Shown here: positions 1 to 64,000 of the stretch, piece by piece
Position numbering within the stretch: position 1 is the first letter of the stretch
Layout of the letters: each line of letters begins with the position of its first letter
Virus record (IMG/VR): IMGVR_UViG_3300036820_000010
Location: 1 to 64,000 of that record
Source of the DNA: a virus
Reading direction: 5' to 3' (one strand)
Length of the DNA: 64,000 nucleotides
Made by a program: the position numbers and the translations under genes
The notes under the pieces: generated by a model
Seen by the model: the letters and a program-made list of their open reading frames with translations, nothing else
Database searches by the model: none
What the model was told of the DNA's origin: nothing

Positions 1-325
1 GTACGGTCTGGTCCGGCTTGTCGGTACGGTCTGGTGTGGATTGTCGGACAGGTCTGGTCTGGATAGTCGGAGAGGTTTGGGAGGGCGAGGTATGTCAGAT
101 GAGGTCTAGAATGGATTGTCGGGGAGATCTGGCGAGGATTGTCGGTGAGGTATGGGCTGTCGGACAGGCTTGGATTGTCGAGAGGGGAGGTGAGGCTTGT
201 CGGGAGGTCTGGGCTGGAAGGTCGGGGAGGCATGGATTGTCAGAAAGGTTCTAGACAGGCTTGTCGGTGCGGCTTGGATTGTCGGTGGGGTATGGAGTGT
301 CGGTGAGGTCTGGATTGTCAGAAAG
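1..325 (+). repeat. G/T-rich degenerate tandem repeat array
   Basis: About 15 imperfect copies of a unit close to GGATTGTCGGTGAGG follow one another every 17-26 bases. The TGTCGG or TGTCAG cores lie near 19, 42, 65, 93, 117, 140, 159, 175, 195, 219, 236, 259, 276, 296 and 314. The strand is strongly G/T-rich and poor in C runs. The array starts at the window edge, so it may be longer. It lies downstream of a minus-strand gene and I see no credible protein in it; the only plus-strand reading frame (18-254) is low-complexity repeat translation. Unit length and divergence rule out a CRISPR array. It could be a binding-site cluster, a G-rich replication or packaging element, or recombinational debris. 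Confidence 0.8.
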
Positions 326-343
326 GCAGACTCTTCTTTGTCT

Positions 344-985
344 TCAGTCCCCGATCGGCTCGAACCTCTCTAAAGAATAAGTCCCTGAACCCTGAGAACG
401 GTCGGCACCGATACCGTTGTCCTGTAGGTACTCAAGAATAGTCTTGAGTTGAGACTCCTGGATGACTCCATCGTTGAGGACCCGAATGCGGAAGGAGATA
501 GGAACCTCCAGGGCGTACTCTACACGCTTGATCGAGGTCCGAGGCCCCTGCATCGTCATCACCTGGATAGGACGCTCTTCAACGTGAAAGAAATCCTCAG
601 GGTGGTGGGCCTCTCCGCACCGACACCTGATCTCGCAACCCCCAATACGAGGATCAACGAATACCCTCTCGGCCAGACGAGCACGGAAGTTCTTGACGTC
701 CAGCATTCCCTTGAGGATGTTGGCCCCCTCCTTCAAGGCTGCCTTGAAGGCTCGAGACTCATAGTGAGCAACCAGGTTGCGGTCTCGCCAAAAGACAACC
801 ATGTGGGTCTCTTCGAGATCGATCTCGGCCAGACGCTCGAGTTGAACCTTGGCTGCATCGAGGGCTTCCTTGGGCGCCTTCTTGGACGAAAGCCAAGACT
901 CGATCAACCTAGGATTAGCCGGGAAACCCCCGGTCAACCTAGTGGCCGTGAGTTCTACCTGATACGAATTCCACATGTTGGGCAA
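344..985 (-). CDS. Conserved phage-type protein, function unknown
   Basis: A 213-residue protein read from a TTG start preceded by AGGAGGAG at 7 nt. Longer in-frame starts run through the promoter and are unlikely. The middle carries a Cys/His cluster (CEIRCRCGEAHH) that may bind a metal. The C-terminus ends in a Gly-rich loop (GIGADRSQGSGTY) followed by a beta-like stretch. That loop resembles the Gly-rich loop of RAMP/ferredoxin-like RNA-binding proteins, but this is only an impression. It is transcribed from the extended -10 promoter at 1035-1040, after a nine-codon leader ORF. I do not recognise the gene. Confidence 0.75.
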   Translation of the reverse strand: MPNMWNSYQVELTATRLTGGFPANPRLIESWLSSKKAPKEALDAAKVQLERLAEIDLEETHMVVFWRDRNLVAHYESRAFKAALKEGANILKGMLDVKNFRARLAERVFVDPRIGGCEIRCRCGEAHHPEDFFHVEERPIQVMTMQGPRTSIKRVEYALEVPISFRIRVLNDGVIQESQLKTILEYLQDNGIGADRSQGSGTYSLERFEPIGD

Positions 986-998
986 TACTAAACTCCTC

Positions 999-1028
999 CT
1001 ACTGATTGATCTGGGGTCGTGTTCCCAT
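999..1028 (-). CDS. Nine-codon leaderless upstream ORF (MGTRPQINQ)
   Basis: The ATG sits six bases after the -10 box TATACT, where transcription would be expected to start, so it would be read as a leaderless start. Its stop TAG overlaps the AGGAGGAG ribosome binding site of the next gene (344-985). That layout suggests translational coupling or a leader peptide. The same promoter-ATG module (TATACTATATTCATGGG) starts real genes at 4022 and 10810, so the module may be acting as a start cassette here. Confidence 0.45.
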   Translation of the reverse strand: MGTRPQINQ

Positions 1029-1059
1029 GAATATAGTATAACACAGGAACAGTTTCCTG
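1029..1059 (-). promoter_or_regulatory. Extended -10 promoter with adjoining inverted repeat
   Basis: Read on the minus strand, TGTTATACT is an extended -10 box (TG one base upstream of TATACT, 1040-1035). Just upstream lies the inverted repeat CAGGAA-CAGT-TTCCTG (1044-1059), an operator candidate. Near-identical promoter cores occur at 4029-4034 and 10817-10822. Confidence 0.65.
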
Positions 1060-1210
1060 CACGCCCAGAGAGGAAACGAGGGAGGAGTTTTCTCAACGGT
1101 TAGAAAACACTCGGGGGCCTATATGATTATTGAATACTGACTCAAGTCCAACTATCCGTAAAAGAAATCCACATCTAAGTCAGCATGATCCATAATAAGG
1201 AGAACTCCTG

Positions 1211-2128
1211 ATGGAAACTTACAAATTTCACCCTGCAGCCAACCTTTTCCCGATGATGGATGAAACCCTTACCGAGGAACTTACTGAATCTATCAGGGAC
1301 CAAGGCTATGACGAAACCGAACCCCTCAAGATTTACCAGGGTCAAATCTTGGACGGACGAAATAGGTATCTGGTATGCCAAGCATTGGACATCGAGCCCA
1401 AAGTTGTCGAGTGGGTAGGGAGTGACCCCTGGCATGCCGTGATCCGCTGGAACATGACCAGAAGAGACTTGACCCTGGACCAAAAGACTGCCATTGCTGC
1501 CCAAGCCGCGCCCAAACTTCTAGAAGAAGCAAGGCGGAGGCAAGGAGATAGCCTCCCCCGAGAAGGACAAAGAGGCTTTCAACCCAATGTGCAACAGGAT
1601 CCTGTTGCACATTCTAAGAACCCTACTCGAGATGAACTAGCCAAGACCTTCAACATCAGCACCCACCAAGCAACTCAAGCCATGAAGTTAGCCGACCGGG
1701 AGGAGGATACTGAAGAATCAAGAGAAATCAAAGCCTCCCTAAGAGAAGAAGTCAGGTCGGGAACTAAGAAGGCAGTTGATGCTGTCAAGATACTGACCCC
1801 ACCTACTCCCAGGACTACCCCTGAAGTTCCTGAGTACACGATGAGGGGCCAAGGTTGGAGTTTGTCTACTCCGACTTTGGACACTTCTGGAGTCTGGAAG
1901 TTGATCAGGGATGTAGAACACTCTGTAGAAAGACTCAAGTACTCAGACCAAAGAGACCCCAGGAGAGAAGTTCTTCCCCAAGAGATCCTGGACAAACTTT
2001 TGAGTCTTCTGGACCAGAACGACTTGAGGTCAGAAATCAGTTCCCTGCAGCGTGAAGTAACTTACTTGGAAGACCTCCTCCAGGTCATGAAACAACCAAA
2101 TCGTATGAGGATTTTGAGGAATGGCTAA
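1211..2128 (+). CDS. ParB/Sulfiredoxin-fold domain protein
   Basis: A 305-residue protein with AAGGAG placed 8 nt before the ATG. Residues about 1-75 resemble the N-terminal ParB-like nuclease domain: an xLxxSIRxxG helix, then the PLKIYQGQILDGRNRY strand-turn with the conserved G-x-I-L-D-G-R-N-R box, then an HAVIRWNMTRRDLT segment typical of phage ParB-like proteins. The rest is charged and helical, with a probable HTH near residues 140-160 and a C-terminal coiled coil. Such phage proteins bind DNA, regulate transcription or act as nucleases; a partner ParA was not found. It overlaps the next gene by 8 nt. Confidence 0.75.
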   Translation: METYKFHPAANLFPMMDETLTEELTESIRDQGYDETEPLKIYQGQILDGRNRYLVCQALDIEPKVVEWVGSDPWHAVIRWNMTRRDLTLDQKTAIAAQAAPKLLEEARRRQGDSLPREGQRGFQPNVQQDPVAHSKNPTRDELAKTFNISTHQATQAMKLADREEDTEESREIKASLREEVRSGTKKAVDAVKILTPPTPRTTPEVPEYTMRGQGWSLSTPTLDTSGVWKLIRDVEHSVERLKYSDQRDPRREVLPQEILDKLLSLLDQNDLRSEISSLQREVTYLEDLLQVMKQPNRMRILRNG

Positions 2129-2597
2129 AAGACTAGGATCACCTACTATAAACCGCCTAGTAAACGAGAAGTTCCAAGCCGATGACTCCTGGCAAACAGA
2201 TGTCTTAATCCGAGAAGCCTTCTTCGAACCTGACTTCCCGCTGACCTGGAAAGAATTCAAGGCTCTTCCTAAGGCAGTCCAAGGTTGGTGCCTAGCAGGC
2301 TTAAATTACCTGCACTCAGGGGCAGTAGGCAAGTACAAGGATGAAAAGGGGCATCGAATCCTGTATTCTATCCCCTTGGCTAAAGGAATAGGGTCTAAGG
2401 GGGGCTTCTACAAGAACATCGACCTTGCTACTGAGAAGGAACTAGAGAAAGTAGCAGAAAAGTTTGGGAACGCACTAATATTCTTCGGGAAGAAAGAAGA
2501 ACCCCTGTCCAAAATGTACAAGGAACTCAAGGAGGCTAAAGAACAGGGACTACCCGTGTCCAACCTGCGAGAACTTCGTAAGTTGAGGATCGCCTAA
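2121..2597 (+). CDS. Hypothetical protein
   Basis: A 158-residue soluble protein whose start overlaps the ParB-like gene (ATGGCTAA), so the two are co-translated. It is mixed alpha/beta with a basic C-terminal third (KELKEAKEQG, LRELRKLRIA) and a Gly-rich loop GIGSKGG. No motif was recognised. A nucleic-acid-related role is possible from the neighbourhood but not shown. Confidence 0.7.
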   Translation: MAKRLGSPTINRLVNEKFQADDSWQTDVLIREAFFEPDFPLTWKEFKALPKAVQGWCLAGLNYLHSGAVGKYKDEKGHRILYSIPLAKGIGSKGGFYKNIDLATEKELEKVAEKFGNALIFFGKKEEPLSKMYKELKEAKEQGLPVSNLRELRKLRIA

Positions 2598-2598
2598 G

Positions 2599-2820
2599 GT
2601 GCCTAAGATGAACTACGAACTCGACGAAGACCTTCTCGACAAGGACTCTACCTTGATCAGAGCAAAGTGGACAATGGACGGAGCGAAGACTCTTCACGAG
2701 GCAGCCAAGAACCTCAGGCAAGCAGCAGACAACCTCGAAAAACTAAAGAAGGAGGGTTGGGAACTAATCTCTCCGGTTGAGGATGACTACGGACACATCA
2801 GGAGAGACCCCAAACCTTAG
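2599..2820 (+). CDS. Small helical hypothetical protein
   Basis: 73 residues from a GTG just after the previous stop. The ATG at 2608 is an alternative and has AAGG 8 nt upstream. The sequence is acidic at the N-terminus, with a central amphipathic helix (LHEAAKNLRQAADNLEKLKK). Last gene of the three-gene ParB-like operon. Function unknown. Confidence 0.65.
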   Translation: MPKMNYELDEDLLDKDSTLIRAKWTMDGAKTLHEAAKNLRQAADNLEKLKKEGWELISPVEDDYGHIRRDPKP

Positions 2821-2846
2821 GCCTTGTACCCGGAACTCAAATCTCC

Positions 2847-2859
2847 TATAATCATAGTT
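2847..2859 (+). promoter_or_regulatory. Leaderless-type promoter (-10 TATAAT)
   Basis: TATAAT at 2847-2852 is followed after 7 nt (catagtt) by GTG at 2860. The same geometry, with a similar cataga/catagt spacer, is seen at 4075-4088, supporting a leaderless start. Confidence 0.55.
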
Positions 2860-2919
2860 GTGAGTAGTGAACACGAGATAGACCCGAATCCCCCCCTAAT
2901 CTACAAGACAATCCACTAA
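2860..2919 (+). CDS. 19-residue peptide ORF, leaderless start
   Basis: GTG ORF (MSSEHEIDPNPPLIYKTIH) starting 7 nt after a TATAAT box. It is hydrophilic, then Pro-rich. First of three tiny ORFs in a row that end before the terminator at 3259. Only the promoter placement supports it. Confidence 0.4.
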   Translation: MSSEHEIDPNPPLIYKTIH

Positions 2920-2922
2920 GAA

Positions 2923-3015
2923 GTGAAATTCACCTGCCTCGTAATCATTTTTGAACTCGGGATCATCATCGGGATCCTATCCGGAATCAGTATTCAGTTA
3001 GCAAGAAAGGGATAA
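2923..3015 (+). CDS. 30-residue membrane peptide
   Basis: GTG ORF three bases after the previous stop. The product is essentially one transmembrane helix (CLVIIFELGIIIGILSGISI) with a short basic tail (QLARKG). Single-helix peptides of this kind are common in phage accessory operons. Function unknown. Confidence 0.5.
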   Translation: MKFTCLVIIFELGIIIGILSGISIQLARKG

Positions 3016-3020
3016 AGTTA

Positions 3021-3149
3021 GTGTTTCTAGCCATAGTTCACGACGGATTCTCGGGCGGCGTCTCTTGGGGTTGGAGTGGAAACGCTGCGGTCGCCGCAGG
3101 TCTACTCGGACTCTGGGCGCTGTACAACATCGTCGGGGTATTCGGGTAG
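3021..3149 (+). CDS. 42-residue membrane peptide
   Basis: GTG ORF five bases after the previous stop. It begins MFLAIVHDGFSGGVSWGW and ends in one hydrophobic helix (AAVAAGLLGLWALYNIVGVF). It is in operon with the two tiny ORFs upstream. Function unknown; a role at the membrane is likely. Confidence 0.5.
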   Translation: MFLAIVHDGFSGGVSWGWSGNAAVAAGLLGLWALYNIVGVFG

Positions 3150-3202
3150 AAAACAAGTTCTACTCTCGACACCGAGACAGAGGCTACCCGTGGGGTGATG
3201 CT

Positions 3203-3243
3203 AAGGAGGTGATGCAGAAGTGAACTTTGACTACGTCAACTAG
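3203..3243 (+). promoter_or_regulatory. Near-perfect extended Shine-Dalgarno with 7-codon ORF
   Basis: AAGGAGGTGATG (3203-3214) matches the complement of the bacterial 16S rRNA 3' end over about 11 of 12 bases. It is followed by GTG at 3220 opening a seven-residue ORF (MNFDYVN) that stops at 3243, just before the terminator. So strong a ribosome site before so short an ORF suggests a ribosome-binding or stalling element or a relic, not a protein gene. Confidence 0.5.
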
Positions 3244-3258
3244 CCCCTAGGCAACAGA

Positions 3259-3288
3259 AAAGGCGCTCAACGGAGCGCCTTTGTTTTT
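3259..3288 (+). terminator. Rho-independent terminator
   Basis: Perfect 10-bp stem AAAGGCGCTC / GAGCGCCTTT with loop AACG, followed by GTTTTT. It closes the plus-strand operon that begins near 2847 or 1211. Confidence 0.9.
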
Positions 3289-3366
3289 GGTTAGACTTGA
3301 CTTCGCTGGTTGAGTAGGGTGAGCCGTCCGGGTACCCGCCTCGGCCCCTACTCAATCAGGTTCACG

Positions 3367-3606
3367 TTAGTAGACCCTCCTCTTGTACTCTCTCCAGGCC
3401 TTGCGACACCTCTCGCAGTGACAGCGATGGTTGGTGTATCCCCCGATCGTTCCGTGATAGTCGAATGGTTGTCGAGGATGCAGTTTGCCTGCCTTGCGTC
3501 GCCACCCTCGCATGTAGGTAGCGTGAGCTGTCTTGCAGGGAGAGCATTTGCACCCGCACATGTAGCGGGCGTTAGTTCCATGGTCTGCAGTCGAGGGTCT
3601 AGGCAT
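3367..3606 (-). CDS. Small Cys-rich protein with duplicated zinc-knuckle-like motif
   Basis: 79 residues containing two related halves: HGTNARYMCGCKCSPCKTA followed by a basic Tyr/Arg stretch, and HGTIGGYTNHRCHCERCRKA followed by another. Each half has an H-G-T turn and a CxC-x2-C cluster, suggesting two small metal-binding modules with basic tails. This HGT...C.C..C..A...Y.R pattern is recurrent in actinophage small proteins. The start overlaps the stop of the upstream gene (TAATG). A nucleic-acid binding role is inferred. Confidence 0.7.
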   Translation of the reverse strand: MPRPSTADHGTNARYMCGCKCSPCKTAHATYMRGWRRKAGKLHPRQPFDYHGTIGGYTNHRCHCERCRKAWREYKRRVY

Positions 3607-4022
3607 TAGATCTTCTTGCCTTGGCTCGAGTTCAACTCCCTCTGCTTCTCGAGCATGCGTTCCTTCTCGTCGTTGAGTTTCTGTTCATCGATCCGGAAGT
3701 ATTCGGCCAGGATACTAGTCGTCTTGAGGAGAGACTCGAAGTAGTAAGGCCCGTAGACCGTCGAGGGCGGTTGCGGAATCCCAAGGGCTATCTCGACACC
3801 CAGTTGCTCAGTCGACTTCTCAGGAGTGCACTTTGGGCAAGTCTTTGCCGTCAGAGGCAGAAGAGTCTCGCAACCAGAACAGGTATTCGACCACTCACAG
3901 ATGGAGTACCTGGACTTCAACCACTCTAAAAAATCTCCAGCCTCGTTGGGTAGACTCCCCAACGCCTTGAGTTTAGCGTGTTCCGGGTACTCTTCCTTGG
4001 TGTCCGTCTTGGTGTTTCCCAT
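3606..4022 (-). CDS. Hypothetical zinc-ribbon protein, leaderless
   Basis: 138 residues. The ATG lies six bases after the -10 box TATACT, so the mRNA is probably leaderless. A zinc-ribbon-like CSGCETLLPLTAKTCPKC sits near residues 48-65; the C-terminal part is helical and charged (KLNDEKERMLEKQRE). It is transcribed divergently from the gene at 4088 and followed by the duplicated Cys-rich gene. Function unknown. Confidence 0.75.
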   Translation of the reverse strand: MGNTKTDTKEEYPEHAKLKALGSLPNEAGDFLEWLKSRYSICEWSNTCSGCETLLPLTAKTCPKCTPEKSTEQLGVEIALGIPQPPSTVYGPYYFESLLKTTSILAEYFRIDEQKLNDEKERMLEKQRELNSSQGKKI

Positions 4023-4087
4023 GAATATAGTATAACACAGGAAAAAGTTCTTCGCGTGATCGAGTCTTTTCCTGTATAATCATAGAC
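4023..4087. promoter_or_regulatory. Divergent promoter pair
   Basis: On the minus strand an extended -10 TGTTATACT (box 4034-4029) feeds the gene starting at 4022. On the plus strand TATAAT (4075-4080) feeds the gene at 4088 after 7 nt (catagac). Both carry TTTTCCTG just upstream of the -10 box, facing each other, as if one regulator or one sigma factor reads both. Confidence 0.7.
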
Positions 4088-4510
4088 ATGGGAACACCTA
4101 CCCAACTTGGAAAGGCAGACTTGATCCCGGACTACGTCCTGCGCCGGATTAGACCCGACAACAGGGTCCAAGCCTTGATCGAGTTCATGGCCAAGGCCGC
4201 CTGGAGGCCGAAATCCGGACCTATCGTCTTCCCATCCAAGATCGCGGCCATCAAGGCAGTCAGGGAATGGACGGGCAAGAACGATACCACAGGTGCTTAC
4301 GATCTCAAGGAGGCGAGAAACTTCGTCGAGAAGCATTGGGCACGAGTCGAGGCAGGTTTGGGTCGAGATGTCCATACCGGGTCTTCCTGGAGTCTACCCG
4401 GAAGATCTCATCTGGGAGTACAGAGAAAACCAGGACAAATCCTCAGGCTTGGTCTTGAGTACTCCCTTCGAGGGGCCTCACTTGACCATATCGGAGAGGA
4501 TTCCTGCTGA
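4088..4510 (+). CDS. First IPDY-motif protein; probable frame break near its 3' end
   Basis: 140 residues as read, leaderless from the TATAAT at 4075. LIPDYVLRR occurs at residues 12-20, the motif that starts most genes downstream. Residues 21-90 look like genuine protein (RVQALIEFMAKAAWRPK, VFPSKIAAIKAVREW, YDLKEARNFVEKHW). After about residue 93 the sequence looks unlike coding, while the frame one base ahead (4368-4610) looks like real protein. Either two genes overlap by 143 nt or a frameshift (programmed, mutational or sequencing) joins them. Function unknown. Confidence 0.6.
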   Translation: MGTPTQLGKADLIPDYVLRRIRPDNRVQALIEFMAKAAWRPKSGPIVFPSKIAAIKAVREWTGKNDTTGAYDLKEARNFVEKHWARVEAGLGRDVHTGSSWSLPGRSHLGVQRKPGQILRLGLEYSLRGASLDHIGEDSC

Positions 4511-4610
4511 CCTAGTCATCAAGATGAAAGAAGACCTTCGATTCGCTAAATTGGCCTTGATGCAGAGGGTACGCCTTCTCTTGTATCGGTTGACCTATGT
4601 TGACCTATGA
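4368..4610 (+). CDS. Overlapping or frameshifted continuation of the 4088 gene
   Basis: 80 residues from ATG (MSIPGLPGVYPEDLIWEYRE...), read in the +1 frame relative to 4088-4510. Composition is protein-like, ending in a helical segment (LVIKMKEDLRFAKLALMQRV). The stop overlaps the next ATG (ATGA at 4607). There is no good ribosome site before 4368, which favours a fused product over a separate gene. Function unknown. Confidence 0.5.
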   Translation: MSIPGLPGVYPEDLIWEYRENQDKSSGLVLSTPFEGPHLTISERIPADLVIKMKEDLRFAKLALMQRVRLLLYRLTYVDL

Positions 4611-4858
4611 TCCCTGATTACATCCTCAACGCCAACCAAGACCAAGACCAAGTCCCGAATCCCCCAGAAACCGAAGAAGGCGACTGGTGGGCCTGGTACC
4701 GCAGGTCCCGCCATACTAGGGTATGGACCCTCATCGGGGTCTACTCTTCTGAGTTAGTAGCTCAGGGAGCAGTCAAAACTTACCTCGACACCACCAGGGA
4801 CCCTTCCCAGTACTCTATCCGCGTCCTCAAGGCGGGAGTCAGGCCCAATGATTCCTGA
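4607..4858 (+). CDS. IPDY-tag small protein (MIPDYIL)
   Basis: 83 residues; starts ATGA-coupled to the gene upstream and overlaps the next by 11 nt. After the tag comes an acidic Pro-rich linker, then WWAWYRRSRHTRVWTLIGVY, which reads like a short beta-rich domain, and a helical end. There are no Cys clusters, unlike most tag family members. Function unknown. Confidence 0.75.
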   Translation: MIPDYILNANQDQDQVPNPPETEEGDWWAWYRRSRHTRVWTLIGVYSSELVAQGAVKTYLDTTRDPSQYSIRVLKAGVRPNDS

Positions 4859-5171
4859 CTACATCCTCAACTCGAGTTCTAAGAATACCCCCTGCACGGA
4901 CTCACATCACTTAGAGAATCACCCGGACACTGTCTTCGTGGGTGCCAGACTCCACTCATTCCAGGCCCAATTTCCTGAAGTCGACCATGCCGTCCTATTC
5001 ACCTGCTCTAACTGCAAGTACGCGAGACGAATAATCTACAACCACCTGAGAGAAACCCTCTACTGCGAGATCTACACTTGGCATTTGGGGCCCAAACCCA
5101 GATGGGTTTGGGCAGTCGTCAAAGATACACTCCACATCTCAAAGGCCAAGGCAGTGAGGATCCCTGAGTAA
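4848..5171 (+). CDS. IPDY-tag small Cys protein, paralogue A
   Basis: 107 residues starting MIPDYILN. The core EVDHAVLFTCSNCKYARRIIYN contains one CxxC, with other Cys and His residues before it (CTDSHHLENH), consistent with a zinc ribbon. It is clearly paralogous to the next gene, which shares EVDHAVLFTCPNCKY. Part of the coupled tag array. Confidence 0.8.
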   Translation: MIPDYILNSSSKNTPCTDSHHLENHPDTVFVGARLHSFQAQFPEVDHAVLFTCSNCKYARRIIYNHLRETLYCEIYTWHLGPKPRWVWAVVKDTLHISKAKAVRIPE

Positions 5172-5175
5172 AACT

Positions 5176-5502
5176 ATGATTCCTGACTACTTGTTCCACC
5201 CCGGAGAAGAAAGCAAGGCTTGCACCATCCATTCTTTAGTCTGTCAACCTGACGCTCTACTCACTGGAAGACTCCTGCACAATCCCGAACAGAATTCTCC
5301 CCCGCATGAGGTAGATCATGCTGTCTTGTTCACTTGTCCAAACTGTAAGTACATGAAACGAGTAGTCTTTAATCCTGACGCCCAACCCCTCTACGTCGAG
5401 GAATTCACCTGGTCATTCAAACAACTCAAGTGGATCTGGGTCGTAAGCCTAGACCTCATCGCCCTGAGCAGAGAAGAGTTTAGGGGAGGGGAAAGTCCAT
5501 GA
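5176..5502 (+). CDS. IPDY-tag small Cys protein, paralogue B
   Basis: 108 residues starting MIPDYLFH. It aligns with the gene at 4848 across its whole length (CTIHSLVCQPD versus CTDSHHLENHPD; EVDHAVLFTC.NCKY; W-rich C-terminal strand). This is a recent tandem duplication inside the array with strong divergence outside the Cys core. Overlaps the next start by 4 nt. Confidence 0.8.
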   Translation: MIPDYLFHPGEESKACTIHSLVCQPDALLTGRLLHNPEQNSPPHEVDHAVLFTCPNCKYMKRVVFNPDAQPLYVEEFTWSFKQLKWIWVVSLDLIALSREEFRGGESP

Positions 5503-5810
5503 CCATCCCTGGGTATGTCTTCAAGCACCAGTGTAGGTGTGCTGGCTGTGACCCAAGACTAGATCCCAATGGACCCAGGCTTGGCCCAAGGCACTTTGCG
5601 GTTCGCTTCGGGGATCATATTCTCCAGGCTTGTTTAGACGGTGAGCCGATCGTGAACTGCTATGAGTTGCACACTGACTTAGAAGTGGGTTGGCTGATCA
5701 ACCTTCCTGCTCACCGCTGTTCCAATTGTGGTCTGGGTGCGTGTTGCAGCATGGTTCAAGGCAAATTCAGTGTGGAGGCCGGGATTCCTGGTTCAGGGGT
5801 CAAGGCATGA
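5499..5810 (+). CDS. IPDY-tag variant (MTIPGYVFK) Cys-rich protein
   Basis: 103 residues. The tag has Gly in place of Asp. Two Cys groups are visible: CRCAGC at residues 11-16 and CSNCGLGACC near 79-88, which could form a zinc ribbon. Starts ATGA-coupled at 5499 and ends coupled to 5807. Function unknown. Confidence 0.75.
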   Translation: MTIPGYVFKHQCRCAGCDPRLDPNGPRLGPRHFAVRFGDHILQACLDGEPIVNCYELHTDLEVGWLINLPAHRCSNCGLGACCSMVQGKFSVEAGIPGSGVKA

Positions 5811-6310
5811 TTCCTGACTACCTGTTCAAACCTTTAGAACCCGAGGAACTTCTAGGCACTGAGTACGTCACTGAAGGCAAGACCAGAAGTCCCCAAAGGA
5901 TAAAGAAGGTAATCAATTTAGTCCCAGAACTTGGCGCTCGCCATCGAGTTGAGACAGCAGTGAGGATATTCTATTTACCTCTAGATATCAGTTGGGCAGT
6001 AGACGCCTTACTTGACTTCTCCAAAACCTGTATGTCCGAGGCAGTAGGAGTTCTGGCCAGGACTAACTTAGACCCAAGTGAGAAAGACAGGATCTATGAC
6101 CTGGCTGCAGTCGAGTACAAGGCAGCCAAGGACCTAGTTAAGGAACTAGAAACTTCAGGTTGGCCAACCAATCAGGCCGCGGACCTGCTCCTGACCCAGA
6201 TCATGCTCCGACGACTCTTGACTTGGATCCTAGATCTGATCGCGCAGACCCAAATCAGAATCCATGATGCCCACATGCCCCAGGAGGAAGCTGACAATGG
6301 AGATTCCTGA
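5807..6310 (+). CDS. IPDY-tag helical protein
   Basis: 167 residues from the ATG that overlaps the previous stop (ATGA). The longer in-frame start at 5690 runs through the upstream gene and is rejected. MIPDYLFKPLEPEE is followed by an almost wholly helical protein (SWAVDALLDFSKTCMSEAVG, AVEYKAAKDLVKELE, LLLTQIMLRRLLTWILDLIA). Longest member of the tag family and without Cys clusters, which suggests the tag is independent of the domain it is attached to. Confidence 0.75.
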   Translation: MIPDYLFKPLEPEELLGTEYVTEGKTRSPQRIKKVINLVPELGARHRVETAVRIFYLPLDISWAVDALLDFSKTCMSEAVGVLARTNLDPSEKDRIYDLAAVEYKAAKDLVKELETSGWPTNQAADLLLTQIMLRRLLTWILDLIAQTQIRIHDAHMPQEEADNGDS

Positions 6311-6482
6311 CTACATCTTCAAGGAATTTCTGAGAGTAGACCCTTGTACTCACCCCTTTAGAAGAACAGTAGGAGATCCTAGGAGTATTGCTCCCTGGAA
6401 GTTCCTCGTCTGTTCTCAGTGCGGGGCCCGAGTTCACTGGAGTGAGAAGGGAAAGAAGTGGGTAAAGGTCAGAAGTCTGTAA
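6297..6482 (+). CDS. IPDY-tag small zinc-ribbon-like protein
   Basis: 61 residues from ATG (MEIPDYIFKEF). The AGGAGG inside the previous gene sits 9 nt upstream and fixes this start over the longer frame from 6264. C-x-H near residue 17 and CSQCG near 40 suggest a single zinc site; the C-terminus is basic (EKGKKWVKVR). Confidence 0.75.
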   Translation: MEIPDYIFKEFLRVDPCTHPFRRTVGDPRSIAPWKFLVCSQCGARVHWSEKGKKWVKVRSL

Positions 6483-6745
6483 CGGTTCCTGACTATGTCT
6501 TCTGGACTAGTCTTCCCTGTGATCAGCACATCTTGGAGCAAGGCCTGACTCTAGGGATCACAGAGGTTGATTTCCTATACCTGATGGAACCGAAACTCAA
6601 AACCTTAAGGCCAACCCACTTCAAGACATCTAGGTGTACGCAGTGCGACCACAGGTTCTGGGAGTTCCTGAGGTTTGGACAAGTAATCGTCGTCCTAGAA
6701 GAAAACTGTGAAAACTTTGAACTCTTGTGGTCCATTGATTCCTGA
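6458..6745 (+). CDS. VPDY-tag small protein
   Basis: 95 residues from GTG, overlapping the previous gene by 25 nt. The tag is displaced to residues 10-15 (TVPDYVFW). A CTQCDHRFWEFLRF motif with an earlier Cys (LPCDQH) suggests a zinc-ribbon-like fold. No closer start codon precedes the tag, so the nine-residue extension is probably real. Confidence 0.65.
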   Translation: MGKGQKSVTVPDYVFWTSLPCDQHILEQGLTLGITEVDFLYLMEPKLKTLRPTHFKTSRCTQCDHRFWEFLRFGQVIVVLEENCENFELLWSIDS

Positions 6746-6757
6746 AGTAATTCGTAC

Positions 6758-6769
6758 TATAATCATTGC
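6758..6769 (+). promoter_or_regulatory. Internal leaderless promoter of the tag array
   Basis: TATAAT at 6758-6763 is followed by six bases and ATG at 6770. It lies in a short gap, one of the few places in the array where genes do not overlap, and should re-initiate transcription of the second half of the array. Confidence 0.7.
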
Positions 6770-6934
6770 ATGGTACCCGAGTACGTCTTGAAGCGCAAGA
6801 AGTGCGCCCACGACGCAGTCGACTTCGTCCCTCTAACTCCGCAGTCACCTGCGCTAGATGGACAGTACCGCTGCCGGGACTGTAAAGAACTCATGGTCAT
6901 GGAACCCTCGGGCAAGTGGACCCCATATGAGTGA
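6770..6934 (+). CDS. VPEY-tag 54-residue zinc-ribbon-like protein
   Basis: Leaderless ORF beginning MVPEYVLKRKKCAHDAV. Cys at 12 with His at 14, then CRDCK near residues 35-39, gives a compact C-x-H / CxxC ribbon. The stop overlaps the next start (ATGAGTGA). Supported by promoter, tag and array position. Confidence 0.75.
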   Translation: MVPEYVLKRKKCAHDAVDFVPLTPQSPALDGQYRCRDCKELMVMEPSGKWTPYE

Positions 6935-7145
6935 CATCCCCGACTACATCTTCCGCAAGAAGACTATTCCCCCTGACGAGTGCTCCCACCTGCGTGTCGA
7001 GCAGGAAGTAGTCAAGGCCCAAAACGGAGAGAAAAGGGTGGAGTTCATCTGCCAGGGTTGTGGGCGCCGGGTCAAACCCGGGGGATGGGTTTACCGGGAA
7101 TCTTCTGGAGTCCAGGACTACTCAAACAGGTGGGTAATCTACTGA
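6927..7145 (+). CDS. IPDY-tag zinc-ribbon-like protein
   Basis: 72 residues from ATG (MSDIPDYIFRKK), overlapping the previous stop. CSHLRVEQEV...CQGCGRRVKPGGW gives a C-x-H followed by CxxC with a basic knuckle, typical of a zinc ribbon. It ends TGATG-coupled to the next gene. Confidence 0.78.
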   Translation: MSDIPDYIFRKKTIPPDECSHLRVEQEVVKAQNGEKRVEFICQGCGRRVKPGGWVYRESSGVQDYSNRWVIY

Positions 7146-7396
7146 TGATTCCTGACTACCTATTCAAGAAAAGGAAGGAGGAGTCCCCTCCCGACTCCTG
7201 CCCTCATCGGAGGGTCAAGAAAGTAATCTTTGTACTACCTCCTGACAAGTCAGGCAAAGAATGTGCTGCCTATGAGTACAAATGCGAGTACTGCGGGAAC
7301 TTCCTGAAGCCTAGTCTCACCGAGAACGGTTGGGAGGCCTACGATCCCGGGTATCCCCGAGGTTCTAAAGAAGTCAAAGTCGGGTTCATCCCATGA
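7145..7396 (+). CDS. IPDY-tag zinc-ribbon-like protein
   Basis: 83 residues starting MIPDYLFKKRKEE. CPHRRVKKVIF, then about 30 residues later CEYCGNFLKP; the same C-x-H plus CxxC layout as its upstream neighbour, so the two are probably paralogues. Coupled at both ends by overlapping start and stop codons. Confidence 0.78.
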   Translation: MIPDYLFKKRKEESPPDSCPHRRVKKVIFVLPPDKSGKECAAYEYKCEYCGNFLKPSLTENGWEAYDPGYPRGSKEVKVGFIP

Positions 7397-7506
7397 TCTG
7401 GACCTTCGGGACAGGAGTCTATAACGGATTCTTAGACTCTGCTTTAGGCCTAAGCCTAGTTCTCTTAGGAGTACGTACCTGGAACAAGAAAAGAAAGAAG
7501 AAATGA
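7393..7506 (+). CDS. 37-residue membrane peptide within the tag array
   Basis: ATG overlaps the previous stop (CCATGA). MIWTFGTGVYNGFLDSALGL is followed by SLVLLGVRTW and a basic tail (NKKRKKK): one membrane helix with positive-inside topology. It lacks the IPDY tag and ends coupled to the next tag gene. Confidence 0.6.
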   Translation: MIWTFGTGVYNGFLDSALGLSLVLLGVRTWNKKRKKK

Positions 7507-7631
7507 TCCCTGACTACATTCTCAGAAATTCTAGGATCCCGGAATGTCTCCACCCCAAACGAGCAGTTCAAAGATACGATGGGTACTTTTTTTTGTTCCG
7601 TAAGGTAGTAAAAGGTCAACAATACCCATGA
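7503..7631 (+). CDS. IPDY-tag 42-residue protein
   Basis: MIPDYILRNSRIPECLHPKR, then a Phe-rich stretch encoded by a run of eight T (about 7589-7596). It starts in the ATGA of the previous gene. The polyT tract could cause polymerase slippage or sequencing error, so the C-terminus may be longer in another frame. Confidence 0.6.
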   Translation: MIPDYILRNSRIPECLHPKRAVQRYDGYFFLFRKVVKGQQYP

Positions 7632-7640
7632 AGACTCTCA

Positions 7641-7826
7641 ATGGATGAGAGCGTAATTCCCGACTACCTGTTCACGAACCGCAAACCCGAAGAATGGGTA
7701 GAAGACGGGCAGGTGTACTGTGCCCATACCCATAGATACAGGATTGGGGAAAGAATGCTCTGTCTACAATGCGGAGAATCTTTACACAAAGACGGGAAGA
7801 GGTGGAAAGCAGCCGGTGATCCCTGA
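7641..7826 (+). CDS. IPDY-tag zinc-ribbon-like protein
   Basis: 61 residues (MDESVIPDYLFTNRK). CAHTHRYRIGERMLCLQCGES gives C-x-H/H followed by CxxC, the compact ribbon of this array, with a basic end. It overlaps the next GTG start. Confidence 0.75.
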   Translation: MDESVIPDYLFTNRKPEEWVEDGQVYCAHTHRYRIGERMLCLQCGESLHKDGKRWKAAGDP

Positions 7827-8130
7827 CTATGTCTTCAAGAGGAGAGACCCAGACCAGGAGACTTTAGTCCAGTGGACAAGAGGTGTGCCTCATGGGAGTA
7901 CTATCTGGGAAGTCCTGCCTCCCCCACTGAACTGCCCAGAGTTCTGGGCAATTAGTGCTAAGTGGAAGAACTCAGAGGGAAACAACTCTGAGTACACTCG
8001 ATATATCGACTATCCCTACTTGTTTGGGTGGCAAAACCTCACCGATCTCCTGGGTGAGATCTCTTCTGAGGTTGCTAGAAATCAGCAGATCTCGGAACAC
8101 ACTCCAGTCTGGCCCCTCAACCCGAGTTAA
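7816..8130 (+). CDS. IPDY-tag protein, last of the array
   Basis: 104 residues from GTG (MIPDYVFKRRDPDQE); the longer frame from 7720 is inside the upstream gene. It is Trp/Tyr-rich with no Cys cluster except one Cys, and has a helical C-terminus (LTDLLGEISSEVARN). It closes the train of tag genes. Function unknown. Confidence 0.72.
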   Translation: MIPDYVFKRRDPDQETLVQWTRGVPHGSTIWEVLPPPLNCPEFWAISAKWKNSEGNNSEYTRYIDYPYLFGWQNLTDLLGEISSEVARNQQISEHTPVWPLNPS

Positions 8131-8145
8131 AGGAGTTTTTTGCCT

Positions 8146-8712
8146 ATGCCAGAATCTGAGTTTTTACTCCAGGATGAGTACGTCATACTCAAGAGGAGTA
8201 GGCACTGGGGACAGTTCGGAAGATGGTTCCGACGCCCAGTCTTCCTGATCATTCTAGTCTTAGTTCTGATCACCACTGAACACATCTGGGTTACCTACCT
8301 AACCTGGATAGGCTTCCTGTTCGGAACTGACTTCTTCTCAACCCAGAGGTTCATCCTCTACCTGGTCGGTATCGCACTACTTCTCTTGGCCTTTTCTGGG
8401 TTCTGGATGCTAGAGATATACCTCTACGGGTCGACCACGATCACAGTCACCAACCTGCGCGTGATCAAGGGAGTGACCAAGTGGCCTTACAGGAACAGCA
8501 TCTCCTTGCGCATGATGATGATCATCGATGTCCGCGTGAGTCAAACTGCGATAGGCAGATTGCTAGGTTACGGACGCATCGTCATCAACCCGGGAGACGG
8601 AGTCCTAGACCTAGAGTTCATGCCTAACCCAGACGAGATGTACCGTCAGATACTGGCTCATGCCAAGATGATTCCGAGTCTCAACCCCAACCTAGGCCTG
8701 GTCAAACCTTAG
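8146..8712 (+). CDS. Bacterial PH-domain membrane protein
   Basis: 188 residues from ATG, with AAAGGAG 10 nt upstream; a TTG at 8140 is possible. Two transmembrane segments lie near residues 35-55 (FLIILVLVLITTEHIW) and 70-90 (YLVGIALLLLAF). A C-terminal domain follows, with TTITVTNLRVIKG and IDVRVSQTAIGRLLGYG, the pattern of the YdbS/bPH_2 family, then VINPGDG. Its role in the phage is unknown; a membrane or superinfection function is conceivable. Confidence 0.7.
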   Translation: MPESEFLLQDEYVILKRSRHWGQFGRWFRRPVFLIILVLVLITTEHIWVTYLTWIGFLFGTDFFSTQRFILYLVGIALLLLAFSGFWMLEIYLYGSTTITVTNLRVIKGVTKWPYRNSISLRMMMIIDVRVSQTAIGRLLGYGRIVINPGDGVLDLEFMPNPDEMYRQILAHAKMIPSLNPNLGLVKP

Positions 8713-8880
8713 ATGATAATCGGAGTATTCTCGGCTATCCTCATCAATGTTTGCCTAGGTTTGGCCTTCCTCAAGTTGGCCAGGGAATTTCCTCCTCCCC
8801 TGTGGGTCAAGGCAGTCCTTCTACTCACCTGGTGGACCTTGACTCTCGGCATTCTATATACTGCCCAACTGGTCTCCTGA
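8713..8880 (+). CDS. 55-residue two-helix membrane protein
   Basis: ATG immediately after the previous stop. Two hydrophobic helices (IGVFSAILINVCLGLAFL and VLLLTWWTLTLGILYTA) flank a short polar loop with PPP. Co-transcribed with the PH-domain membrane protein. Function unknown. Confidence 0.6.
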   Translation: MIIGVFSAILINVCLGLAFLKLAREFPPPLWVKAVLLLTWWTLTLGILYTAQLVS

Positions 8881-8890
8881 GGTAAACCGA

Positions 8891-9445
8891 ATGCACGCAT
8901 CAGTCAAGACCTTTCTCAGACAACTCCCCCAGGATCTTCTCTACAACCGGGAGATCCTAGAAGTCGGGTCCCTCAACGTCAACGGGAGTGCTAGGGATGT
9001 TCTTGCCCAAAACTACAAGAACTACGTCGGAACTGACCTACGTCCGGGACCGAGAGTAGACATGGTCGTCGATGCTTGCGACCTGACCCAGACCTTCGGG
9101 GAAGAAACCTTCGACGCAGTTGTCTCGACTGAAACTTTAGAGCACGTCGAGAGGTGGAGGCCGGCTATCTACAACATGGTCGGGGTGTTGAGAGACAAAG
9201 GAATCCTCATTCTAACGACGAGATCAGTCGGGTTCCCGCACCATGAGTACCCGTACGACTGCTGGAGATTCCAACCGGAGACGATGAGGGAGATCCTTTC
9301 ACGCTTGGGGATGACCAAGGTGAGTGTCGAGGATGATCCGGAAGTCCCGGGGGTCTTCGTGATCGCCTGCAAAGACCAAGATGCCTTCCCTGCTGACGGG
9401 AAGGTCTTGTGGGACATCCATGCCGTCGAGGCCCCTTCCGCCTAA
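8891..9445 (+). CDS. SAM-dependent methyltransferase (class I, type 11)
   Basis: 184 residues with TGAGG ahead of the ATG. ILEVGSLNVNG is motif I (the first Gly after a strand), GTDLRPGPRVDMVVDACDL carries the acidic ribose-binding residue, and FDAVVSTETLEHVERW is the motif IV/V region of the UbiE/type 11 family. It is short and lacks a recognition domain; the substrate is unknown. It could act on a small molecule, a surface sugar or a nucleobase derivative. It is the last plus-strand gene before the convergent terminator. Confidence 0.8.
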   Translation: MHASVKTFLRQLPQDLLYNREILEVGSLNVNGSARDVLAQNYKNYVGTDLRPGPRVDMVVDACDLTQTFGEETFDAVVSTETLEHVERWRPAIYNMVGVLRDKGILILTTRSVGFPHHEYPYDCWRFQPETMREILSRLGMTKVSVEDDPEVPGVFVIACKDQDAFPADGKVLWDIHAVEAPSA

Positions 9446-9535
9446 CCTACCTGTGACATAATCTCAAGTAGGGTTTGGGTGTCTTTCAACCCCTTACCCC
9501 TAAGGTTTAACTTACGCGGGGACTTGGGCGTCGAG

Positions 9536-9564
9536 AGAGGCAAGGCCGGTTAGGTCTTGCCTCT
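9536..9564. terminator. Bidirectional terminator between convergent genes
   Basis: A 12-bp stem with one G-T pair, AGAGGCAAGGCC / GGTCTTGCCTCT, and loop GGTTA. It lies between the methyltransferase (ends 9445) and the minus-strand operon (ends 9567). There is a short pyrimidine run on the plus side (TCTTCTC). Confidence 0.65.
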
Positions 9565-9566
9565 TC

Positions 9567-9875
9567 TCATGAGTGCAGGACCTTATGCAGGTACTCTTCA
9601 TCTAAGTTACTACAGGAAGGCATCAAGTAAAGGAAGAGACCAGAAGTGCCTGAGGGGTGCCCCGGAGGCAAGAAAGTCGTCCCCAAGACCCTCTTGAGTA
9701 CAGTAACTAACTCCTCGTAGGGGGACAACCTGATCGCCTCGACGATCGCCTCATTCAAGCCTGCCTCGAACCCAACCTCATACCCTGCCTCGTACCCGAG
9801 CTCAGAAGCGATGCGTTCTTTCTTGGACCCGTTCTTGGACACTTCCCTGGTATACCAAGTGTCCACGGGCCTCAC
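9567..9875 (-). CDS. GYExG-repeat small protein
   Basis: 102 residues. A helical N-terminal stretch has the repeated pattern GYEAGYEVGFEAGLNEAI, then LSPYEELVTVLKRVLG. Similar G-Y/F-x-x-G helices followed by a short helical domain occur at 42762-43046 and 53862-54143, suggesting a dispersed paralogue family. Start overlaps the stop of the upstream gene. Function unknown. Confidence 0.65.
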   Translation of the reverse strand: MRPVDTWYTREVSKNGSKKERIASELGYEAGYEVGFEAGLNEAIVEAIRLSPYEELVTVLKRVLGTTFLPPGHPSGTSGLFLYLMPSCSNLDEEYLHKVLHS

Positions 9876-10258
9876 CTCAAACGCCCAGGTTTGATCTGGT
9901 CCTCGGACAACCTCATGCGGTCCTGGCCCTGAGCCTCAAGTTCATCTTGATCGACTGTCTTCTCGACAATCTCTTCTGCCCACTCTCCAATAGACTTTTC
10001 TTCTACGCCTTCTGCGTTGTAGGGAAGTTCTCTGTTCCCTCCCGTCTTGGGATTCATCTTGCGCAAGGTTGGATGACCTAATCTCGACACCCAGAATTCC
10101 TGGGTTTCGGGCCCGCAGTCTCCGTCATTCCAGATCTTCCAGCCCTGTGCCTTGATGATCTTCTCCGCCTCTTCGCGAGAAGTTGCGACGACGTGGAACT
10201 CTACCCTTCGGGTGAGTTCACCTTGGAACAGTTTGAACTGGTAAGATTCGTCAGGCAT
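9872..10258 (-). CDS. Hypothetical protein
   Basis: 128 residues. The N-terminal 45 residues read as a small alpha/beta unit (YQFKLFQGELTRRVEFHVVATSREEAEKIIKAQGW), like domains that modify or mimic a ferredoxin-like fold. The C-terminal half is acidic and disordered. Transcribed with its neighbours from the promoter at 10817. Function unknown. Confidence 0.65.
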   Translation of the reverse strand: MPDESYQFKLFQGELTRRVEFHVVATSREEAEKIIKAQGWKIWNDGDCGPETQEFWVSRLGHPTLRKMNPKTGGNRELPYNAEGVEEKSIGEWAEEIVEKTVDQDELEAQGQDRMRLSEDQIKPGRLR

Positions 10259-10280
10259 GACCTTTCCCCTTTGAGAAACT

Positions 10281-10391
10281 TCACCACCCCCAACCTAGGG
10301 TAGCGTAGGTATACAGGATTATTCCTCCGACGATGGCGATAAAAGAGATCGCGACTACGAGGAGGATGATGTAGTTATCTTCTATGTCCAC
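10281..10391 (-). CDS. 36-residue membrane peptide
   Basis: GTG start overlapping the stop of the upstream gene, with AAGG 8 nt before it. One transmembrane helix (YIILLVVAISFIAIVGGIIL) is followed by a Trp-rich end (LGWGW). Fills the apparent gap between two annotated genes. Function unknown. Confidence 0.55.
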   Translation of the reverse strand: MDIEDNYIILLVVAISFIAIVGGIILYTYATLGWGW

Positions 10392-10667
10392 TCATTTGCC
10401 TTCGAAGGCACGAGGATGATCCTTCTCGGTCTCGACAATCCCACATCGCCAGCACTTGCGGAACTTAGATCCTGGGATCATCTTACCGTTCTGGCGCAGG
10501 ACGTCGTACAACCAGAGGTGATCCCCATTCCTGCACTTCAACCTACCAACTATATCCGTGATCTTGTGGAATACCTTGCCTAGTCCGAGTCTCATGACCC
10601 GATTGAAGATAGGCGGGAAACTCAGAGTAGCCATGACTACTGCAAAAATTGATAGGCGAGAAGTCAT
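10392..10667 (-). CDS. Hypothetical membrane-anchored zinc-ribbon protein
   Basis: 91 residues. A hydrophobic N-terminus (LSIFAVVMATLSFPPIF) may be a signal anchor. The rest carries C-R-N-G-D-H near residue 45 and FRKCWRCGIVETEKDH near 68, consistent with a zinc ribbon. Start overlaps the stop of the small gene upstream (ATGA). Confidence 0.65.
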   Translation of the reverse strand: MTSRLSIFAVVMATLSFPPIFNRVMRLGLGKVFHKITDIVGRLKCRNGDHLWLYDVLRQNGKMIPGSKFRKCWRCGIVETEKDHPRAFEGK

Positions 10668-10810
10668 CCTGCCTTTAAATCTCGCCTCACCCGCATCTTC
10701 TGCAGGTCTCTTGTTGATCGCGCGTGCATGCGCATTCCGAAGCGCTTCTTGGTAACCTTGCGGTCGCGCCTAGAGATTCGGTTGACCTCAGCGCTGATTT
10801 TGATGCCCAT
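10664..10810 (-). CDS. 48-residue basic protein, leaderless
   Basis: ATG lies exactly six bases after the -10 TATACT in the same module (TATACTATATTCATGGG) as at 4022. The product is strongly basic (ISRRDRKVTKKRFGMRMHARSTRDL) and could bind nucleic acid. It ends ATGA-coupled to the next gene. It is the first gene of the 10810-9567 operon. Confidence 0.7.
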   Translation of the reverse strand: MGIKISAEVNRISRRDRKVTKKRFGMRMHARSTRDLQKMRVRRDLKAG

Positions 10811-10835
10811 GAATATAGTATAACAGGTCTACTTA
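10811..10835 (-). promoter_or_regulatory. Extended -10 leaderless promoter
   Basis: TGTTATACT (box 10822-10817) on the minus strand, six bases before ATG at 10810; third copy of the module at 1035 and 4029. The box is nearly palindromic (ATATAGTATA), so weak plus-strand activity toward the portal gene is possible but lacks a -35. Confidence 0.65.
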
Positions 10836-10902
10836 AGTTTCGTCAAGGTGAGGATCCCGAGATTTCTTCTGAGGATCTCGTTATCCTTGATGGACAGAGC
10901 CT

Positions 10903-12324
10903 GTGGCCAACATCTTCAACCCCCCAGTCGCCCTGTACAAGAAGATCCGCCAACTGTGGGGTGGACAGGCTGCAGGAATTGGGGTCTTTTACTTAGGGGG
11001 AGGACCTGGAGGGGCCTATATCGGGCACTCCTGGGATTTCACTCGGATCGCGAACTCCGTCTACGGGAACCCGACCGGATTCCGCTGTGTCGAGGCGATC
11101 TCCTACAACTTCAGTCGGCCCCCGTGGACGATCTACCCCTCGATCTCCAACTGGCCGCACGCTGCCGAGCCTTCGCGCGCGATCACTGATCATCCCCTCC
11201 TGCAACTCCTCAACCACCCGAATCCCTCGACGTCAGGGACGATGATGCAGCGTCTGATGGCCCGGGACCTTGAACTCACGGGTAAGACCTTCTGGTTCAA
11301 GGAAGCCCCTAAACCGACCGAACGTAATCCCAAGCCTAAACCTACTGCCCTACGGAGGCTCCCGTCCCAACGGGTCACCGTAGTCGGCAACCAGGATGAC
11401 GAACTACTCGGCTTCGTCTACACCGACCGGGCAGGCAACCAGGTCCCGATCCTGCCTGAAAACCTACTGTATCTGCGCTTTCCTCATGTCGACCGGGTAT
11501 ACGACGGGATCGCTCCTGCTCTAGTCGCCGGCCTCCCGGCCGAGACAGACACTGCTGGATCCCAGTTCAACCGGGAGTTGCTTCGGAATGACACTGCACT
11601 CCCAGGTTACCTGGTCATCGACAACTTGAGTGTTTCTGAGTTCGCAGAATGGAAGAGTGAGTGGGAAACCCAGTCTCAACCCGGGAAGACTCGCTTTATC
11701 GGGGGCCAGAACTCTAAATACTTCAAAGTTGGGCAATCTAACCAAGAATTGACCTACTCTGAGCTCAGGTCGGATTCCCAAGACGACATTCTGAGAGGGT
11801 TTGGAGTCCCGCCTGCTGCAGCATTTAAGTTGACTCACGAAACTTATGCTAATGCTGCTGCAGAACAAGCAATGTTCATGCAGCAGGGAATCTTGCCCAA
11901 ATGGATCCTCGCCTGTGACGAGATGACACTTCAGTTCGCCCCTGACTTTCCTGAGACCTCGATCAAGGTCGCTCTTGACCTGACCGGAATCGACGAGTTG
12001 CAGGATAGCAGGGACGCGGTCGTCGAGCGAGGGGTCAAACTCATGCTCGTCCAGGCCAAGACGATCAACGAGTTTCGAGCCGAACAAGGCCTGCCTCCAG
12101 TTGCCTGGGGTGATACACCTCAAGTTCCACTGCAGCAAATGTCTGCTGTACCGATGGAACCTCCGGGTTCGGAGGGGACTCCTGGGAACTCGCCTGCCCC
12201 AGAGTCTCCTCCTAACCCGAAGCAAGTTCCTCCCCCAGAAGACAACTCATCCCGGTACAGGCTCTTGGGTCCACCTGGGGATACGGCTAGTCGTCTCCCC
12301 CAGAATTCGTCCAATGGTCGGTAG
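10903..12324 (+). CDS. Portal protein (HK97-like)
   Basis: 473 residues from GTG. The fold pattern of the HK97/lambda-type portal family is visible: YGNPTGFRCVEAISYNFSRPPW near residue 50, then HPLLQLLNHPNPSTSG, and the long helical crown region EWKSEWETQSQPGKTRFIGGQ, then LRSDSQDDILRGFGVPPAAAF with the AAEQAMFMQQGILP helix. The portal forms the dodecameric ring at one capsid vertex through which DNA enters and leaves. First gene of the late morphogenesis operon; the terminase normally just upstream is absent from the window. Confidence 0.92.
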   Translation: MANIFNPPVALYKKIRQLWGGQAAGIGVFYLGGGPGGAYIGHSWDFTRIANSVYGNPTGFRCVEAISYNFSRPPWTIYPSISNWPHAAEPSRAITDHPLLQLLNHPNPSTSGTMMQRLMARDLELTGKTFWFKEAPKPTERNPKPKPTALRRLPSQRVTVVGNQDDELLGFVYTDRAGNQVPILPENLLYLRFPHVDRVYDGIAPALVAGLPAETDTAGSQFNRELLRNDTALPGYLVIDNLSVSEFAEWKSEWETQSQPGKTRFIGGQNSKYFKVGQSNQELTYSELRSDSQDDILRGFGVPPAAAFKLTHETYANAAAEQAMFMQQGILPKWILACDEMTLQFAPDFPETSIKVALDLTGIDELQDSRDAVVERGVKLMLVQAKTINEFRAEQGLPPVAWGDTPQVPLQQMSAVPMEPPGSEGTPGNSPAPESPPNPKQVPPPEDNSSRYRLLGPPGDTASRLPQNSSNGR

Positions 12325-12351
12325 AAACCTGATAAATTGAGGAGACAGACG

Positions 12352-14001
12352 ATGGGACGGTACACTGCCCATGTAGGGCACCTCGAGGTTATCAGGGGTG
12401 TAGTCAAGGCAACTCAGGTAGCCAAGGTCAACGGGAAGTACCAGTTCTCTGGGGTAGCGACTTCAATCGGAAACACCGATCGCATGGGCAGGGTGTTCTT
12501 GCCTGGAGCCTTCGCCTCACTCCCACCCCAAGTCCCACTACTCGCCTACCACGACGACACTCGCCCGATCGGAATCTCTGCCCTCAAGAAGCAGGGGGAC
12601 CAGGTTCTGCACTCCTCGACACTCAGTAACGGCCCGGCAGCCGCTGAACTCGAGGAACTCATCCATGATGGAGCAGTCCCTGCTACTTCGATCGGATGGT
12701 TGTCTGACCAGCGCTACAACGGGTCGGGAGCACTCGAGCGTGCAGATCCTGACTTCGCTGAACAGTGCTGGGCGATGGGTATCGAGAAGGCAGAAGACAT
12801 CACCTACTTCGGGAAGGGTGAGATCCTAGAGAACTCGATCACCCCGATTCCGGCTAACCCGCAGGCACTGATCTCAGTTGCCTCTCTTCTAGGCACTGAC
12901 CGGGGGTACATCGAGTCGATGCGCGAAGTCGCGAGGGAGTCTGATCCCCACTTCTTCTTCATGTCGAGCGATGAAGTCGCTCCCCCAGGATCTGACCTAG
13001 GCAGTACTGCCTACGAGCCTGAGGCCTACTCCAAGGGACCGGGCGAGAACGTCAAGTGCCCGCAGTGCCAGAAGTACAACGAACCCGATGCTTCTTTCTG
13101 CGACCAGTGTGGTCTGAAGTTGGTCGGGCGGGACGACGTCCAAACTTCTGTTGTCGAGGGAATGGACATCTCTGACCGGTCACTCTTGGATCTGGTCGGG
13201 GGAGCAGCGACCATCCTCGCTGATGTCATGCGGATCCGCGAGGACGCGTCGATCCCTGACTACGTGACTCGACAGCAGATGATGGCCGAGTCGGTCGCCC
13301 AACTGGGTGACCTCGCTGCCGTCTGGTCGAGCGCCTACGTCAACAACCTCCCTGACAGCGCTTTCGCCTACATCACGCCTGGGGGAAAGGCAGACTCTTC
13401 TGGAAAGACCACTCCCCGCTCGTTGCGGCACTTCCCCCACCACGATGACACAGGGAAACCCGATGAGGCGCATGTGCGCAACGCACTCGCCCGCATCCCC
13501 CAGTCGAACGTCCCGGAATCGGCCAAGGCATCTGCTCTCGCCCATATCGAGAAGCACGCGAAGGCGATGGGCATCGACGTGTCTGACAAGAAGGCAGCCG
13601 CTGCCCAGCCTGATGCTCCTGGCAATACCGACGATGACGCACCAGTCAACGCAGGTCCGATGCCGACCAAGCCTGCGACCGCGGTCAAGCATCTGATGAC
13701 CGCGAAACCTAGTGGTCATGGGATGGCTCGCGCTGACATCCCTGACAACCCAGTCAAGGCTCACAACGCGATGCACGGTGAAGACGGATCGAAGGAGAAG
13801 GACGGACACGTCCATTCCAAGGCCCCGGCTGCCTCAGATATCGATCCCGACCTCGTTCTTTCAGAACTCGAGGCACTCACCCAGCGAGGCCCAGTCGGGA
13901 ACCAACCATCAGTATGGTCAGAGGTCCTAGCTGCTGAGCCCAGGTTCAAGAATGTCAGGTCGGGTGTCCAGCCTGAGTGGGGTCTCGTCGACCTAGGCTA
14001 A
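12352..14001 (+). CDS. Prohead protease with long C-terminal extension
   Basis: 549 residues from ATG with GGAG 8 nt upstream. Residues about 15-190 match the HK97 prohead protease: FSGVATSIGNTDRMGRVFLPGAF, LLAYHDDTRPIG with the catalytic His, and PATSIGWL with the catalytic Ser. The remaining 350 residues are unusual: a zinc-ribbon (CPQCQKYNEPDASFCDQCG) near 236-254, SIPDYVTRQQ near 302, and a helical segment that recalls C-terminal scaffold-like domains (ALARIPQSNVPESAKASALAHIEKHAKAMG). The extension probably acts as a scaffold removed in maturation, although a cargo-binding role cannot be excluded. Confidence 0.85.
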   Translation: MGRYTAHVGHLEVIRGVVKATQVAKVNGKYQFSGVATSIGNTDRMGRVFLPGAFASLPPQVPLLAYHDDTRPIGISALKKQGDQVLHSSTLSNGPAAAELEELIHDGAVPATSIGWLSDQRYNGSGALERADPDFAEQCWAMGIEKAEDITYFGKGEILENSITPIPANPQALISVASLLGTDRGYIESMREVARESDPHFFFMSSDEVAPPGSDLGSTAYEPEAYSKGPGENVKCPQCQKYNEPDASFCDQCGLKLVGRDDVQTSVVEGMDISDRSLLDLVGGAATILADVMRIREDASIPDYVTRQQMMAESVAQLGDLAAVWSSAYVNNLPDSAFAYITPGGKADSSGKTTPRSLRHFPHHDDTGKPDEAHVRNALARIPQSNVPESAKASALAHIEKHAKAMGIDVSDKKAAAAQPDAPGNTDDDAPVNAGPMPTKPATAVKHLMTAKPSGHGMARADIPDNPVKAHNAMHGEDGSKEKDGHVHSKAPAASDIDPDLVLSELEALTQRGPVGNQPSVWSEVLAAEPRFKNVRSGVQPEWGLVDLG

Positions 14002-14069
14002 GTCCACTCTTCCGTCTCGTGTTATCGTCGTAGTCGCAGGCCTAAACTTTAGGAACAGAGGATGTACTG

Positions 14070-15470
14070 ATGGAGCCTTGGCAGGAGAAAGCTGAGAAGG
14101 CGAGGACCTTGATCGAGCAGATCAAGATCGCCAAGAACAACGTCAGTTCTGCCGAGGAAGCGATGAAGCTTCGGAAGCAGTTCGACGACGCCCGCAAACT
14201 CGCTCAGGAAGCCCACACCGAGAGAACTTCTCTAGAGAAGGCTCGCCTCGACGAGGTCCTAGGTGAGTTCGAGAACGAGAAGGCTTCGGAGGAGAAGAGG
14301 ACTGCTTCTTCTGAGATGTACCGCATCGCTCCTCCTACCTCTGACGGGCGGTCGATGACTGCTTCGGGTCGCATGCAGACCCTGGGTGAAAGGATGCGGG
14401 CTGACAAGGCTCGGGTCATGTACACCGAGAGGGCAGTCAAGTCGATCCCCGACCTTCACCAGGCTGCTCTCGCTGAGGGAACTGGTTCGAGTGGTGGATA
14501 CCTGGTCGTTCCTCAGTACCTCCAGGACCTGTTCGCTGAAACTCGTCGCCAGGGAAACGCCCTTCGCGCCTATGGGTGGATGAACGTCCATCCAGTCGAG
14601 TCGAACCAGGTCTACATCCCTAAGGGATCGGGTTCTGCTTCGGTCACCATGATCGGTGAAAACGTGCAGAAGCCCAGCGCAGACCAGTCCTACGCCCAGA
14701 TCTCAGTGGCCATCTTCACTGCGGCCGGCATCTCGAAGCAGTCGAAGCAGTTGGTCATGGACTCGTCCCCGACCGTCCTTGACCTGTCCACCCGAGAACT
14801 CGGAACTCTCTTGGGCAACTTGGAAGAGGGCAAGGTCATCAATGGGTCTGGGTCCTCAGAACCCTTGGGCATCCTGGGCACTTCTGGTCTGGCCATCACC
14901 CCGCAGACGGCCAGTGATTCGGTTGTCGGAACGGTTGCTGCCTCGGCTACGCAGCAGGATGTGATCGATCAGATCCTGAACGCGGTCGTGGCCGTCACCT
15001 CGTCCTACTACGCTCCCCCGAACGGGTGTCTGATGCACCCCCGGCGCCTAGGGTGGCTCCTGCAGGGTAAGGACACGAACAACAACTACCTGTTCAACCG
15101 GAACGGAACCTTCCGCCAGCCCAACTTCGATCCCGCGATGCAGACGGTCAACTCGATGTCGACCGCGATCAACACCCCTCCGTACGACCTCTTCGGCCTT
15201 CCGATCGGGACCTCGACCAACATCCCGACCGACTCCAACTACGGAGTCTCGGGCAACTCCGACCAGGACGTGATCATCGTCGGCGCCTGGCAGGAGGCCC
15301 ACTGGTTCCAGCGTCAGGACGTGACCGTTGACACGACCGACGTTGCGGGTGAGTCCTGGGAGTACAACCAGGTCTGGATCCGCGCTGAGGAGAGGTTCGG
15401 ATTCACTGCAGCCCGATACCCGAACGCCTTCGCCGTCGTCTCGGGTAAGGGCCTTTCTGCTCCTGCTTAA
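14070..15470 (+). CDS. Major capsid protein (HK97 fold)
   Basis: 466 residues. A charged coiled-coil N-terminus (residues 1-110, delta-domain-like scaffold) is followed by the capsid domain: GTGSSGGYLVVPQYLQDLFAETRR is the typical N-arm/E-loop entry, QVYIPKGSGSASVTMIGE the E-loop, and SKQSKQLVMDSSPTVLDL with LEEGKVINGSGSSEPLGILG the spine helix and P-domain. The N-terminal coiled coil is probably cut off by the protease encoded just upstream. Highest-expressed virion protein by analogy. Confidence 0.95.
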   Translation: MEPWQEKAEKARTLIEQIKIAKNNVSSAEEAMKLRKQFDDARKLAQEAHTERTSLEKARLDEVLGEFENEKASEEKRTASSEMYRIAPPTSDGRSMTASGRMQTLGERMRADKARVMYTERAVKSIPDLHQAALAEGTGSSGGYLVVPQYLQDLFAETRRQGNALRAYGWMNVHPVESNQVYIPKGSGSASVTMIGENVQKPSADQSYAQISVAIFTAAGISKQSKQLVMDSSPTVLDLSTRELGTLLGNLEEGKVINGSGSSEPLGILGTSGLAITPQTASDSVVGTVAASATQQDVIDQILNAVVAVTSSYYAPPNGCLMHPRRLGWLLQGKDTNNNYLFNRNGTFRQPNFDPAMQTVNSMSTAINTPPYDLFGLPIGTSTNIPTDSNYGVSGNSDQDVIIVGAWQEAHWFQRQDVTVDTTDVAGESWEYNQVWIRAEERFGFTAARYPNAFAVVSGKGLSAPA

Positions 15471-15473
15471 GTC

Positions 15474-15959
15474 ATGATCAGTGACAACCGGATCGGAGAT
15501 CCTCCGGCCACTGTCTCTGACAACCGCATCGGGGATCGTCTCGCTGACGGCCACGAGGTGGGTGAGGTCGATACCTCACCCGGCCTCACCGATGCCGAGA
15601 AAGCCCAGAGGGAAAGTCAGCCTGGTCCCCAGGACCCGCAAGAGGAAGTTAGACGCCAAGAAGACGTCAAGGGTGACGCTGCGAGGAACTCGCAGATTGC
15701 GGCTGAGAAGTCTGATGACAAGACCTCGGACGAAGACGAGGAACCGGAGAGACCCGAAGAGACTGGTTCCCAAGGTGGGTCTGAGGACGAGACCGAGAAC
15801 ACAGATGGAACTACCGACGCATCAGGGGTCGTTGCTACTCCAGGTGCTGTCGAGCATGCCCAGACCTTAGGAGTCGATATCTCCGAGGTCCAGGGAACCG
15901 GCCGAGGTGGGCAGGTCACTAAGGCTGACGTTGAGTCCCACGTAACGAACAACCAGTAA
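15474..15959 (+). CDS. Acidic protein with C-terminal E3-binding (PSBD-like) domain
   Basis: 161 residues. The N-terminus carries a near-duplicate (DNRIGDPPATVS and DNRIGDRLADG) and the middle is a long acidic disordered tail. The last ~36 residues (ATPGAVEHAQTLGVDISEVQ, then GTGRGGQVTKADVESH) match the peripheral-subunit-binding domain of 2-oxo acid dehydrogenases: a P-A-x-x-A helix, the LGVD turn, and the GTGxGGxVTKADV loop-helix. In a phage head operon it probably serves as a small interaction module or head decoration/connector adaptor rather than an enzyme subunit. Confidence 0.75.
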   Translation: MISDNRIGDPPATVSDNRIGDRLADGHEVGEVDTSPGLTDAEKAQRESQPGPQDPQEEVRRQEDVKGDAARNSQIAAEKSDDKTSDEDEEPERPEETGSQGGSEDETENTDGTTDASGVVATPGAVEHAQTLGVDISEVQGTGRGGQVTKADVESHVTNNQ

Positions 15960-15968
15960 GGAGACCCC

Positions 15969-16709
15969 GTGGGCGACTGGTTCGAGTCGGGAGAATACGC
16001 CTGGTGGTCGTCGTGGGACTGGAACCCAGCAACCCTACCTTGGTTGACTCCACCTCCCCCGGGAATCATGAGGTGGTCGGTCACTCGTACTGTTGAACCC
16101 ATCTCAGATCCTGTCTTCTTAGAGGATGTCAAGATGCACCTGCGTGTTGACAACACCGAAGAGGACGCTTACATCCAGGACCTGATCACAGGTGCAGTCG
16201 AGTACATCGAACAGAACTACCAGGTCGCCTACCTAGCTCAGACCAATCGCCTGACCTTGGACCACTTCCCGATGCGCTGGAGGCTAGAAAAGTGGCCGTG
16301 GTCAGGTACTCCTTACGGGTCTATCTTGCTCCCAGGAAAACCAGTAACTGGAGTAGTTTCAGTCAACTACCTCGACACCAATGGGGATGTGCAGGTCGTC
16401 GACTCGACAATCTATGCTCCTGCCTTGCAGGCATCTCCTTTGTCTAAGATAGTCCTGAAACCCGGGAACAACGATTGGCCTCGCCTTCTCCTGGGTCAGC
16501 CTTCAGGTGGGGTCTACGTTGACTACACCTTGGGTTACACGAACCTAGCCAAGGTACCCAAGCGCTGGAAGCAAGCCTTGTATCTCCTGGTTGCCTCCTG
16601 GTATGAGAACCGCGAAGAAGTTGGTGTCGAGTACAGGACAGCGATGACTCAGCCTCCGTTGGGCATGCGTGACATCATGGGTCACGCACTACCTCCTCTG
16701 GTAGGCTGA
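15969..16709 (+). CDS. Head-tail connector (gp6-like adaptor)
   Basis: 246 residues from GTG with AAGGAG 5 nt upstream. A Trp/Pro-rich N-terminal leader is followed at about residue 45 by DPVFLEDVKMHLRVDNTEEDAYIQDLITGAVEYIEQ, the four-helix start of the HK97 gp6 / SPP1 gp15 adaptor family. A beta insertion and VPKRWKQALYLLVASWYENREE at the end complete the fold. It docks under the portal to receive the stopper and tail. Confidence 0.85.
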   Translation: MGDWFESGEYAWWSSWDWNPATLPWLTPPPPGIMRWSVTRTVEPISDPVFLEDVKMHLRVDNTEEDAYIQDLITGAVEYIEQNYQVAYLAQTNRLTLDHFPMRWRLEKWPWSGTPYGSILLPGKPVTGVVSVNYLDTNGDVQVVDSTIYAPALQASPLSKIVLKPGNNDWPRLLLGQPSGGVYVDYTLGYTNLAKVPKRWKQALYLLVASWYENREEVGVEYRTAMTQPPLGMRDIMGHALPPLVG

Positions 16710-16713
16710 GACC

Positions 16714-17073
16714 ATGCCTCTTGTCCTCGAAGACAAACCCCAACGCGCAGGAGTACTCAACCGGAGAGTTCAGATCCAGAAGCAGGTCAAGGACCCGATC
16801 ACAGGCAAGACCAAGTTCATCAACTTTACTCGGGCCTGGGTTGGATTCTCTGCCCAGTTGGCTACTGAAACTCCAGGATCTGCTGCCTCGTCTGGGGGAA
16901 CCTATCTGAAACCCCCTGACATCCTAGCCGAGTCAGTCCAGATGCGCTTCCAGCGAGGGATCAACCCACGCATGCGCATCCTGTACGGGCAACGTACTCT
17001 AGAGATCGTCGGAGTCGTAGACGTAAATGAAAAACATAACGTTCTGGTCATGGCCGTCAGAGAAGTCATCTGA
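16714..17073 (+). CDS. Head closure (stopper) protein, gp16-like
   Basis: 119 residues. LNRRVQIQKQVKDPITGKTKFINFTRAWVGF near residues 14-45 and FQRGINPRMRILYGQRTLEIVGVVDVNEKHNVLVMAVREV near the end are typical of the SPP1 gp16/phage head-tail joining family. It plugs the portal channel. Stop overlaps the next ATG. Confidence 0.85.
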   Translation: MPLVLEDKPQRAGVLNRRVQIQKQVKDPITGKTKFINFTRAWVGFSAQLATETPGSAASSGGTYLKPPDILAESVQMRFQRGINPRMRILYGQRTLEIVGVVDVNEKHNVLVMAVREVI

Positions 17074-17603
17074 TGGCCTACCAGGATATCCTGAACGCAC
17101 TTGCACGTTTCGTCGGGGGCACCCAGCCGACTGCGGATCAAATCGCAGCAGGGTCCCAGGTACCTTCCAAGATCCAACCGTGGTGGTACTCGGGTTCTGA
17201 CACAGGCGATGATTCTGGGGTAGCAGGGTTGGTTGGGTGCTTCTCTCTTCCAGTCGAGGCAATCGATCAGACACCAGTCGGGATGGTTTTGCCTGCTCTC
17301 TGGAAACCAGACGGACAACCCTCACCTAGAATGGGCCTGAAGTTGACTTTAGAGGAGTTCCGTCTCCGTCTCTTGACCGGGCACGACGACCTGACCCAGA
17401 ACATGGCCGACCTGGTCAACTTCAGGGATTCAATCGAAGAGATGATCGCCTCACACATGACTTTAGGGTCTCAACCTACAGTCGAGACAACCGACTGCCG
17501 CCAGGGAGAGTTCCTAGAAATCGAACTCGGAGGGGAAGTTTACCTCTCTATCGAGTTCGCAGTATTCATCCACAGGGCCTCAACCGTACAATATAGTGGG
17601 TAA
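17073..17603 (+). CDS. Tail terminator candidate / neck protein
   Basis: 176 residues; start overlaps the stop of the stopper gene. By position (after the stopper, before the tail tube) it fills the tail-terminator or neck slot. The central helix (LKLTLEEFRLRLLTGHDDLTQNMADLVNFRDSIEEMI) and the C-terminal strands are compatible. I could not recognise a family motif, so the assignment is positional. Confidence 0.6.
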   Translation: MAYQDILNALARFVGGTQPTADQIAAGSQVPSKIQPWWYSGSDTGDDSGVAGLVGCFSLPVEAIDQTPVGMVLPALWKPDGQPSPRMGLKLTLEEFRLRLLTGHDDLTQNMADLVNFRDSIEEMIASHMTLGSQPTVETTDCRQGEFLEIELGGEVYLSIEFAVFIHRASTVQYSG

Positions 17604-17826
17604 GGAACAGGAGTTAAGGGAAGTGTACAGGTACAAGTTCGAAGGCGACTCACCCAGAGTCTTCCCTAGCCTAGGGGTCACTCTCAAACCAGGAGAGGAA
17701 TTCGACTACCCGGTCAAGTTGGACCTGACGTCTACCCCTCTCCTGTCTCTGGTCACTGCCCCTGCCCAAGACAAGACTTCGGCTGAGACTGAGAAGTCCG
17801 ATACTACCTCTAAGGAGAGCAAATAG
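17596..17826 (+). CDS. Small virion-region hypothetical protein
   Basis: 76 residues from GTG, overlapping the previous gene by 8 nt. A beta-rich first half (VYRYKFEGDSPRVFPSLGVTLKPGEEFDYP) is followed by an acidic Ser/Thr-rich tail. A TACAAT four bases upstream resembles a leaderless promoter but may be chance. Likely a small head-tail or tail accessory protein. Confidence 0.65.
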   Translation: MGKEQELREVYRYKFEGDSPRVFPSLGVTLKPGEEFDYPVKLDLTSTPLLSLVTAPAQDKTSAETEKSDTTSKESK

Positions 17827-18995
17827 TGCCTCAACCAAACTGGAAGGTAGTCGTCGGGATGGGCAAGGAGTCTGTCTGGGGAACAGCAGTTGCCCCAACT
17901 GTCTTTCTCTCTACCGACAAACCCGCCTTCGACGAGAAGATCACTCCTGTCCTAGATCAGGGCTTGAGAGGGATTCGGGCCAAGACCCACGCTCTGTCCC
18001 CTGCCCAAGGCATGACCGACGTAGATGTCCCGGATATGCCCTTCTATGGGGATGACTCAGGAAATCTCCTGATGGCCCTGATGGGGGTCGATACGTTTTC
18101 TGGAGGAACCCAGAAAACCGGTACGATCGCTGCCTCGGCTAAAGGGGCAACCTCGCTCACCTACACCATCGTCGGGGGAACTACTGCCCCAGTCATCGGG
18201 GACACCTTCAAGATCATAGACGCTGTCAACGGCAACGAGTTGGTCACCTTAACCGGAGTGACCGGGGCAGGACCTTACTCCCTCACGGTTGCCGCGACCA
18301 AGTACCTGCACCCAGCAGCGACCGTCGCAGACTCTCTGTTCTCCCACGTCTTCACACTTCTCAACACTGCAGCACCCCCGTCCTACACGTTCACCAAGTA
18401 CGACGCGTTGGTCTCGACCATGCGTCAGTTCCCCGGGTGCTATCTGACTTCTCTCAACCCGAAGTTCTCCAACCCAGGCTCCCTGACCTGTGATGCCAAA
18501 GGCTTAGGCCTACTCGGATCTGAGACTACTAACGGAACTGCCTCCTACTCTGCCGAACCCTTCTACGTCCCGTGGCAGACCTCCTTCATGCTGGCTGGAG
18601 TAGCCAACGCCCGCATCATCGATTTCGACTTCACGATCACCGGAGACTCGTCCCAGGTGTTCGGGATGAACGGGACTCAAAACCCGACCGCAGCAGTTGC
18701 CGGGATGTTCTCGGTGACTGGGACCTACACAGTAGTCCCAGACGACTACACCGAGTTCAACTACTACCTGCAAAACACCCAACCCCCTGTGATTGCGACT
18801 GTAGACAACGGGTCTACTCGATTCATCATGCAGATGTCGGAGTGTGCTTTCGAGGATCCAGTCACCTTCGACCATTCCGGAGACTACACCCAACTCTCGG
18901 TCGCCTTCGAGGCGATCGCCAACGCTACCGACGGGGGTACTGGATTGTCTCCCTTCAAGGCCACCCTTCTGAACCAAAAGGCGTCTGCATACTAA
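17826..18995 (+). CDS. Major tail (tube) protein
   Basis: 389 residues from GTG overlapping the previous stop. Opens KVVVGMGKESVWGTAVAPTVFLST, the entry typical of phage tail tube proteins (gp17.1/TTP_Ig families), and has two long beta domains with an Ig-like insertion around residues 90-140 (GTIAASAKGATSLTYTI, LVTLTGVTGAGPYSLTV). Polymerises into the tail tube. Followed directly by the tail chaperones, as expected. Confidence 0.85.
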   Translation: MPQPNWKVVVGMGKESVWGTAVAPTVFLSTDKPAFDEKITPVLDQGLRGIRAKTHALSPAQGMTDVDVPDMPFYGDDSGNLLMALMGVDTFSGGTQKTGTIAASAKGATSLTYTIVGGTTAPVIGDTFKIIDAVNGNELVTLTGVTGAGPYSLTVAATKYLHPAATVADSLFSHVFTLLNTAAPPSYTFTKYDALVSTMRQFPGCYLTSLNPKFSNPGSLTCDAKGLGLLGSETTNGTASYSAEPFYVPWQTSFMLAGVANARIIDFDFTITGDSSQVFGMNGTQNPTAAVAGMFSVTGTYTVVPDDYTEFNYYLQNTQPPVIATVDNGSTRFIMQMSECAFEDPVTFDHSGDYTQLSVAFEAIANATDGGTGLSPFKATLLNQKASAY

Positions 18996-19490
18996 ATGCC
19001 AGGTTACTTTGATCGATCGACCCAGGAGGACATCACCCGCCTCTACTTGCCTTCGACCGCGACCGAGTGGGAAGAAAAGAAGGACTCCAAGACAGGAATC
19101 ATTTCTTCTGGGGACCCGATCGCAGGAGAAGAGTGGGTCGATCTGAGAAAGCCTCGCTATGGAGATCGCCTCAAAGCCCAGACTTCAGTTGCGATCGTCA
19201 AGCCTGACCCGATGAAGGGGGGTCAGGTCATCCAAGACATCGACTCCAACCGCTATATGACCACCCTGATGACTCGTCTCATCGTCAAGTGGTCGTTGAC
19301 CGAAGACGGACAGGCAACGGCTGATCTTCTCCTAGAACTCGAACCCGAAGATGGAGACTACCTCGCCAACAAGGTCAACGGGATGATGGGAGGTAGTCCG
19401 AAACCCGAGGATCTAGCCCCTTTCACGAACGGCTCTGGGCAGCACTTAGTTCAGGAAGGACCGAAGACGAAGAAGTCCTCCGCTTCCTGA
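18996..19490 (+). CDS. Tail assembly chaperone G
   Basis: 164 residues in the unshifted frame, immediately downstream of the tube gene and upstream of gp10-like and tape-measure genes. Its 3' end contains the slippery heptamer CCCTTTC at 19418; most ribosomes read through to the TGA at 19488 and make this form. It binds the tape measure protein during tail assembly. Assigned by position, size and the frameshift. Confidence 0.85.
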   Translation: MPGYFDRSTQEDITRLYLPSTATEWEEKKDSKTGIISSGDPIAGEEWVDLRKPRYGDRLKAQTSVAIVKPDPMKGGQVIQDIDSNRYMTTLMTRLIVKWSLTEDGQATADLLLELEPEDGDYLANKVNGMMGGSPKPEDLAPFTNGSGQHLVQEGPKTKKSSAS

Positions 19491-19669
19491 ATCGAGCCGT
19501 CCTGTACAAAACCTACGGGTGGTCTCCTGATACTGTCAACGAACTCGAACTTGAGGAAGCGGATAACCTAGTCCTCCACCTAGAATACATCCAAAAGATC
19601 GAGGATAGGGAACGCAAGAGGGCAGAAGCCAAAGGTCCCAAACGCCCGCCTAACTCAAGGAGGATGTAG
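18996..19669 (+). CDS. Tail assembly chaperone GT (-1 frameshift product)
   Basis: Reading 18996-19424 in frame 0 and then slipping back one base at CCCTTTC leads into an open frame to TAG at 19667-19669. The added segment runs HERLWAALSSGRTEDEEVLR, then a helical, basic tail ending KRPPNSRRM. Total about 224 residues. The extension has no start codon or ribosome site of its own but is protein-like. This matches the conserved G/GT arrangement of siphovirus tails. Confidence 0.8.
19418..19424 (+). other. -1 programmed frameshift site CCCTTTC
   Basis: Canonical X XXY YYZ heptamer in the correct phase: GCC CCT TTC becomes CCC TTT, so both tRNAs re-pair on Pro and Phe codons. It lies about 65 nt before the zero-frame stop. 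Confidence 0.8.
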
Positions 19670-20055
19670 TGCCAGAGTACGTTGACATGGAAGGCTTCGA
19701 CGAGGCCAATGAAGCCCTTGCTTCTCTGCCTGACCTCCTCCGCGAAGCCATCTCTGATTCAGCGGGCGAGGGTACTTCTATCCTGTTGAACGCACTAGAG
19801 TCCCAGACCCCAGTCAGATCAGGCCGCTTGATCCGAGGGTGGAGAACTTCTGTCTCGACATCAGGGGACGAGGCGACAGGCAAAGTCTTCAACGAGACTC
19901 CCTATGGTCCGTATGTCGAGGCTGGCCGACATCCCCACCACCGCATGCGGTCAAACCCGTTCACCAAGAGAGGAATCTCTCTAGCCTCGGGTACCGTCCT
20001 GTCTCTCGCTGAGGCTAACGTCCAGGCAGTCGTCGATACCCTGAACCGAGAGTAA
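19669..20055 (+). CDS. HK97 gp10-like head-tail/tail protein
   Basis: 128 residues from GTG overlapping the chaperone stop. EALASLPDLLREAISDSAGEGTSILLNALESQTPVRSGRLIRGW followed by FNETPYGPYVEAGRHPHH is the signature of the HK97 gp10-like family (the P-V-R-S-G-x-L turn and the Y-x-x-Y-V-E-x-G). Usually sits before the tube gene; here it lies between chaperones and tape measure, a mild rearrangement. Confidence 0.85.
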   Translation: MPEYVDMEGFDEANEALASLPDLLREAISDSAGEGTSILLNALESQTPVRSGRLIRGWRTSVSTSGDEATGKVFNETPYGPYVEAGRHPHHRMRSNPFTKRGISLASGTVLSLAEANVQAVVDTLNRE

Positions 20056-23012
20056 TGGACCTCTCAGTCATCATCAAACTCGCAGCAGAAAACTTGGCTG
20101 CTGCGCAGCAGGTCCAGGCTGCCCTCGGGAGTATCGAGGCCCAGGGTTTAGGTGCTAACTCCTCTCTCGGTGACGTATCCAAGACATCTTCTGACACTGA
20201 CGCTTCCCTGAAGGCAGTTTCCTCTTCGACCATAGATGTGTCTGCCCGCCTAGCCGAGGCGAGAGTGTCGTCTGATTCTTTCAAAGACTCTCTGATCTCC
20301 CAAGGAGTAGCCACCAAAGTCGCTGACGACGCGGCCAAGGGATTGACGACTACTCTTGCTTCTAATCTAGTTTTCCAAGACCTAGCTCAATCAGCAACCG
20401 ACGCTGGGATGGCACTCGAGACAGTCTCTCCTGCCCTGAAGTCAACGGCCAACGACATGGTCACGGCCCAGGTGAATTCTGAGACTACTGCAGATGACAT
20501 GAACGTCTTGCAGTCGGCACTGATGAACCTGAACAATACCTTCTCGTCATCTAACTCCCATCTTGGAGCCTTTCCTAACCTACTGATCATGGGTGCGGTC
20601 GCGGCTGCTCCTCTGATCTTCGCCTTAAGCTCAGTTGCCATCGTCCTAGCTACCTTCACTGCAGGTCTGATCGCGGCTATGGCCGTGATGGCAATCGGGT
20701 TCGGGGGCCTTGCCCTACTCGCGGGCGGATTCACTTTCCTAGCCGTATCCATGGGCCATACTGCTGCAACTGCCCAGCAAGTGCAACAGGCCCAGTCGAA
20801 TTTGACTTCGGCCCAAGCATCTGCTGAGTCAGCCCAGAACTCCTACAACAGTGCAGTCAAAGCCAACGGAGCGAGTTCCTCCCAGGCCGAAATCGCCCTG
20901 CAAAGACTCCAAGTCGCCCAATCTAACGTCACCTCGGCCCAGAAGACCCTCAACTCAACTCTCGCCTCCCAGAAGGAAGGGACTTCTCCTGCTATCCTAG
21001 CCTTCAAACAATTGCAGGAGGCCTACAAGGGAGTAGCAACTTCCCTGGCCTTGATGAGCCAGGGCCCAGCAGCAGAGATCATCAACTTCTTGACCACCCT
21101 TGCCCCGATGATCGAACAAACTGGCCAAGACCTGGTCACCTGGTTCGGGCCTCGGGTCACTCCCCTGATCAACGCTCTCGGGGTCGGGTTCGAGATACTG
21201 CAGAACACTCTAGTCAACCTTGGAAACGTGGTCGGACCCTTCTTCGACCAGGTCCTGTCCGAAACCCCACAATTCTCTGCACTCCTAGTTGATATGTCGA
21301 ATATCGGGGTGTCGGCTGTCTCTGGACTTCTAACTAATCTTCTCAACCTCAGCAACTGGTTCATGCAAGAACTGCCTGTCTTCGGACCGATCGTCTCCCA
21401 GATCTTCGGAGGGGTAGGGACGATCCTCCAGAATGTCGGTCAGGCCTTCGGACAGATCTCTCTCCAGGTGATCGCCAACTGGCCTCAAGTCGTCAAGACC
21501 TTCCAGGAGGTCGGAGATGTCTTAGGCCCGGTTCTCAAGACCATCGGGGGCCTCGGAGACTTCGCTCTCCAACACCTGTCGGTCGTCACCCCGATCGTCC
21601 TCGGATTGGTCGGAGCACTCGTCATCTTGAAGACTACTGTGGCTGCCGTCCAGGCAGGCCAAGCTATCTACAACGCCTACCTCGTGATCGCTAAGGTAGC
21701 GACCTCCGCCTGGACCGTCGCCCAGGCAGTCTTCAACGGGGTCATGGCACTCGACCCGATCACTCTGATCATCATCGGGATCATCGTTCTGATCGCGATC
21801 ATCATCCTGGTCATCACTCACTGGAAAGAGTTTACTGCTGCTCTCCAAGTCGCCTGGACCTGGTTCACCAACGTCGCCTCAGTTGTCGAAGATTTCATCA
21901 AGACCCACTGGCCTCTGTTTGCTGCTGGACTGGTCACCGTCTTGGGCCCAGTTGGGGCACTGATCGATCTGATTATCTTGACTGTAACCCACTTCAACCA
22001 ACTTAAGACTACTGTTGAGAACGTCATGAGTTCCATGGGTTCTGCGATCGGGGGAGCCTTCTCCCAAATCGGGACCTTCATCCACAACGGACTGAAGGAC
22101 GCCCGCACAGTTTTAGTCGACTTCATCAAGATGGTCGACAATATCCCGGTCATCGGAGGGGCTATCTCGGGAGCGGGATTGACTCCCTCATCAGTACCTG
22201 CCTTCGCCCAGGGAGGATACGTCTCTCAGCCTACTCTCGCTGTAGTTGGAGAGGGAGGTGGCGGAGAGTACATGATCCCGACCGGAGCAGGAGCGGGATC
22301 TCGTGCTGTCGAATTGTGGAAGAAGGCAGGCGAGGCCTTAGGCATGGGCGCCAACATGACCGTAGGCAGCATCGGTGGACAGTGCCTGCAATGGGTATCT
22401 GACGTGACCGGATTGTTCTACGGGATTCCCATGGCAAGTGGACTTGCTCCCTACATCAACTCGGCTAGTGCTACTCCGGGAGAAGTCTTCGTCAGCATGA
22501 TTCCTCCCTATGGGCATACAGGATTTGTCTTGGGTACTGGGCCTTCTGCTAGTGTCGAGGACTCGAACTGGGTCGCCCCTTTGACCATCGGGATCCACAA
22601 ACTCAGCGACATTCCTGACATCGCAGGTTACATCAACCTAGGTAAGTCAGTATCAGGCCTCGCTAGTGCGACCAGCGCTACTGGTATCTTCGACATTCCT
22701 GCTCTGGTCAAGGGAGTAGTCACTTCTGCCCTTGGAGGCCTAGGCGGATGGGAGGGGGCAGTCGCTAAGGGTGTCGTCAACATCAGCGCTGACACCCTGA
22801 TCAAGAAGTTCGACCGCGGAGGTTCACTGCCTCGAGGCGCATCGATTGCGGTCAACGGGACAGGGTCTGCAGAATCTGTACTAGGCCCTCCTGCCGAACA
22901 GAAGTTGACGACCATAAACCAACTCCTCACTAGCATCGATAAGACTTTGAAGATGATCTCAGGCCAATCTCCCGCGGGCTCGAACGAGGCCCAGAAGGCA
23001 TACGGTGGCTAA
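20055..23012 (+). CDS. Tape measure protein with CHAP-like hydrolase domain
   Basis: 985 residues; TAATG overlap with the gene before. The N-terminal 170 residues are Ser/Ala-rich helices, hydrophobic segments lie near 176-240, 510-535, 565-585 and 615-640, and a coiled coil near 240-310. At roughly 1.5 angstrom per residue the tail would be about 150 nm. Near residues 770-860, GGQCLQWVSDVTGLFYG with Cys776, then PGEVFVSMIPPYGHTGFVLG with the His, match a CHAP-type cysteine amidase/peptidase, probably cutting peptidoglycan during DNA entry. Confidence 0.9.
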   Translation: MDLSVIIKLAAENLAAAQQVQAALGSIEAQGLGANSSLGDVSKTSSDTDASLKAVSSSTIDVSARLAEARVSSDSFKDSLISQGVATKVADDAAKGLTTTLASNLVFQDLAQSATDAGMALETVSPALKSTANDMVTAQVNSETTADDMNVLQSALMNLNNTFSSSNSHLGAFPNLLIMGAVAAAPLIFALSSVAIVLATFTAGLIAAMAVMAIGFGGLALLAGGFTFLAVSMGHTAATAQQVQQAQSNLTSAQASAESAQNSYNSAVKANGASSSQAEIALQRLQVAQSNVTSAQKTLNSTLASQKEGTSPAILAFKQLQEAYKGVATSLALMSQGPAAEIINFLTTLAPMIEQTGQDLVTWFGPRVTPLINALGVGFEILQNTLVNLGNVVGPFFDQVLSETPQFSALLVDMSNIGVSAVSGLLTNLLNLSNWFMQELPVFGPIVSQIFGGVGTILQNVGQAFGQISLQVIANWPQVVKTFQEVGDVLGPVLKTIGGLGDFALQHLSVVTPIVLGLVGALVILKTTVAAVQAGQAIYNAYLVIAKVATSAWTVAQAVFNGVMALDPITLIIIGIIVLIAIIILVITHWKEFTAALQVAWTWFTNVASVVEDFIKTHWPLFAAGLVTVLGPVGALIDLIILTVTHFNQLKTTVENVMSSMGSAIGGAFSQIGTFIHNGLKDARTVLVDFIKMVDNIPVIGGAISGAGLTPSSVPAFAQGGYVSQPTLAVVGEGGGGEYMIPTGAGAGSRAVELWKKAGEALGMGANMTVGSIGGQCLQWVSDVTGLFYGIPMASGLAPYINSASATPGEVFVSMIPPYGHTGFVLGTGPSASVEDSNWVAPLTIGIHKLSDIPDIAGYINLGKSVSGLASATSATGIFDIPALVKGVVTSALGGLGGWEGAVAKGVVNISADTLIKKFDRGGSLPRGASIAVNGTGSAESVLGPPAEQKLTTINQLLTSIDKTLKMISGQSPAGSNEAQKAYGG

Positions 23013-25791
23013 TCCAAATCCCCCGACCCTCAACCAACCATCCCAAGACGGGTTGTTGAGCAACACACTAGGTTCAACGACGACGATCGCTGGGAGCAAC
23101 TCGATCGTCTTCTCGAGTCACTACAAGAACGCAGCAGGATCTTCTGACCCGATCGCCTGTATCCGCGCGATTGTCAAGCAGACAGCTCAACTCAACTATG
23201 ACCCGATGTCAGAAGTCATCCTGTGGGACTCAGGCTGGACTGGAATTCCCCCAGTCCAAAGCATTCCGACTGCTTCCAGCGAGGCAGGCACTCCAATTTC
23301 CGGAACTTACAAAGACCGGGTCTACATCATGTTCTCGGGCCAATCAGGGTCGAACGTGGGATCTGGGAACGTCTGGAGTGCTTCAGTCAAGGGGGGAATG
23401 GTTGGGACCTGGAGGCAGGAAAACTCCTTAGGCCCGACTTCTAACTGGTTTCCAACTGGAGCACTCGGGACCTCTACCTACCTAGCCGGATGTACTCAAC
23501 TCGTCGGGTACAAAGGCTGGTTGTACGTCTGTGTAACCCCCCAGGGATCTCCTGGGACTACAGCAGTTCTTCTAGGCGCACCCATCAACCTGAACGGGTC
23601 CTTGGGCAACTGGGAATTTCTGGCTACCGCACCCTACAACTTGCACTCCAACGGTATGATGTGCGTTGGGCGACCTAACCGAACGTCTCCATCCCCAACC
23701 ACAGCACCCGGAAACCTGTTCATCATGGGCGGGTACAACACTTCCGGAAACCAAGTTTCCAACTGTTCATCTTGTTACTTGAACTCTGATGGAACGTTAT
23801 CTGCAGGAACCACCGGATCCTGGTTCGCCCAGAGCGCGATGCCAATTGCCCGTCAGAACGGGCAGGTCTACTACGACAACAACTACCCTTACATCTACAT
23901 AGTCGGAGGAGATTCTGGCGCAACTCCGGCCAACCTGACTATCGGGGGTTCGATCAACAACTCCGATATTGTGACCTGGTCTTCCAACATCACCAACGGA
24001 ACTTTGGTCGCTAACAAGACCCTAGGCGCACTCGTCGTCACCCTAGGCCCTGACTACGCTACCCACTTCTGGTACCTAGGCGGGTGCGCGACGACCGCCG
24101 GCGCCCAGACATCAACTGTCTACCACACGCAACTAACTTCTCCTGGAGCCTGTACAGGTTGGACTACTGCAGCATTCTCTCTGCCTCAAGTTCCTACAGC
24201 GACCAACTGGGCTCCCCAACTCTGTGCCTGGTCAGGCTCGACACCTGGGGCCTCGGCACCTGGAATCAACCAGTTGGCCTCACCAGGGACAGTAGGTATC
24301 GGAGGAGAGACTGTCTCTGGAGCCTTCCCGGCGACGATCGGGGAAACTGGAGACGCGTCGGGTACGACAGGTGCTCTTCCCTGGATCGCTTACATGTACC
24401 AGGGGTCTACTGTCGAGTCAAACTCTCCCCACTCAACTGTTCCTGCTTCTTGGAAATCAGGCAACGCTCCGGGTTTAGCAGTCTCAGACCTAGGTGGGTC
24501 GACCAAAGCCTCGATTACCAGTAACCTAGATGGGTCGCAAGATATCGAGTTCTGCTTTAGGGGTTGGGGAGGAATCCAGGCCTTAAGTTCAAACGCTGCC
24601 TATGCTGGGGGAGTCCAAGCCCAGAACGGGTACCAGATAGAACTTGAAGTTCAGTATATCTCGATCCAAGGAGGAATCTCCTCGATCGGGTACGCAATGC
24701 TCAACTGCGGGCAAGGCCCAACCCTGTCCAACGTCACCCCAACTGGAACGGTGACCAATGCCCAGCCTACCCTTGGTTTTGCCTTCATCCAAGGCATCGG
24801 GGGCAAGGGTGAGTACACCTACGACATCCAGGTGAAGAATCCCTCAGGCACAGTCATCTTCGACACCGGACTTCTCCACGATAACGTCAACTCAATTCAG
24901 TTGAAACTAGCCCAGTTACTGGCCAAGTCGACCACCTATACCCTGGTCATCTCTGTCTTCTCCCAGGATACTGTTTACCCTGGATCCTACAACTACGTTG
25001 TCTCAAGTACGACGTTCACGACATCTGCATTCTCGACACCCAGTGCACCGACCGGGTTCACTGCTGTCAAGACCGACACCAACGGAAGCGTAGCCCTCAA
25101 CTGGTCGTCGGTCTCAGGGGCCTCCTACTACCGGGTTTACTGGAACCCAGCAAGTACCGGATGGCTACTCTACGCTGACAACGTGAGTGGAACCTCCTAC
25201 ACAGCCATGGACAGGCTCCCAGTTGGAATGTCAGTCCAGTGGGCGGTGTCGGCAGTCAATGCAGTCCCAGGCGAGGGTTCGATGTCTTCGACAGTAACTA
25301 CTCAACTCTCGCCTGGGTACTGGTCTGCCTACTTGCACGTCGTGGGCAAGGGAACTACTTACGGGATCGCCTCCCAGATCCAAGACACTCCCAACATCAC
25401 CGAAACCATCGATTCGACATCTCTCTTGGCCATGGGCCAGGGTGCCCCGATCACCCGCTATGGCGAGAACGACTATCGACAGGTCCAAGGCAACGTCCTC
25501 CTGATCGACGCTACACCTGCCTCGATCCAGTCTTTTCAGGCAATCATGGACCAGGTCAAGGCAGGAGGGGTTTGCTACTACCGAGACGCTATCGGAGGCT
25601 GTCTCCCCTGCACCTTCGACAACTCCCAAGGACTGACCATAGTCGGACCTTGGAACCGTCAGATAGCAGTCAAACTCACCGAAGTAGCCGACCTTTCTGG
25701 TCCGTATATCGGGACTGGATACGCAGTCGGGTACCAGACTCTAGTCAACGGAAGAGTCCCACCCATTGCTACTGTCGAGAGACTACTCTGA
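23005..25791 (+). CDS. Large minor tail protein with propeller-like region and Fn3 domain
   Basis: 928 residues, overlapping the tape measure end by 8 nt. The first ~480 residues are rich in Gly/Ser/Trp with repeated VYIMFSGQSG, WLYVCVTPQG, NLFIMGGYNT and YIYIVGGDSG strands, resembling a Kelch-like beta-propeller. Residues about 675-770 form a fibronectin type III domain (SAPTGFTAVKTDTNGSVALN through SYYRVYWNP). The C-terminal 150 residues may be a distal-tail domain (GQGAPITRYGENDYRQVQGN). Probably the distal tail/receptor-binding protein. Confidence 0.75.
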   Translation: MANPNPPTLNQPSQDGLLSNTLGSTTTIAGSNSIVFSSHYKNAAGSSDPIACIRAIVKQTAQLNYDPMSEVILWDSGWTGIPPVQSIPTASSEAGTPISGTYKDRVYIMFSGQSGSNVGSGNVWSASVKGGMVGTWRQENSLGPTSNWFPTGALGTSTYLAGCTQLVGYKGWLYVCVTPQGSPGTTAVLLGAPINLNGSLGNWEFLATAPYNLHSNGMMCVGRPNRTSPSPTTAPGNLFIMGGYNTSGNQVSNCSSCYLNSDGTLSAGTTGSWFAQSAMPIARQNGQVYYDNNYPYIYIVGGDSGATPANLTIGGSINNSDIVTWSSNITNGTLVANKTLGALVVTLGPDYATHFWYLGGCATTAGAQTSTVYHTQLTSPGACTGWTTAAFSLPQVPTATNWAPQLCAWSGSTPGASAPGINQLASPGTVGIGGETVSGAFPATIGETGDASGTTGALPWIAYMYQGSTVESNSPHSTVPASWKSGNAPGLAVSDLGGSTKASITSNLDGSQDIEFCFRGWGGIQALSSNAAYAGGVQAQNGYQIELEVQYISIQGGISSIGYAMLNCGQGPTLSNVTPTGTVTNAQPTLGFAFIQGIGGKGEYTYDIQVKNPSGTVIFDTGLLHDNVNSIQLKLAQLLAKSTTYTLVISVFSQDTVYPGSYNYVVSSTTFTTSAFSTPSAPTGFTAVKTDTNGSVALNWSSVSGASYYRVYWNPASTGWLLYADNVSGTSYTAMDRLPVGMSVQWAVSAVNAVPGEGSMSSTVTTQLSPGYWSAYLHVVGKGTTYGIASQIQDTPNITETIDSTSLLAMGQGAPITRYGENDYRQVQGNVLLIDATPASIQSFQAIMDQVKAGGVCYYRDAIGGCLPCTFDNSQGLTIVGPWNRQIAVKLTEVADLSGPYIGTGYAVGYQTLVNGRVPPIATVERLL

Positions 25792-25904
25792 TGGACCGTC
25801 TAGGATCAGATCTCTTCAAGATCATGACTTGCGGAACGATCCTTGTAGTCATCTTAGTCTTGATCATCATCGGCCTTGGGATCACGTTAGTCGCTGTCCA
25901 CTGA
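25791..25904 (+). CDS. 37-residue single-helix membrane protein
   Basis: ATG overlaps the stop of the upstream tail gene (TGATG). One long hydrophobic helix (TCGTILVVILVLIIIGLGIT) near residues 13-32. Inserted between two tail genes. Function unknown; could be a small holin-like or accessory peptide. Confidence 0.55.
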   Translation: MDRLGSDLFKIMTCGTILVVILVLIIIGLGITLVAVH

Positions 25905-25905
25905 G

Positions 25906-27075
25906 ATGCTGCAGATCGGACCGGTTACTTCACTCGCTGGGACCTCGTACTCTCAATCCCAAATCCTCCAGGCAGTCTTCGGGCCTTCACTTAAACTCGG
26001 GTGGAGATTCGACCTACTCTACCCTGACCTGTCCTACAAGGCAGACCTGACTGCATTAGTCGATCCCTCCCTACAACCCCCGACGATCACCTACGACTCG
26101 ACCCAAGCCGTCAAAGAGTCACTCTCGATCCAGATGCGACCCTCCCCGGTCGCCAACGTCTTGCAGGACCTAGTCAGGGTCAGATTCTTGGTTTTTACTC
26201 AAGATGGATCCCACTGTGAGTGGCCGATCGGGATCTATTCTCTAGTCCCCCCAGTCAAGAACATCTACGACGGCTACACCTGGTGGCAGATGTCCTGTCC
26301 TGACCTGTCTCAGGTCTTGGCTGACGCCGCATTCTCTGTCTCAACAGCAGTTGATGCTGGAGTGTCTTACTCGACTGCGATCGCCATCTTCTGTGCTACT
26401 TATGGAGGCTTGACCCCACTCTCTACCTACATCCCGAATCCCAGCGTAGGGTTGCCATCATCGCAGACCTGGACCTCAGGAACATCCTACCTCACCGCGA
26501 TCAACAACCTACTGACTGCAGTCAACTACAAGAACGCCTGGTTGGAAGGCAACATGCTGACCGCGAGTGTGATGCCCGATTACAACACCGCATCTCCGGT
26601 CTTGCTGTTGGACGCTACCGCGGCCGGGAACACCAACGCGCGGATACCCATCTTCGCCCCTCTGAAAGAGACTCCGGACCTCAGTAACGCCTACAACCAG
26701 ATCTTGGTCACCGGACAGGATCCTTCCAACAACCCTATCTCCGCCTACTACGAGAACAACCGCCCTGACTCCGAGATCTCGACCGTCAACTGGCATCCCC
26801 GCCTGCAGGTCATCAACAACTCCGCGATCGCTAACCAAGCAGCCGCCTACGCTATGGCCATCACCCAAGCCCAACTCGCTGCCCAGGTCTACTCCCAACT
26901 GCAGGTCGAGACAGTACCCTTCCCTTTCTTCGGAGACCTAGATGTCATTCAGTTCACCTACAACTCCCAGGATGAGGGAACTGTACAGTACAACTACGTA
27001 GTCGTCAAAGCCTCCCACGTCTGTGCTGCGAGTCAACCGACTACTTTGACCCTGCAGAGGATAGTCAACGCATGA
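25906..27075 (+). CDS. Minor tail protein (tail hub-like)
   Basis: 389 residues. The order of beta-rich segments and position between the large tail protein and a spike-like gene fit a tail hub (gp27-like/Tal N-terminal) protein: an N-terminal barrel (DLTALVDPSLQPPTITYDST), SIQMRPSPVANVLQDLVRVRF, then a second barrel with NSQDEGTVQYNYVVVKASHV. No enzyme motif seen. Coupled to the next gene by 4-nt overlap. Confidence 0.65.
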   Translation: MLQIGPVTSLAGTSYSQSQILQAVFGPSLKLGWRFDLLYPDLSYKADLTALVDPSLQPPTITYDSTQAVKESLSIQMRPSPVANVLQDLVRVRFLVFTQDGSHCEWPIGIYSLVPPVKNIYDGYTWWQMSCPDLSQVLADAAFSVSTAVDAGVSYSTAIAIFCATYGGLTPLSTYIPNPSVGLPSSQTWTSGTSYLTAINNLLTAVNYKNAWLEGNMLTASVMPDYNTASPVLLLDATAAGNTNARIPIFAPLKETPDLSNAYNQILVTGQDPSNNPISAYYENNRPDSEISTVNWHPRLQVINNSAIANQAAAYAMAITQAQLAAQVYSQLQVETVPFPFFGDLDVIQFTYNSQDEGTVQYNYVVVKASHVCAASQPTTLTLQRIVNA

Positions 27076-27752
27076 ACCCTCTGACTAACTCGAAGGCAGT
27101 ATCCCGGCAGTTCCTAGACAAACGGGATAAGATCAAAAACAACCTGAATGCTGGGCGCTTCTTTCAGGGAATCATCGCTGGAGTAAACTACTCAGCATCA
27201 CCTTTCCTAGTTCAAATTCAGCACATCGGTGAACCTGCAGTCGCCAAAGGTTGGCACGCTGTTGGAAGCACAACCTACTACCCGATCGTTGGAGACAGGG
27301 TACAGATGGTCTGGCAGGACGAAGAAAAGGCCCAAGCCGTATGGCCGATCGGGAACCCGGGCAGAACATCAAGGATGTTCAAGACGAGTGCCCAAGTTCT
27401 TGCCTCTGGGGAAAACTTCGTTCAGTTTGATTCCGTAAGTACCGACCAGATGGGCATTGCCTCGACCATTTCCTCTGGGTTCATCATTGTTGCCCCAGGA
27501 CAGTACAAAGTTGCCGGGGCCTGTGCAAGTGCGACAGGATCATCAAGATGGTTGGTCTCTATCTACCAAAACGGAACTGAGGTTGCCCGCCTACAGGACG
27601 TCGGGTCTTCAGCGTTCAACGCAGGATCTGGAACTGCAACCTTGATCTGCCAGACAGGTGACCTCATCCAACTCGGGATCTATTCTGGGACATCAGTTAA
27701 CCTGCAAACAGCATCTGGAACCAACTTCTTCGAGATCATCTGGGCACCTTAG
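27072..27752 (+). CDS. Tail spike/tip protein with OB-like N-terminus and jelly-roll C-terminus
   Basis: 226 residues. Residues 28-100 (RFFQGIIAGVNYSASPFLVQ, PIVGDRVQMVWQDEEKAQAV) look like the gp5/VgrG-type OB fold of tail spikes. The C-terminal 120 residues (SGFIIVAPGQYKVAGACASA, GTEVARLQDVGSSAFNAG) resemble a C1q/TNF-like jelly roll used for receptor binding. Inferred tail-tip adhesin. Confidence 0.6.
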   Translation: MNPLTNSKAVSRQFLDKRDKIKNNLNAGRFFQGIIAGVNYSASPFLVQIQHIGEPAVAKGWHAVGSTTYYPIVGDRVQMVWQDEEKAQAVWPIGNPGRTSRMFKTSAQVLASGENFVQFDSVSTDQMGIASTISSGFIIVAPGQYKVAGACASATGSSRWLVSIYQNGTEVARLQDVGSSAFNAGSGTATLICQTGDLIQLGIYSGTSVNLQTASGTNFFEIIWAP

Positions 27753-27761
27753 AATGAAGGC

Positions 27762-28094
27762 ATGTCCGCAGGCACCTGGTCCCTATACCTAGATCCCAGG
27801 AACCGAGCAGTTGTCACTGCAGGCCCCCCAGGGTCTGACTTTCTCAACACCCAAGACCTGGTCGAATTCGACACAGATTCTGAGACCTTCAGGGTAGAGT
27901 ACCAAGAATCTTGGGCAGAAGCCCAAGCCTCAGGCCAGGACCTGTCAGTAGCCGAAGACGGGACAACGACTATAGTCCCCCACCTCCCGACTGCTTCTGA
28001 CCTCAAGGTCGCCCGCCTGAGAAACTTCCTGAATCACCCTAACCCGCAGTTGGGAGATGTCATCTCGATACTCAAAGATCAGTTAGGAGGTTGA
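27762..28094 (+). CDS. Tail-region hypothetical protein
   Basis: 110 residues. Starts MSAGTWSLYLDPRNRAVVTAG, then SDFLNTQDLVEFDTDSETFRVEYQESWAEAQ, and a short helical end with LKVARLRNFLNHPNPQLGDV. Likely a tail fibre accessory or chaperone by position. Not recognised. Confidence 0.65.
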   Translation: MSAGTWSLYLDPRNRAVVTAGPPGSDFLNTQDLVEFDTDSETFRVEYQESWAEAQASGQDLSVAEDGTTTIVPHLPTASDLKVARLRNFLNHPNPQLGDVISILKDQLGG

Positions 28095-28095
28095 G

Positions 28096-28404
28096 ATGGC
28101 ATCTGGAGATTGGGTGACTGGATCCTACATCGTCATCTTGAGTGGATCCTTGCCCGAACTAGCCGCAGGTGAAGCAGGCGCTGCCGAAGTAACCTACAAC
28201 ATCGTCCTGCCTTCTGGGGGAACTGTCCTGAACGGAGGCTCCTCCGGACTAGCCCCCTTCTCATACCAGGCTGACGACACCCAACCCATCTCATCAGGAG
28301 CCATGGCACTCGTCGTCGCCTTAGCCCAGCATGAGAACCTACCTGTCCACCTGACGACCACCATTGTCAACCCTGACGGGACGACTTCCCCGATCACGTC
28401 ATGA
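28096..28404 (+). CDS. Tail-region hypothetical protein, beta-rich
   Basis: 102 residues with GGAGG 5 nt before the ATG. Ser/Gly/Thr-rich beta composition (GAAEVTYNIVLPSGGTVLNG) suggests a small virion beta-domain. Overlaps the next gene by 4 nt. Function unknown. Confidence 0.65.
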   Translation: MASGDWVTGSYIVILSGSLPELAAGEAGAAEVTYNIVLPSGGTVLNGGSSGLAPFSYQADDTQPISSGAMALVVALAQHENLPVHLTTTIVNPDGTTSPITS

Positions 28405-28826
28405 ACTCGACAGTTATCTCGTCTGCTATCTTTGCTGCAGCGGCTGTCGTTATGGGACTTGCTACTACTCTTGAAGCGTATCGAGCGGTGGTCATCACTG
28501 ACCCGTTCCGGGGCCTAGCCTCACTCGCCTTTCTGGTCTTAACTGTAACCCTGGGCTACGAAGCCTTCGCCATCGACGAGAACAAACCCAAGATCTTCCC
28601 AACCATCTCAAGGGAAACTGCACTTGCCTTCGCCAAGTTCCCGGGTATCGGACTGGTAATTATCGGGGTGGTCATGATCACTGCGGGAGCACTCTTCAAG
28701 CACTTCACCCAGCAAGACACGAAAGTCTTAGGTCAGTACACAGGCTGGATCGTCATTGGGGTAGCATGCGTCGAGATCATCGTCGGAGGAATTCTGACAA
28801 CTGTAACCCATTGGCAGGCACTGTAG
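28401..28826 (+). CDS. Membrane protein with four predicted helices
   Basis: 141 residues. Hydrophobic segments lie near residues 6-25, 35-55, 75-100 and 115-137 (SSAIFAAAAVVMGLATT; LASLAFLVLTVTLGYEA; GIGLVIIGVVMITAGALF; WIVIGVACVEIIVGGIL). It precedes further membrane genes and the lysis genes, so a holin or lysis-regulator role is possible but unproven. Confidence 0.65.
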   Translation: MNSTVISSAIFAAAAVVMGLATTLEAYRAVVITDPFRGLASLAFLVLTVTLGYEAFAIDENKPKIFPTISRETALAFAKFPGIGLVIIGVVMITAGALFKHFTQQDTKVLGQYTGWIVIGVACVEIIVGGILTTVTHWQAL

Positions 28827-28836
28827 GTGAACGCGG

Positions 28837-29184
28837 ATGCCGGAAGCCCTGAACTTAACTGGACTGATCAACGATGGGGGGTGGGTCTTCGCGACCATGG
28901 AGGCTATGGTCCTCCTGTATGCCTTCCTGAATGGACGAGTCGTCCAGGGGAGACTGTTCGATAGATCCCAAGGCCAGATCGACAAGATTCTGCCCGCCTT
29001 GACTTCTGTAACAGCTACACTCAAGGACGCGACTCAACTCCTCTCCCAAGTCTCTACTAGACTAGCAGCACTCGAAGCCCGAATGACGGGGACAGAAAAG
29101 AACCTCGCCAACCTAGACGGTGATATAGGCGATATGAGAGTGAACGCCGACCTGCCTTATCGAGGCCCCAGGCGAGGTGACTGA
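28837..29184 (+). CDS. Membrane-anchored coiled-coil protein
   Basis: 115 residues. One N-terminal hydrophobic segment (WVFATMEAMVLLYAFL) is followed by a long coiled coil (IDKILPALTSVTATLKDATQ, LLSQVSTRLAALEARMTGTE), a topology seen in phage Rz-like or holin-associated proteins. TGATG overlap with the next gene. Confidence 0.65.
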   Translation: MPEALNLTGLINDGGWVFATMEAMVLLYAFLNGRVVQGRLFDRSQGQIDKILPALTSVTATLKDATQLLSQVSTRLAALEARMTGTEKNLANLDGDIGDMRVNADLPYRGPRRGD

Positions 29185-29342
29185 TGGGACTCTTCTCTTG
29201 GTGGAAGGAGTTGACTAAAGATCTCCAGTCCAACAGGGAGCAGTCCCTAGAAGAACATGAGAAGAAGATCTCGTCTGCCTTATCCCAAGCAGACAGGGTA
29301 GCCAAAGAATACCGTGAGATGGAAGAGGCACTTAAGAGATGA
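29184..29342 (+). CDS. 52-residue amphipathic helical protein
   Basis: ATG in the TGATG of the upstream gene; starts MGLFSWWKELTKDLQSNREQ and continues as a charged helix. Ends ATGA-coupled to the next gene at 29339. Probably membrane-associated through its N-terminus. Function unknown. Confidence 0.65.
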   Translation: MGLFSWWKELTKDLQSNREQSLEEHEKKISSALSQADRVAKEYREMEEALKR

Positions 29343-29728
29343 GCAAGAGGATCATCTGGCCGACAGGGATCTTACTCCTGTCCTCGATTGTTCTCCTTAC
29401 CATCTACAAGTATCTAGGAGCAGTCCTAGTCGACCACGTTGTTGGAGGGATGATCATCATCATTGCCCTCGCTGACATCGTCATCTGGATTCTCTACTAC
29501 ATCACCTGGAGACAGCATCGAGACGTCGCCTTCCTAGAAGGTGAAGTCGCCCGTTTGACCTTGACCGTAGAAGGGGCGATTATGTTGGGTGGAGTAGGGG
29601 TGAACATCTATTTTCAGCATATCCTTCCCCCAGGTCTATCAGGAGTTTTGCTAGTACTAGGCCTGATCGCGATGAGCTACGCTCCCCTATTCCTCCTCAT
29701 CCAGTACGTGAGGGCGGGGTGGGCGTGA
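29339..29728 (+). CDS. Four-helix membrane protein
   Basis: 129 residues with helices near 7-27, 32-52, 75-92 and 98-122 (WPTGILLLSSIVLLTIYKYL; HVVGGMIIIIALADIVIWIL; GLSGVLLVLGLIAMSYAPLF). In the coupled membrane-gene run 28401-30330. Function unknown; holin-like candidate. Confidence 0.65.
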   Translation: MSKRIIWPTGILLLSSIVLLTIYKYLGAVLVDHVVGGMIIIIALADIVIWILYYITWRQHRDVAFLEGEVARLTLTVEGAIMLGGVGVNIYFQHILPPGLSGVLLVLGLIAMSYAPLFLLIQYVRAGWA

Positions 29729-29925
29729 CTCTGACCATGAACTTCAAACGCATCCTACTGCGAGTTTCAGGTAGACAGATGAGGACGAAGTTAGATGAGA
29801 ATGATAGAAAAGCCCAGGAAGCAATCAAGGAAGCCAAGAGAGTAGAAGCACTCTACAACCAATTCAAACTAGAACAGTTAGTCCAAGAAGTTCGTCGGAA
29901 TGCGGACAAAGGGAATTTTGAGTGA
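29719..29925 (+). CDS. Small coiled-coil protein
   Basis: 68 residues from GTG overlapping the previous gene by 10 nt; an ATG at residue 7 is an alternative. A single long charged helix (RTKLDENDRKAQEAIKEAKR, VEALYNQFKLEQLVQEVRR). Resembles spanin-like or scaffold coiled coils without distinctive motifs. Confidence 0.6.
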   Translation: MGVTLTMNFKRILLRVSGRQMRTKLDENDRKAQEAIKEAKRVEALYNQFKLEQLVQEVRRNADKGNFE

Positions 29926-29931
29926 ACTAGC

Positions 29932-30330
29932 ATGGGATTCCCTCAAATCTTCATCGACGTCTTTACGGTCATATTCCTGATTGCAGTCATTTCTCTGATC
30001 ATCTTCTCTTCTGCTGAAGTCTATGATGGAACCAAGACTCTGTATGCCATAGTCAAGACAAAAGCAGAATATTCCCTCTCTGATTTTCATGGAATGATCT
30101 GGTGGTGCCGAGTTCTACGCTGGGGAGGAGTATCCAATCTAGCCTCTACCTTCCTCATGATCCTAGCCGGGATCCTAGATGCTAGGATCGCCGACAGCGT
30201 GCCCCTAGCCGACACCTTCCCTATTGTCTTATCCAACTTTTCACTAGAACTGTTCATGCTGATCATGGCCGGACGCTCTGCCTTGTTCGTGATCGCGCGG
30301 CGGATACTGTACCCAGTAAAGGAGAAATAA
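29932..30330 (+). CDS. Membrane protein
   Basis: 132 residues. Four hydrophobic stretches: IFIDVFTVIFLIAVISLIIF, ASTFLMILAGILDARI, TFPIVLSNFSLELFMLIMAG, and SALFVIARRILY. Similar in layout to the gene at 29339. Function unknown. Confidence 0.62.
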   Translation: MGFPQIFIDVFTVIFLIAVISLIIFSSAEVYDGTKTLYAIVKTKAEYSLSDFHGMIWWCRVLRWGGVSNLASTFLMILAGILDARIADSVPLADTFPIVLSNFSLELFMLIMAGRSALFVIARRILYPVKEK

Positions 30331-30335
30331 CTGAT

Positions 30336-30395
30336 ATGGGTTTTCCATGGTGGTGGTTCTTGACCGTGATGATGAGGGAATGGTCGTTTGGCTAA
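30336..30395 (+). CDS. Possible 19-residue Trp-rich peptide
   Basis: ATG with AAAGGAG 11 nt upstream reads MGFPWWWFLTVMMREWSFG and stops inside the start of the lysin gene. It may couple translation of the lysin's TTG start. Weakly supported. Confidence 0.3.
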   Translation: MGFPWWWFLTVMMREWSFG

Positions 30396-31314
30396 CCTGA
30401 GTGCAGGCAGAATCAAGCCTGAGGACGTCTACACCCCTCCCACCGACGTCCTCGAGACAATCCTGAAGCCTAGAATCCAGATCCCAAGTTACCTTCTCCG
30501 CAAGATAGGGGACACCTCGACGATAAGAACTGGGTACGACTCGATCACGGCTAAGAACATCCCGGCCAACGCTTCAATCGCTATGGGCTACGGGGATGGG
30601 TTGTACCAGTGGTCGGCCGCTGACTGGGCACGGTTCTCTCAAATCACCGTCGAAATCGCAGTCAACCCGACCCACAACCTAGGTAAGGTCTACGACTGCG
30701 AGACGGGCAACGGAGAACCCGCAGATGCTGTGCCTTGGGTGAAGATGCGCAGAGCAGCAGGCATCGACCCGACCATCTACTGTGGGCAGAACTCATGGTG
30801 GGAACAGATCATCCAAGCCTTTGTGTCTGCTGGAGTCGAGCAACCCCACTACTGGGTAGCCAACTACGACGGGGTGCAAACCATCCCTGCAGGAGCGATC
30901 GCCAAGCAGTATGCGGATCCTGGGCAGTATGACCTGTCTTGCGTCGCTGCTTACTGGCCTGGGGTAGATCCGACTCCTCCCCCTACACCCACCAACAAGT
31001 CAGGAGACGAGATGAGGACCTTCATCTTCACGACTACCGGCCAGCCTGCGATCGAAGTCGACGACCGGGGAGCAACTGGAATCCCTGACCAGGTCACCTA
31101 CAAGGCGATTCTCGCCTCCAACGACGTTGATCTCTGGACCAACGTCAACCCGTCCTTCTTCACTGCAATGCTCAAGAAGTGGGCAGTAGCAACTACTCCT
31201 GCTACCGCCTCGGCTACTACCCTGACAGAGCACATCAAGGCCCTGTTCGCCAACCACGACGAGGAAGCAAACGGCCCTCTGCAGAACTGGGACCCGTCTT
31301 GGGACACCAAGTAG
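30388..31314 (+). CDS. Endolysin candidate, GH25/DUF1906-like glycoside hydrolase
   Basis: 308 residues from TTG. Residues about 48-195 show the TIM-barrel pattern of actinophage GH25-like lysins: IRTGYDSITAKNIPANASIAMG, a VYDCETGNGEPADAVPW acidic strand, IDPTIYCGQNSWW, PHYWVANYDG, and KQYADPGQYDLSCVAAYWPG. The acidic residues in DCETG and DLS are likely catalytic. The C-terminal third after a PTPPPTPTN linker may bind the cell wall or be a small stabilising domain. Works with the holin and the peptidase downstream. Confidence 0.8.
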   Translation: MANLSAGRIKPEDVYTPPTDVLETILKPRIQIPSYLLRKIGDTSTIRTGYDSITAKNIPANASIAMGYGDGLYQWSAADWARFSQITVEIAVNPTHNLGKVYDCETGNGEPADAVPWVKMRRAAGIDPTIYCGQNSWWEQIIQAFVSAGVEQPHYWVANYDGVQTIPAGAIAKQYADPGQYDLSCVAAYWPGVDPTPPPTPTNKSGDEMRTFIFTTTGQPAIEVDDRGATGIPDQVTYKAILASNDVDLWTNVNPSFFTAMLKKWAVATTPATASATTLTEHIKALFANHDEEANGPLQNWDPSWDTK

Positions 31315-31317
31315 GCA

Positions 31318-31566
31318 GTGCCTGACTACTCCCCCTATATCGCAGCCGTGATCGGATTCTTGAATCTGGTTCTCGCTGCCCTCGCTGCCTTCGGGGTCAT
31401 GACTTTGACTCCGACCGAGCAGACAGCACTCTCGGCCATCTTCGCCTCACTCGGATCAGGAGCACTCCTGTTCATCCCCGTCTTCATCCACGTCAAGGCG
31501 GTAACCATGATCAAGGCGAAGAACGGAGTCTACCAGATGCCCAAGTCTTCAACCTCAGGCAAGTAG
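31318..31566 (+). CDS. Holin candidate
   Basis: 82 residues from GTG, two transmembrane helices (IAAVIGFLNLVLAALAAFGV and SAIFASLGSGALLFIPVFIH) and a short charged C-terminus. Size and place directly after the lysin fit a class II holin. Starts MPDYS, reminiscent of the IPDY tag but without the rest of the motif. Confidence 0.65.
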   Translation: MPDYSPYIAAVIGFLNLVLAALAAFGVMTLTPTEQTALSAIFASLGSGALLFIPVFIHVKAVTMIKAKNGVYQMPKSSTSGK

Positions 31567-32352
31567 ATGCTAGTCACCTCAGGTACCCTGGTCAGGAGAT
31601 ACCAAGAACTCGACACCAATCCCTATGGACTAGGCAGGCACATGGTCCTAGACGCCCGCTCACTCGACTACACAGTCGAGAGAGATGAAGACAAGATGGC
31701 GACTTCGGTCAAGCCAGTTACCTGGTTGCCCTCTATCCCGATCCTTAACCAAGGCCAAGTCGGATCCTGCACCGGAAACGCCTCGACCTACCACCTGTCC
31801 AACCTGTATACCAAGAACCTACCCAAATGTGTCCTAAGCAAGGACACCCTGTCTACCTCGACACCCAACCAGAACGAGAAGTTCGCCCTAGAGGTCTACC
31901 ATGAGGCGACCACCGACGACGGCCTAGGCCCCCCTTACCCACCCAACGATCGCGGGTCATCGGGCCTCGGAGCCTCGAAGGCTATGCTCTCGGCCAAGTT
32001 GATCACCCAGTACACCTGGGCGACCACACTCGAAGGCTGGATGGTCCTGATGCAGACTAGGGGGACCATCATCGGGACTCCCTGGTACCAGGCCTTCTTC
32101 GAGCCTGACTCTAACGGGTTCATCGACTCTGACCCGTCTTGGGAGCAATCAGGCATCGCAGGTGGGCATGAGATCTACATCTGCTCTCTAGAGGCTTGGA
32201 ATCCAATAGACCCGTCTAAGTCGGTAGTCGCCTTCCCCAACTCCTGGGATACTTCCTGGGGAGACCAAGGCTATGGGAGGCTCCACCTCTCGACCTACCT
32301 CAAACTGCAGTCCCAGATAGACGTCAAGCAGTTTGAACTGACCCCTGCCTGA
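31567..32352 (+). CDS. Papain-like (C1 family) cysteine peptidase
   Basis: 261 residues. Catalytic elements are complete: PILNQGQVGSCTGNA (oxyanion Gln and nucleophile Cys, near residue 68), GGHEIYICSLEAW (His, near 199) and PNSWDTSWGDQGYGR (Asn and the W-G-x-x-G-Y-G-R turn). Papain-fold enzymes in a lysis cassette may cut peptidoglycan cross-bridges or process virion proteins. There is no signal peptide. Located after the holin candidate. Confidence 0.82.
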   Translation: MLVTSGTLVRRYQELDTNPYGLGRHMVLDARSLDYTVERDEDKMATSVKPVTWLPSIPILNQGQVGSCTGNASTYHLSNLYTKNLPKCVLSKDTLSTSTPNQNEKFALEVYHEATTDDGLGPPYPPNDRGSSGLGASKAMLSAKLITQYTWATTLEGWMVLMQTRGTIIGTPWYQAFFEPDSNGFIDSDPSWEQSGIAGGHEIYICSLEAWNPIDPSKSVVAFPNSWDTSWGDQGYGRLHLSTYLKLQSQIDVKQFELTPA

Positions 32353-32358
32353 GAATCC

Positions 32359-32697
32359 ATGCTAGCAGAACTCTTTCGTTGGGTTCTGCACTATACCGGG
32401 TCGGACAACGTGTCCGGACCTTGGTATGGATTCTTCTCGGGATTCGGGAGCGACCTAAGCGAAATCACTCTAGTTGGGGCAGTCGTCGCCTTCTACTGGA
32501 AACATACTTGCCACGTCGGAGGATGCTGGAGGCTAGGTCGCCTCAAGGTCGAAGGCTCAGAGTGGACTGTCTGCCACAAGCATCACCCAGAAGGTCCCCC
32601 CTCCCATCATGACATCCTGAGGCATTTTCACCAGAGGCAGGAAGAAAAGTACAAGGCCCAAGCTCACTCCAACCTAACAGGACGAGCCGAGAACTGA
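32359..32697 (+). CDS. Hypothetical protein, possible membrane anchor
   Basis: 112 residues. Residues about 40-60 (LSEITLVGAVVAFYWKHTC) are weakly hydrophobic; then a Cys/His-rich stretch HTCHVGGCWRLGRLKVEGSEWTVCHKHHPEGPPSHHD that may bind metal. Common layout of small phage proteins after the lysis genes. Last plus-strand late gene. Confidence 0.65.
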   Translation: MLAELFRWVLHYTGSDNVSGPWYGFFSGFGSDLSEITLVGAVVAFYWKHTCHVGGCWRLGRLKVEGSEWTVCHKHHPEGPPSHHDILRHFHQRQEEKYKAQAHSNLTGRAEN

Positions 32698-32835
32698 AAC
32701 GTACTCAACCTGCCAAGAACGGCCCCCGGCAGAGCAGGTGCTCCCTGCCGACCGGAACCTCCGGTTAAGGAGGCTGGACATCCCTGACTAGGTGTTTCCA
32801 GTTTCGACTCGACTCGCCCTGTCAAGCAGGAGATC
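32698..32835. other. Convergent intergenic region with hairpins and a decayed tag start
   Basis: Contains the hairpin CGGCAG...CTGCCG (about 32730-32755) and CCGGAACCTCCGG, then TTAAGGAGG followed by the bases of the IPDY motif broken by a stop (ATCCCTGACTAGGTGTTTCC, about 32779-32798), which would read I-P-D-stop-V-F. No intact gene. The hairpins may end the late transcript although no T-run follows. Confidence 0.5.
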
Positions 32836-33093
32836 CTAAACTGCGATCCCGTGGATGTCGAGGAGAACCTCGTCCCAAGGCCGCATCAGGTCCCGGGCCA
32901 TGATCTCGAGGTCGATCTCTAGGATCTCAAGAATCGCCTCTGCCTTCGAGGCCGGGATCTTCACGTTCCCTGCCTCCCACGAAGCGACATCAGGCTGAGA
33001 AGTGCGCGCGAGTGCGAGGGCCAGGGTCTCCTGGGTCATTCCTGCCCTCTTACGAAGGACAGTCAGAGTAAGAATCTCGCGTCCACGTACCAT
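32836..33093 (-). CDS. XRE-family HTH regulator
   Basis: 85 residues from the ATG at 33093. The upstream in-frame ATG at 33114 lies ahead of the -10 box and is rejected. LTVLRKRAGMTQETLALALARTSQPDVASWEAGNVKIPASKAEAIL is a classic HTH_3 domain. It is the distal gene of the minus-strand unit or has its own promoter (TATAAT at 33108-33103). Candidate regulator of lifestyle or early genes, or antitoxin-like; no toxin partner is seen. Confidence 0.85.
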   Translation of the reverse strand: MVRGREILTLTVLRKRAGMTQETLALALARTSQPDVASWEAGNVKIPASKAEAILEILEIDLEIMARDLMRPWDEVLLDIHGIAV

Positions 33094-33102
33094 CTTACCA
33101 TG

Positions 33103-33108
33103 ATTATA
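33103..33108 (-). promoter_or_regulatory. -10 box of the XRE gene
   Basis: TATAAT on the minus strand, nine bases before the chosen ATG at 33093. Near-leaderless layout like other promoters in the window. Confidence 0.6.
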
Positions 33109-33117
33109 ACACAAATA

Positions 33118-33408
33118 TCAGGCAGCACTTAACCAGAGTTTCAGGAAGGCAGAAGTCGAATCGTGACCTAGACAACGTAGGCAAACGTTATCAGGCTCGG
33201 CTATGACCTCCTCGGCACCGAGGCAGGTCGCCCCAAAGGTCATGTTCCCGCATCGAAACATGCAGCAGTAGTGGGTCTCGTAGATATGCACTCCGCCTAC
33301 CCGGTGGAAACGAAACCCCCGTCGAGTTGATCGGACCCACGGGCCTGCCTCGAAGAAGAGTTCGCTAGGACTAGTGGACGAGTCTTGGTTTCCTGTAAGC
33401 AGAGTCAT
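33118..33408 (-). CDS. Cys-rich small protein
   Basis: 96 residues from ATG 33408 (MTLLTGNQDSSTSPS), overlapping the polymerase 3' end by 38 nt; the longer frame from 33495 lies inside the polymerase gene. HYCCMFRCGNMTFGATC and NVCLRCLG suggest a zinc-binding domain. Function unknown. Confidence 0.65.
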   Translation of the reverse strand: MTLLTGNQDSSTSPSELFFEAGPWVRSTRRGFRFHRVGGVHIYETHYCCMFRCGNMTFGATCLGAEEVIAEPDNVCLRCLGHDSTSAFLKLWLSAA

Positions 33409-35956
33409 TTCTTCGCTTAGAATTCGCTTCTGACTTCTCTTCTTCTGCGTCCTTCTCCTGCAAGTAAGCAGAAGAGTTCCAGGACTTCGCTTCACCCCAC
33501 CTGAGGCCCACCTTCAATTTACTGTCAAAAGGAACTCCTGTCCCAGGCAAGATCTTTTGGCCTGCCTCACTCATCGTCTTCTTGATGTAGGGGATGAGGT
33601 CTTCAACCAGGTCGTTCCTGACTTCCAAGTAAATCGCGTCATGGATAGAAAACAGGACGTAGGCCCCCTTAGGCAAGTTCTGGTGCAGGTCGATGAGGGC
33701 CCGAATACAAATGTCAGAAGCAGTACCTTGGATAGGAGAATTGAACGCCTGCCTCTCGATCGAACCTTTGTCCTTGCGTTGGACTAGGGGGAATCTGCGC
33801 CTGCGACCTAGGGGGGATTCGACCATCTTATCCCGCAAGGCCTTCGCCTTGACTGAAACCATGTAGTCCCGCAAAACAGGAAACCCGTCTAGGAACTGCC
33901 TCAAAAAGAACTCTGCCTCTTGAATCGTCCACCAATGCTTACCCGGGGGCAAGAACTCAAACTCAGACCCCTCAACTAGAGCCTTTGCTGTTCTACCGTA
34001 GAGAATCCCGAAGTCAGCCCGCTTAGCAAGGTCCCGGTCAAAATCATCGACGTCTTCTGGAGGCTTGGAAAACATCATGGCCGCAACTTCTCGGTGCACA
34101 TCCCGCCCCTCAACAAAGGTAGCTATGAGTTGAGGATCTCCGCAAAGGGCTGCTGCAACCCTGAGTTCGAGTTGCGAGAAGTCAGACTCCACCCAGGTAT
34201 ACCCTGGAGTAGGCACAAACGCCTTGCGAATCTCTGTCCCTAAGAGTTGGGGGATGTTTTGGAGATTGGGATTTGAACTTGAGATGCGTCCAGTTGCGGT
34301 CCCGATGATCCTGAAATCTGAGTGGATTCTCCCATTGTCTCCAACCCGGGCGAGGATCCCGTTGATGTAGGTCTTGAGAGTCTTTTGGCGCTCCCGGTAA
34401 TGAATGATCGCCTGGAGACCCGCCTTGACCTCAGGATCCTGGGCAGTAGTAGAAAGTGCATGCAGCACCGTCCTGTTGGTGGTCGTCGCGGATTTGGCCC
34501 GTGAACCCGATACATCACCAGTGACTTTTGCCTTAGCCGACCTCCACGTCTCGTAGACAAGTTTCTTGACCTGCAGAGGAGATCCTGGGTTGAAGTCGTC
34601 AAACCCGTACTTCTTACCTAAGACCTTGAGGTCCTGGAGTCTCTTCTCGACATCGAGTTCAACTTCCTTCTGCAGGGACTCTAAATAGGGGATATCGACC
34701 TGGACACCTCGCAACTCGATGTCAGAAAAGGCCAAGGTCGCCGGAAGAAGAAGGTCCTCGGCTACCGCGAGGAGTTTAGGGGATTCTTCTTCGACTTCAT
34801 GGCGTAACTTGGCTGCGAGTTGTGCAGTATAGTAGACATCCTTTGCCTGGTAAGCGTAGAGTTCAGGCAAGGCCACCTTCTGGTCCGCGGGCGTCATCTT
34901 GTAGTAAGCAGGAAAGTCGAAGTCATACCCGTCATCGTCGTAGTGGACCCTAGCCAAGGCCTTCAACCCATGGATCTTGAAGCGCCCAATCGGCCTTTCG
35001 TCTAGGCAGTACGACCAGGCCATGGTGTCGGCTAGACGGGGGGGATGCAAGTATTCCCCAAACAGAATATCAAGGAACTGCAGATCAAACTTCATGTTGT
35101 GCAGGACCAGAGTGCCTCTCTGCACTCCACCCATCAGAACCGCGTGCATGACGCGGAGAGAACGCGGATCTGACAAGAGGTCAGGGGGGACGATGACAGC
35201 CTGGTTCCCCGCACAGAACCCAACTGAGATGATCTTGTCTCGCAACGCCTCGACACCCATCGTCTCGATGTCACAGGACAAATAACCTGTCTGCACCGAA
35301 GACTCGACTAAGCCCGGAGGATGCCCTGAGACTCCGAGTAGAAAATCTTCTACTCCCTTCCCGGTCGCTGGAACTGTCAACTGAATATTGGGTTCTGGGA
35401 GAGGAGAATCATTCGCCAACCACTTCTCGATGTCGTTGGCGAAGTCCCGGAAGACATCAGGATCACGTAAAACGGCAGAGGGATGGTAAGTCGGGACAGT
35501 ATAGATCTGTCGCCCACCCCAAGTCGTATAGATCCCCCTGCCTCTCTGCGTCGTGATCGTGGCCATACGCGACAGACGAGTCGCTGCCGTCAACCCAACA
35601 CCCCCGACAGTCAGGATCTTCTTGGGGTTGACCAGGCAAACCTCACTCTCTAGACGGGATGCGCAAACCTGAATCGCCGAGATCCCAGGAAACTTGTTTC
35701 CTGGGGGATAACAGAGGATAGTATTAGTGAAGTAGACCTCATCGAGATCAACTCCATGCCCCTTGAGTGTCGAGCGCAAGAGTTCTCCCGCGGGTCCGAC
35801 AAAGGGAAAACCCCTAGCCGCCTCGATACCTCCTGGAGCCTCCCCTAAGATCAAGAGACCATCCCCTGACCCGTTTCCCTGGACCAGAGGACTATCCTTG
35901 AGGACACAATTCTCACATCTTGCAGGTAGGTCTGGGTTGAGTTCTCGACGAGGCAT
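33371..35956 (-). CDS. polA: Family 4 uracil-DNA glycosylase fused to family A DNA polymerase
   Basis: 861 residues. Residues 1-185 are a uracil-DNA glycosylase of the 4Fe-4S family 4 type: C14-x2-C17, C82-x15-C98 as cluster ligands, GEAPGGIE at 38-45 (active site), and YHPSAVLRD at 157-165. Residues 220-385 are a 3'-5' exonuclease (D229-x-E231, N287..F290-D291, Y369-x3-D373). Residues 400-861 are PolA: SDFSQLELR (D592), KRADFGILYG (645-654), IHDAIYLE (771-778). The likely replicative polymerase, which would remove uracil and proofread. No 5'-nuclease. It lies at the 3' end of the 7-deazaguanine operon. Confidence 0.92.
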   Translation of the reverse strand: MPRRELNPDLPARCENCVLKDSPLVQGNGSGDGLLILGEAPGGIEAARGFPFVGPAGELLRSTLKGHGVDLDEVYFTNTILCYPPGNKFPGISAIQVCASRLESEVCLVNPKKILTVGGVGLTAATRLSRMATITTQRGRGIYTTWGGRQIYTVPTYHPSAVLRDPDVFRDFANDIEKWLANDSPLPEPNIQLTVPATGKGVEDFLLGVSGHPPGLVESSVQTGYLSCDIETMGVEALRDKIISVGFCAGNQAVIVPPDLLSDPRSLRVMHAVLMGGVQRGTLVLHNMKFDLQFLDILFGEYLHPPRLADTMAWSYCLDERPIGRFKIHGLKALARVHYDDDGYDFDFPAYYKMTPADQKVALPELYAYQAKDVYYTAQLAAKLRHEVEEESPKLLAVAEDLLLPATLAFSDIELRGVQVDIPYLESLQKEVELDVEKRLQDLKVLGKKYGFDDFNPGSPLQVKKLVYETWRSAKAKVTGDVSGSRAKSATTTNRTVLHALSTTAQDPEVKAGLQAIIHYRERQKTLKTYINGILARVGDNGRIHSDFRIIGTATGRISSSNPNLQNIPQLLGTEIRKAFVPTPGYTWVESDFSQLELRVAAALCGDPQLIATFVEGRDVHREVAAMMFSKPPEDVDDFDRDLAKRADFGILYGRTAKALVEGSEFEFLPPGKHWWTIQEAEFFLRQFLDGFPVLRDYMVSVKAKALRDKMVESPLGRRRRFPLVQRKDKGSIERQAFNSPIQGTASDICIRALIDLHQNLPKGAYVLFSIHDAIYLEVRNDLVEDLIPYIKKTMSEAGQKILPGTGVPFDSKLKVGLRWGEAKSWNSSAYLQEKDAEEEKSEANSKRRNDSAYRKPRLVH

Positions 35957-35960
35957 ACCT

Positions 35961-36290
35961 TCACTCAGGTTTCGGCATAGACGACGTCTCCGAGACAGCA
36001 GTTAGGTTCTGCAACCATGCCTCTGCTCGAGGATCCGGGATCAACTGCCAAATGCATACCGGATGAATAGATTTGACGATCTGTCCATCAACTGCACATC
36101 CAGGAGACAACTCGCAGTGCCCATCTTCCGTCCAGGCACGCAATAATTTACGCCCCTTGGTGTTCTCGACACCATCAGGGTCCTGGCATTCACCCCCGAC
36201 CAGATGGCAATCAAAGGCAGCCAACCCATGAAAATGCCGTCCACAAGACCCACAGTGATCAGTGCACGTCTGGCGTATGACTCTTGGCAT
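35961..36290 (-). CDS. Zinc-binding protein, FDXHR type
   Basis: 109 residues. DHCGSCGRHFHGLAAFDCHLVGGEC near residues 11-35 fits the actinophage C-x2-C-x3-H...F-D-x-H...C zinc motif often labelled FDXHR. The rest is W/P-rich without features. Stop lies a few bases before the polymerase start, so it is co-expressed. May bind nucleic acid. Confidence 0.7.
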   Translation of the reverse strand: MPRVIRQTCTDHCGSCGRHFHGLAAFDCHLVGGECQDPDGVENTKGRKLLRAWTEDGHCELSPGCAVDGQIVKSIHPVCIWQLIPDPRAEAWLQNLTAVSETSSMPKPE

Positions 36291-36474
36291 GTCCCCTCAC
36301 CAACTTTAAGTCTGACATCGGAAAGTCCTGGGGATAAACCAACCCCTCGACCTTGACCCGTGCCCAGGTCTTGAACACTCTCCTGACTATCCCAGGACGC
36401 GGCCTAGTAATCCCATGCCTGATCGCCAACTTCGAGTTGACGATCACCTCGTCACCTGCTTTGAAGTCTTCCAC
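36259..36474 (-). CDS. Small KOW/SH3-like protein
   Basis: 71 residues. FKAGDEVIVNSKLAIRHG, then GIVRRVFKTWARVKVEGLVY, then DLKLV, read as a five-strand KOW/SH3-like barrel. It could bind RNA or RNA polymerase. Overlaps the next gene by 32 nt. Confidence 0.65.
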   Translation of the reverse strand: MEDFKAGDEVIVNSKLAIRHGITRPRPGIVRRVFKTWARVKVEGLVYPQDFPMSDLKLVRGHAKSHTPDVH

Positions 36475-36483
36475 TTAAAGTCT

Positions 36484-36753
36484 TCAGATTAAAGGCCTCA
36501 GAGATATCTCTAGGATTTCTCGGTCAAACTCCATGTGCAGGACCTTCCCCGGGTAGTCGATGTAGACAGTCTTGAGTTCAGATCCTTCCGGTACCCCTTC
36601 GATAACTTGGGCACTGATCACACTGCCTTGAGTCAACATCCCAACCAAGAAATCGATCGAGACCAGGACTTCATTAGAACGGGGACCCTTAAAACCTGCG
36701 AACGGGGCGGTCTTGGGTTTCGGTCTCCTGACGATGTAGTCCGGAACTCGCAC
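36484..36753 (-). CDS. VPDY-tag protein in the DNA-modification operon
   Basis: 89 residues starting MRVPDYIVRRPKPKTAPF, the same N-terminal tag as the 4-8 kb array but on the other strand, 30 kb away and on an unrelated beta-rich body (EVLVSIDFLVGMLTQGSVIS, KTVYIDYPGKVLHMEFDREI). Its start overlaps the DpdA-like gene by 65 nt. Function unknown. Confidence 0.7.
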   Translation of the reverse strand: MRVPDYIVRRPKPKTAPFAGFKGPRSNEVLVSIDFLVGMLTQGSVISAQVIEGVPEGSELKTVYIDYPGKVLHMEFDREILEISLRPLI

Positions 36754-37552
36754 CGGGACCTCCTTGGGCTAGAGTAGCAAAAACAGACGCATTTGCCTTG
36801 GCCAAGGCCAGTTCCTCCTCGGTCAGGACCCAAGAAAAGTAATTTAGAGGACGAGTCGGGTACTCTGGAACCTTACCCCCTGCCTTGAGCCTGATCCCTG
36901 CCTTTGCATAGCAGAAGGGCTTTGCACTGTCAGTCGATCGAATCCACGGAAACTCACTAGCCATGTCGCCCAAGACCCAGAGTTGCCTCCCCCAGCCTAG
37001 AAGGTGCACCTCGACACCATCATTTTCGACCAAAGGCAAGATGTCATCGCGGAGAATCTTAGGAACCCCACCTTCCCATATCTCGTAGTCCTTAGACACT
37101 CCGACGGTCGGGGGTTGGGTGAAGATCTCAGGGTAGACCTTGTGATGTCGGGCCCACTGCATCATCAAACCGAAGAGGCAGGACTTGTAGTCCTTGTAAT
37201 CCTCGCCCTGCGGGACCAGCATCAACTTCGGGACAGGAAGTTCTGTCTTCGCGGCAAAAGTAAAGAACTCCTTAGCCTTGGACAGGGTCTCCATGCTCTT
37301 GAACAAGTGATCAGGAACAACTACCTCGTTGGACTTGACTTCACTCGCATGCTTGAGTAGATTAGTTGCCTGGGCCCCTGCAGTAAATTCGTGGGCACTG
37401 TTGTCAAGTATTAAGTAAGCCCCCTCTTTCTTCTCCCGCATGTAGTGATCCCGGTACGCCTTGCGGTTCATCATGTGATCGAGTAGAAGGTGGTACTTAG
37501 AGTGCCCGAATCGATCTAGATGGGCAGTAGGCGGGATCAGAGCAACGAACAT
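36689..37552 (-). CDS. dpdA: DpdA-like guanine transglycosylase (DNA)
   Basis: 287 residues from ATG 37552 with GGAG 11 nt upstream; an ATG at 37573 would overlap the neighbour. YLILDNSAHEF is the Asp-containing active-site loop of the queuine/DpdA transglycosylase barrel, EVVVPDHLFKSMETL the following helix, LPVPKLMLVPQGEDYKDYKS the substrate strand and VEVHLLGWGRQLWV the G-L-G-like loop near the end. In DNA-modifying phages, DpdA exchanges guanine in DNA for preQ0 or preQ1 base. Context (folE, queC, queD, queE and a queF-like gene in the same operon) supports this rather than a tRNA role. Confidence 0.85.
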   Translation of the reverse strand: MFVALIPPTAHLDRFGHSKYHLLLDHMMNRKAYRDHYMREKKEGAYLILDNSAHEFTAGAQATNLLKHASEVKSNEVVVPDHLFKSMETLSKAKEFFTFAAKTELPVPKLMLVPQGEDYKDYKSCLFGLMMQWARHHKVYPEIFTQPPTVGVSKDYEIWEGGVPKILRDDILPLVENDGVEVHLLGWGRQLWVLGDMASEFPWIRSTDSAKPFCYAKAGIRLKAGGKVPEYPTRPLNYFSWVLTEEELALAKANASVFATLAQGGPGASSGLHRQETETQDRPVRRF

Positions 37553-37553
37553 T

Positions 37554-38357
37554 CTAGGAGCGTCTCCATACATATAAGGTCGTCGTCGGGAACTCGCGGT
37601 CGTAGGTGATGTAGTTGGTAAATTGTCCGATCAGTTTCGGGAGAACCGTTTCGATGCCCAGGTACTCGGCCCAATGATTATAGCGGATGAGGAGTTGCAG
37701 ATCGGATTTGAGGGCCTTGACTGTCGAGGCGTGGTCGACATCGTGAAACTCACACTGCATCTTAGTCGGGAAGTTCCAGCCTCGCCCAAAAGGTTTCTTC
37801 ATGATCATGGTGTGCGGGTCACCTTCTGACCCCCCACCCGCGTAGTGCATAAAGGTAACCTGAGGCGCAGATGCGCACTCTAGGGGTTGCTTCGGCCACA
37901 GGGAGCACCCTTTACCTCCATTAGGCCTCTCTGCCGTCAGGTAGGGGCAAAACGGATAGGGACTCTGGTTGACCGAAACTATAGTACTCGCTTTCCCATT
38001 GACGATGATCTCACGCTCTTCCCAAGGCACTAACTTTTTCTTAGACTCTTCCATCTCCGCGAATTCTTCCGGGAGAAAGTCGAGAGTGACCGCGATCGCA
38101 CAGCAAGCGTGGCACCCATCGACGCAGACGAACTGCCGGAAGACAGAAGGTCCGATCCCAACCCATTCTGGAATCTTCTTCAAGACCGGCCTGTTCTTCT
38201 TACCCCAGTAGACAGGTTTCGGAGACAGGCAGGCCAACTGATGAGTCATCTTGAAAATCGAGTCGGGGTAGGTAGATGACGGATTGCGCTTCAGGCGAGA
38301 GTCGTGAGGATCTACATCGTCGAAGAACCCGGGCAGAGTCGGAAGTTCCTTCCTCAT
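37554..38357 (-). CDS. YkgJ-type Cys-cluster protein next to dpdA
   Basis: 267 residues. CVDGCHACCAIAVTLDFLPEEF near residues 78-99 and CPYL...GGKGCSLWPKQPLECASAP near 137-167 form the CxxxCxxCC plus distal Cys pattern of the YkgJ/CxxCxxCC metal-binding family. The C-terminal 100 residues are helical and family-independent. Its ATG overlaps the MazG-like stop, and it ends a few bases before dpdA, so it is a candidate tailoring enzyme acting on 7-deazaguanine. The function is unproven. Confidence 0.7.
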   Translation of the reverse strand: MRKELPTLPGFFDDVDPHDSRLKRNPSSTYPDSIFKMTHQLACLSPKPVYWGKKNRPVLKKIPEWVGIGPSVFRQFVCVDGCHACCAIAVTLDFLPEEFAEMEESKKKLVPWEEREIIVNGKASTIVSVNQSPYPFCPYLTAERPNGGKGCSLWPKQPLECASAPQVTFMHYAGGGSEGDPHTMIMKKPFGRGWNFPTKMQCEFHDVDHASTVKALKSDLQLLIRYNHWAEYLGIETVLPKLIGQFTNYITYDREFPTTTLYVWRRS

Positions 38358-38650
38358 TTCATTTTCCTATTGATGAACTCGACGATCTGAATAGCAACTG
38401 CAGCAGTGTGCACACACTCCTCAACAACATTGTCCAGGAGTTCATTCCAATGGTCGGAATCAGACTGAGTATCGAAGTCAAGTATTGCCTTGGACACTTC
38501 TCCGAACTCCTCGCCTAGGATCAATCCCCACTTGTCTAGTGGATGATTCTGCTCACCCCATAAGCCTTGTTGTCTTTCCCTCTCCTCCAGGACCAGTTGC
38601 ATACTGTCTTCAGTAGACTTGAGATCGAAGTCAGACTTTACAGGCGCCAT
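38354..38650 (-). CDS. MazG-like / DUF550 nucleotide pyrophosphohydrolase
   Basis: 98 residues from ATG 38650 with GGAG 6 nt upstream (GTG at 38662 is the longer option). VLEERERQQGLWGEQNHPLDKWGLILGEEFGEVSKAI carries the ExxE metal-binding helix of the all-alpha NTP pyrophosphatases; a second helix has DNVVEECVHTAAVAIQ. It probably cleans the nucleotide pool during replication. Confidence 0.75.
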   Translation of the reverse strand: MAPVKSDFDLKSTEDSMQLVLEERERQQGLWGEQNHPLDKWGLILGEEFGEVSKAILDFDTQSDSDHWNELLDNVVEECVHTAAVAIQIVEFINRKMK

Positions 38651-38931
38651 GGAGTTCTCCACTCAGGCAAGGCCTCGGGTGTGATGTACTCTTGGGGAAG
38701 CGTATCTTCTAAGGGTTTCAGGTCCTCTGTGAGATTGGAAACTTTCCCCTGAACCTCACCCATACCCTTGCCCAGACTAAACAGAAAGGCAGAGAAACTC
38801 CTCAACCCCCTAGTGATCTCTTCTCCCAACTCTTGGCCTGACTGGAAAGCAGGATCGACCACTTCGACAACCAGGGGTGGGTCTAGTCGGTCAGCAAGAT
38901 TGCGCAAGACCCCACCTAGTTTATGCCTCAC
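38638..38931 (-). CDS. Hypothetical protein between queC and mazG-like gene
   Basis: 97 residues from the GTG (38931) that overlaps the queC stop; the longer reading frame from 39093 is inside queC. MRHKLGGVLRNLADRLDPP then a charged helical stretch (ELGEEITRGLRSFSAFLFSL, GEVQGKVSNLTEDLKPLEDT) reminiscent of coiled coils. Function unknown. Confidence 0.65.
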   Translation of the reverse strand: MRHKLGGVLRNLADRLDPPLVVEVVDPAFQSGQELGEEITRGLRSFSAFLFSLGKGMGEVQGKVSNLTEDLKPLEDTLPQEYITPEALPEWRTPWRL

Positions 38932-39632
38932 AAATTGATTCCCCCGACCGCAAGGGATCTCTCTAAGGAGACTTGGTACAAAGTCGGGTCCTTGATCCCA
39001 GCCAGATGAAACGCCTCGCGCCTCTCGACACAAGTAGCACAGAGACCGCAGTGCTGGGATCCGCCTTCGTAACACGACCAAGTCAGGTCCCAAGGGACCT
39101 TGGCTTCCTGGCCCCTCTTGGCGATTTCTGCCTTAGTGTTGTGGATGAAAGGAGCAGTTACCCGGAAGTCATCCCTGTAGAACCCTGAGTTCCCGATCCT
39201 CGCGGTCCGGTTGAACTCGTCGATGAAGGCAGGACGGCAGTCAGGGTAGATAGCATGGTCACCCGCGTGGACCGCAGTAACCACCCGATCTGCCCCGAGG
39301 GCTACTGCCCACCCGACCGCGATCGAAAGGAGGATCATGTTTCGGTTAGGGACCACCGTCGCCTTCATACTCTCTTCGGTGTAGTGACCATGAGGAACTT
39401 CTTTGTCTGAAGTCAGAGCTGACGTTGACAGGAGTTCCCGCAAAGGCTCCATGTCGACCACTCTCCACTCAGAGAAGAGTCGCTGCGCGCACATGTTGGC
39501 GAACTTGAGTTCCTTACTGTGCTTCTGGCCATAATTTACTGAAAGGCAGTACAGTTTGTCCCCGTTGCCTTTGAGGATGTGGGCCAAGGCAACACTGTCC
39601 ATGCCTCCCGACAGTAGTACTACACTCTTCAT
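38928..39632 (-). CDS. queC: 7-cyano-7-deazaguanine synthase QueC
   Basis: 234 residues. LLSGGMDSVALAH is the PP-loop ATP site; VNYGQKHSKEL, VVPNRNMILLSIAVGWAVALG and VHAGDHAIYPDCRPAF are family blocks; SCYEGGSQHCGLCATCVER is the zinc site. Converts 7-carboxy-7-deazaguanine to preQ0 with ATP and ammonia. Central member of the modification cluster. Confidence 0.97.
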   Translation of the reverse strand: MKSVVLLSGGMDSVALAHILKGNGDKLYCLSVNYGQKHSKELKFANMCAQRLFSEWRVVDMEPLRELLSTSALTSDKEVPHGHYTEESMKATVVPNRNMILLSIAVGWAVALGADRVVTAVHAGDHAIYPDCRPAFIDEFNRTARIGNSGFYRDDFRVTAPFIHNTKAEIAKRGQEAKVPWDLTWSCYEGGSQHCGLCATCVERREAFHLAGIKDPTLYQVSLERSLAVGGINL

Positions 39633-39826
39633 AGATAAGTTTGTTCTCCCGCCTTGTAACGAACTGCGTCGATCGCGTCCATGACTCGGTCAATCGGTTC
39701 AGTCCAGAGTGTACTGAGTTCGCCTAGAGTCATCTTCTTCTCGTCATCGGACATAGACTCTACAGTTTCCATGAGTCTCTGGAAAGGCATACTGCGTAGA
39801 GTACGTCTAGAGTCCTCAAGCATCAC
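39629..39826 (-). CDS. Small helical protein
   Basis: 65 residues; overlaps queC start and folE stop by 4 nt each. Helical with a Met-rich centre (MSDDEKKMTLGELSTLWTEP). Tightly coupled between two pathway genes; possibly a regulatory or assembly peptide. Function unknown. Confidence 0.65.
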   Translation of the reverse strand: MMLEDSRRTLRSMPFQRLMETVESMSDDEKKMTLGELSTLWTEPIDRVMDAIDAVRYKAGEQTYL

Positions 39827-40392
39827 CTAGATCCCCTCAACGCTAAGAACTCAGCACGGGCCTCAGGTTCCCTAAGAAAGTCCCCCCTGACCGCAGAAGT
39901 CACTGTCCTAGACCCTGTCGCCTGGATCCCCCTGATGGTCATGCACGCGTGTTCTGCTTCGAGGACGACCATGCAATTTTTACTTAGGTTCTCCTCGATG
40001 CAGTTAGCAACCTGGGTCGTGATTCTTTCCTGCATGGTCAACCGTCTAGAGTAAATATAGACGATGCGAGCCAGTTTCGACAACCCGATGACCCGACCTT
40101 GGGGAATGTACCCGACATGAGCAACTCCCAAGAAAGGCAGTAAGTGATGTTCACACAAGGAGACTAGAGGAATGTCCTTGACCAGGACCATCGAATTGTA
40201 GCCATCAGCCTCGAAGTGAGTGAACAGGTCTTTGGGGTTTAGAGAATACCCTCGAGTCATCTCCTGGTACATCTCGATGACGCGGCGAGGCGTCTCCTTC
40301 AGGCCTTCCCGCGTCGGGTCCTCCTTGATGTACTTGAGGATATCCTCGACAGCACGCAGACCCCCGGGATGAACTTCCCTACCCGACACCAT
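39823..40392 (-). CDS. folE: GTP cyclohydrolase I FolE
   Basis: 189 residues. DPTREGLKETPRRVIEMYQEMTRGY, DIPLVSLCEHHLLPFLGVAHVGYIP with the zinc Cys and His, GLSKLARIVYIYSRRLTMQERIT, and VLEAEHACMTIRGIQATGSRTVTSAVRG are the full family signature. Makes dihydroneopterin triphosphate from GTP, the first step toward preQ0. The zinc ligand pattern CEHH...C is intact. Confidence 0.97.
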   Translation of the reverse strand: MVSGREVHPGGLRAVEDILKYIKEDPTREGLKETPRRVIEMYQEMTRGYSLNPKDLFTHFEADGYNSMVLVKDIPLVSLCEHHLLPFLGVAHVGYIPQGRVIGLSKLARIVYIYSRRLTMQERITTQVANCIEENLSKNCMVVLEAEHACMTIRGIQATGSRTVTSAVRGDFLREPEARAEFLALRGSR

Positions 40393-40918
40393 CTTCCTCC
40401 CGGTGAATCAGGAACCGCAGGTACCAGAGGGCCTTCTTCAAGTCGTCAACTCCCCCCTTCTTCGACCAACGGGTGACGTACTTGACGATGTTGCCTTCCG
40501 CGTAAGGCAGGTTGTTGGCCGCTATATACTGAATGGGCTCGATCTCGAACCCGCCTCGGTAGTGCCCACCCTGGTGCGATGTCGAGAAGAGTTCAGTCCC
40601 CTGCTCCTGACGCAAGGCCTCGAGTTTCTCAGGATTGAGTTCTTCTGGGATCTCGTCATCAGGTAGATCCTGCCTTGCCCCTGGGTCCCCGGGAATCTTG
40701 ATCTCACTCAGATCCCTACCTAGAGACTCCAGAACATCTTCATCTGCCTCGGGTTCTGGTCCAGGATAAAAATCAGATTCTGGGGGAGACGGGTTACGGT
40801 TAGCCATTTCAGCAACTATCGAGTTTTGGGGAGTGACGACCATCTTCGATCCCCCGACATTAGACTCAGTTGACTCTGCCTTGGGTTTCTTGTCGTCAGA
40901 TGTATTTGTCTTGCTCAC
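40379..40918 (-). CDS. DUF3310 protein
   Basis: 179 residues from GTG. The N-terminal 110 residues are acidic and disordered. The last 50 (GFEIEPIQYIAANNLPYAEG, NIVKYVTRWSKKGGVDDLKKA, LWYLRFLI) match DUF3310, the small phage domain with the E-P-I-x-Y-I and NIxKYVxRxxxKGGxxDLxKAxxYL pattern, sometimes called nucleotide kinase. Function uncertain; common near replication genes. Confidence 0.8.
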   Translation of the reverse strand: MSKTNTSDDKKPKAESTESNVGGSKMVVTPQNSIVAEMANRNPSPPESDFYPGPEPEADEDVLESLGRDLSEIKIPGDPGARQDLPDDEIPEELNPEKLEALRQEQGTELFSTSHQGGHYRGGFEIEPIQYIAANNLPYAEGNIVKYVTRWSKKGGVDDLKKALWYLRFLIHREEDGVG

Positions 40919-41267
40919 TCAAGTCCACCAGTAGATAGTCGTGGATCAGGACGTGGTTCTGGGCCCAAGAATTCTTCTTGGCTACCTCGCAGACCCTTTG
41001 GTGTACTGCTTGGTAGTTCGCCCAGTCGTCAAAAGTCAGATTACCTTTGGTCAAAGCCCAGACTCGAAGAGACTCCATGTGGCGAAACCCGAGTTTCCGT
41101 AGATCTACGCGCAGGCGATTCCATCCACTTCTTTCAGTGTTCAAGCCCATGCCTCGGGCTTCCTTCTCGTACTCCTTCTCGTTGAGTTCTCGGAAGAACT
41201 CCATACTTGGCTGTTTCTCCACCCTACGCCGCCTCCTACGTTCCCCTCGTGTTTCCAAAGATCTCAA
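40896..41267 (-). CDS. Hypothetical basic protein
   Basis: 123 residues. A basic N-terminus (RGERRRRRRVEKQ) is followed by a helical body (MEFFRELNEKEYEKEARGMG; WANYQAVHQRVCEVAKKNSW). It overlaps queE by 32 nt and the DUF3310 gene by 23 nt. Possible nucleic-acid binding; function unknown. Confidence 0.65.
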   Translation of the reverse strand: MRSLETRGERRRRRRVEKQPSMEFFRELNEKEYEKEARGMGLNTERSGWNRLRVDLRKLGFRHMESLRVWALTKGNLTFDDWANYQAVHQRVCEVAKKNSWAQNHVLIHDYLLVDLSEQDKYI

Positions 41268-41955
41268 CCTGCAGACGGGGGGATAGGTTCCACCCTTCTA
41301 AGAGAACCGACTTCGCTACTGCCTGCATATGCTCTTGTAAGGCCTCGACATCGATACCTTCTGGCATGATGTAGACAGGGTGAAGATCATGCTTGGTCAC
41401 CAGGTACTTGACCTCGGCCAGATCATCATCAGAAGTGACCACGAACTTCCAACAGGTCTTGTGAGTATCCTGCAGAATATCCAAGGCCTCGGGATTGTAA
41501 CGCTTCGCCTTCTCGTTGCCTGAGTTCTCGAGTTTCGGAGAGCAGTTGAACTGGGTCACCCGCGTGACCAACTCCCGGGTCGGAGTGATCGTACCTGCTG
41601 TCTCGACCTCGACTCGAACCGCAGAAGACAGGGTGTTGAGGTACTCAGCCAAGACCTTCTGCTGCAGGAGAGGCTCACCCCCAGAGACGACCAACATAGG
41701 CACCCTCAAGTTGAAGAGGCCCAAGGTCTTGAACTGAGCAGTGATCTCCTCGAAGGTCATCCGGGTGAGTTCGACCTTAGGATCGTACTTGACCCCGTTA
41801 CGTCCTGTCCAGTCCCATGTATAAGGAGTATCACACCAGGAACAGTGCAAGTTGCATGCCCCTAACCTCAAGAAGCAGCAAACTCTACCTGCGGACGAGC
41901 CTTCACCTTGGAAGGTAGGCCCGAACTGTTCACTGACCAAGAGTTCCTCCCTCAT
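41236..41955 (-). CDS. queE: 7-carboxy-7-deazaguanine synthase QueE
   Basis: 239 residues. FGPTFQGEGSSAGRVCCFLR then LGACNLHCSWCDTPYTWDW gives the radical-SAM C34-x3-C38-x2-C41 cluster; PMLVVSGGEPLLQQ is the SAM-binding GGE motif, and VEVETAGTI the following strand. Rearranges 6-carboxy-tetrahydropterin to CDG. Sits between queD and the pathway's later genes. Confidence 0.96.
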   Translation of the reverse strand: MREELLVSEQFGPTFQGEGSSAGRVCCFLRLGACNLHCSWCDTPYTWDWTGRNGVKYDPKVELTRMTFEEITAQFKTLGLFNLRVPMLVVSGGEPLLQQKVLAEYLNTLSSAVRVEVETAGTITPTRELVTRVTQFNCSPKLENSGNEKAKRYNPEALDILQDTHKTCWKFVVTSDDDLAEVKYLVTKHDLHPVYIMPEGIDVEALQEHMQAVAKSVLLEGWNLSPRLQVEIFGNTRGT

Positions 41956-41958
41956 CTG

Positions 41959-42339
41959 TCAGATCGTGATCTCAACCCAGGTGTTAGCCGTCTCCGAGAC
42001 AGCAACCTGGACTATTCCCCACTCAGAATCTGGATACTCGGTGCGCACAGTGTCCTGGAGTTGAGTCAGAATCCACTGACCAATGCGTTCTGCCGTCGGA
42101 ACCTGGATGAAGGCGTTGAGGTCCTGGTGATCGAACTTATGCAAGACCGGGTGCATGATCGAAGTCAGAGTAGCAAAGTCGACAACCATCCCCTCCTCGG
42201 ACTGGCCTTGAGAGGGTTGGACTGGACCCTCAACTGTCACCCGAACTCGGTAGGAGTGACCATGGGGGCGGCGACATTTTCCCTCATGGTTAGGTAGATG
42301 GTGAGCAGCCTCAAACCCGTACTCCTTCGAAATCCTCAT
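41959..42339 (-). CDS. queD: 6-carboxy-5,6,7,8-tetrahydropterin synthase QueD
   Basis: 126 residues from ATG 42339 with GAGG 7 nt upstream; the frame to 42405 lies in the neighbour. FEAAHHLPNHEGKCRRPHGHSYRV provides the zinc His residues and the catalytic Cys; MVVDFATL and LHKFDHQDLNAF are further family blocks with the Asp/His. Makes CPH4 from the FolE product. Confidence 0.96.
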   Translation of the reverse strand: MRISKEYGFEAAHHLPNHEGKCRRPHGHSYRVRVTVEGPVQPSQGQSEEGMVVDFATLTSIMHPVLHKFDHQDLNAFIQVPTAERIGQWILTQLQDTVRTEYPDSEWGIVQVAVSETANTWVEITI

Positions 42340-42349
42340 GTGCTCCACC

Positions 42350-42790
42350 TCACAGGATCTCCAGTTGAGCAGGATAGGCAGCAACCGACGTGATCTCGAT
42401 CCCACCTCGACGCTTCTGGGTCACCTCAACTCGAATCGCCCGTGGGTGCAACTCGAGTTTGATCGTGCGCAGGATAATTGCTGGAAGAGCCTCACAAAAG
42501 ACTCCCTGGGTGCGGAACGACTCCAGATAGAGTTTAAGACTCTTACTCTCTAGAATATGATCTGCAGGCCGGTAGCGAATCGTGACCCGGTACATGTCAG
42601 GCTGCAGAGTAACCGGACAGATCGCGGTCACCTCGTCCGACTGCATCTCGACCATCGAGGGTCGATCGTCCTCTGGGATCTGGATCGCGTCTAGGCGGGT
42701 GAACTTCCTGCCTCGATGACCCAGGTATAGGCGGCTTGAGTCAGGTTCCCCTGCCTCCGTCTCAGAACTTGCCTTCTCGGTTTCGTTCAT
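42350..42790 (-). CDS. QueF-like T-fold protein with a His-to-Cys change
   Basis: 146 residues. AICPVTLQPDMYRVTIRYRP holds Cys58 and Asp65 of the QueF nitrile-reductase site, ILESKSLKLYLESFRTQG the NADPH-binding E-S-K-S-x-K box, and KRRGGIEIT the C-terminal loop. The conserved F-H-E is here F-C-E (98-100), so the usual His is replaced. QueF reduces preQ0 to preQ1. The substitution could alter or abolish the reductase activity, or mark a variant (amidine-forming or other) function. Confidence 0.85.
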   Translation of the reverse strand: MNETEKASSETEAGEPDSSRLYLGHRGRKFTRLDAIQIPEDDRPSMVEMQSDEVTAICPVTLQPDMYRVTIRYRPADHILESKSLKLYLESFRTQGVFCEALPAIILRTIKLELHPRAIRVEVTQKRRGGIEITSVAAYPAQLEIL

Positions 42791-43046
42791 CTACCTTTTC
42801 TTCTATTAGCTTGAGAACTTCTTCGACCGCGACGATAGTATAGATCTTGTTCAGGAGATCCTCAGGAATCCTCCTGAAGAAGTACAACCAACGCTCCCTC
42901 TCCTGGACTATTCCCAACTCTAGTCCAGAAGAGAACCCCTCCTCGTAACCGGAACTTCTATACCCACTAGAATCCATGACCCACTCGGGCCCAGGTAGGC
43001 CTGAGTTAGTCACCTCGAAGTTCCAACCGAGTCTCCTCTTCCCCAT
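42762..43046 (-). CDS. GYExG-repeat small protein, paralogue
   Basis: 94 residues; shares the SSGYEEGFSSGLELGI helix pattern and the following helical LLNKIYTIVAVEEVLKLIEE body with the gene at 9567-9875 and, more weakly, 53862-54143. First or second gene of the que operon; overlaps the QueF-like start. Function unknown. Confidence 0.65.
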   Translation of the reverse strand: MGKRRLGWNFEVTNSGLPGPEWVMDSSGYRSSGYEEGFSSGLELGIVQERERWLYFFRRIPEDLLNKIYTIVAVEEVLKLIEEKVDERNREGKF

Positions 43047-43054
43047 GTCGGGAC

Positions 43055-43540
43055 CTACTTGAACGACCGCCTGACCTGCTGATTCCCCTTGAACGGGGAG
43101 GCAGCATCACCTCCCGCAGGAACTGCCTCCGCGACCTGAGGCGTTTCTCCAACCGGGACCAAATCCTCGACCCGAGAGGTCATCCGCCCCTGGTACTTCT
43201 CGTTGCGGACCGAGGCAACCGCAGGCAACCCATCGAAGGACGGATCAAGGAGCATCCCTGTCCCATCGTCGAAGTCGAGGTCCAACGACTGCGCCTCGAT
43301 CCCGAAGTTCTGGAAGACTGCCTGCAACCGGAACAGGGCCTTAGGCGAGAAGGAAGTCATCATGTACAGGGTTCGGCCTTCGAACTCACCTGACACGATG
43401 GTCAACTTCCAGTTGAGGTAAGGAAATTCAGACCCCTCCGACTGCCTCTGCTCGACCGAGTCGATCAGGACCTCGTACTTGCCGGGTTTGACCGGGGTCT
43501 GAACCTCGACACCAGAGAAATCGAGAGTATACTTAGACAC
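43055..43540 (-). CDS. DUF669-like single-strand-binding-type protein
   Basis: 161 residues from GTG 43540, overlapping the gene upstream by 8 nt; the 43687 frame start is inside that gene. LDFSGVEVQTPVKPGKYEVL, then YLNWKLTIVSGEFEGRTLY, LYMMTSFSPKALFRLQAVFQ match DUF669, an OB-like SSB-like protein commonly next to Sak4-type recombinases in phages. The C-terminus has a flexible acidic/Gly linker. Confidence 0.8.
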   Translation of the reverse strand: MSKYTLDFSGVEVQTPVKPGKYEVLIDSVEQRQSEGSEFPYLNWKLTIVSGEFEGRTLYMMTSFSPKALFRLQAVFQNFGIEAQSLDLDFDDGTGMLLDPSFDGLPAVASVRNEKYQGRMTSRVEDLVPVGETPQVAEAVPAGGDAASPFKGNQQVRRSFK

Positions 43541-43742
43541 TGGCTTTCGCCTCCTCGTGAGCCGGGAGCAACAGAAGATTGCCCCGTGGGTACTGCGCCG
43601 ACTTGAGTCTGAAGACCCAGTACTGGGCCATGACGTCCCCATACTGCACTCCTCCAAACTCCCCCGGCGGGTTCTTGGCCACCGCAATCTGCTCGATGGC
43701 GAGGGAGTTGACCATTTTCTCCCAGGTTACCCGAGACAACAT
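43533..43742 (-). CDS. Small hypothetical protein
   Basis: 69 residues. Starts MLSRVTWEKMVNSLAIEQIA and continues KNPPGEFGGVQYGDVMAQYW with a hydrophobic Tyr/Trp-rich end. Short overlaps with the genes on both sides indicate coupling of the recombination module. Function unknown. Confidence 0.65.
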   Translation of the reverse strand: MLSRVTWEKMVNSLAIEQIAVAKNPPGEFGGVQYGDVMAQYWVFRLKSAQYPRGNLLLLPAHEEAKASV

Positions 43743-44596
43743 CAGGCCTTGACCTTCTGCTTCTTGAGGACTTCATCGGCGAGGGCACCTGCCTCTTGGG
43801 GAGTCATCTTCTCGATGGGTTGGACAGCATCACCATCTTCTGCGCGGACAGCCGGAGTCTCCGCGGGCGGGCCCCCAGGGAAGTGTAGAACGTCGAGCAA
43901 CTTGGTCACCGTCGGATCATCCAAGTACTCTGGGATCACATCTCCCCAACGGGTCCGTGCCTTGACTCGGAACTGCGAGAACCCGGACAGGAGAAGAGAC
44001 CTAGTCTCTTGCATGGTCCCATCAGACCCTCGTTCCTGAGAGATAGCGAAGTACCCCGCGACATCGAACAGCCCAGGAAGTTCCTCGGCCAACTGCCCTG
44101 CGAGAGCAGGAACCTTAACTGCTCCTACTCTCGGTTCGACGACTTCTTTAGACAAAGAAGTCATGAAGACGTGCATCGGAAGGTCACGGAAGGACCTGAC
44201 GAAGCGCCTCATCTGGACAGTTGCCTTACCGTAGTCCTGCTGCTGCAGAGCGTTCGGGTCGTTGCGTCTCGCCTGCTCCCCTTCTAGGATGTCGAGGAGG
44301 GTGAAGATGTGAGTTTCTGATAGAGAGTCGATGCAGATCGATTGGTAGGGAAGATTCGATCGCGGCGACTCGAGCTCAGAATAGACTTGAGAGTACGTAT
44401 CCCAATCCCGAATCTCGACCATGTCGATGTCGAGACCAGCGAGAGTTTGAGATCCCCCCTCAAAGTCCAAGAACAAGACGGGAGACGTCCTCGGATCGAG
44501 TTGAGCAGTACCTAAGAAATGGGTCTTGCCTGCTCCTGCGGGCCCAAAGATCAACGCCTTCAAGAAGCGCCCCTGGTCGGGTTTGATTATCTTCAA
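43742..44596 (-). CDS. Sak4-like RecA-fold ATPase (AAA_24)
   Basis: 284 residues from TTG with GGAG 9 nt upstream. ALIFGPAGAGKTHFLGTAQL is Walker A, PVLFLDFEGGSQTLAGL the following acidic strand, YQSICIDSLSETH the Walker B, and HVFMTSLSKEV sensor-like. This matches the phage Sak4/DUF3987-like single-strand annealing/RecA-like ATPase family. It partners with the DUF669 protein in recombination. Confidence 0.85.
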   Translation of the reverse strand: MKIIKPDQGRFLKALIFGPAGAGKTHFLGTAQLDPRTSPVLFLDFEGGSQTLAGLDIDMVEIRDWDTYSQVYSELESPRSNLPYQSICIDSLSETHIFTLLDILEGEQARRNDPNALQQQDYGKATVQMRRFVRSFRDLPMHVFMTSLSKEVVEPRVGAVKVPALAGQLAEELPGLFDVAGYFAISQERGSDGTMQETRSLLLSGFSQFRVKARTRWGDVIPEYLDDPTVTKLLDVLHFPGGPPAETPAVRAEDGDAVQPIEKMTPQEAGALADEVLKKQKVKA

Positions 44597-44643
44597 GTCT
44601 TGGATCTCCAGACTTACGAATGAACGAAGGGACGGGCCTCAAT

Positions 44644-44649
44644 CATTAT
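44644..44649 (-). promoter_or_regulatory. -10 box of the Sak4-like gene
   Basis: TATAAT on the minus strand between the nuclease gene and the Sak4-like gene. Transcription would start near 44637 and give a leader of about 40 nt ending in GGAG and TTG. Confidence 0.5.
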
Positions 44650-44657
44650 AGATGGAG

Positions 44658-45695
44658 TTACCATCTCCTGTCAGGGTTGATCTTGAAGTTCGCCCCAAGT
44701 AAGTGCTGATGGTCGGACCCGTCTTCCATCGCCTGGCAAACCTGCAAGAAATCACACCTGGGACAGTGCAAAGCAGACGGGGAAGGATACGCCTTCTCTG
44801 GATACTTAGAAATATCCAACATGTCCTTGAAGACATAGAAGAGATGTTCTTCATAAGCCTTGATTTGAGCGAGGTTGCGAGACGTAACTTCTCTGTGGAA
44901 GAAGGGATCCCACCCACGAGTCTTGAGAGCGTTCAGGGCCTGGATATGCTTGCTCGATCGAGTCAAGTCGAGTTCGACCATCTTCGAGTAGTACCACCCG
45001 TGCAAGGTGAGTTGATCCTTGGCTGTCGAGAGAGACCCGTCTTTCAGGAGGCGGGGGAGGTTCGGGACCTTCTTCAAGAGTGTCTCGTAGACCACACCCT
45101 TGAACAGTTCCCCAGTCAGGCGCCAGAAGGAGTAGTAGTACCCAGTCACCTGGTCGTCGAGGTCTAGGCCTCGGCCTTGGGTCCAAACTTGCGCCCCTGT
45201 CTTGTAGTCGACCAGGTACAAGTCTGAACCTTCAGAAGCAATCCGGTCCATCCTCGCCGTCAACCTAGGTCTTGACTTGAGAGTTGCTCTCCCCGTCGAG
45301 GTTCTGATCGGGACCCACACTCTCCGTTCCAAAGAAACCGTCCTGAGTTGCAACGAGGTCCCCCGGTCGAAGGCAGCGTAGTTGCGCAACATCTCGACAC
45401 CAAGCGGTTTGTAGGCGTAGATGTCGTTCTCTACCCACCCCCACAGGCCCCCATACTCCTGCTGCAAGTCGACGATCGACGAATCAAACTCCTTCTCGAA
45501 CTCGTCGATCGTGGCTTGCATCGAGTAGGATCGCCCGTACTCCTCTAACGCATGGTGGATCAAGGTCCCGAACCACAGACGGTCATCCGGTTTCTTGAGT
45601 TGGTATCCAAGATAAGAACCTAGATACCACTGGCGCCTGCACTCCTTGAACTGACCGACTTCGGTCACCGAAACTTCATCAAGAGACCTTGGCAT
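44658..45695 (-). CDS. PD-(D/E)XK nuclease with Fe-S Cys (Cas4/RecB type)
   Basis: 345 residues. VTEVGQFKECRRQWYLGSYL contains the first Cys; LYLVDYKTGAQ is the D-Y-K-T-G nuclease core; CPRCDFLQVCQAMEDG near residue 322 supplies the remaining Cys, as in Cas4/AddB 4Fe-4S domains. Probably acts on DNA ends in recombination with the Sak4-like and RuvC-like proteins nearby. Confidence 0.88.
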   Translation of the reverse strand: MPRSLDEVSVTEVGQFKECRRQWYLGSYLGYQLKKPDDRLWFGTLIHHALEEYGRSYSMQATIDEFEKEFDSSIVDLQQEYGGLWGWVENDIYAYKPLGVEMLRNYAAFDRGTSLQLRTVSLERRVWVPIRTSTGRATLKSRPRLTARMDRIASEGSDLYLVDYKTGAQVWTQGRGLDLDDQVTGYYYSFWRLTGELFKGVVYETLLKKVPNLPRLLKDGSLSTAKDQLTLHGWYYSKMVELDLTRSSKHIQALNALKTRGWDPFFHREVTSRNLAQIKAYEEHLFYVFKDMLDISKYPEKAYPSPSALHCPRCDFLQVCQAMEDGSDHQHLLGANFKINPDRRW

Positions 45696-46113
45696 CTTCT
45701 AGGCCTGGAAACTCATCCTTGAGTTTCTTGACGATGAAGTAGAGTCCGATGCAGGCAGCATCCCTCTCATGAGAACTCTTGAAGTGGTGTTGAGGAAACA
45801 GGCCTCTCAACCAACGAGTCTGGAAGTACGGTTTCCAATCTGCGGGTTTGATCATAGTTGCTGCAGGAAAGACCCCCCTGAGGGCTGCCTCGATGGCCAG
45901 GAGTTCCCGTCCGAGTTTGCCCATTCCTCCATGAGCAGCCGTCATCTCTAAGATGACAAACTTCTGCTGCATCGGGAGGTCTAGATAAATCTGGGGCTCC
46001 TTCCTAGATTCAGTCCTGAGGAGTCTCCACTCTTGGCCTAGAACAGTGTTCTTCTGCTCGAAGATCGCCCAACCAGACGTGATCCCGACGTCAATGGCTA
46101 GGAGTCTCGACAC
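45679..46113 (-). CDS. RuvC-like Holliday junction resolvase
   Basis: 144 residues from GTG 46113, which overlaps the upstream gene's end and has GGAG 7 nt before it; the 46239 frame is inside that neighbour. LLAIDVGITSGWAIF supplies the first Asp, KFVILEMTAA the Glu, and HERDAACIGLYFIVKKL the C-terminal Asp, as in RuvC/Rnase H-fold resolvases of phages. Resolves recombination intermediates before packaging. Confidence 0.85.
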   Translation of the reverse strand: MSRLLAIDVGITSGWAIFEQKNTVLGQEWRLLRTESRKEPQIYLDLPMQQKFVILEMTAAHGGMGKLGRELLAIEAALRGVFPAATMIKPADWKPYFQTRWLRGLFPQHHFKSSHERDAACIGLYFIVKKLKDEFPGLEDAKVS

Positions 46114-46489
46114 CGAACTTCTCCCGGTTGACAGGTTCACCGTTGAGGGTATAGACGAGGAACAGGCCTCCCTTGCAGTGACAAGGGGAGAACATGGACT
46201 TGTCCTCGGTGTAAGCAACGGTCTCGCACCCGCAGTCAAAGCACTTCATGACTGCGTTGCAAGGAGTAGGAGCCTCAGATCCCGGGGATGACCCCTCAGT
46301 TGTGATCCCGACCACTCCATCGTCAGGTAGAGATAAGACCATGATCAAGGCCTGCCTCATCTTAGAACCCATGTTCAGGATACGAACTGCCTGATCTTCT
46401 CCTGGATGCTCCTCGTCTAGAAAAATCAGGTTCTTCTTACCCGCAGTAGTCTCAACCCAGATGTATCCGTTCCTATCTAAATCAATCAT
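46091..46489 (-). CDS. Hypothetical protein with zinc-ribbon
   Basis: 132 residues. The first half is beta-rich (GYIWVETTAGKKNLIFLDEEHPG). KCFDCGCETVAYTEDKSMFSPCHC near 82-105 is a ribbon-like C-x2-C...C-x-C. Overlaps the helicase stop and the resolvase start. Function unknown. Confidence 0.65.
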   Translation of the reverse strand: MIDLDRNGYIWVETTAGKKNLIFLDEEHPGEDQAVRILNMGSKMRQALIMVLSLPDDGVVGITTEGSSPGSEAPTPCNAVMKCFDCGCETVAYTEDKSMFSPCHCKGGLFLVYTLNGEPVNREKFGVETPSH

Positions 46490-48189
46490 GGGACTCCTGT
46501 CAAATTTCTCAGAATAGACGCTAGGTCAGCATTCGAGATCTTCGAGATCGAAGGCAACTTTCCGGCTAGGTTACTCTCGACTAAATCATCAATCGTGTTC
46601 ATCGCCTTGAGGGTGATGATCAAGGGAGAATGCTTCAGTCCGATTCTCAACACCCGGTGCAACGACTGCACATAGTCGTCAGCCGCCCAGGTCTTGTCCA
46701 AATAGACCATGGTCCTGGTGTTCTGCAAGTTTTGCCCGAAGCGCCCAACTGGGATCGACAGGATCAAGATGTCTGTCTCACCTGCCTTGTAGCGGGCGAG
46801 TTTCTCCTCGTTCTCACGAGACCCCTTGTCTGAAGTCGCTCCGTGTACCCAGTCTACCCGCAGGGACATCCCTTTCCAGCCTAGCTTGGTCGCAACGTCG
46901 GACTGAAGAAGACGCTCCTTCAAGGCCCCGGCTGACGGAAGCCAATTCGTCCAGATGACACAAGGAAAGTCGAAACTGCGAGCAGTGATCATGTCCACGA
47001 TCGCGTCCGCCTTGCAAGACGAGTGCTCTCCCCCGATGTTGATCGTGTCAGTAGTAATCTGCTGCAAGCGGATGAGCTGAGCCAGGACAGTCGAGGCTTG
47101 GACCTTGACCCCGTTGTCCAAGGTAGCCGTGAACTTGGTCAACATGTCTGAGTACGCGTCTAACTGCTTGCGAGTCAGAGTAACCTCGACCAACTGCGGG
47201 ATCGCCTGTGGGAGTTGGGAGTACACCTCTGCCTGATTCCTAACAAACATCAGGTCTGAGAAATCAGCATTCAAGTCTCGGTCCTCCCTCGACCCCTCGA
47301 TCACGGTCCCCCAGATGCCTTGGTCAACCCAGGTGTAGCGATTCGCAAACCTCCAGAAGGAGCGCAAACCCCCAGGTTCACACAGGTGCAGTTGCGTCCA
47401 CAGGTCGTCAGCATATCTGGTCGAAGGAGACCCCGTCAGTTCCCACCATCTGTCAGCAAAAGGCCTGAGTTTCAGAAGAGACTTGAACCTGCGTGTCTGG
47501 CGATTCTTGACCAAAACCGACTCATCGACGATGACCAGATCCCAATGCCGCAGGAAAGTATCTAAACGTTTTCCGACGACAGTGTCCCAGTTGGTCACGT
47601 ACCAGCCTTCTTCTAAGGGAGGATCCTTCTCTAGACGAACCAAACGAGTATCAGGAGCAAACCACTTCTGTTCCTCGGTTACCCACTGGGAGACTAGATC
47701 CTTAATCGTGAAGACCAGTACTGACTTGAGACGAAGGCGCCTACCCGACAGGAGCGAGACGAGAGTCTTGCCTAGACCAGGACTCAAGACCAACATCTGA
47801 CCTGGCTTGGGATCCTGCACCAACCTGTCCGAAGCCTCCTTCTGGAAGTCGTACAGACGGGAGTAAACTGCACGGAGAGACGCGATCTCTCCGGTAGACC
47901 CCATCTTCTCGACATCTTGTGCAGGGGTATAGATTTTCGTGGAGAGACGACGTCTCGCTGCGTCAGTGACTTCCATCCGGGGAAAAATCTCTAGGGCAGT
48001 CAATGCGTAAACCTGCAGGTCTGGCATCGTGTACTCACCACGAGACTTGTTCCAGGTCACCTGCAACCTGTCCCGAATCAATTTGGGAGTTGTCGCAGGT
48101 GGACGGAACCGAAAGAGTTTCCCGTCATGGTCAAGGCGCCCGGTGAAGGGGAGGGTGGGCACTTTGCCCACCCCAGGTGCTACCCCCAC
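46486..48189 (-). CDS. SNF2-like DNA helicase
   Basis: 567 residues from GTG. VLSPGLGKTLVSLLSGRR (Walker A, G-L-G-K-T), FTIKDLVSQWVTEEQKW, WDLVIVDESVLVKN (Walker B/DES), WWELTGSPSTRYADDLW and the C-terminal VGRFGQNLQNTRTMVYLDKT with ADDYVQSLHRVLRIG show both RecA domains of the SNF2/DEXH phage helicase family. A translocase for replication or recombination; cf. helicases near Sak4 modules. Confidence 0.93.
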   Translation of the reverse strand: MGVAPGVGKVPTLPFTGRLDHDGKLFRFRPPATTPKLIRDRLQVTWNKSRGEYTMPDLQVYALTALEIFPRMEVTDAARRRLSTKIYTPAQDVEKMGSTGEIASLRAVYSRLYDFQKEASDRLVQDPKPGQMLVLSPGLGKTLVSLLSGRRLRLKSVLVFTIKDLVSQWVTEEQKWFAPDTRLVRLEKDPPLEEGWYVTNWDTVVGKRLDTFLRHWDLVIVDESVLVKNRQTRRFKSLLKLRPFADRWWELTGSPSTRYADDLWTQLHLCEPGGLRSFWRFANRYTWVDQGIWGTVIEGSREDRDLNADFSDLMFVRNQAEVYSQLPQAIPQLVEVTLTRKQLDAYSDMLTKFTATLDNGVKVQASTVLAQLIRLQQITTDTINIGGEHSSCKADAIVDMITARSFDFPCVIWTNWLPSAGALKERLLQSDVATKLGWKGMSLRVDWVHGATSDKGSRENEEKLARYKAGETDILILSIPVGRFGQNLQNTRTMVYLDKTWAADDYVQSLHRVLRIGLKHSPLIITLKAMNTIDDLVESNLAGKLPSISKISNADLASILRNLTGVP

Positions 48190-48737
48190 TACGCAGAGTC
48201 AATCTTACGGTAGTGGGTGTCGAGACGATACCCAACCGGCTGTTCCTCTGTCCGCCTCCCAAACGGGGACACCCCAACTGAGTGCGAGCAGTGGGGGCAA
48301 CGAATCCTCTTCTTGCGATAGTCCCAAGGGTTCCTGTCCCTCAGGACTGCTCCGTGCAGGATCTCAAGGCTTTCCTCCTCGACATCGAGGCCTGATCCCT
48401 CACACTTGACATGGTTCGGGTGCTCGCGCAGGAACTTCCCCCGAGCAGGATTGTCCTCGTCTATCTCTTCCGACTCGGACTCGTCCTCACCCCCGTCAGA
48501 CTCTGACTCTCCTTCGTCGAGGTCGACTTCAGTCTCATCGTCGACCAGGTCGGAGTCCTCCCCGTCTTCGGTTTCAGGATCTAGGTCGTCGTCACGCTCT
48601 TCTGCCATCGAGTCCTCCTCAGAAGTTTGATCTCCCGGAGGAACTATGGCCGGGGCGGCCGCTATCTCCTCTACTCGCGCCCGTCGCCTTTCTTCTGCCC
48701 TTCTCGCCTTCTCCTCCGGGGACAGTGCTTTTGTCAT
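48189..48737 (-). CDS. Acidic protein with C-terminal zinc-binding region
   Basis: 182 residues, starting MTKALSPEEKARRAEERRRA and dominated by an Asp/Glu/Ser tract (residues ~40-100). RIRCPHCSHSVGVSP near the end is a CxxC pair. May be a DNA mimic or scaffold; function unknown. TAGTG overlap with the helicase. Confidence 0.65.
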   Translation of the reverse strand: MTKALSPEEKARRAEERRRARVEEIAAAPAIVPPGDQTSEEDSMAEERDDDLDPETEDGEDSDLVDDETEVDLDEGESESDGGEDESESEEIDEDNPARGKFLREHPNHVKCEGSGLDVEEESLEILHGAVLRDRNPWDYRKKRIRCPHCSHSVGVSPFGRRTEEQPVGYRLDTHYRKIDSA

Positions 48738-49054
48738 CCTAACAGCTCCTGACTGTTTACTTGACGGGAATCCTCGAGGCGTTTCTGTTCCTCAACTGCG
48801 ATTCGACGCAGGTCCTCGAACACCACCTCAAGTTCAAGTTCTAGGTCCATATACTTGTGGGCGACTGCTTTCGGGGACAACTCCATCACGGACATCCACT
48901 TCTGGATCGTCCCCCGTGACAAGTCGAGTTGGTCTCCTACCTCCTGGTAAGTCAAACCCCGCTCCCAGTACAAACGCCTCAACACCCACTCGATTGGGCC
49001 TCGACGTCTCTCAACCTCCAGCATGGCTTGGGTCTTCGGGTACTCGGGCATCAC
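48734..49054 (-). CDS. HTH protein (terminase-small- or sigma-like)
   Basis: 106 residues; GTG at 49054 or ATG at 49051. GPIEWVLRRLYWERGLTYQEVGDQLDLSRGTIQKWMSVMEL is an HTH recognition domain of the kind in small terminase subunits and sigma-like regulators, followed by a charged helix. As the large terminase is absent from the window, a TerS role cannot be tested here. Confidence 0.7.
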   Translation of the reverse strand: MMPEYPKTQAMLEVERRRGPIEWVLRRLYWERGLTYQEVGDQLDLSRGTIQKWMSVMELSPKAVAHKYMDLELELEVVFEDLRRIAVEEQKRLEDSRQVNSQELLG

Positions 49055-49257
49055 CCGACTTCCCAGCCTAGAGCCTGCTCAGGGGATACTGCTGACTGCA
49101 CTCGAACTCCGGGATACCTAGCATTACGAGACTTTTTGTACTTCCGACGAATCTCATCCCCAACCTCTTTGCCTGAAGTAGCAGTTCGAAAGGGACCGAT
49201 CGGAGGAGACTCATGCCCCTCCTTATCCCAGATCATGGTCAAAACGTAGACGGTCAC
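49051..49257 (-). CDS. Small hypothetical protein
   Basis: 68 residues from GTG 49257, overlapping the VWA-gene stop (GGTGA) with GGAG 11 nt upstream; the frame from 49347 is inside that gene. VYVLTMIWDKEGHESPPIGP, then a basic stretch (RRKYKKSRNARYPGVRVQSA). Function unknown. Confidence 0.6.
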   Translation of the reverse strand: MTVYVLTMIWDKEGHESPPIGPFRTATSGKEVGDEIRRKYKKSRNARYPGVRVQSAVSPEQALGWEVG

Positions 49258-50600
49258 CTCCGAATCATCTCCTTCTGGACGGGCCCGACCACTTGCCCGA
49301 AAGTCGGAGTACGACGCGCACCGTGAATCTCCTCGGTCGTCAACCACAGGGTCGGAATCTTCGGGTCAACTGCTTGAGAAACACTCCACTCCATGTCAGT
49401 GACGATGATGAGCCACTCGTAGTTACCTTCCTTGGCTATCTCGGCGATCGAGGGAGACAGGTCAGTTCCACCACGCCCTTGCCACTCTAGGGGAATCTGC
49501 ATCGGGAAGTCAAAACGACTGAAGGTACGATCAGCACCCACGATCGTCCGCGTATCCGCCTGGCGCATGCGCACCTTGCAGTCAGGAAAGATCTGAAGCG
49601 CCCTCTCGATGAAGGTAATAGCCACCTGGCAGTCAGAAGAGTCCATCGACCCTGACGTGTCCACCAAGACCATACCCTCGCCCAATTCTCTAGCCCGAAG
49701 AGACGGAAGTATCACGTCACTCCGGTAGACACTCCTCCGGTTAGGCCGAGAGTACGAGGTGCGGGTCGGCGCGTACCGAGTCATGAACTGCTTCAAGAGA
49801 GACTCAACATCGATCTTCGCCTCGGTCTCGACCCTCGAAACTTCCTTAACCCAACCCGGAAGGTTCCCGCAGTTCTTCGAGGTCATCACCCCAGTCGCGA
49901 CCCGGTCTTCCCACTCCTCCTTGGCCTGGGCGACGTTCTTCTTCTTCTGCGCGTCAGATCGATTGTCCTCGCCTGACTGAGACGACTCTGAACCCGGAGT
50001 AGTACTTTGGGCCTGACTCGTCTGCCCCTGCCTGTCACCCTCTCCCTCGGCCTTGCCTGAGATCGAAGGGTGCGGCATGACTTCTCCGACCGAGACAGGA
50101 GTACCCTGGCCCTGGCCTTGGCCTTGACCTTGACCTTCCTGGCCTTTCATCTCCTCGGCTATCTTCTGCAAGAGATCCTTCAACTGCTCGTAGTACCACT
50201 CGGCCGAACGACCTGCCTCGACATCCCGGAACCTACCTACCTCGGGTACACAACCCAACCGCATCACGATTCCGGTCGGGTCGCAGTACTCCTTGATGTA
50301 GTAGTTCAGGGCGAGGTCAGCGGCCAGGTTCCACTCCTGGGCCGGGATCTGCCCGAACCTGAAGTGATGACCTAGGAACAGGTGACCCGCCTCATGCAGG
50401 ATGATCTCCTGGACATCTCGAATCGACATCTTGTCGATGAAATCCGAGTTGTAGTACAGGTGAACTCCATCGGTCGCAGCCGTCGTGATCACGAGACTCC
50501 TGATCTCGACAACTTGCAACGCTGAGATCATGGCCGCGAAGTACGGGTGATGGTCGTAGACGTGATCGAAGCCTCTACGGATTTTATCTCGTGCCTTCAT
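49254..50600 (-). CDS. VWA-domain protein with N-terminal HEAGH metallopeptidase motif (DUF2201-like)
   Basis: 448 residues. ILHEAGHLFLGHHFRFGQIP near residues 68-85 is a zinc HExxH motif; NLAADLALNYYIKEYCDP is the following family block. A central Gln/Gly-rich and Ser-rich linker (EGQGQGQGQGQGTPVSV) leads to a VWA domain with MVLVDTSGSMDSSD (MIDAS), GRGGTDLSPSI and IIVTDMEWS. This DUF2201/VWA architecture pairs with MoxR ATPases. Leaderless: ATG six bases after TATAAT at 50612-50607. Confidence 0.9.
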   Translation of the reverse strand: MKARDKIRRGFDHVYDHHPYFAAMISALQVVEIRSLVITTAATDGVHLYYNSDFIDKMSIRDVQEIILHEAGHLFLGHHFRFGQIPAQEWNLAADLALNYYIKEYCDPTGIVMRLGCVPEVGRFRDVEAGRSAEWYYEQLKDLLQKIAEEMKGQEGQGQGQGQGQGTPVSVGEVMPHPSISGKAEGEGDRQGQTSQAQSTTPGSESSQSGEDNRSDAQKKKNVAQAKEEWEDRVATGVMTSKNCGNLPGWVKEVSRVETEAKIDVESLLKQFMTRYAPTRTSYSRPNRRSVYRSDVILPSLRARELGEGMVLVDTSGSMDSSDCQVAITFIERALQIFPDCKVRMRQADTRTIVGADRTFSRFDFPMQIPLEWQGRGGTDLSPSIAEIAKEGNYEWLIIVTDMEWSVSQAVDPKIPTLWLTTEEIHGARRTPTFGQVVGPVQKEMIRR

Positions 50601-50612
50601 GCTTTAATTATA
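50601..50612 (-). promoter_or_regulatory. Leaderless promoter of the VWA/metallopeptidase gene
   Basis: TATAAT (50612-50607), then taaagc, then ATG at 50600. Same geometry as the plus-strand promoters at 4075 and 6758. Confidence 0.7.
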
Positions 50613-50708
50613 GTACATGCAGGAGGGGCCTGCACAGTTTTTCTAACTTAAATTGAGAAGAAGGAGACCCTCCTAGAGAAGGCCCCCCTCCTGAATTCTT
50701 AAGAAAAA

Positions 50709-51269
50709 CTACGGAGCAGTCGTCGTCCAAACTCCAGGCGTCGAGTCGAACCCCGAGTCGGCAGTCCAGTGAACGGTACTGACACTGACTCCGTTGGGCA
50801 GTTCGAAGGCGACTAGACCCTTCAAGGAAGTACCGGGCGTGAGGTTGAAGTCACCCCCATCGAAGTTGGTTCCCTCAGACAGAGACCCGATATACTCCTG
50901 GTAGACCTGACCGTTGCTCCCGATTATCGTAGCGTCGTTGTTGGCATCGTCGTTGACGGTACCCGAGACCCCGGTCAGGGTGAACATAGCACCCACGAAC
51001 CTATCTCCATTGTCAGGAACAGTGAACTCATCCGCTCCCTGGGCAGGATCGATGACCTGGGTGAGCTGCACGGTGTAGACGTTCCCCTGGCTATCGGTCA
51101 CCTGGAAGGTTCCACCGATTTGCTGGGGACCTGCGGGCGGAGTTGGAGTCGACTTGGCCTGAGACCCTGACTTAGGCGGGTTGACAGAAGCCGTCGGACT
51201 CACCGTCCCGCACCCGGCCACGAACAGGGCAGCGACAAAGGCTACCGCAATCACGATTATCTTGGTCAT
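50709..51269 (-). CDS. DUF4352-type lipoprotein
   Basis: 186 residues from ATG with AGGAGG 10 nt upstream. MTKIIVIAVAFVAALFVAGC is a signal peptide with lipobox (L-F-V-A-G-C, Cys20), then a Ser/Pro linker and a beta-sandwich typical of DUF4352 (IGGTFQVTDSQGNVYTVQLT; DRFVGAMFTLTGVSG; LKGLVAFELPNGV). Anchored on the host cell membrane outside; such phage lipoproteins may act in superinfection exclusion or host modification. Confidence 0.82.
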   Translation of the reverse strand: MTKIIVIAVAFVAALFVAGCGTVSPTASVNPPKSGSQAKSTPTPPAGPQQIGGTFQVTDSQGNVYTVQLTQVIDPAQGADEFTVPDNGDRFVGAMFTLTGVSGTVNDDANNDATIIGSNGQVYQEYIGSLSEGTNFDGGDFNLTPGTSLKGLVAFELPNGVSVSTVHWTADSGFDSTPGVWTTTAP

Positions 51270-51341
51270 TCGCTTTCGACCTCCTAGGGTCATTCCGAGG
51301 TTACCTGGGCCAGAACTGTTCAAGAGGGGAAGCGAGGCCCC

Positions 51342-52208
51342 TTAGGCCTCGCTCTTGTCCCACCCACTGATGTCGTCGAGGATAGATCCTGCCTTGGACT
51401 GGAGACGCTCCTTGCCTCCCTCCTCCGACCGAACCTCCTCGGCCGTCATCCCGCCGAGTTCCTTCGAGACCTTCTGGATCAGAGCGGTGATCTTGGGGTC
51501 GTTGGTCAGGTTCAGGGCGGGCGCCTGCTCCAGAAGAGCGTTCAGGGACTCAAGAGTCGTCTTGTGAACCCTCTCCCCCTTCGCGATCTTCGAGACAGCG
51601 TCGACCAGACGGTGGACGATGTCAGACGTCGCCTGCGCGATCTGCTTCTGGGTGTTGGCCACGACCCGGTCGCGAATCTCGTCCTGCACTTCCTGGGACA
51701 CGTGACGTAGACGAAAGTCCTTGGACGGAAGAGGGGTCTCTTCGGTCTCGAAGGCAAAAGCGCTATCCATCTTCTCGACACTCGGGAAGGGAACATCTTC
51801 AGCGACCGAGGGTCCGACCCTCTCAAGGTAGTTCTGGACCAGCTCGTCCCGCTGCGAGATGACCTTCTGCGCCTCGTCCAGATACTCCTGTTCGTACTTG
51901 CGCATCTCCGACATGAACTCTTGGTAAGAAGTAATCGGGAGGATCCGGAAGTCCTCGGACCAGGGGAGAGTCTTCTCCTTGAAGTAAGCCTTGGCCGCAG
52001 TGTAGACCCGGTTCAAGGGCCCGAGAACCGTCCACTGGATTACCTGGACGTACCCCTTGACCGAGGCCTTGTCCGCCTCCAACGACTCCGCCGCCGCCGA
52101 GGTGACCGTCTTGCTCGAGGTCAGGACTCCAAGTTGCGTGATCCTGAGGCGAACCAGGATCGCATCCCGAGACAGATCGAACGAAGAAGGCGAGTTCTGC
52201 ACGTACAT
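51342..52208 (-). CDS. DUF3150-like partner of the MoxR/VWA system
   Basis: 288 residues. Start: ATG 52208 with AAAAGGAG only 2 nt away, or GTG 52202 with 8 nt spacing; the 52286 frame runs through the promoter. SRDAILVRLRITQLGVLTSS, then SVKGYVQVIQWTVLGPLNRV, WSEDFRILPITSYQEFMSEM and YEQEYLDEAQKVISQRDELV fit the DUF3150 pattern seen with phage MoxR-VWA gene pairs; a coiled-coil C-terminal half follows. From the promoter TTGCAG-17-TATAAT at 52271-52243. Its role in the machine is unknown. Confidence 0.75.
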   Translation of the reverse strand: MYVQNSPSSFDLSRDAILVRLRITQLGVLTSSKTVTSAAAESLEADKASVKGYVQVIQWTVLGPLNRVYTAAKAYFKEKTLPWSEDFRILPITSYQEFMSEMRKYEQEYLDEAQKVISQRDELVQNYLERVGPSVAEDVPFPSVEKMDSAFAFETEETPLPSKDFRLRHVSQEVQDEIRDRVVANTQKQIAQATSDIVHRLVDAVSKIAKGERVHKTTLESLNALLEQAPALNLTNDPKITALIQKVSKELGGMTAEEVRSEEGGKERLQSKAGSILDDISGWDKSEA

Positions 52209-52242
52209 GACTCCTTTTCTAGAATTCCGCTTAACATCTATT

Positions 52243-52271
52243 ATTATAAGGCACTCAGGAAGAAACTGCAA
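52243..52271 (-). promoter_or_regulatory. Sigma-70-type promoter of the DUF3150-like gene
   Basis: -35 TTGCAG (52271-52266), 17-bp spacer, -10 TATAAT (52248-52243). The block TGAGTGCC-T-TATAATAATAGAT is nearly identical to that of the MoxR promoter at 56311-56339, apart from one extra base. Confidence 0.8.
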
Positions 52272-52297
52272 GCAAAATCCTGACAAATTTAAGGAGA

Positions 52298-52330
52298 AAA
52301 TAAAGAGACCGGACCCCCTAGGGGCCCGGC
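52298..52330 (-). terminator. Terminator after the PT-rich secreted protein gene
   Basis: On the minus strand, an imperfect GGCCGGGCCCC / GGGGGTCCGGTC stem with a TA loop, followed by TCTCTTTATTTT. It separates the secreted protein gene from the DUF3150-like promoter. Confidence 0.7.
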
Positions 52331-52349
52331 CTCCTTGTGATGGGGGGTC

Positions 52350-52811
52350 CTAGTTAGCCGGGTGTCCAGTATCCGGGAAACCCGGAACCACAGGCGCTGT
52401 CTGCACCTGAGACCCGACAACTGCAGGAGTTCCCCCACCCGAGCCGGTTCCCGTCGTCTGCGTTGACGGGGGAGTCGGCGTCGAGGTCGGAGTTGGAGTA
52501 GAAGTTGGGACAGGCGTCGGAGTCGGAGTAGGCACAGGAGTTGGAGTAGCCGTCGGGGATGGGCAAGGGGTGGGCTTGACGCAGTCGTGGTTGTTCCCAC
52601 CCTGGTCATTTCCACCCTGCAGAATCACCCCATAAGTCTGACCCCCACAGTTCTTACCCCCGTTGCCTCCATTACCTCCCTGGCCACCGTTCCCCTGGTT
52701 GTTATTCCCACCGGAGAAGTTAGCACTCGCCGAGATAGAGAAGACAACTAAACCGACCAGGATTGCGGCCACCCCCAGGATGACCTTGATTGACTTGAGA
52801 CCTCTGATCAC
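52350..52811 (-). CDS. Secreted Pro/Thr-rich protein with FPDTG tail
   Basis: 153 residues from GTG with GGAGG 6 nt upstream. Hydrophobic signal or anchor at 8-30 (SIKVILGVAAILVGLVVFSI), a Gly/Asn-rich segment with two Cys (NNQGNGGQGGNGGNGGKNCG), a PT repeat (TPTPVPTPTPTPVPTSTPTP), then a Gly-rich hinge and VVPGFPDTGHPAN. The FPDTG near the end recalls a sortase motif, but the following membrane span and basic tail are missing. Perhaps a wall-associated or virion-released protein. Confidence 0.7.
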   Translation of the reverse strand: MIRGLKSIKVILGVAAILVGLVVFSISASANFSGGNNNQGNGGQGGNGGNGGKNCGGQTYGVILQGGNDQGGNNHDCVKPTPCPSPTATPTPVPTPTPTPVPTSTPTPTSTPTPPSTQTTGTGSGGGTPAVVGSQVQTAPVVPGFPDTGHPAN

Positions 52812-52885
52812 TGCAACCTCCTCAGGTTTTCTATTCCGTACTGCCCCAGGATGATATCGGATCCACCAACTTAGATTTTAAGGAG

Positions 52886-52917
52886 GGCACCCAAGATTTT
52901 TAGGCCTTGGGCGCCCG
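52886..52917 (-). terminator. Terminator-like hairpin at the end of the ncRNA
   Basis: Minus strand GGGCGCCCAAG, loop GCCTAAAAAT, CTTGGGTGCCC: 11 bp with one G-T pair, followed by CTCCTTAAAATC. Rather weak T-run. It sits just before the secreted protein gene. Confidence 0.55.
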
Positions 52918-53551
52918 GAAGGAAGGGAGTCAACCTTGGTTAGGACCTCGACACCGAGATCTTCGATCAGGCCCGTCTGCCTAGGCACTAAGTGAAAAAC
53001 AGTCAACCCTTAACGCAGAGTGCACTTCCGACTGGGGGTGTATAGTTTCACTCCTAGACCTGCTGCAGCATTTCAGCAGAAAGGCCCGATCGAAGTAGAC
53101 AGTAAGAAGCGGGGAGCGAGATTCCTGAAAGCCAGAAAGTTAAGGAAAGGCAGTGTTTCGGGGTGAGAGTCCCCCCTACTAAGGGCCTTTCCCCGTCCCA
53201 ACTCTACTCAATCTCAGCCGGACGACAGTGACCCCTAACTTCATCACCTGCCCGGGACTCCCCTGAGGCAGCTCGAGCTTACCTCTTGCTGTCTACCTAC
53301 CGGATTGACTTGTCACCTATTTCGGTTGGATAGACAGGCCTACTCATCCTCCCCGGGACACTCAAGTTGTAAACTAAGTCAACCCTAGATACCTGAGTAA
53401 GGGGGGAGTTTCGACACTTTCAGACTATCTACCCAACCCATCCGCAATCGAACTCGCGGACAAGGTGGAGGAAGCGCGGGTCCTATGACCAAAGACCCAA
53501 GCATGGGAACCTACCTTGCCTCCCCCACCTTGTCCGCGTATTCAACTGACA
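52886..53551 (-). ncRNA. Long structured noncoding RNA candidate (about 670 nt)
   Basis: A minus-strand transcription unit without a plausible ORF: strong promoter (TTGCAT-17-TATAAT, 53586-53558) with start near 53551, and a terminator-like hairpin at 52886-52917. Inside are many stems: a perfect 13-bp closing stem 53456-53468/53525-53537 enclosing GGGTC..GACCC and CCCA..TGGG hairpins; CTGTCTA/TAGACAG (53289-53295/53331-53337) with inner ACCG/CGGT; GGAAAGGC/GCCTTTCC (53144-53151/53185-53192) with inner GGGG/CCCC; CTGCTG/CAGCAG (53060-53079). Size and style recall large ornate phage RNAs such as GOLLD or ROOL, but no class was recognised. Confidence 0.75.
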
Positions 53552-53557
53552 ACTATG

Positions 53558-53586
53558 ATTATAGCGCCACCAAGCCTCGAATGCAA
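53558..53586 (-). promoter_or_regulatory. Strong promoter of the ncRNA
   Basis: -35 TTGCAT (53586-53581), 17-bp spacer, -10 TATAAT (53563-53558). It belongs to the same TTGC(A/G)-type family as the promoters at 52243 and 56311. Points away from the gene at 53596 and into the gene-free 0.7 kb. Confidence 0.8.
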
Positions 53587-53595
53587 CCGAAATCC

Positions 53596-53862
53596 TCAAC
53601 TCTTTTCGTGGGCGCCCAAGGCCTTAAGACTACCCTGAGGCAAAGACTCGATATCGATGATCGGACCTGCCTCACCCGCGGCAGAGATATCAGGCACTCC
53701 CTCAGCAATGACCAGAATCTCGTAGTCTAGCCTCATCCTCTGACCCACAGACACCCAAGCCTCACCCCCGCCTATCACCTTGACCAGAACTCGAGAGCCT
53801 TCGATCTTACGGATCTCGACTTCTGCGACCGCATGCAACTCCCCTGAGACCCCAGACCTCAT
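53596..53862 (-). CDS. Small beta-rich protein
   Basis: 88 residues. LHAVAEVEIRKIEGSRVLVK then VIGGGEAWVSVGQRMRLDYE suggests a short beta barrel. Last gene of the MoxR operon. Its start lies at the stop of the previous gene. Function unknown. Confidence 0.65.
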   Translation of the reverse strand: MRSGVSGELHAVAEVEIRKIEGSRVLVKVIGGGEAWVSVGQRMRLDYEILVIAEGVPDISAAGEAGPIIDIESLPQGSLKALGAHEKS

Positions 53863-54143
53863 CAGGACCTCCCGCTGTCAAGACTTGGAATATCAGGATG
53901 TCTTGAGAAGAACTCCTCGGAAGAGATCCTCAACAAGTGGAAGGAGACTACATCCTCGAGAAGGGAATAGTACCTGAGCATCCATTCTTCTTGCCCGACA
54001 GCGATACCTTCCTCAACACCCTCCCGGTACCTCATCTCCTGGACTGTCTCGGGCCTCCTGATGACCAACTCATAATAGACCTCAGGGTCAACCTCAACTA
54101 CCCTGCCTGAGGAAAGATGCACAAAGTCTTTGTCCAGGGTCAT
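53862..54143 (-). CDS. Small protein of the GxxxG-helix family
   Basis: 93 residues from ATG 54143, which overlaps the upstream stop; the frame from 54251 is inside the upstream gene. TVQEMRYREGVEEGIAVGQE then a helical stretch (MLRYYSLLEDVVSFHLLRIS), resembling the proteins at 9567 and 42762. Function unknown. Confidence 0.65.
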   Translation of the reverse strand: MTLDKDFVHLSSGRVVEVDPEVYYELVIRRPETVQEMRYREGVEEGIAVGQEEWMLRYYSLLEDVVSFHLLRISSEEFFSRHPDIPSLDSGRS

Positions 54144-55138
54144 CGCCTCAGTTTGAACACCTGATCCTTGACCAGTAGGGGCTTGTCCTCTGGACCCTTG
54201 ACGAACGGATCGATCCAGATCTGACGATGATCCTGCAGTGATGGGTACCACTGCTGCCTCCAGAATCCGCCTGTCGCACCCCCGACGATCCAGCGATGAT
54301 CCCAGTTGACCCCGATCGGGTCATGGTCAGAATGGGGTCTCTTGGGAACTGCTCGACGCAGAGTGACCACTTGGATTTCCTGGACCTTAGACTTAGTCTT
54401 CCTCTCGATGCCCCTTCTGATCTGACGAGGCAAATGAGCAGTCTCACGGACTGCCACCCTCTGCTGGCACATAGCGAAGAATGCCACCAAGACCAAGTAG
54501 TCTGGCTTAACTGACTCTTTCTGCCCCTCTTCCCTCTCACTCTCCTTTAGGGTCTTCCCGAATTCGAAGGCAGTAAAATGCAGGAGAGACAAACGAGGAA
54601 GTTGACCCAACATATCCGAGTGCCTCTCTAGGACATCCCGAAAGATCCCCTGGTTGACCTCGTCCAACGGGTCTTGCATGTCCGACCAGAACCCGACCAA
54701 GACCCCAAAACGTCCGTCTACCTCAGGGTACTGAACTGACTTCCAAGACATAGCGCAGGTCCTGCAAGTCTTTCCATGGACCTCTTTGAAGGTCAAGTAC
54801 TCTGACAGGATCATCACCCCGTCAGGAGAAGGCAAGTCTGACTCTAAGAGACGCTGGTCGTCCATCGACTCTGCCGCCTTCAAGAGGAGGTTAGACATCT
54901 CGCGAGTAACCAGATAGACAGGAGCGTCCCGAAAGGGACCTAAGACTCCCCCTGCCCAGGACTCGAAGTTGAAGTTAGTACCTATCTTCGTGTTGAGAGA
55001 ATCCAAAAACCCCTGGAAGACCCTGTGACCCAAAGAAGTCTTAGACCAAGAATAGAGATTAGTAACCAACGAAATCCCGTCAGCGGCCGTCCCCCACAAG
55101 GGGGGAGGCCCACTAACCAGAGAAGGCTTCTGACTCAT
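54140..55138 (-). CDS. Conserved mobile-element protein, function unknown
   Basis: 332 residues from ATG 55138, directly after the MoxR stop. A helical N-terminal two-thirds with CRTCAMSW, then HLPRQIRRGIERKTKSKVQE, VTLRRAVPKR and the C-terminal RWIVGGATGGFWRQQWYPSL, QDHRQIWIDPFVKGPEDKPL. The last block (H/F-W-R-x-Q-W-Y...H-R-x-I-W-I-x-P-x-V-K-G-P-E-D) is one I associate with actinobacterial plasmids and phages, supporting the host guess. Function not known. Confidence 0.7.
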   Translation of the reverse strand: MSQKPSLVSGPPPLWGTAADGISLVTNLYSWSKTSLGHRVFQGFLDSLNTKIGTNFNFESWAGGVLGPFRDAPVYLVTREMSNLLLKAAESMDDQRLLESDLPSPDGVMILSEYLTFKEVHGKTCRTCAMSWKSVQYPEVDGRFGVLVGFWSDMQDPLDEVNQGIFRDVLERHSDMLGQLPRLSLLHFTAFEFGKTLKESEREEGQKESVKPDYLVLVAFFAMCQQRVAVRETAHLPRQIRRGIERKTKSKVQEIQVVTLRRAVPKRPHSDHDPIGVNWDHRWIVGGATGGFWRQQWYPSLQDHRQIWIDPFVKGPEDKPLLVKDQVFKLRR

Positions 55139-55139
55139 G

Positions 55140-56252
55140 TCAGAACTGCTCAACCTTCTTCTGTCCAAAGTCGACCGACACCCTAGATGCAGAAGGCCTG
55201 TTGTTCTTGGTCTTCCACAAGTGGTACTGAGGAGCAGTCAGAGTGCGCGGGATGTCTTCGACCAGACGGCGGACCAAGTAGGTCGAGGGCTCTTCTGGCC
55301 AGCGCATCCCGTAGACCAGAATTGCGTTAACTGCGTCCTCGTTACCCTTAGCGTAGTTGACCAGAGACAGAGTCAGAGAGTACAGGAGGGAAGGTTCCTT
55401 CGGGATCTTGACCGACTCAGGGGAGTCCAGGATCTCTTGAATCTGAGGGACCTCCTCGAACATCTTCTTGTACTGTAGAAACTCGGTCGCCGCACCCTCA
55501 CCGATGCAACCCGCCATCAGCGCCTTGGTGATGTCCTTGGTCTCGAACTTACCTTCTAAGGAGAGTTCCTCGGCTACCCCCAGGATCCTATCCGCGTACT
55601 CGAAGGACCGTGGAGTAGCGTAGGCCATGTCGGTAACGTCTGGCTTCTCCTTCGCTGCCCCGTTCGCCCAGACCTCCTGACGAAAGGCAGCAAACCCCTG
55701 CAGTAAAGGAGAAACATCGCCCAACTTCTGGGCCCAAGCAAGAAAAGAGCGAAGAGCATCCTGGGACCCAATCTCGATGTAGAGGTGACACATGCGGTTG
55801 GCCGCCGCCTTCGACAGAGGAGTAGTCCCGATGTCAGAAGTCGAGTTCCCAGCCAAGATCACGAAGGCGTTCTTGGAGAGTTCGTGCCCATTCAACTTCC
55901 GGTCCAGGATCAACTGCAGGGCAGTATTCTGAACGTCGAGGCGAGCCCGGTCGAACTCATCGAGGAACACGATCGCCTTCTCGTCAGTATCGAAGGGGAG
56001 CGTCTGAGGCATGAGGTACGTGAGGACCTTGTGCCCATCCTCCGCATCCTGGGGATAGGGAATCCCGCCTAAGTCAGAAGGTTCCTTGTCCGAGAGTCGG
56101 TAGTCGTAGATCTTGTAGTCCAGACGCTCCGCGATCTGCCTGACTACCGAGGACTTCCCGATCCCAACCGGACCCCACAGGGCAACCGGGACCTGAGCGA
56201 CGAAACAAGTCACCGTCGCACGCTCCGCCTGCTCCAAGGTGATGAACTGCAT
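55140..56252 (-). CDS. MoxR-type AAA+ ATPase
   Basis: 370 residues from ATG 56252 with CAGGAG 7 nt upstream; the 56321 frame lies in the promoter. ALWGPVGIGKSSVVRQIAER is Walker A (27-35), AIVFLDEFDRARLDVQNTAL Walker B, FVILAGNSTSDIGTTPLSKA with sensor 1 Asn, and ANRMCHLYIEIGSQ follow MoxR/CbbQ. With the VWA/HEAGH protein (49254) and the DUF3150-like protein (51342) it likely forms a remodelling complex on an unknown client. Promoter is twin of the DUF3150-like promoter. Confidence 0.9.
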   Translation of the reverse strand: MQFITLEQAERATVTCFVAQVPVALWGPVGIGKSSVVRQIAERLDYKIYDYRLSDKEPSDLGGIPYPQDAEDGHKVLTYLMPQTLPFDTDEKAIVFLDEFDRARLDVQNTALQLILDRKLNGHELSKNAFVILAGNSTSDIGTTPLSKAAANRMCHLYIEIGSQDALRSFLAWAQKLGDVSPLLQGFAAFRQEVWANGAAKEKPDVTDMAYATPRSFEYADRILGVAEELSLEGKFETKDITKALMAGCIGEGAATEFLQYKKMFEEVPQIQEILDSPESVKIPKEPSLLYSLTLSLVNYAKGNEDAVNAILVYGMRWPEEPSTYLVRRLVEDIPRTLTAPQYHLWKTKNNRPSASRVSVDFGQKKVEQF

Positions 56253-56310
56253 ATTTGAACTCCTGCCCTGGACTCGAGCGGGCTTCTCGCCGGGTTCCTT
56301 GATATCTATT

Positions 56311-56339
56311 ATTATAGGCACTCAGACACAGGAACGCAA
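56311..56339 (-). promoter_or_regulatory. Promoter of the MoxR operon
   Basis: -35 TTGCGT (56339-56334), 17-bp spacer, -10 TATAAT (56316-56311), inside TGAGTGCCTATAATAATAGAT. The leader to the ATG is about 50 nt. Confidence 0.8.
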
Positions 56340-56373
56340 GGTCCTAGGGTAGAAATTTTCAGGAAAACCTAGA

Positions 56374-56685
56374 CTAGGAAGATTTCTCTCCCGGACCACT
56401 GACTACCTCGACATGAACTAGGCCTCGAGGCTTCGGCTGGGCCAGGACTTGGTCCGAGATGAGGAAAGCAGCATCCGCAACATCCACCGCAGCAACTGGA
56501 ATCTCAGTTTCTAGGGTCAAGCGCAACTTACGCCCATCTTGAAGAAGGACAGCATTAACGACGCGCGCGCGCGTAGTCTTCCCATCCTCTCCACGGACTA
56601 CAGTAGACGTCCCGGGCAGTTTGGAAACTGACCCCTCTGCCCAGATCGAGTTACCTTTAGGTCCGACTTCTAGAGTCCAACGCAT
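56374..56685 (-). CDS. Small hypothetical protein
   Basis: 103 residues from ATG 56685 (longer option 56733). Beta-rich (MRWTLEVGPKGNSIWAEGSV, KTTRARVVNAVLLQDGRKLR) ending in a helical/loop tail. Near the 5' end of the unit upstream of the MoxR promoter. Function unknown. Confidence 0.6.
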   Translation of the reverse strand: MRWTLEVGPKGNSIWAEGSVSKLPGTSTVVRGEDGKTTRARVVNAVLLQDGRKLRLTLETEIPVAAVDVADAAFLISDQVLAQPKPRGLVHVEVVSGPGEKSS

Positions 56686-57007
56686 CCTTTTCTGCTCTCC
56701 TCTTGGCTGCTCGGTCTCGGTTACGCTGGGCAAGATTCCGACTCGCGTTGGCCCTACCTTTCAGGCGGGCTCGGTTAGTGTAAAAGACCTCACGCGTAAT
56801 CTCCCACTCCAACCCTCCCTCGACAACCAGGTCACGGTGATAGACAAGAATCGGGACTCCCTTCTCGATCTTAGGTATGATCACGGCCGTGTTCTTGAGG
56901 CACGCCTTCATCACCCAGGCTTCACCCTGGTACAAGACATCCTGCATAGGCTTGGGTTGGTGATCAAGAGTAGGCCGGCCTTCTAGTGCTGCTGGGAGAG
57001 TCTTCAA
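56657..57007 (-). CDS. Hypothetical basic protein
   Basis: 116 residues. The body is mixed with EAWVMKACLKNTAVIIPKIE, the C-terminal 40 residues are Arg/Lys-rich (RARLKGRANASRNLAQRNRD, RAAKRRAEKDAL) and probably bind nucleic acid. Overlaps neighbours. Confidence 0.65.
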   Translation of the reverse strand: MKTLPAALEGRPTLDHQPKPMQDVLYQGEAWVMKACLKNTAVIIPKIEKGVPILVYHRDLVVEGGLEWEITREVFYTNRARLKGRANASRNLAQRNRDRAAKRRAEKDALDSRSRT

Positions 57008-57225
57008 CCTTGCTCCTTCGATGCGTTAATCCGATTCTTAACTGCTGCCGGAGGATGCCCGATATGGTACTTGTGGCAAAAACTGCAGGAATAAGGAATC
57101 AGACCTCCTCCCTGCCCGTTGTTCCTGATCGACTCTATGGCTGCTAGGGCTTCTTCATGGGTGTCGAACTGCCTCTTGCCTTGACACGCAGACCGACGGA
57201 GTCTTCGCTTCGATGACATATTCAC
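57004..57225 (-). CDS. Small Cys/His protein
   Basis: 73 residues from GTG 57225 (or ATG 57219). Basic N-terminus (SSKRRLRRSACQGKRQF) with FDTHEEALAAIESI helix and YSCSFCHKYHIGH, giving C..C..H..H zinc ligands; a common actinophage small-protein pattern (Y-x-C-x-F-C-x-x-Y-H-x-G-H). Probably nucleic-acid related. Confidence 0.7.
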   Translation of the reverse strand: MNMSSKRRLRRSACQGKRQFDTHEEALAAIESIRNNGQGGGLIPYSCSFCHKYHIGHPPAAVKNRINASKEQG

Positions 57226-57482
57226 TTTACTCCCGGCTTATTGATGACTTTTGAACTCAAAGTCCCCTGGATCGAAAACCTCCTGAGTTGGGAACTTTCA
57301 CCCCGAGGAACAGGAGAAGGCGAACCCGAGTAGAAGAACTCTATCTCAGCATCAACTGACTCGAGTTCAACCCAACTCCCATTCCCGAAGAAAACTTGGA
57401 CTTTAGTCAGAGGGTTCGAGAGTTCACTGAAGTCGTCCAGGGGTTCCTCCTGCCTGACCACATAGTCAGGAACAGAAATCAT
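57222..57482 (-). CDS. VPDY-tag small protein
   Basis: 86 residues from ATG 57482 (MISVPDYVVRQEEPLDDF), overlapping the upstream stop; the frame from 57542 is inside the upstream gene. Another distant copy of the N-terminal tag, on a beta-rich body (KVQVFFGNGSWVELESVDAE). Function unknown. Confidence 0.7.
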   Translation of the reverse strand: MISVPDYVVRQEEPLDDFSELSNPLTKVQVFFGNGSWVELESVDAEIEFFYSGSPSPVPRGESSQLRRFSIQGTLSSKVINKPGVK

Positions 57483-57769
57483 CCCGCCTTCTTCTTCTGA
57501 CACCATACACAAACCATGTCTCGGCCGAGGGGCCCAGCACAAGACCTACAGGTCCCATGCGGACGGATCAAGTTCAGACGGTAGACGGTGAGGGACGCTT
57601 GTAGATCTGCGAGAACACTCAGAGACTCTGCGCGTGGAATATGGGCCTTGACGGCTCGACAAGATGGGAGGGAAATGATCCTGTCCAACTCGCTAGACTC
57701 CGCCTCTAGAACCAACTCTACGGTCGAGGCAGGGAGTCCCTTTGGGGGTCGCACCATCAAATCCATCAT
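57479..57769 (-). CDS. Zinc-ribbon protein, leaderless
   Basis: 96 residues from ATG 57769, seven bases after TATAAT (57782-57777); the ATG overlapping the -10 box at 57778 is rejected. C-terminal HGTCRSCAGPLGRDMVCVWC is a two-CxxC zinc ribbon; the N-terminal part is helical. First gene of the operon 57769-56374. Confidence 0.72.
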   Translation of the reverse strand: MMDLMVRPPKGLPASTVELVLEAESSELDRIISLPSCRAVKAHIPRAESLSVLADLQASLTVYRLNLIRPHGTCRSCAGPLGRDMVCVWCQKKKAG

Positions 57770-57776
57770 GTCTATC

Positions 57777-57782
57777 ATTATA
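57777..57782 (-). promoter_or_regulatory. -10 box of leaderless promoter
   Basis: TATAAT then gatagac and ATG at 57769; spacer resembles the plus-strand promoter at 4075 (catagac). Confidence 0.65.
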
Positions 57783-57817
57783 GTAGGTCTTGCGGGAGCG
57801 TGCGGGTTTTCCCTCCC

Positions 57818-57979
57818 TCAAGGGACTAGAAAGAAGACCAGTCCGACAAAGGCCAGTCCGATCCCGAACGGGAGCAACTGCAGAGACCCGACGGCTACCC
57901 CGAAAGTAACCAAGAACTCCGCGATCGCTCCGAGAATCAATAGAACTGCTCCAACGACGGCGCGAGTCGATCTCGGCAC
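57818..57979 (-). CDS. 53-residue two-helix membrane protein
   Basis: GTG immediately after the stop of the upstream gene. Two helices: AVVGAVLLILGAIAEFLVTF and LPFGIGLAFVGLVFFLV. Fills what looks like a gap. Function unknown. Confidence 0.6.
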   Translation of the reverse strand: MPRSTRAVVGAVLLILGAIAEFLVTFGVAVGSLQLLPFGIGLAFVGLVFFLVP

Positions 57980-58225
57980 CTAAGACTTCTCCTCGTTGTC
58001 TTCATTGTCTGATGAAGGCGTGCCCATTTCCTCAGGGAAGAACCACAACCCACAGGTCTTGCACAGAGTCTGCACAATCCCCTTCTTCGCCTGCTCCTCT
58101 GCCCACGCATGCCAACCTAAGTAGTCATGGGCAGGCACGACGTCTATGTGCCAGGAGCATTTCTTGGGTTGAGAGTACGCATCTTGGCCACGAGAGGCCC
58201 GGTAGCGATGACTCTTACGTCGCAA
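57980..58225 (-). CDS. Cys/His small protein
   Basis: 81 residues from TTG 58225. CSWHIDVVPAHDYLGWHAWA, then TLCKTCGLWFFPEEM gives Cys/His pairs that could bind one zinc; acidic C-terminus. Function unknown. Confidence 0.65.
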   Translation of the reverse strand: MRRKSHRYRASRGQDAYSQPKKCSWHIDVVPAHDYLGWHAWAEEQAKKGIVQTLCKTCGLWFFPEEMGTPSSDNEDNEEKS

Positions 58226-58236
58226 TTCTAAGAGCC

Positions 58237-58479
58237 TTAAAATACCCGAGAAGTCTTAGTTCTGATCTCCCCGCCGACTGAACCTCGGTCAAAAAGAGAA
58301 TCCCCCGGAAAGGCAGACTTCTCAGTCAACCCTGCCCAGTCTTGGCCTAGGACCAAGATCAAAGCCTCTTCTAGACGGTCGACCTTGTGAGCTAGGACCT
58401 CGACCGCAGACTCTGCCTTGCTCAGGCGCTGGGCCAGGGAAGGTCTAGTCTCGACAACTTGGTTCACACCTTGGTCCAC
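58237..58479 (-). CDS. Small coiled-coil protein
   Basis: 80 residues from GTG directly at the end of the upstream gene. Helical heptads (LAQRLSKAESAVEVLAHKVD, RLEEALILVLGQDW) and a disordered C-terminus. Function unknown. Confidence 0.6.
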   Translation of the reverse strand: MDQGVNQVVETRPSLAQRLSKAESAVEVLAHKVDRLEEALILVLGQDWAGLTEKSAFPGDSLFDRGSVGGEIRTKTSRVF

Positions 58480-58752
58480 CTACACATCCTCCTTACTCGC
58501 TGAGATCGACTCGATCGCAGTATCCCGAATCAACTTCTGGTCCCTCCTCAACATGTCGAAGAGTACTCTCCGCGCGACTACCGGCTTGGACTGAACTTCG
58601 ACGAACTTCCCGCCTCGCGTATGCAGGACGATCGCCCTCGCTACCCACCTTTCCTGGGTCGTGCCTAGAAGTTTGCCATCAGCATCGAAGGCCTGGTAGA
58701 AGGTCAGGTCAAGTGCTGCTGGCAAATCAAACCTTTTGTCCTTCATGTCCAT
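58480..58752 (-). CDS. Small hypothetical protein, leaderless
   Basis: 90 residues. ATG lies five bases after the -10-like TATACT (58763-58758). LDLTFYQAFDADGKLLGTTQ, ERWVARAIVLHTRGGKFVEV, then LFDMLRRDQKLIRDT. First gene of the minus-strand unit and divergent from the primase operon. Function unknown. Confidence 0.68.
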   Translation of the reverse strand: MDMKDKRFDLPAALDLTFYQAFDADGKLLGTTQERWVARAIVLHTRGGKFVEVQSKPVVARRVLFDMLRRDQKLIRDTAIESISASKEDV

Positions 58753-58997
58753 CTATAAGTATATAGGGTCCGATCAAGAAGTGCGCAGTGAGAAATTGAT
58801 ATAGATAGGCAACCCCATCCGATATACAATCCTAAGCACCTCGGGTGGTCGCTCCCGAAAGTCGATAGGAGAAAGGGGACTCTTGGACCTGTCCCGGTTA
58901 TACAGGTCTGCCTCCAGTCATTGAGTACCCTAGAGGGCCCGAGGTACATCAAAACAAGGAGGCAGCCAGGACATGGGCCAGGCGCTAACGTCTATCG
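58753..58997 (+). promoter_or_regulatory. Divergent control region and structured leader of the primase gene
   Basis: Minus -10 TATACT at 58763-58758; plus -10 candidate TACAAT at 58825-58830. The roughly 160-nt plus leader can pair CCTCGGG (58839-58845) with CCCGAGG (58938-58944), GACCTGT (58886-58892) with ACAGGTC (58902-58908), and CTGCCTCC (58908-58915) with GGAGGCAG (58958-58965). The last pair hides the ribosome site AAGGAGG of the 10-codon ORF at 58973, so the leader could be an attenuator or thermosensor-like switch. Confidence 0.55.
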
Positions 58998-59005
58998 GTG
59001 AGTAA
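58973..59005 (+). CDS. Ten-codon leader ORF coupled to the primase
   Basis: ATG with AAGGAGG 10-12 nt upstream reads MGQALTSIGE and its stop overlaps the primase GTG at 58998. The primase start itself has no clear ribosome site, so translation is probably coupled to this ORF. Confidence 0.5.
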   Translation: MGQALTSIGE

Positions 59006-60890
59006 GTTTCGGCTCACCCATCTTCCTCAAATCACCTACGACTATGTACGCGCAGTCAGAGCAGATGGGTTGGTCGAATGCGGGGACAGGGAGTGTAAAG
59101 TCTTATGCCCTGCCCATCCCGACGTCAAACCGTCACTGTCAGTCAAGGACCTGGGCAAAGATGGCCTTCTCCTGCACTGCCATGCTGGGTGCCTGTACTC
59201 CCAGATCATCGAGGCCTTAGGTGCCCTCGAAGTCTCTGCCCCTCAACCCGCAGTCAAACTGCAGTTGAAACCAGAGACTGAAGAAACTCAAGCCTTCTCG
59301 CCCGACACCCTAGAATGGTTCTCGACCTACACTGGGGTACCTACAAGTTTTCTCTTGAGCCTAGGCAGGAACATCGCCTTCGCCCAGAAAGAAATTCGCT
59401 TCTTATTTCCAGGCGTCAAGGCAGCCAAGTACCGGAAGGCGAGAGCCAAAGAGTTCTGGTGGATCCAAGACGGGGGCGACCGACCCCCATTCTGGCCACT
59501 CCCGCCCAAGACACTCCCTACCCGCATCTTTCTAGCGACCGGAGAGACAGACTGCATCTCACTCAAGTCTTTGGGCTATGACGCCTTCGCCTTGACTGCA
59601 GGCGAGGGGGCGATGCCGGAACTCGCGGCACTCCGCGTTCTCTACGACCGAGGAGTACGCGAGATCGTCTATGTCCCAGATCTAGACGAGGCGGGCCAAA
59701 GAAAGATCCCGATTCTTCAGGAAAGAATCGAAGACGCCGAGATCTCGTTCTTAGAGATCAACCTAGCATCCCAAAGAGATCCCCTGATCGGGGAGAAAGA
59801 CGCAAAAGGCGTAGTCTCTAGACTCCTCGACAGCATCGAGGCGGGAGACATCAAGAAGATTCTGGACTCGTTGGTTGCTCAACCAACTCAACTCGAAGAA
59901 CGCTTTCCTACTGTCGATCTAGGCGCCTTGATGCTGGCCGGGATTCCGCCTCGCCCCTTCCTGATCCCAGACCTCATCTACAAAGACAGGTGCATGGTTC
60001 TTCATGGACCTTCAGGTGATGGAAAGACGATGATCTCCCTGGCCTTGTGTTCCGAAATGATCAAAGCAGGAGAAACTGTCTTCTACTGCGACGAAGAAAA
60101 CGGGGAAGACGAGATAGCCAAACGCCTGATGGGTTTGGGCCTAACTCCAACCCAAGTTACCAACCAGTTCCTATACTTTCCTCTAACATCGCCTTCCCTC
60201 AAAGAAGCCGACTCCCTCCTCAGGAGAATAGTAGGATTCAACCCAGTCTGGGGAGTCTTTGATTCAGGGGCTGACTTCTACACAGCAGCAGGCCTCAAAG
60301 AGAATGACAATGACGACATGGTCACCTGGTTCAAGGCCTTTGTTCAGCCCCTGTCTCGAACTTACCAGATAGGCTCACTTCTCTTAGACCACGAAAATGC
60401 AGTTGGAGAAGAAGGTAAACCCAGAGGAGCATCTTCGAAGAAACAGAAAACTGATGCCTCCTGGCATATCAAGGTAACCAAACCTTTCGACCAGGATACT
60501 ATTGGAGAGGTAGAATTCGAGAGAAAGAAGAACAGACACGGAAGCCTACCCCCCCTACGCAAGGCTAGGATAGGTGGAGATGGACAGGGAAACATTGATT
60601 TCCACCTCTACCCCACAGTAGTAACTCCTACTGTATCTCAACAGCAGGCACACGCTAATGCTAAGAGGATGCAGTACTGGTGGACCGAAGTCGACAAGGT
60701 ACTTCGCCAGGCAGGATGCGTCGATGCTTCTTCGGGGCTGAGTCAATCGAAGCTGTTTTCTGCTCTTCCCTCAGGCCTAGGTCAAGCAGACAAGACCCAA
60801 ATGATGCAGGATTGCGCAGACTCTCCTCTGTCTAAGGTCAAGCGTCAAGTCTTCGGGCCTAGGAAGACAATTACTTACTGGGTAGTGTAG
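58998..60890 (+). CDS. Primase-helicase (zinc finger, TOPRIM, RepA-type ATPase)
   Basis: 630 residues. VECGDRECKVLCPAHPDVKP, then HCHAGC is the primase zinc finger (28-65); RIFLATGETDCISLKSLGYD and VYVPDLDEAGQRK (E and D-x-D) are the TOPRIM domain near 175-240; MVLHGPSGDGKTMISLALCS is Walker A (near 335-350), WGVFDSGADF Walker B, and LLLDHENAVGEEGKPRGASS a RepA/AAA_25 loop. Makes primers and unwinds DNA at the phage fork. Start coupled to the leader ORF. Confidence 0.92.
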   Translation: MSKFRLTHLPQITYDYVRAVRADGLVECGDRECKVLCPAHPDVKPSLSVKDLGKDGLLLHCHAGCLYSQIIEALGALEVSAPQPAVKLQLKPETEETQAFSPDTLEWFSTYTGVPTSFLLSLGRNIAFAQKEIRFLFPGVKAAKYRKARAKEFWWIQDGGDRPPFWPLPPKTLPTRIFLATGETDCISLKSLGYDAFALTAGEGAMPELAALRVLYDRGVREIVYVPDLDEAGQRKIPILQERIEDAEISFLEINLASQRDPLIGEKDAKGVVSRLLDSIEAGDIKKILDSLVAQPTQLEERFPTVDLGALMLAGIPPRPFLIPDLIYKDRCMVLHGPSGDGKTMISLALCSEMIKAGETVFYCDEENGEDEIAKRLMGLGLTPTQVTNQFLYFPLTSPSLKEADSLLRRIVGFNPVWGVFDSGADFYTAAGLKENDNDDMVTWFKAFVQPLSRTYQIGSLLLDHENAVGEEGKPRGASSKKQKTDASWHIKVTKPFDQDTIGEVEFERKKNRHGSLPPLRKARIGGDGQGNIDFHLYPTVVTPTVSQQQAHANAKRMQYWWTEVDKVLRQAGCVDASSGLSQSKLFSALPSGLGQADKTQMMQDCADSPLSKVKRQVFGPRKTITYWVV

Positions 60891-60907
60891 AGGACCCCCA
60901 ATCCGTC

Positions 60908-61150
60908 TATAATTACGACCGCCTCGCCACCGTCTCGAGATGGTGTGAGACAGCATGACCCGGTCCATGTCCGACGACCGCCTCGTGGGGGGCCATAAGA
61001 ACGAAGTTCTGGCCCCTAGCGAGACGGTCGGAGTGGACCCTGAATGACCGGCGAGGTGGTCACTAGCGACCGTAGCGACCGCCTCACTCCGGTCGCAACG
61101 GTCGCAGAAATTTAAGGAAACTCCCCAAAACCGACCGCCTCGTCAGGAGA
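60908..61150 (+). promoter_or_regulatory. Promoter and repeat-rich structured leader of the GIY-YIG gene
   Basis: TATAAT at 60908-60913 begins a ~235-nt leader holding four GACCGCCTC(G/A) repeats (60917, 60976, 61077, 61133). It also has a long hairpin whose outer stem pairs GACCGCCTCG (60976) with CGAGACGGTC (about 61020-61029), enclosing GGGGCC..AGAAC/GTTCT..GGCCCC, and a near-perfect hairpin GCGACCgtaGCGACC / GGTCGCaacGGTCGC (about 61066-61106). Could be a replication origin with iterons next to the primase, or a regulatory RNA. Confidence 0.6.
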
Positions 61151-61155
61151 AAACC

Positions 61156-61812
61156 TTGAAGACCAGCCTCTATCGGTTTTTCGACAGACAGGGAAACCTA
61201 CTCTACATCGGGATTTCAAAGGCCCCCCTCCAACGCCTCCTGCAGCATCGGGAGGAAAAACTTTGGTGGGAAGAAATCGGAACCATCAAACTTGAGTTTT
61301 TCGAGACCCGAGAAGAAGCCCTCTTCCAAGAATTTACCGCAATTCAAGCAGAACAACCCAGGTACAACATCCACAGTAAAAAACTTAGGCAAGTTTCCCC
61401 CAAACTAGGGAATGCACTACCTTCTTCCCTTCTGCCTACTGAACTCATATTCGAAGGGGAATCCAAATTAGGGTGGAATCTACCTGACGACTGTCCCCAC
61501 TGTGAACTTCCAGTGTCTCCGGTCAAGATTGATCTCCTAACCGGAGAATGTTTCTACTCCTGTCCTACCTCCCAACTCACCTGGACCTGCCGTTGGGGAC
61601 TCGAATACAACTTGGGTAAAAGGACCTTCTCAAACCTGAAAAACTTAACTAGAGGAATGAGCAAAGTAATCCAAGTCCCTGGAGGCTATGCCTGCACCCA
61701 AGAAGACCTCAGAGAACTTAAGACCCTCAACCTAAAATTTCCTTCTCCCCTTAGAAGATGCTGGAAAGGTTGGGATGGGAAGTTTTATGGGTTCACTCAA
61801 AACCTCCTATAA
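61156..61812 (+). CDS. GIY-YIG endonuclease with Cys-rich C-terminus
   Basis: 218 residues from TTG with AGGAG 6 nt upstream. SLYRFFDRQGNLLYIGISKA, PLQRLLQHREEKLWW and EEALFQEFTAIQAEQPRYNI are the GIY-YIG nuclease core, with Tyr, Arg and Glu of the active site (GIY becomes SLYRFFD...LYIGIS). A CPHCELPVSPVKIDLLTGEC and YSCPTSQLTWTC follow, a zinc-binding module. Could be a free homing-type nuclease or a phage repair enzyme. Confidence 0.82.
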   Translation: MKTSLYRFFDRQGNLLYIGISKAPLQRLLQHREEKLWWEEIGTIKLEFFETREEALFQEFTAIQAEQPRYNIHSKKLRQVSPKLGNALPSSLLPTELIFEGESKLGWNLPDDCPHCELPVSPVKIDLLTGECFYSCPTSQLTWTCRWGLEYNLGKRTFSNLKNLTRGMSKVIQVPGGYACTQEDLRELKTLNLKFPSPLRRCWKGWDGKFYGFTQNLL

Positions 61813-61813
61813 T
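61808..61813 (+). promoter_or_regulatory. -10 box overlapping the GIY-YIG stop codon
   Basis: TATAAT at 61808-61813 followed after about 25 nt by TAGGAG and the GTG at 61846. Confidence 0.55.
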
Positions 61814-61845
61814 GATGGAAAGATCGATCATAGGAGAACTCAAGA

Positions 61846-62151
61846 GTGCACCCGAAAGACATCGTCGTCGACCAGTTGTACAGTCGAACTTGGCAAGCAG
61901 TCGAGACAACCCCTGAGGCCCAGGAAGCCCACCGGGAGTTCATCAAGTTCTGGGTCGACTGGCTGACCGAAGAAAGCAACGGCGAATTCAGGCATCAGCG
62001 GGCAGAACCTTTGATGGCACTCCCCTCGATCATCGGGCAACACCAGGAGATCAAGGCACTCCCTCCGCGGACAAACCCGGAAAACAACCCTATAGCCCAA
62101 CCGCCCTCGGTGTCGAGGCGACAGCGTAGCCCGAAGGCGAAAGCAGAGTGA
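61846..62151 (+). CDS. Hypothetical protein
   Basis: 101 residues from GTG, with TAGGAG 9 nt upstream. Helical N-terminus (VVDQLYSRTWQAVETTPEAQ, AHREFIKFWVDWLTEE) and basic/Ser-rich disordered C-terminus. Overlaps the next gene by 4 nt. Function unknown. Confidence 0.65.
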   Translation: MHPKDIVVDQLYSRTWQAVETTPEAQEAHREFIKFWVDWLTEESNGEFRHQRAEPLMALPSIIGQHQEIKALPPRTNPENNPIAQPPSVSRRQRSPKAKAE

Positions 62152-62498
62152 AGTACGCCTCAACCGTCGATGAAGCAGCAGGTATCCTGAAGGTCTCCTC
62201 GCCTACCGTCAGGCGTTGGTGCATTTCAGGAAAACTCAAAGCAGTCAAGTTTGGAGACTCCTGGATGATTGATCTGAACCCGAGCCCGTCCAAGGATCAT
62301 CCCGTCTACCGCAAAGTCAAGGACGACTCGAGGGGAGTAACTCCTGTCTACTTCATCGTCTGCGACGAGGGCTACCGGGAGTCGATTGTCTGCGATGGGA
62401 TGTACGAGTGGGCAGCCGATTGGTTGCTCGAGGTTTTGGGCCGACGACCTTATGCCCCAAGACATCGGCCTCAGGAGTCGGTCCATAGTGGGACCTGA
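62148..62498 (+). CDS. Excisionase/MerR-like HTH protein
   Basis: 116 residues from GTG. YASTVDEAAGILKVSSPTVRRWCISGKLKAVKFGDSWMIDLNPS is a winged HTH_17 domain as in phage excisionases. The C-terminal 65 residues are separate (VYFIVCDEGYRESIVCDGMY) with two Cys. A DNA-binding regulator or excisionase; no integrase is seen here. Confidence 0.78.
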   Translation: MKYASTVDEAAGILKVSSPTVRRWCISGKLKAVKFGDSWMIDLNPSPSKDHPVYRKVKDDSRGVTPVYFIVCDEGYRESIVCDGMYEWAADWLLEVLGRRPYAPRHRPQESVHSGT

Positions 62499-62793
62499 AC
62501 TCAACTTTTCTGGTGTCGAGAACACCCCGGGCGAACACTTCTCTGGGCGTCCTAAGGCCTGGTGCTGTGACTGCCGCGAATGGTGCTACCCTGATCCTGA
62601 ACTGCACTGCGGTTGCTGCACCGACTACCTGAAGTCCATCGCCAGGCGCCCCTCGATGAGTTTTCGTTGGTATGACCTGTGGGTAGGGGCCTACTTCGAT
62701 CAGGAGTACCAGCGCCTGTTCATCTGCCTTCTTCCGACCTGGGTCCTACGCATCGACCTGCGCTGGTTTGCGAGGCGACACCAGAAAGGGTGA
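62488..62793 (+). CDS. Cys-rich small protein
   Basis: 101 residues from GTG 62488, with AGGAG 10 nt upstream; starts at 62386 or 62452 lie deep in the HTH gene. WCCDCREWCYPDPELHCGCC near residue 25-44 is a dense Cys cluster, followed by a basic, Trp-rich helical end (FRWYDLWVGAYFDQEYQRLF). Function unknown. Confidence 0.65.
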   Translation: MGPELNFSGVENTPGEHFSGRPKAWCCDCREWCYPDPELHCGCCTDYLKSIARRPSMSFRWYDLWVGAYFDQEYQRLFICLLPTWVLRIDLRWFARRHQKG

Positions 62794-63405
62794 TTCTGCC
62801 TCCTTGGTGTCGAGAGGCTGTCACGAGAAGGGTAGGGTACGGTACTTTCGGTGAGGATCAAAACTTAACTCTGCTAGGCATTAGCAAGAGGAGGTTTCGG
62901 GTCGGGGGCGAGAGATCAAAGACCCCTCGCTCCCTTTGACCCAACACGAGTTCGAAACTCAAGCACACGGGATCAACCCTGTGTGTGTGTGAAGTCTAGT
63001 GCACGTGCGGTACTCGCGCGTACTAGAACCTTCCCTTTTCTTGCCTTCTTTTGTGGTGTCGAGATTGAAAACTTCCTCTGCCTTCCAAGCGAGTTCTGCA
63101 GTTTTTGACCAAGAACCTCATCCAACCCGAGGACTTTGTCTTGTTCTCGTAGGCGACTTTACTCCCGCAACTACTCAGCCTTATAACCTCAGGTTAGATG
63201 CCATGAGTTATCAACCCGGAAATTAATACAGAATCTTCCCCGATTGCGCAGATGATCATTATCAGACCAAAACTCAAGGGTACTCGAGCATAAGGTCCTA
63301 GTCTTGCCCAATGTCTAAGAACAACGTACCCTTCCCACATAAGGCAAAGGGATGATCCTAGGATAACTCCTCGAATAACCCAGGGTCATAAGGTTTGTAG
63401 AGGCC
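62794..63405. other. Gene-poor region with hairpins and two copies of the dispersed 9-mer
   Basis: No convincing ORF; the plus-strand frame 62999-63226 lacks a ribosome site and domain features. It holds GGTGTCGAG at 62806 and 63055, a terminator-like hairpin GGGGGCGAG / CTCGCTCCC (about 62904-62934), TGCTA-GGCAT-TAGCA near 62872, and CACACGGG / CCCTGTGTG near 62968-62990 with a short TG repeat. I could not assign a function. Confidence 0.5.
62904..62936 (+). terminator. Terminator-like hairpin
   Basis: GGGGGCGAG (one mismatch to GGGAGCGAG) pairs with CTCGCTCCC, followed by TTTG. It likely ends the plus-strand operon from 61808. Confidence 0.5.
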
Positions 63406-63942
63406 TCACCCACCACTCCCCTCCTCGGGCAGTTTGGACTGCTCCCTCAGCGCGGAGACGATGGGCTCTGGGATGTGGCCGTCCTGATACTTCACGCGGA
63501 GCCAGTCGGCGGTTTCGTCCGGTTCCCAATACATATCCTTGTCAAGCTGTGCCGCCAGCGCCTCATACCGCTCCTGCTCCCGAACGAGGAGGGGCTGGAC
63601 GGCGGTGGCGATGTACCCAGCCATGAGGTCCCACTTATGTCGCTCGATACGGTCTACGAAGAATCCCCGGCCATGATCAGTCGCCTCATCCTCCAGTGCC
63701 TTCAGGATCACTTCGGTCAGGCCAGCGGCCCCCGGCACCACCCGTTCCCGCTCTGCGCGGGCTCCGTAGGCCAGAATCCACCTGGCAAGCTCAGGGTTGC
63801 AGCCGATCAACGGCTTCCCGGCTGATTCCGGGTTCGTGAACTTCTCTTCTTCGTAGCGAGCACTGGCTTCGGCCCGGAGGCGTTGCATCTCGGCCTGAAG
63901 CGCCGTCGCGAAGTCGTCGGGCTGGCTGGTTTGGTTAGGCAT
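63406..63942 (-). CDS. Hypothetical helical protein of different composition
   Basis: 178 residues from ATG 63942, with GGGAG 9 nt upstream. Helical and acidic/basic balanced (FATALQAEMQRLRAEASARY, EVILKALEDEATDHGRGFFV, EQERYEALAAQLDKDMYWEP). Base composition and codon use look more GC-rich than the neighbours, which may indicate transfer or a different genome region. Function unknown. Confidence 0.65.
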   Translation of the reverse strand: MPNQTSQPDDFATALQAEMQRLRAEASARYEEEKFTNPESAGKPLIGCNPELARWILAYGARAERERVVPGAAGLTEVILKALEDEATDHGRGFFVDRIERHKWDLMAGYIATAVQPLLVREQERYEALAAQLDKDMYWEPDETADWLRVKYQDGHIPEPIVSALREQSKLPEEGSGG

Positions 63943-64000
63943 GACCGACTGCTCCCACAAGCAGGGTGCCGAGACCGGTGATGAGCATGACTACGGCTAG
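63935..64000 (-). CDS. Partial membrane protein at the window edge
   Basis: C-terminal 21 residues of an open frame running off the window (LAVVMLITGLGTLLVGAVGH...). It is hydrophobic, ends TAA overlapping the start of the next gene, and probably is the end of a membrane protein. Confidence 0.45.
   Translation of the reverse strand, partial: LAVVMLITGLGTLLVGAVGHA

What the first reader, a model, noticed from the sequence alone, without database searches (positions are those of the whole stretch)
4088..8130. A shared N-terminal tag, [IV]-P-[DEG]-Y-[IVL]-[FLV], on about 15 unrelated small proteins in tandem
Fourteen coupled genes between 4.1 and 8.1 kb start with variants of M-I-P-D-Y-[IVL]-[FL], followed by bodies that differ: zinc-ribbon-like, helical, Trp-rich. 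Codons in the tag vary synonymously (ATT/ATC CCT/CCC GAC/GAT TAC/TAT), so selection looks to be on the peptide. A tag common to diverse cargo suggests a targeting, capsid-loading, degradation or partner-binding signal. I know of no described system with this array.
Basis: partly seen in the sequence, partly recalled or inferred. Interest (0 to 1): 0.87.

Follow-up and report, generated by a model that had tools for sequence, protein, structure and literature searches.

The report
Shared N-terminal peptide on phage proteins
An uncultured phage carries 16 small genes, 14 of them in one operon, whose proteins begin with nearly the same six-residue peptide (roughly I-P-D-Y-V-F) ahead of at least six different kinds of body; selection acts on the peptide, which probably docks all of them onto one still unknown partner.

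Summary
The tag is real. About 0.006 such genes are expected by chance. Three control phage regions show nothing like it. Base-level conservation falls to near zero on both sides of the tag and follows codons: codon 5 is random at base 1 and invariant T at base 2. So selection is on the peptide, not on a DNA or RNA element.

"Unrelated" is only partly right. Nine or ten of the 14 share a C-x-H...C-x-x-C zinc-ribbon body, with clear paralogue pairs. The tag also sits on about six other bodies, so it crosses fold boundaries. No Pfam, PHROG or NCBIfam family matches it. No second array turned up in IMG/VR or GTDB with the patterns I could scan, and the two nearest relatives' fragments show no tagged genes.

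Best reading: a short linear docking motif bringing diverse small effectors to one partner, probably early in infection. Main rivals: virion loading like the phage T4 capsid targeting sequence, or an inherited N-terminus of a fast-evolving paralogue family. The partner is not identified.

The parts
4075..4088 (+). promoter-like -10 TATAAT placed 7 nt before the ATG of the first tagged gene (leaderless start), divergent from a minus-strand TATACT/ATG start at 4034
4088..4510 (+). g01, tag IPDYVL at 4124 (residue 13); codon signal leaves this frame after about 4370
4368..4610 (+). probable overlapping untagged ORF (MSIPGLPGVYPEDL...), preferred frame by codon usage from about 4390 to 4560
4607..4858 (+). 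g02, MIPDYIL, Trp-rich body, no zinc ligands
4848..5171 (+). g03, MIPDYIL, C/H plus CxxC zinc-ribbon-like body, paralogue of g04
5176..5502 (+). g04, MIPDYLF, zinc-ribbon-like body, paralogue of g03 (41% identity)
5499..5810 (+). g05, MTIPGYVF, Cys-rich body (CxCxxC, CxxC)
5807..6310 (+). g06, MIPDYLF, 167 aa, helical body in a low-confidence model
6297..6482 (+). g07, MEIPDYIF, C-x-H / CxxC body
6458..6745 (+). g08, VPDYVF at 6485 (GTG start at 6458 likely), C-x-x-H / CxxC body
6758..6770 (+). second TATAATCAT promoter-like site, 6 nt before the ATG of g09 (leaderless)
6770..6934 (+). g09, MVPEYVL, C-x-H / CxxC body
6927..7145 (+). g10, MSDIPDYIF, C-x-H / CxxC body, paralogue of g11
7145..7396 (+). 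g11, MIPDYLF, C-x-H / CxxC body; AF2 model has a low-confidence tag and a beta ribbon
7393..7506 (+). untagged 37 aa ORF with one hydrophobic segment inside the array
7503..7631 (+). g12, MIPDYIL, short body that keeps C-x-H but lacks CxxC (half ribbon)
7641..7826 (+). g13, MDESVIPDYLF, C-x-H / CxxC body
7816..8130 (+). g14, VIPDYVF (GTG start), Trp/Tyr-rich body without zinc ligands
36484..36753 (-). gM1, VRVPDYIVRRPK, 89 aa, preceded by AAGGAGG, overlaps the end of the 36689-37573 gene
57222..57482 (-). gM2, MISVPDYVVRQ, 86 aa

Best explanation
The six-residue tag (plus a usually basic seventh residue) is a short linear docking motif at the N-terminus of a set of small phage proteins. All carriers bind one common partner through it, and their bodies, mostly small zinc ribbons but also helical and Trp-rich domains, do different jobs there. 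The array grew by tandem duplication of a tag-plus-zinc-ribbon gene and by capture of the tag by other small genes. Shown: the tag, its selection at the peptide level, its presence on about six or seven body types, and the paralogy among several of the zinc ribbons. Inferred: that the tag binds something, that the partner is shared, and that the proteins act inside the infected cell, probably early (host-type TATAAT promoters with leaderless starts at g01 and g09, and none of the tagged genes lies among the head and tail genes). The partner is not identified; host RNA polymerase or another central host complex is the likeliest class by analogy with other small zinc-binding phage regulators.
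For: 16 carriers against about 0.006 expected. Base conservation is confined to codons 1-7 of the tag, with codon periodicity, and codon 5 is random at base 1 but T at base 2 in all 16. The position varies from residue 2 to 13 and two carriers are distant and on the other strand, which fits a short linear motif. Across 16 proteins the tag is the most conserved element, while zinc ligands are in only 9-10. The AF2 models of g11 (alignment of 8) and g06 leave the tag at low confidence with only a 3-residue helical turn, as expected for a motif that orders on binding. TATAATCAT occurs 6 times against 0.03 expected, at g01, g09 and elsewhere. Small zinc-finger phage proteins that bind RNA polymerase are known (TraR / lambda Orf73, PMC9239242).
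Against: No partner, no expression data and no relative with the same array were found. Low pLDDT with thin alignments (8 and 1 sequences) is weak evidence of disorder. Most carriers are one paralogous family, so part of the conservation is shared descent; the ATT/CCT codon excess fits some recent copying. Early expression is inferred from promoter-like strings only.
Confidence: 0.45

Rival explanations
1. Virion loading: the tag is a capsid-targeting signal that takes the small proteins into the prohead, to be injected with the DNA, as the capsid targeting sequence does for the diverse internal proteins of T-even phages.
For: [quoted passage not shown] This phage also encodes a 7-deazaguanine pathway (QueC, FolE, QueE, QueD) and so may carry modified DNA, the setting in which T4 uses internal proteins. 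The prohead protease (12337-14001) carries an internal IPDYV and a zinc ribbon.
Against: The operon is separated from the portal/capsid operon by minus-strand genes and has its own promoter-like start. No conserved cleavage site follows the tag. The protease of relative L043 lacks the IPDYV, and one such match is within chance. No separate scaffold core gene was recognised.
Confidence: 0.2
2. Inherited N-terminus: all carriers descend from one tag-plus-zinc-ribbon gene and the tag is a structural cap of the domain, not a docking signal; fast evolution erased the resemblance of the other bodies.
For: Clear paralogues and a shared C-x-H/CxxC plan in 9-10 of 14; tandem, same strand, coupled genes; mild codon bias compatible with copying.
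Against: The tag is kept on a helical 167 aa protein (g06), on g02, g14 and on two distant genes without zinc ligands; its distance from the start and from the first Cys varies; the models do not pack it on the ribbon with confidence.
Confidence: 0.18
3. Stability or quality-control signal: the tag is an N-terminal degron or protease-adaptor handle that gives all these proteins a short life or delivers them to a protease.
For: N-terminal position, short hydrophobic-acidic-aromatic-hydrophobic pattern followed by basic residues, diverse cargo.
Confidence: 0.07
4. DNA or RNA element: the conserved stretch is a recombination, regulatory or stop-start translation-coupling sequence that overlaps the starts, and the peptide is a by-product.
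For: Many genes overlap as ATGA or end in the ccTGAc of the next tag; ATT and CCT are over-used.
Against: Conservation follows codon positions, ends at the tag edges, is carried by third-base-variable codons, and occurs away from start codons and on distant genes. The only near matches outside tags are three with 3 mismatches.
Confidence: 0.05

Closest known systems
Capsid targeting sequence (CTS) of T-even phage internal proteins (PMC3012670)
   Same: Short shared N-terminal peptide on otherwise diverse small phage proteins
   Different: CTS carriers enter the prohead core (PMC3012670) and, from my own knowledge, the CTS is removed by the gp21 protease. Here no cleavage motif, no virion data, a different sequence, operon apart from head genes, and no PHROG match to internal proteins
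Encapsulin targeting peptides (PMC10960027)
   Same: Short peptide that sends different cargo to an HK97-fold shell
   Different: From my own knowledge usually C-terminal and Gly/Leu-rich, with one or two cargo proteins per shell; no sequence resemblance; the shell here is a phage capsid
TraR / lambda Orf73 small zinc-finger RNA polymerase regulators (PMC9239242)
   Same: Tiny zinc-binding phage proteins, the best-known function for such a body
   Different: No TraR/DksA Pfam match and no shared tag in that family; here up to ten different ribbons share the tag
Start-associated sequences of Cluster K mycobacteriophages (PMC3203893)
   Same: Repeated conserved sequence at the starts of many small phage genes
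   Different: From my own knowledge those are untranslated DNA repeats upstream of the start; here the conserved part is coding and selected as peptide

Membership tests
T-even internal proteins with capsid targeting sequence | short conserved N-terminal peptide on diverse small proteins | tested here: met
   16 carriers, about 6-7 body types
T-even internal proteins with capsid targeting sequence | sequence homology to internal proteins | tested here: not met
   no PHROG or Pfam match of tagged proteins to any internal protein family
T-even internal proteins with capsid targeting sequence | packaged in the virion and cleaved by the prohead protease | not testable with these tools
   no virion data; no conserved cleavage site seen by eye after the tag
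TraR/DksA zinc-finger family | zf-dskA_TraR domain | tested here: not met
   no such Pfam match at E<1 for any tagged protein
TraR/DksA zinc-finger family | small zinc-binding protein acting on host RNA polymerase | not testable with these tools
   CxH/CxxC pattern present in 9-10; binding not testable
Encapsulin targeting peptide | HK97-type shell protein encoded nearby | tested here: met
   major capsid protein 14070-15470, homologous to mycobacteriophage major capsid proteins
Encapsulin targeting peptide | terminal Gly/Leu-rich targeting peptide | tested here: not met
   tag sequence is IPDY[IVL]F and N-terminal
DNA-level start element (start-associated sequences type) | conservation of bases independent of codon position and outside the coding frame | tested here: not met
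   codon-periodic conservation confined to the tag

The most novel reading that the evidence does not exclude
A phage-made 'adaptor code': a new short linear motif on a modular array of small, evolving effectors, all plugged onto one essential host (or phage) hub, so that new effectors are gained simply by adding the tag.
Probability: 0.3. Interest if true: 0.85.

Novelty: new variant of a known kind. Interest (0 to 1): 0.6.

Why it matters
If the tag docks all these proteins to one partner, it is a ready-made bait: one peptide would identify the host hub this phage attacks and at once give a function class to 16 otherwise anonymous genes. It would also show that phages outside the T4 group use one short peptide to manage a set of diverse small proteins, and would offer a search key for similar arrays.

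Tried and rejected
Relatives through portal, capsid (single and aligned), DNA polymerase and the g03/g04 pair in IMG/VR: only the same phage (L009) and two distant fragments (L010, L043) without tagged genes. Capsid alignment in GTDB genomes: none. Start-anchored tag patterns in IMG/VR (three codon variants) and GTDB: 30, 11, 59 and 2 stretches; none holds an array. The nearest are single small Cys-rich proteins (L012), an HNH-like protein (L047), an endonuclease-VII-like protein (L085/L086/L098) and a repeated VPEYL/IPDYLL pair (L068, L077, L081, L087, L099). These patterns cover only MI or M[IVM] directly at the start and certain codons, so an array with other offsets or codons could be missed. 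tblastn of g11 in named phages: nothing credible. Foldseek of the g11 model: no match with E<0.001. Literature search for the motif: none. Resemblance of the tag to a sliding-clamp binding motif (QLxLF, from memory) was considered and dropped because the Gln is absent. Internal PDY strings in the protease (13252) and VPDHLF in 36689-37573 were judged chance or family-specific.
Full report
Setting. The window is bases 1-64000 of an 84,580-base virus record of IMG/VR. It is a tailed phage with an HK97-type head module (portal 10903-12324, prohead protease 12337-14001, capsid 14070-15470, distantly similar to mycobacteriophage capsids at 24-28% identity). It also has a replication/recombination module with a family A polymerase, a Sak4-like annealing protein, exonuclease and primase-helicase and a preQ0 pathway (QueC, FolE, QueE, QueD). 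No DNA-level relative exists among 50,697 named phages for the first 24 kb.

The observation. A six-frame search finds [ILV]P[DEG]Y[ILV][FLV] near the start of 14 ORFs between 4088 and 8130, exactly as reported. It also finds two more on the minus strand, gM1 (36753-36484, with an AAGGAGG ahead of its GTG start) and gM2 (57482-57222). The remaining 20 kb have none. With the residue frequencies of 35 control proteins from the same phage, 0.0055 genes would carry the motif in the first 13 residues among about 130 genes. An unbiased search for start-proximal 6-mers shared between ORFs puts this motif first (11 ORFs in one star cluster). Three 50-kb control stretches of other phages reach 4-7, and the 6-7 case consists of low-complexity words. 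Whole-gene codon-usage scores are best in the tagged frame for every tagged gene, though g12 is a near tie and g05 and g13 score slightly below zero (sliding view).

Peptide or nucleic acid. I lined up the 16 tags on codon 1. Information is near zero upstream of the start codon, rises to 1.86 bits (the maximum for 16 rows) at fixed bases inside the tag, above all at second codon positions, and is near zero again after codon 7 except for one isolated column. Codon 5 (I, V or L) has almost no information at base 1 and full information at base 2, which is the signature of selection for a hydrophobic residue. The tag is not fixed to the start codon (residue 2 to 13). A DNA or RNA element is therefore not the cause. 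Synonymous choice is slightly less varied than expected because ATT and CCT are over-used (P about 0.002 for all tag positions, 0.01 for the third bases of P, D, Y). Three upstream genes end in the ccTGAc of the following tag, and recent copying probably explains the rest (inference).

Bodies. They are less diverse than the finding says. g03 and g04 are paralogues (41% over 101 aa), g10 and g11 as well (37% over 62 aa), and g07, g10 and g13 are weakly similar. Aligned together they share tag, C-x(1-3)-H, C-x-x-C and a late Trp. g05, g08 and g09 carry related Cys/His pairs and g12 keeps only the first half. g02, g06 (helical), g14, gM1, gM2 and probably g01 lack the pattern. Pfam, PHROGs and NCBIfam give no family for any tagged protein; the only hints are zinc-ribbon models below threshold for g11 and a PHROG of unknown function for g13. 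AF2 on the g11 alignment gives a beta ribbon (blocks at pLDDT 74-82) with residues 1-20 at 49-57. Single-sequence AF2 on g06 is poor (mean 56) with the first ten residues at 34. These are consistent with a free tail but do not prove it.

Context. The operon starts with TATAATCAT, with the ATG of g01 7 nt after the TATAAT, and a second such site precedes g09. TATAATCAT occurs six times in the window (0.03 expected). The operon diverges from a minus-strand gene at 4022 and is separated from the portal operon by minus-strand ORFs at 9567-10810. gM1 and gM2 also lie in non-structural regions. Early or middle expression is therefore more likely than late expression (inference).

Relatives. The phage family is almost unrepresented: L009 is the same phage, and L010 and L043 are fragments with 50-61% identical head proteins and no tagged genes in the parts held. 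Start-anchored tag patterns found only single occurrences elsewhere, several in Cys-rich nuclease-like proteins. So the test 'body kept, tag lost' in relatives could not be made.

Mechanism. A peptide kept in 16 proteins, on about six or seven body types, near but not at the N-terminus, with a hydrophobic-Pro-acidic-Tyr-hydrophobic-hydrophobic-basic pattern, is best explained as a short docking motif for a common partner. The partner is unknown. By analogy with small zinc-binding phage proteins that act on host RNA polymerase (PMC9239242), a central host complex is the likeliest class. The strongest rival is virion loading as in T-even internal proteins (PMC3012670), which is attractive because both kinds of phage are set up to modify DNA, but nothing places these proteins in the virion. 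A structural, inherited N-terminus of one fast-evolving family cannot be excluded.

Verdict. Function is inferred, not shown.

Noticed in passing
window 4075, 6758, 10822(-), 4034(-), 50612(-), 57782(-); record 81.8-82.9 kb: Many leaderless-type starts: TATAAT or TATACT 5-9 nt before an ATG, often continuing ATGGGAA(C). Three near-identical copies (TTGACATTTCCTGTCGAATCGTCTATATTTATTGCATGGGAACA) lie in the last 3 kb of the record, so several proteins start MGT or MGN for a DNA-level reason.
   Followed up: partly
window 36.5-42.8 kb, minus strand: preQ0 pathway cluster (QueC, FolE, QueE, QueD) suggesting 7-deazaguanine-modified phage DNA; the neighbour 36689-37573 may be the transglycosylase (by eye only, one PHROG hit of unknown function).
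   Followed up: partly
record 72.7-75.4 kb (L041:9205-11919, minus): Terminase large subunit of 904 aa that appears to contain an intein or similar insert (KELSVDTPMLTSKGW...LVPTHN).
   Followed up: no
window 12337-14001: Prohead protease with an inserted zinc ribbon (residues 240-261) and an internal IPDYV at about residue 306; absent from the protease of relative L043.
   Followed up: partly
window 4088-4610: Codon signal switches from the g01 frame to the +1 frame near 4370, where ORF 4368-4610 begins inside g01: either a long gene overlap or a frameshift in the sequence.
   Followed up: partly
window 1-340: G-rich degenerate repeat (GGTCTGGATTGTCGG-like units) with no obvious gene.
   Followed up: no
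window 49254-50600 and 55140-56321, minus: Phage ATPase of PHROG 1297 and a protein of PHROG 1314 that looks metallopeptidase/vWA-like by eye, a MoxR-vWA-like pair; gM2 lies just upstream of the ATPase.
   Followed up: no
L085, L086, L098, L047: Endonuclease-VII-like and HNH-like small proteins in other phages start MIPDYVLK... or MVPDYLF... just before a CxxC, an independent single occurrence of a similar start.
   Followed up: partly
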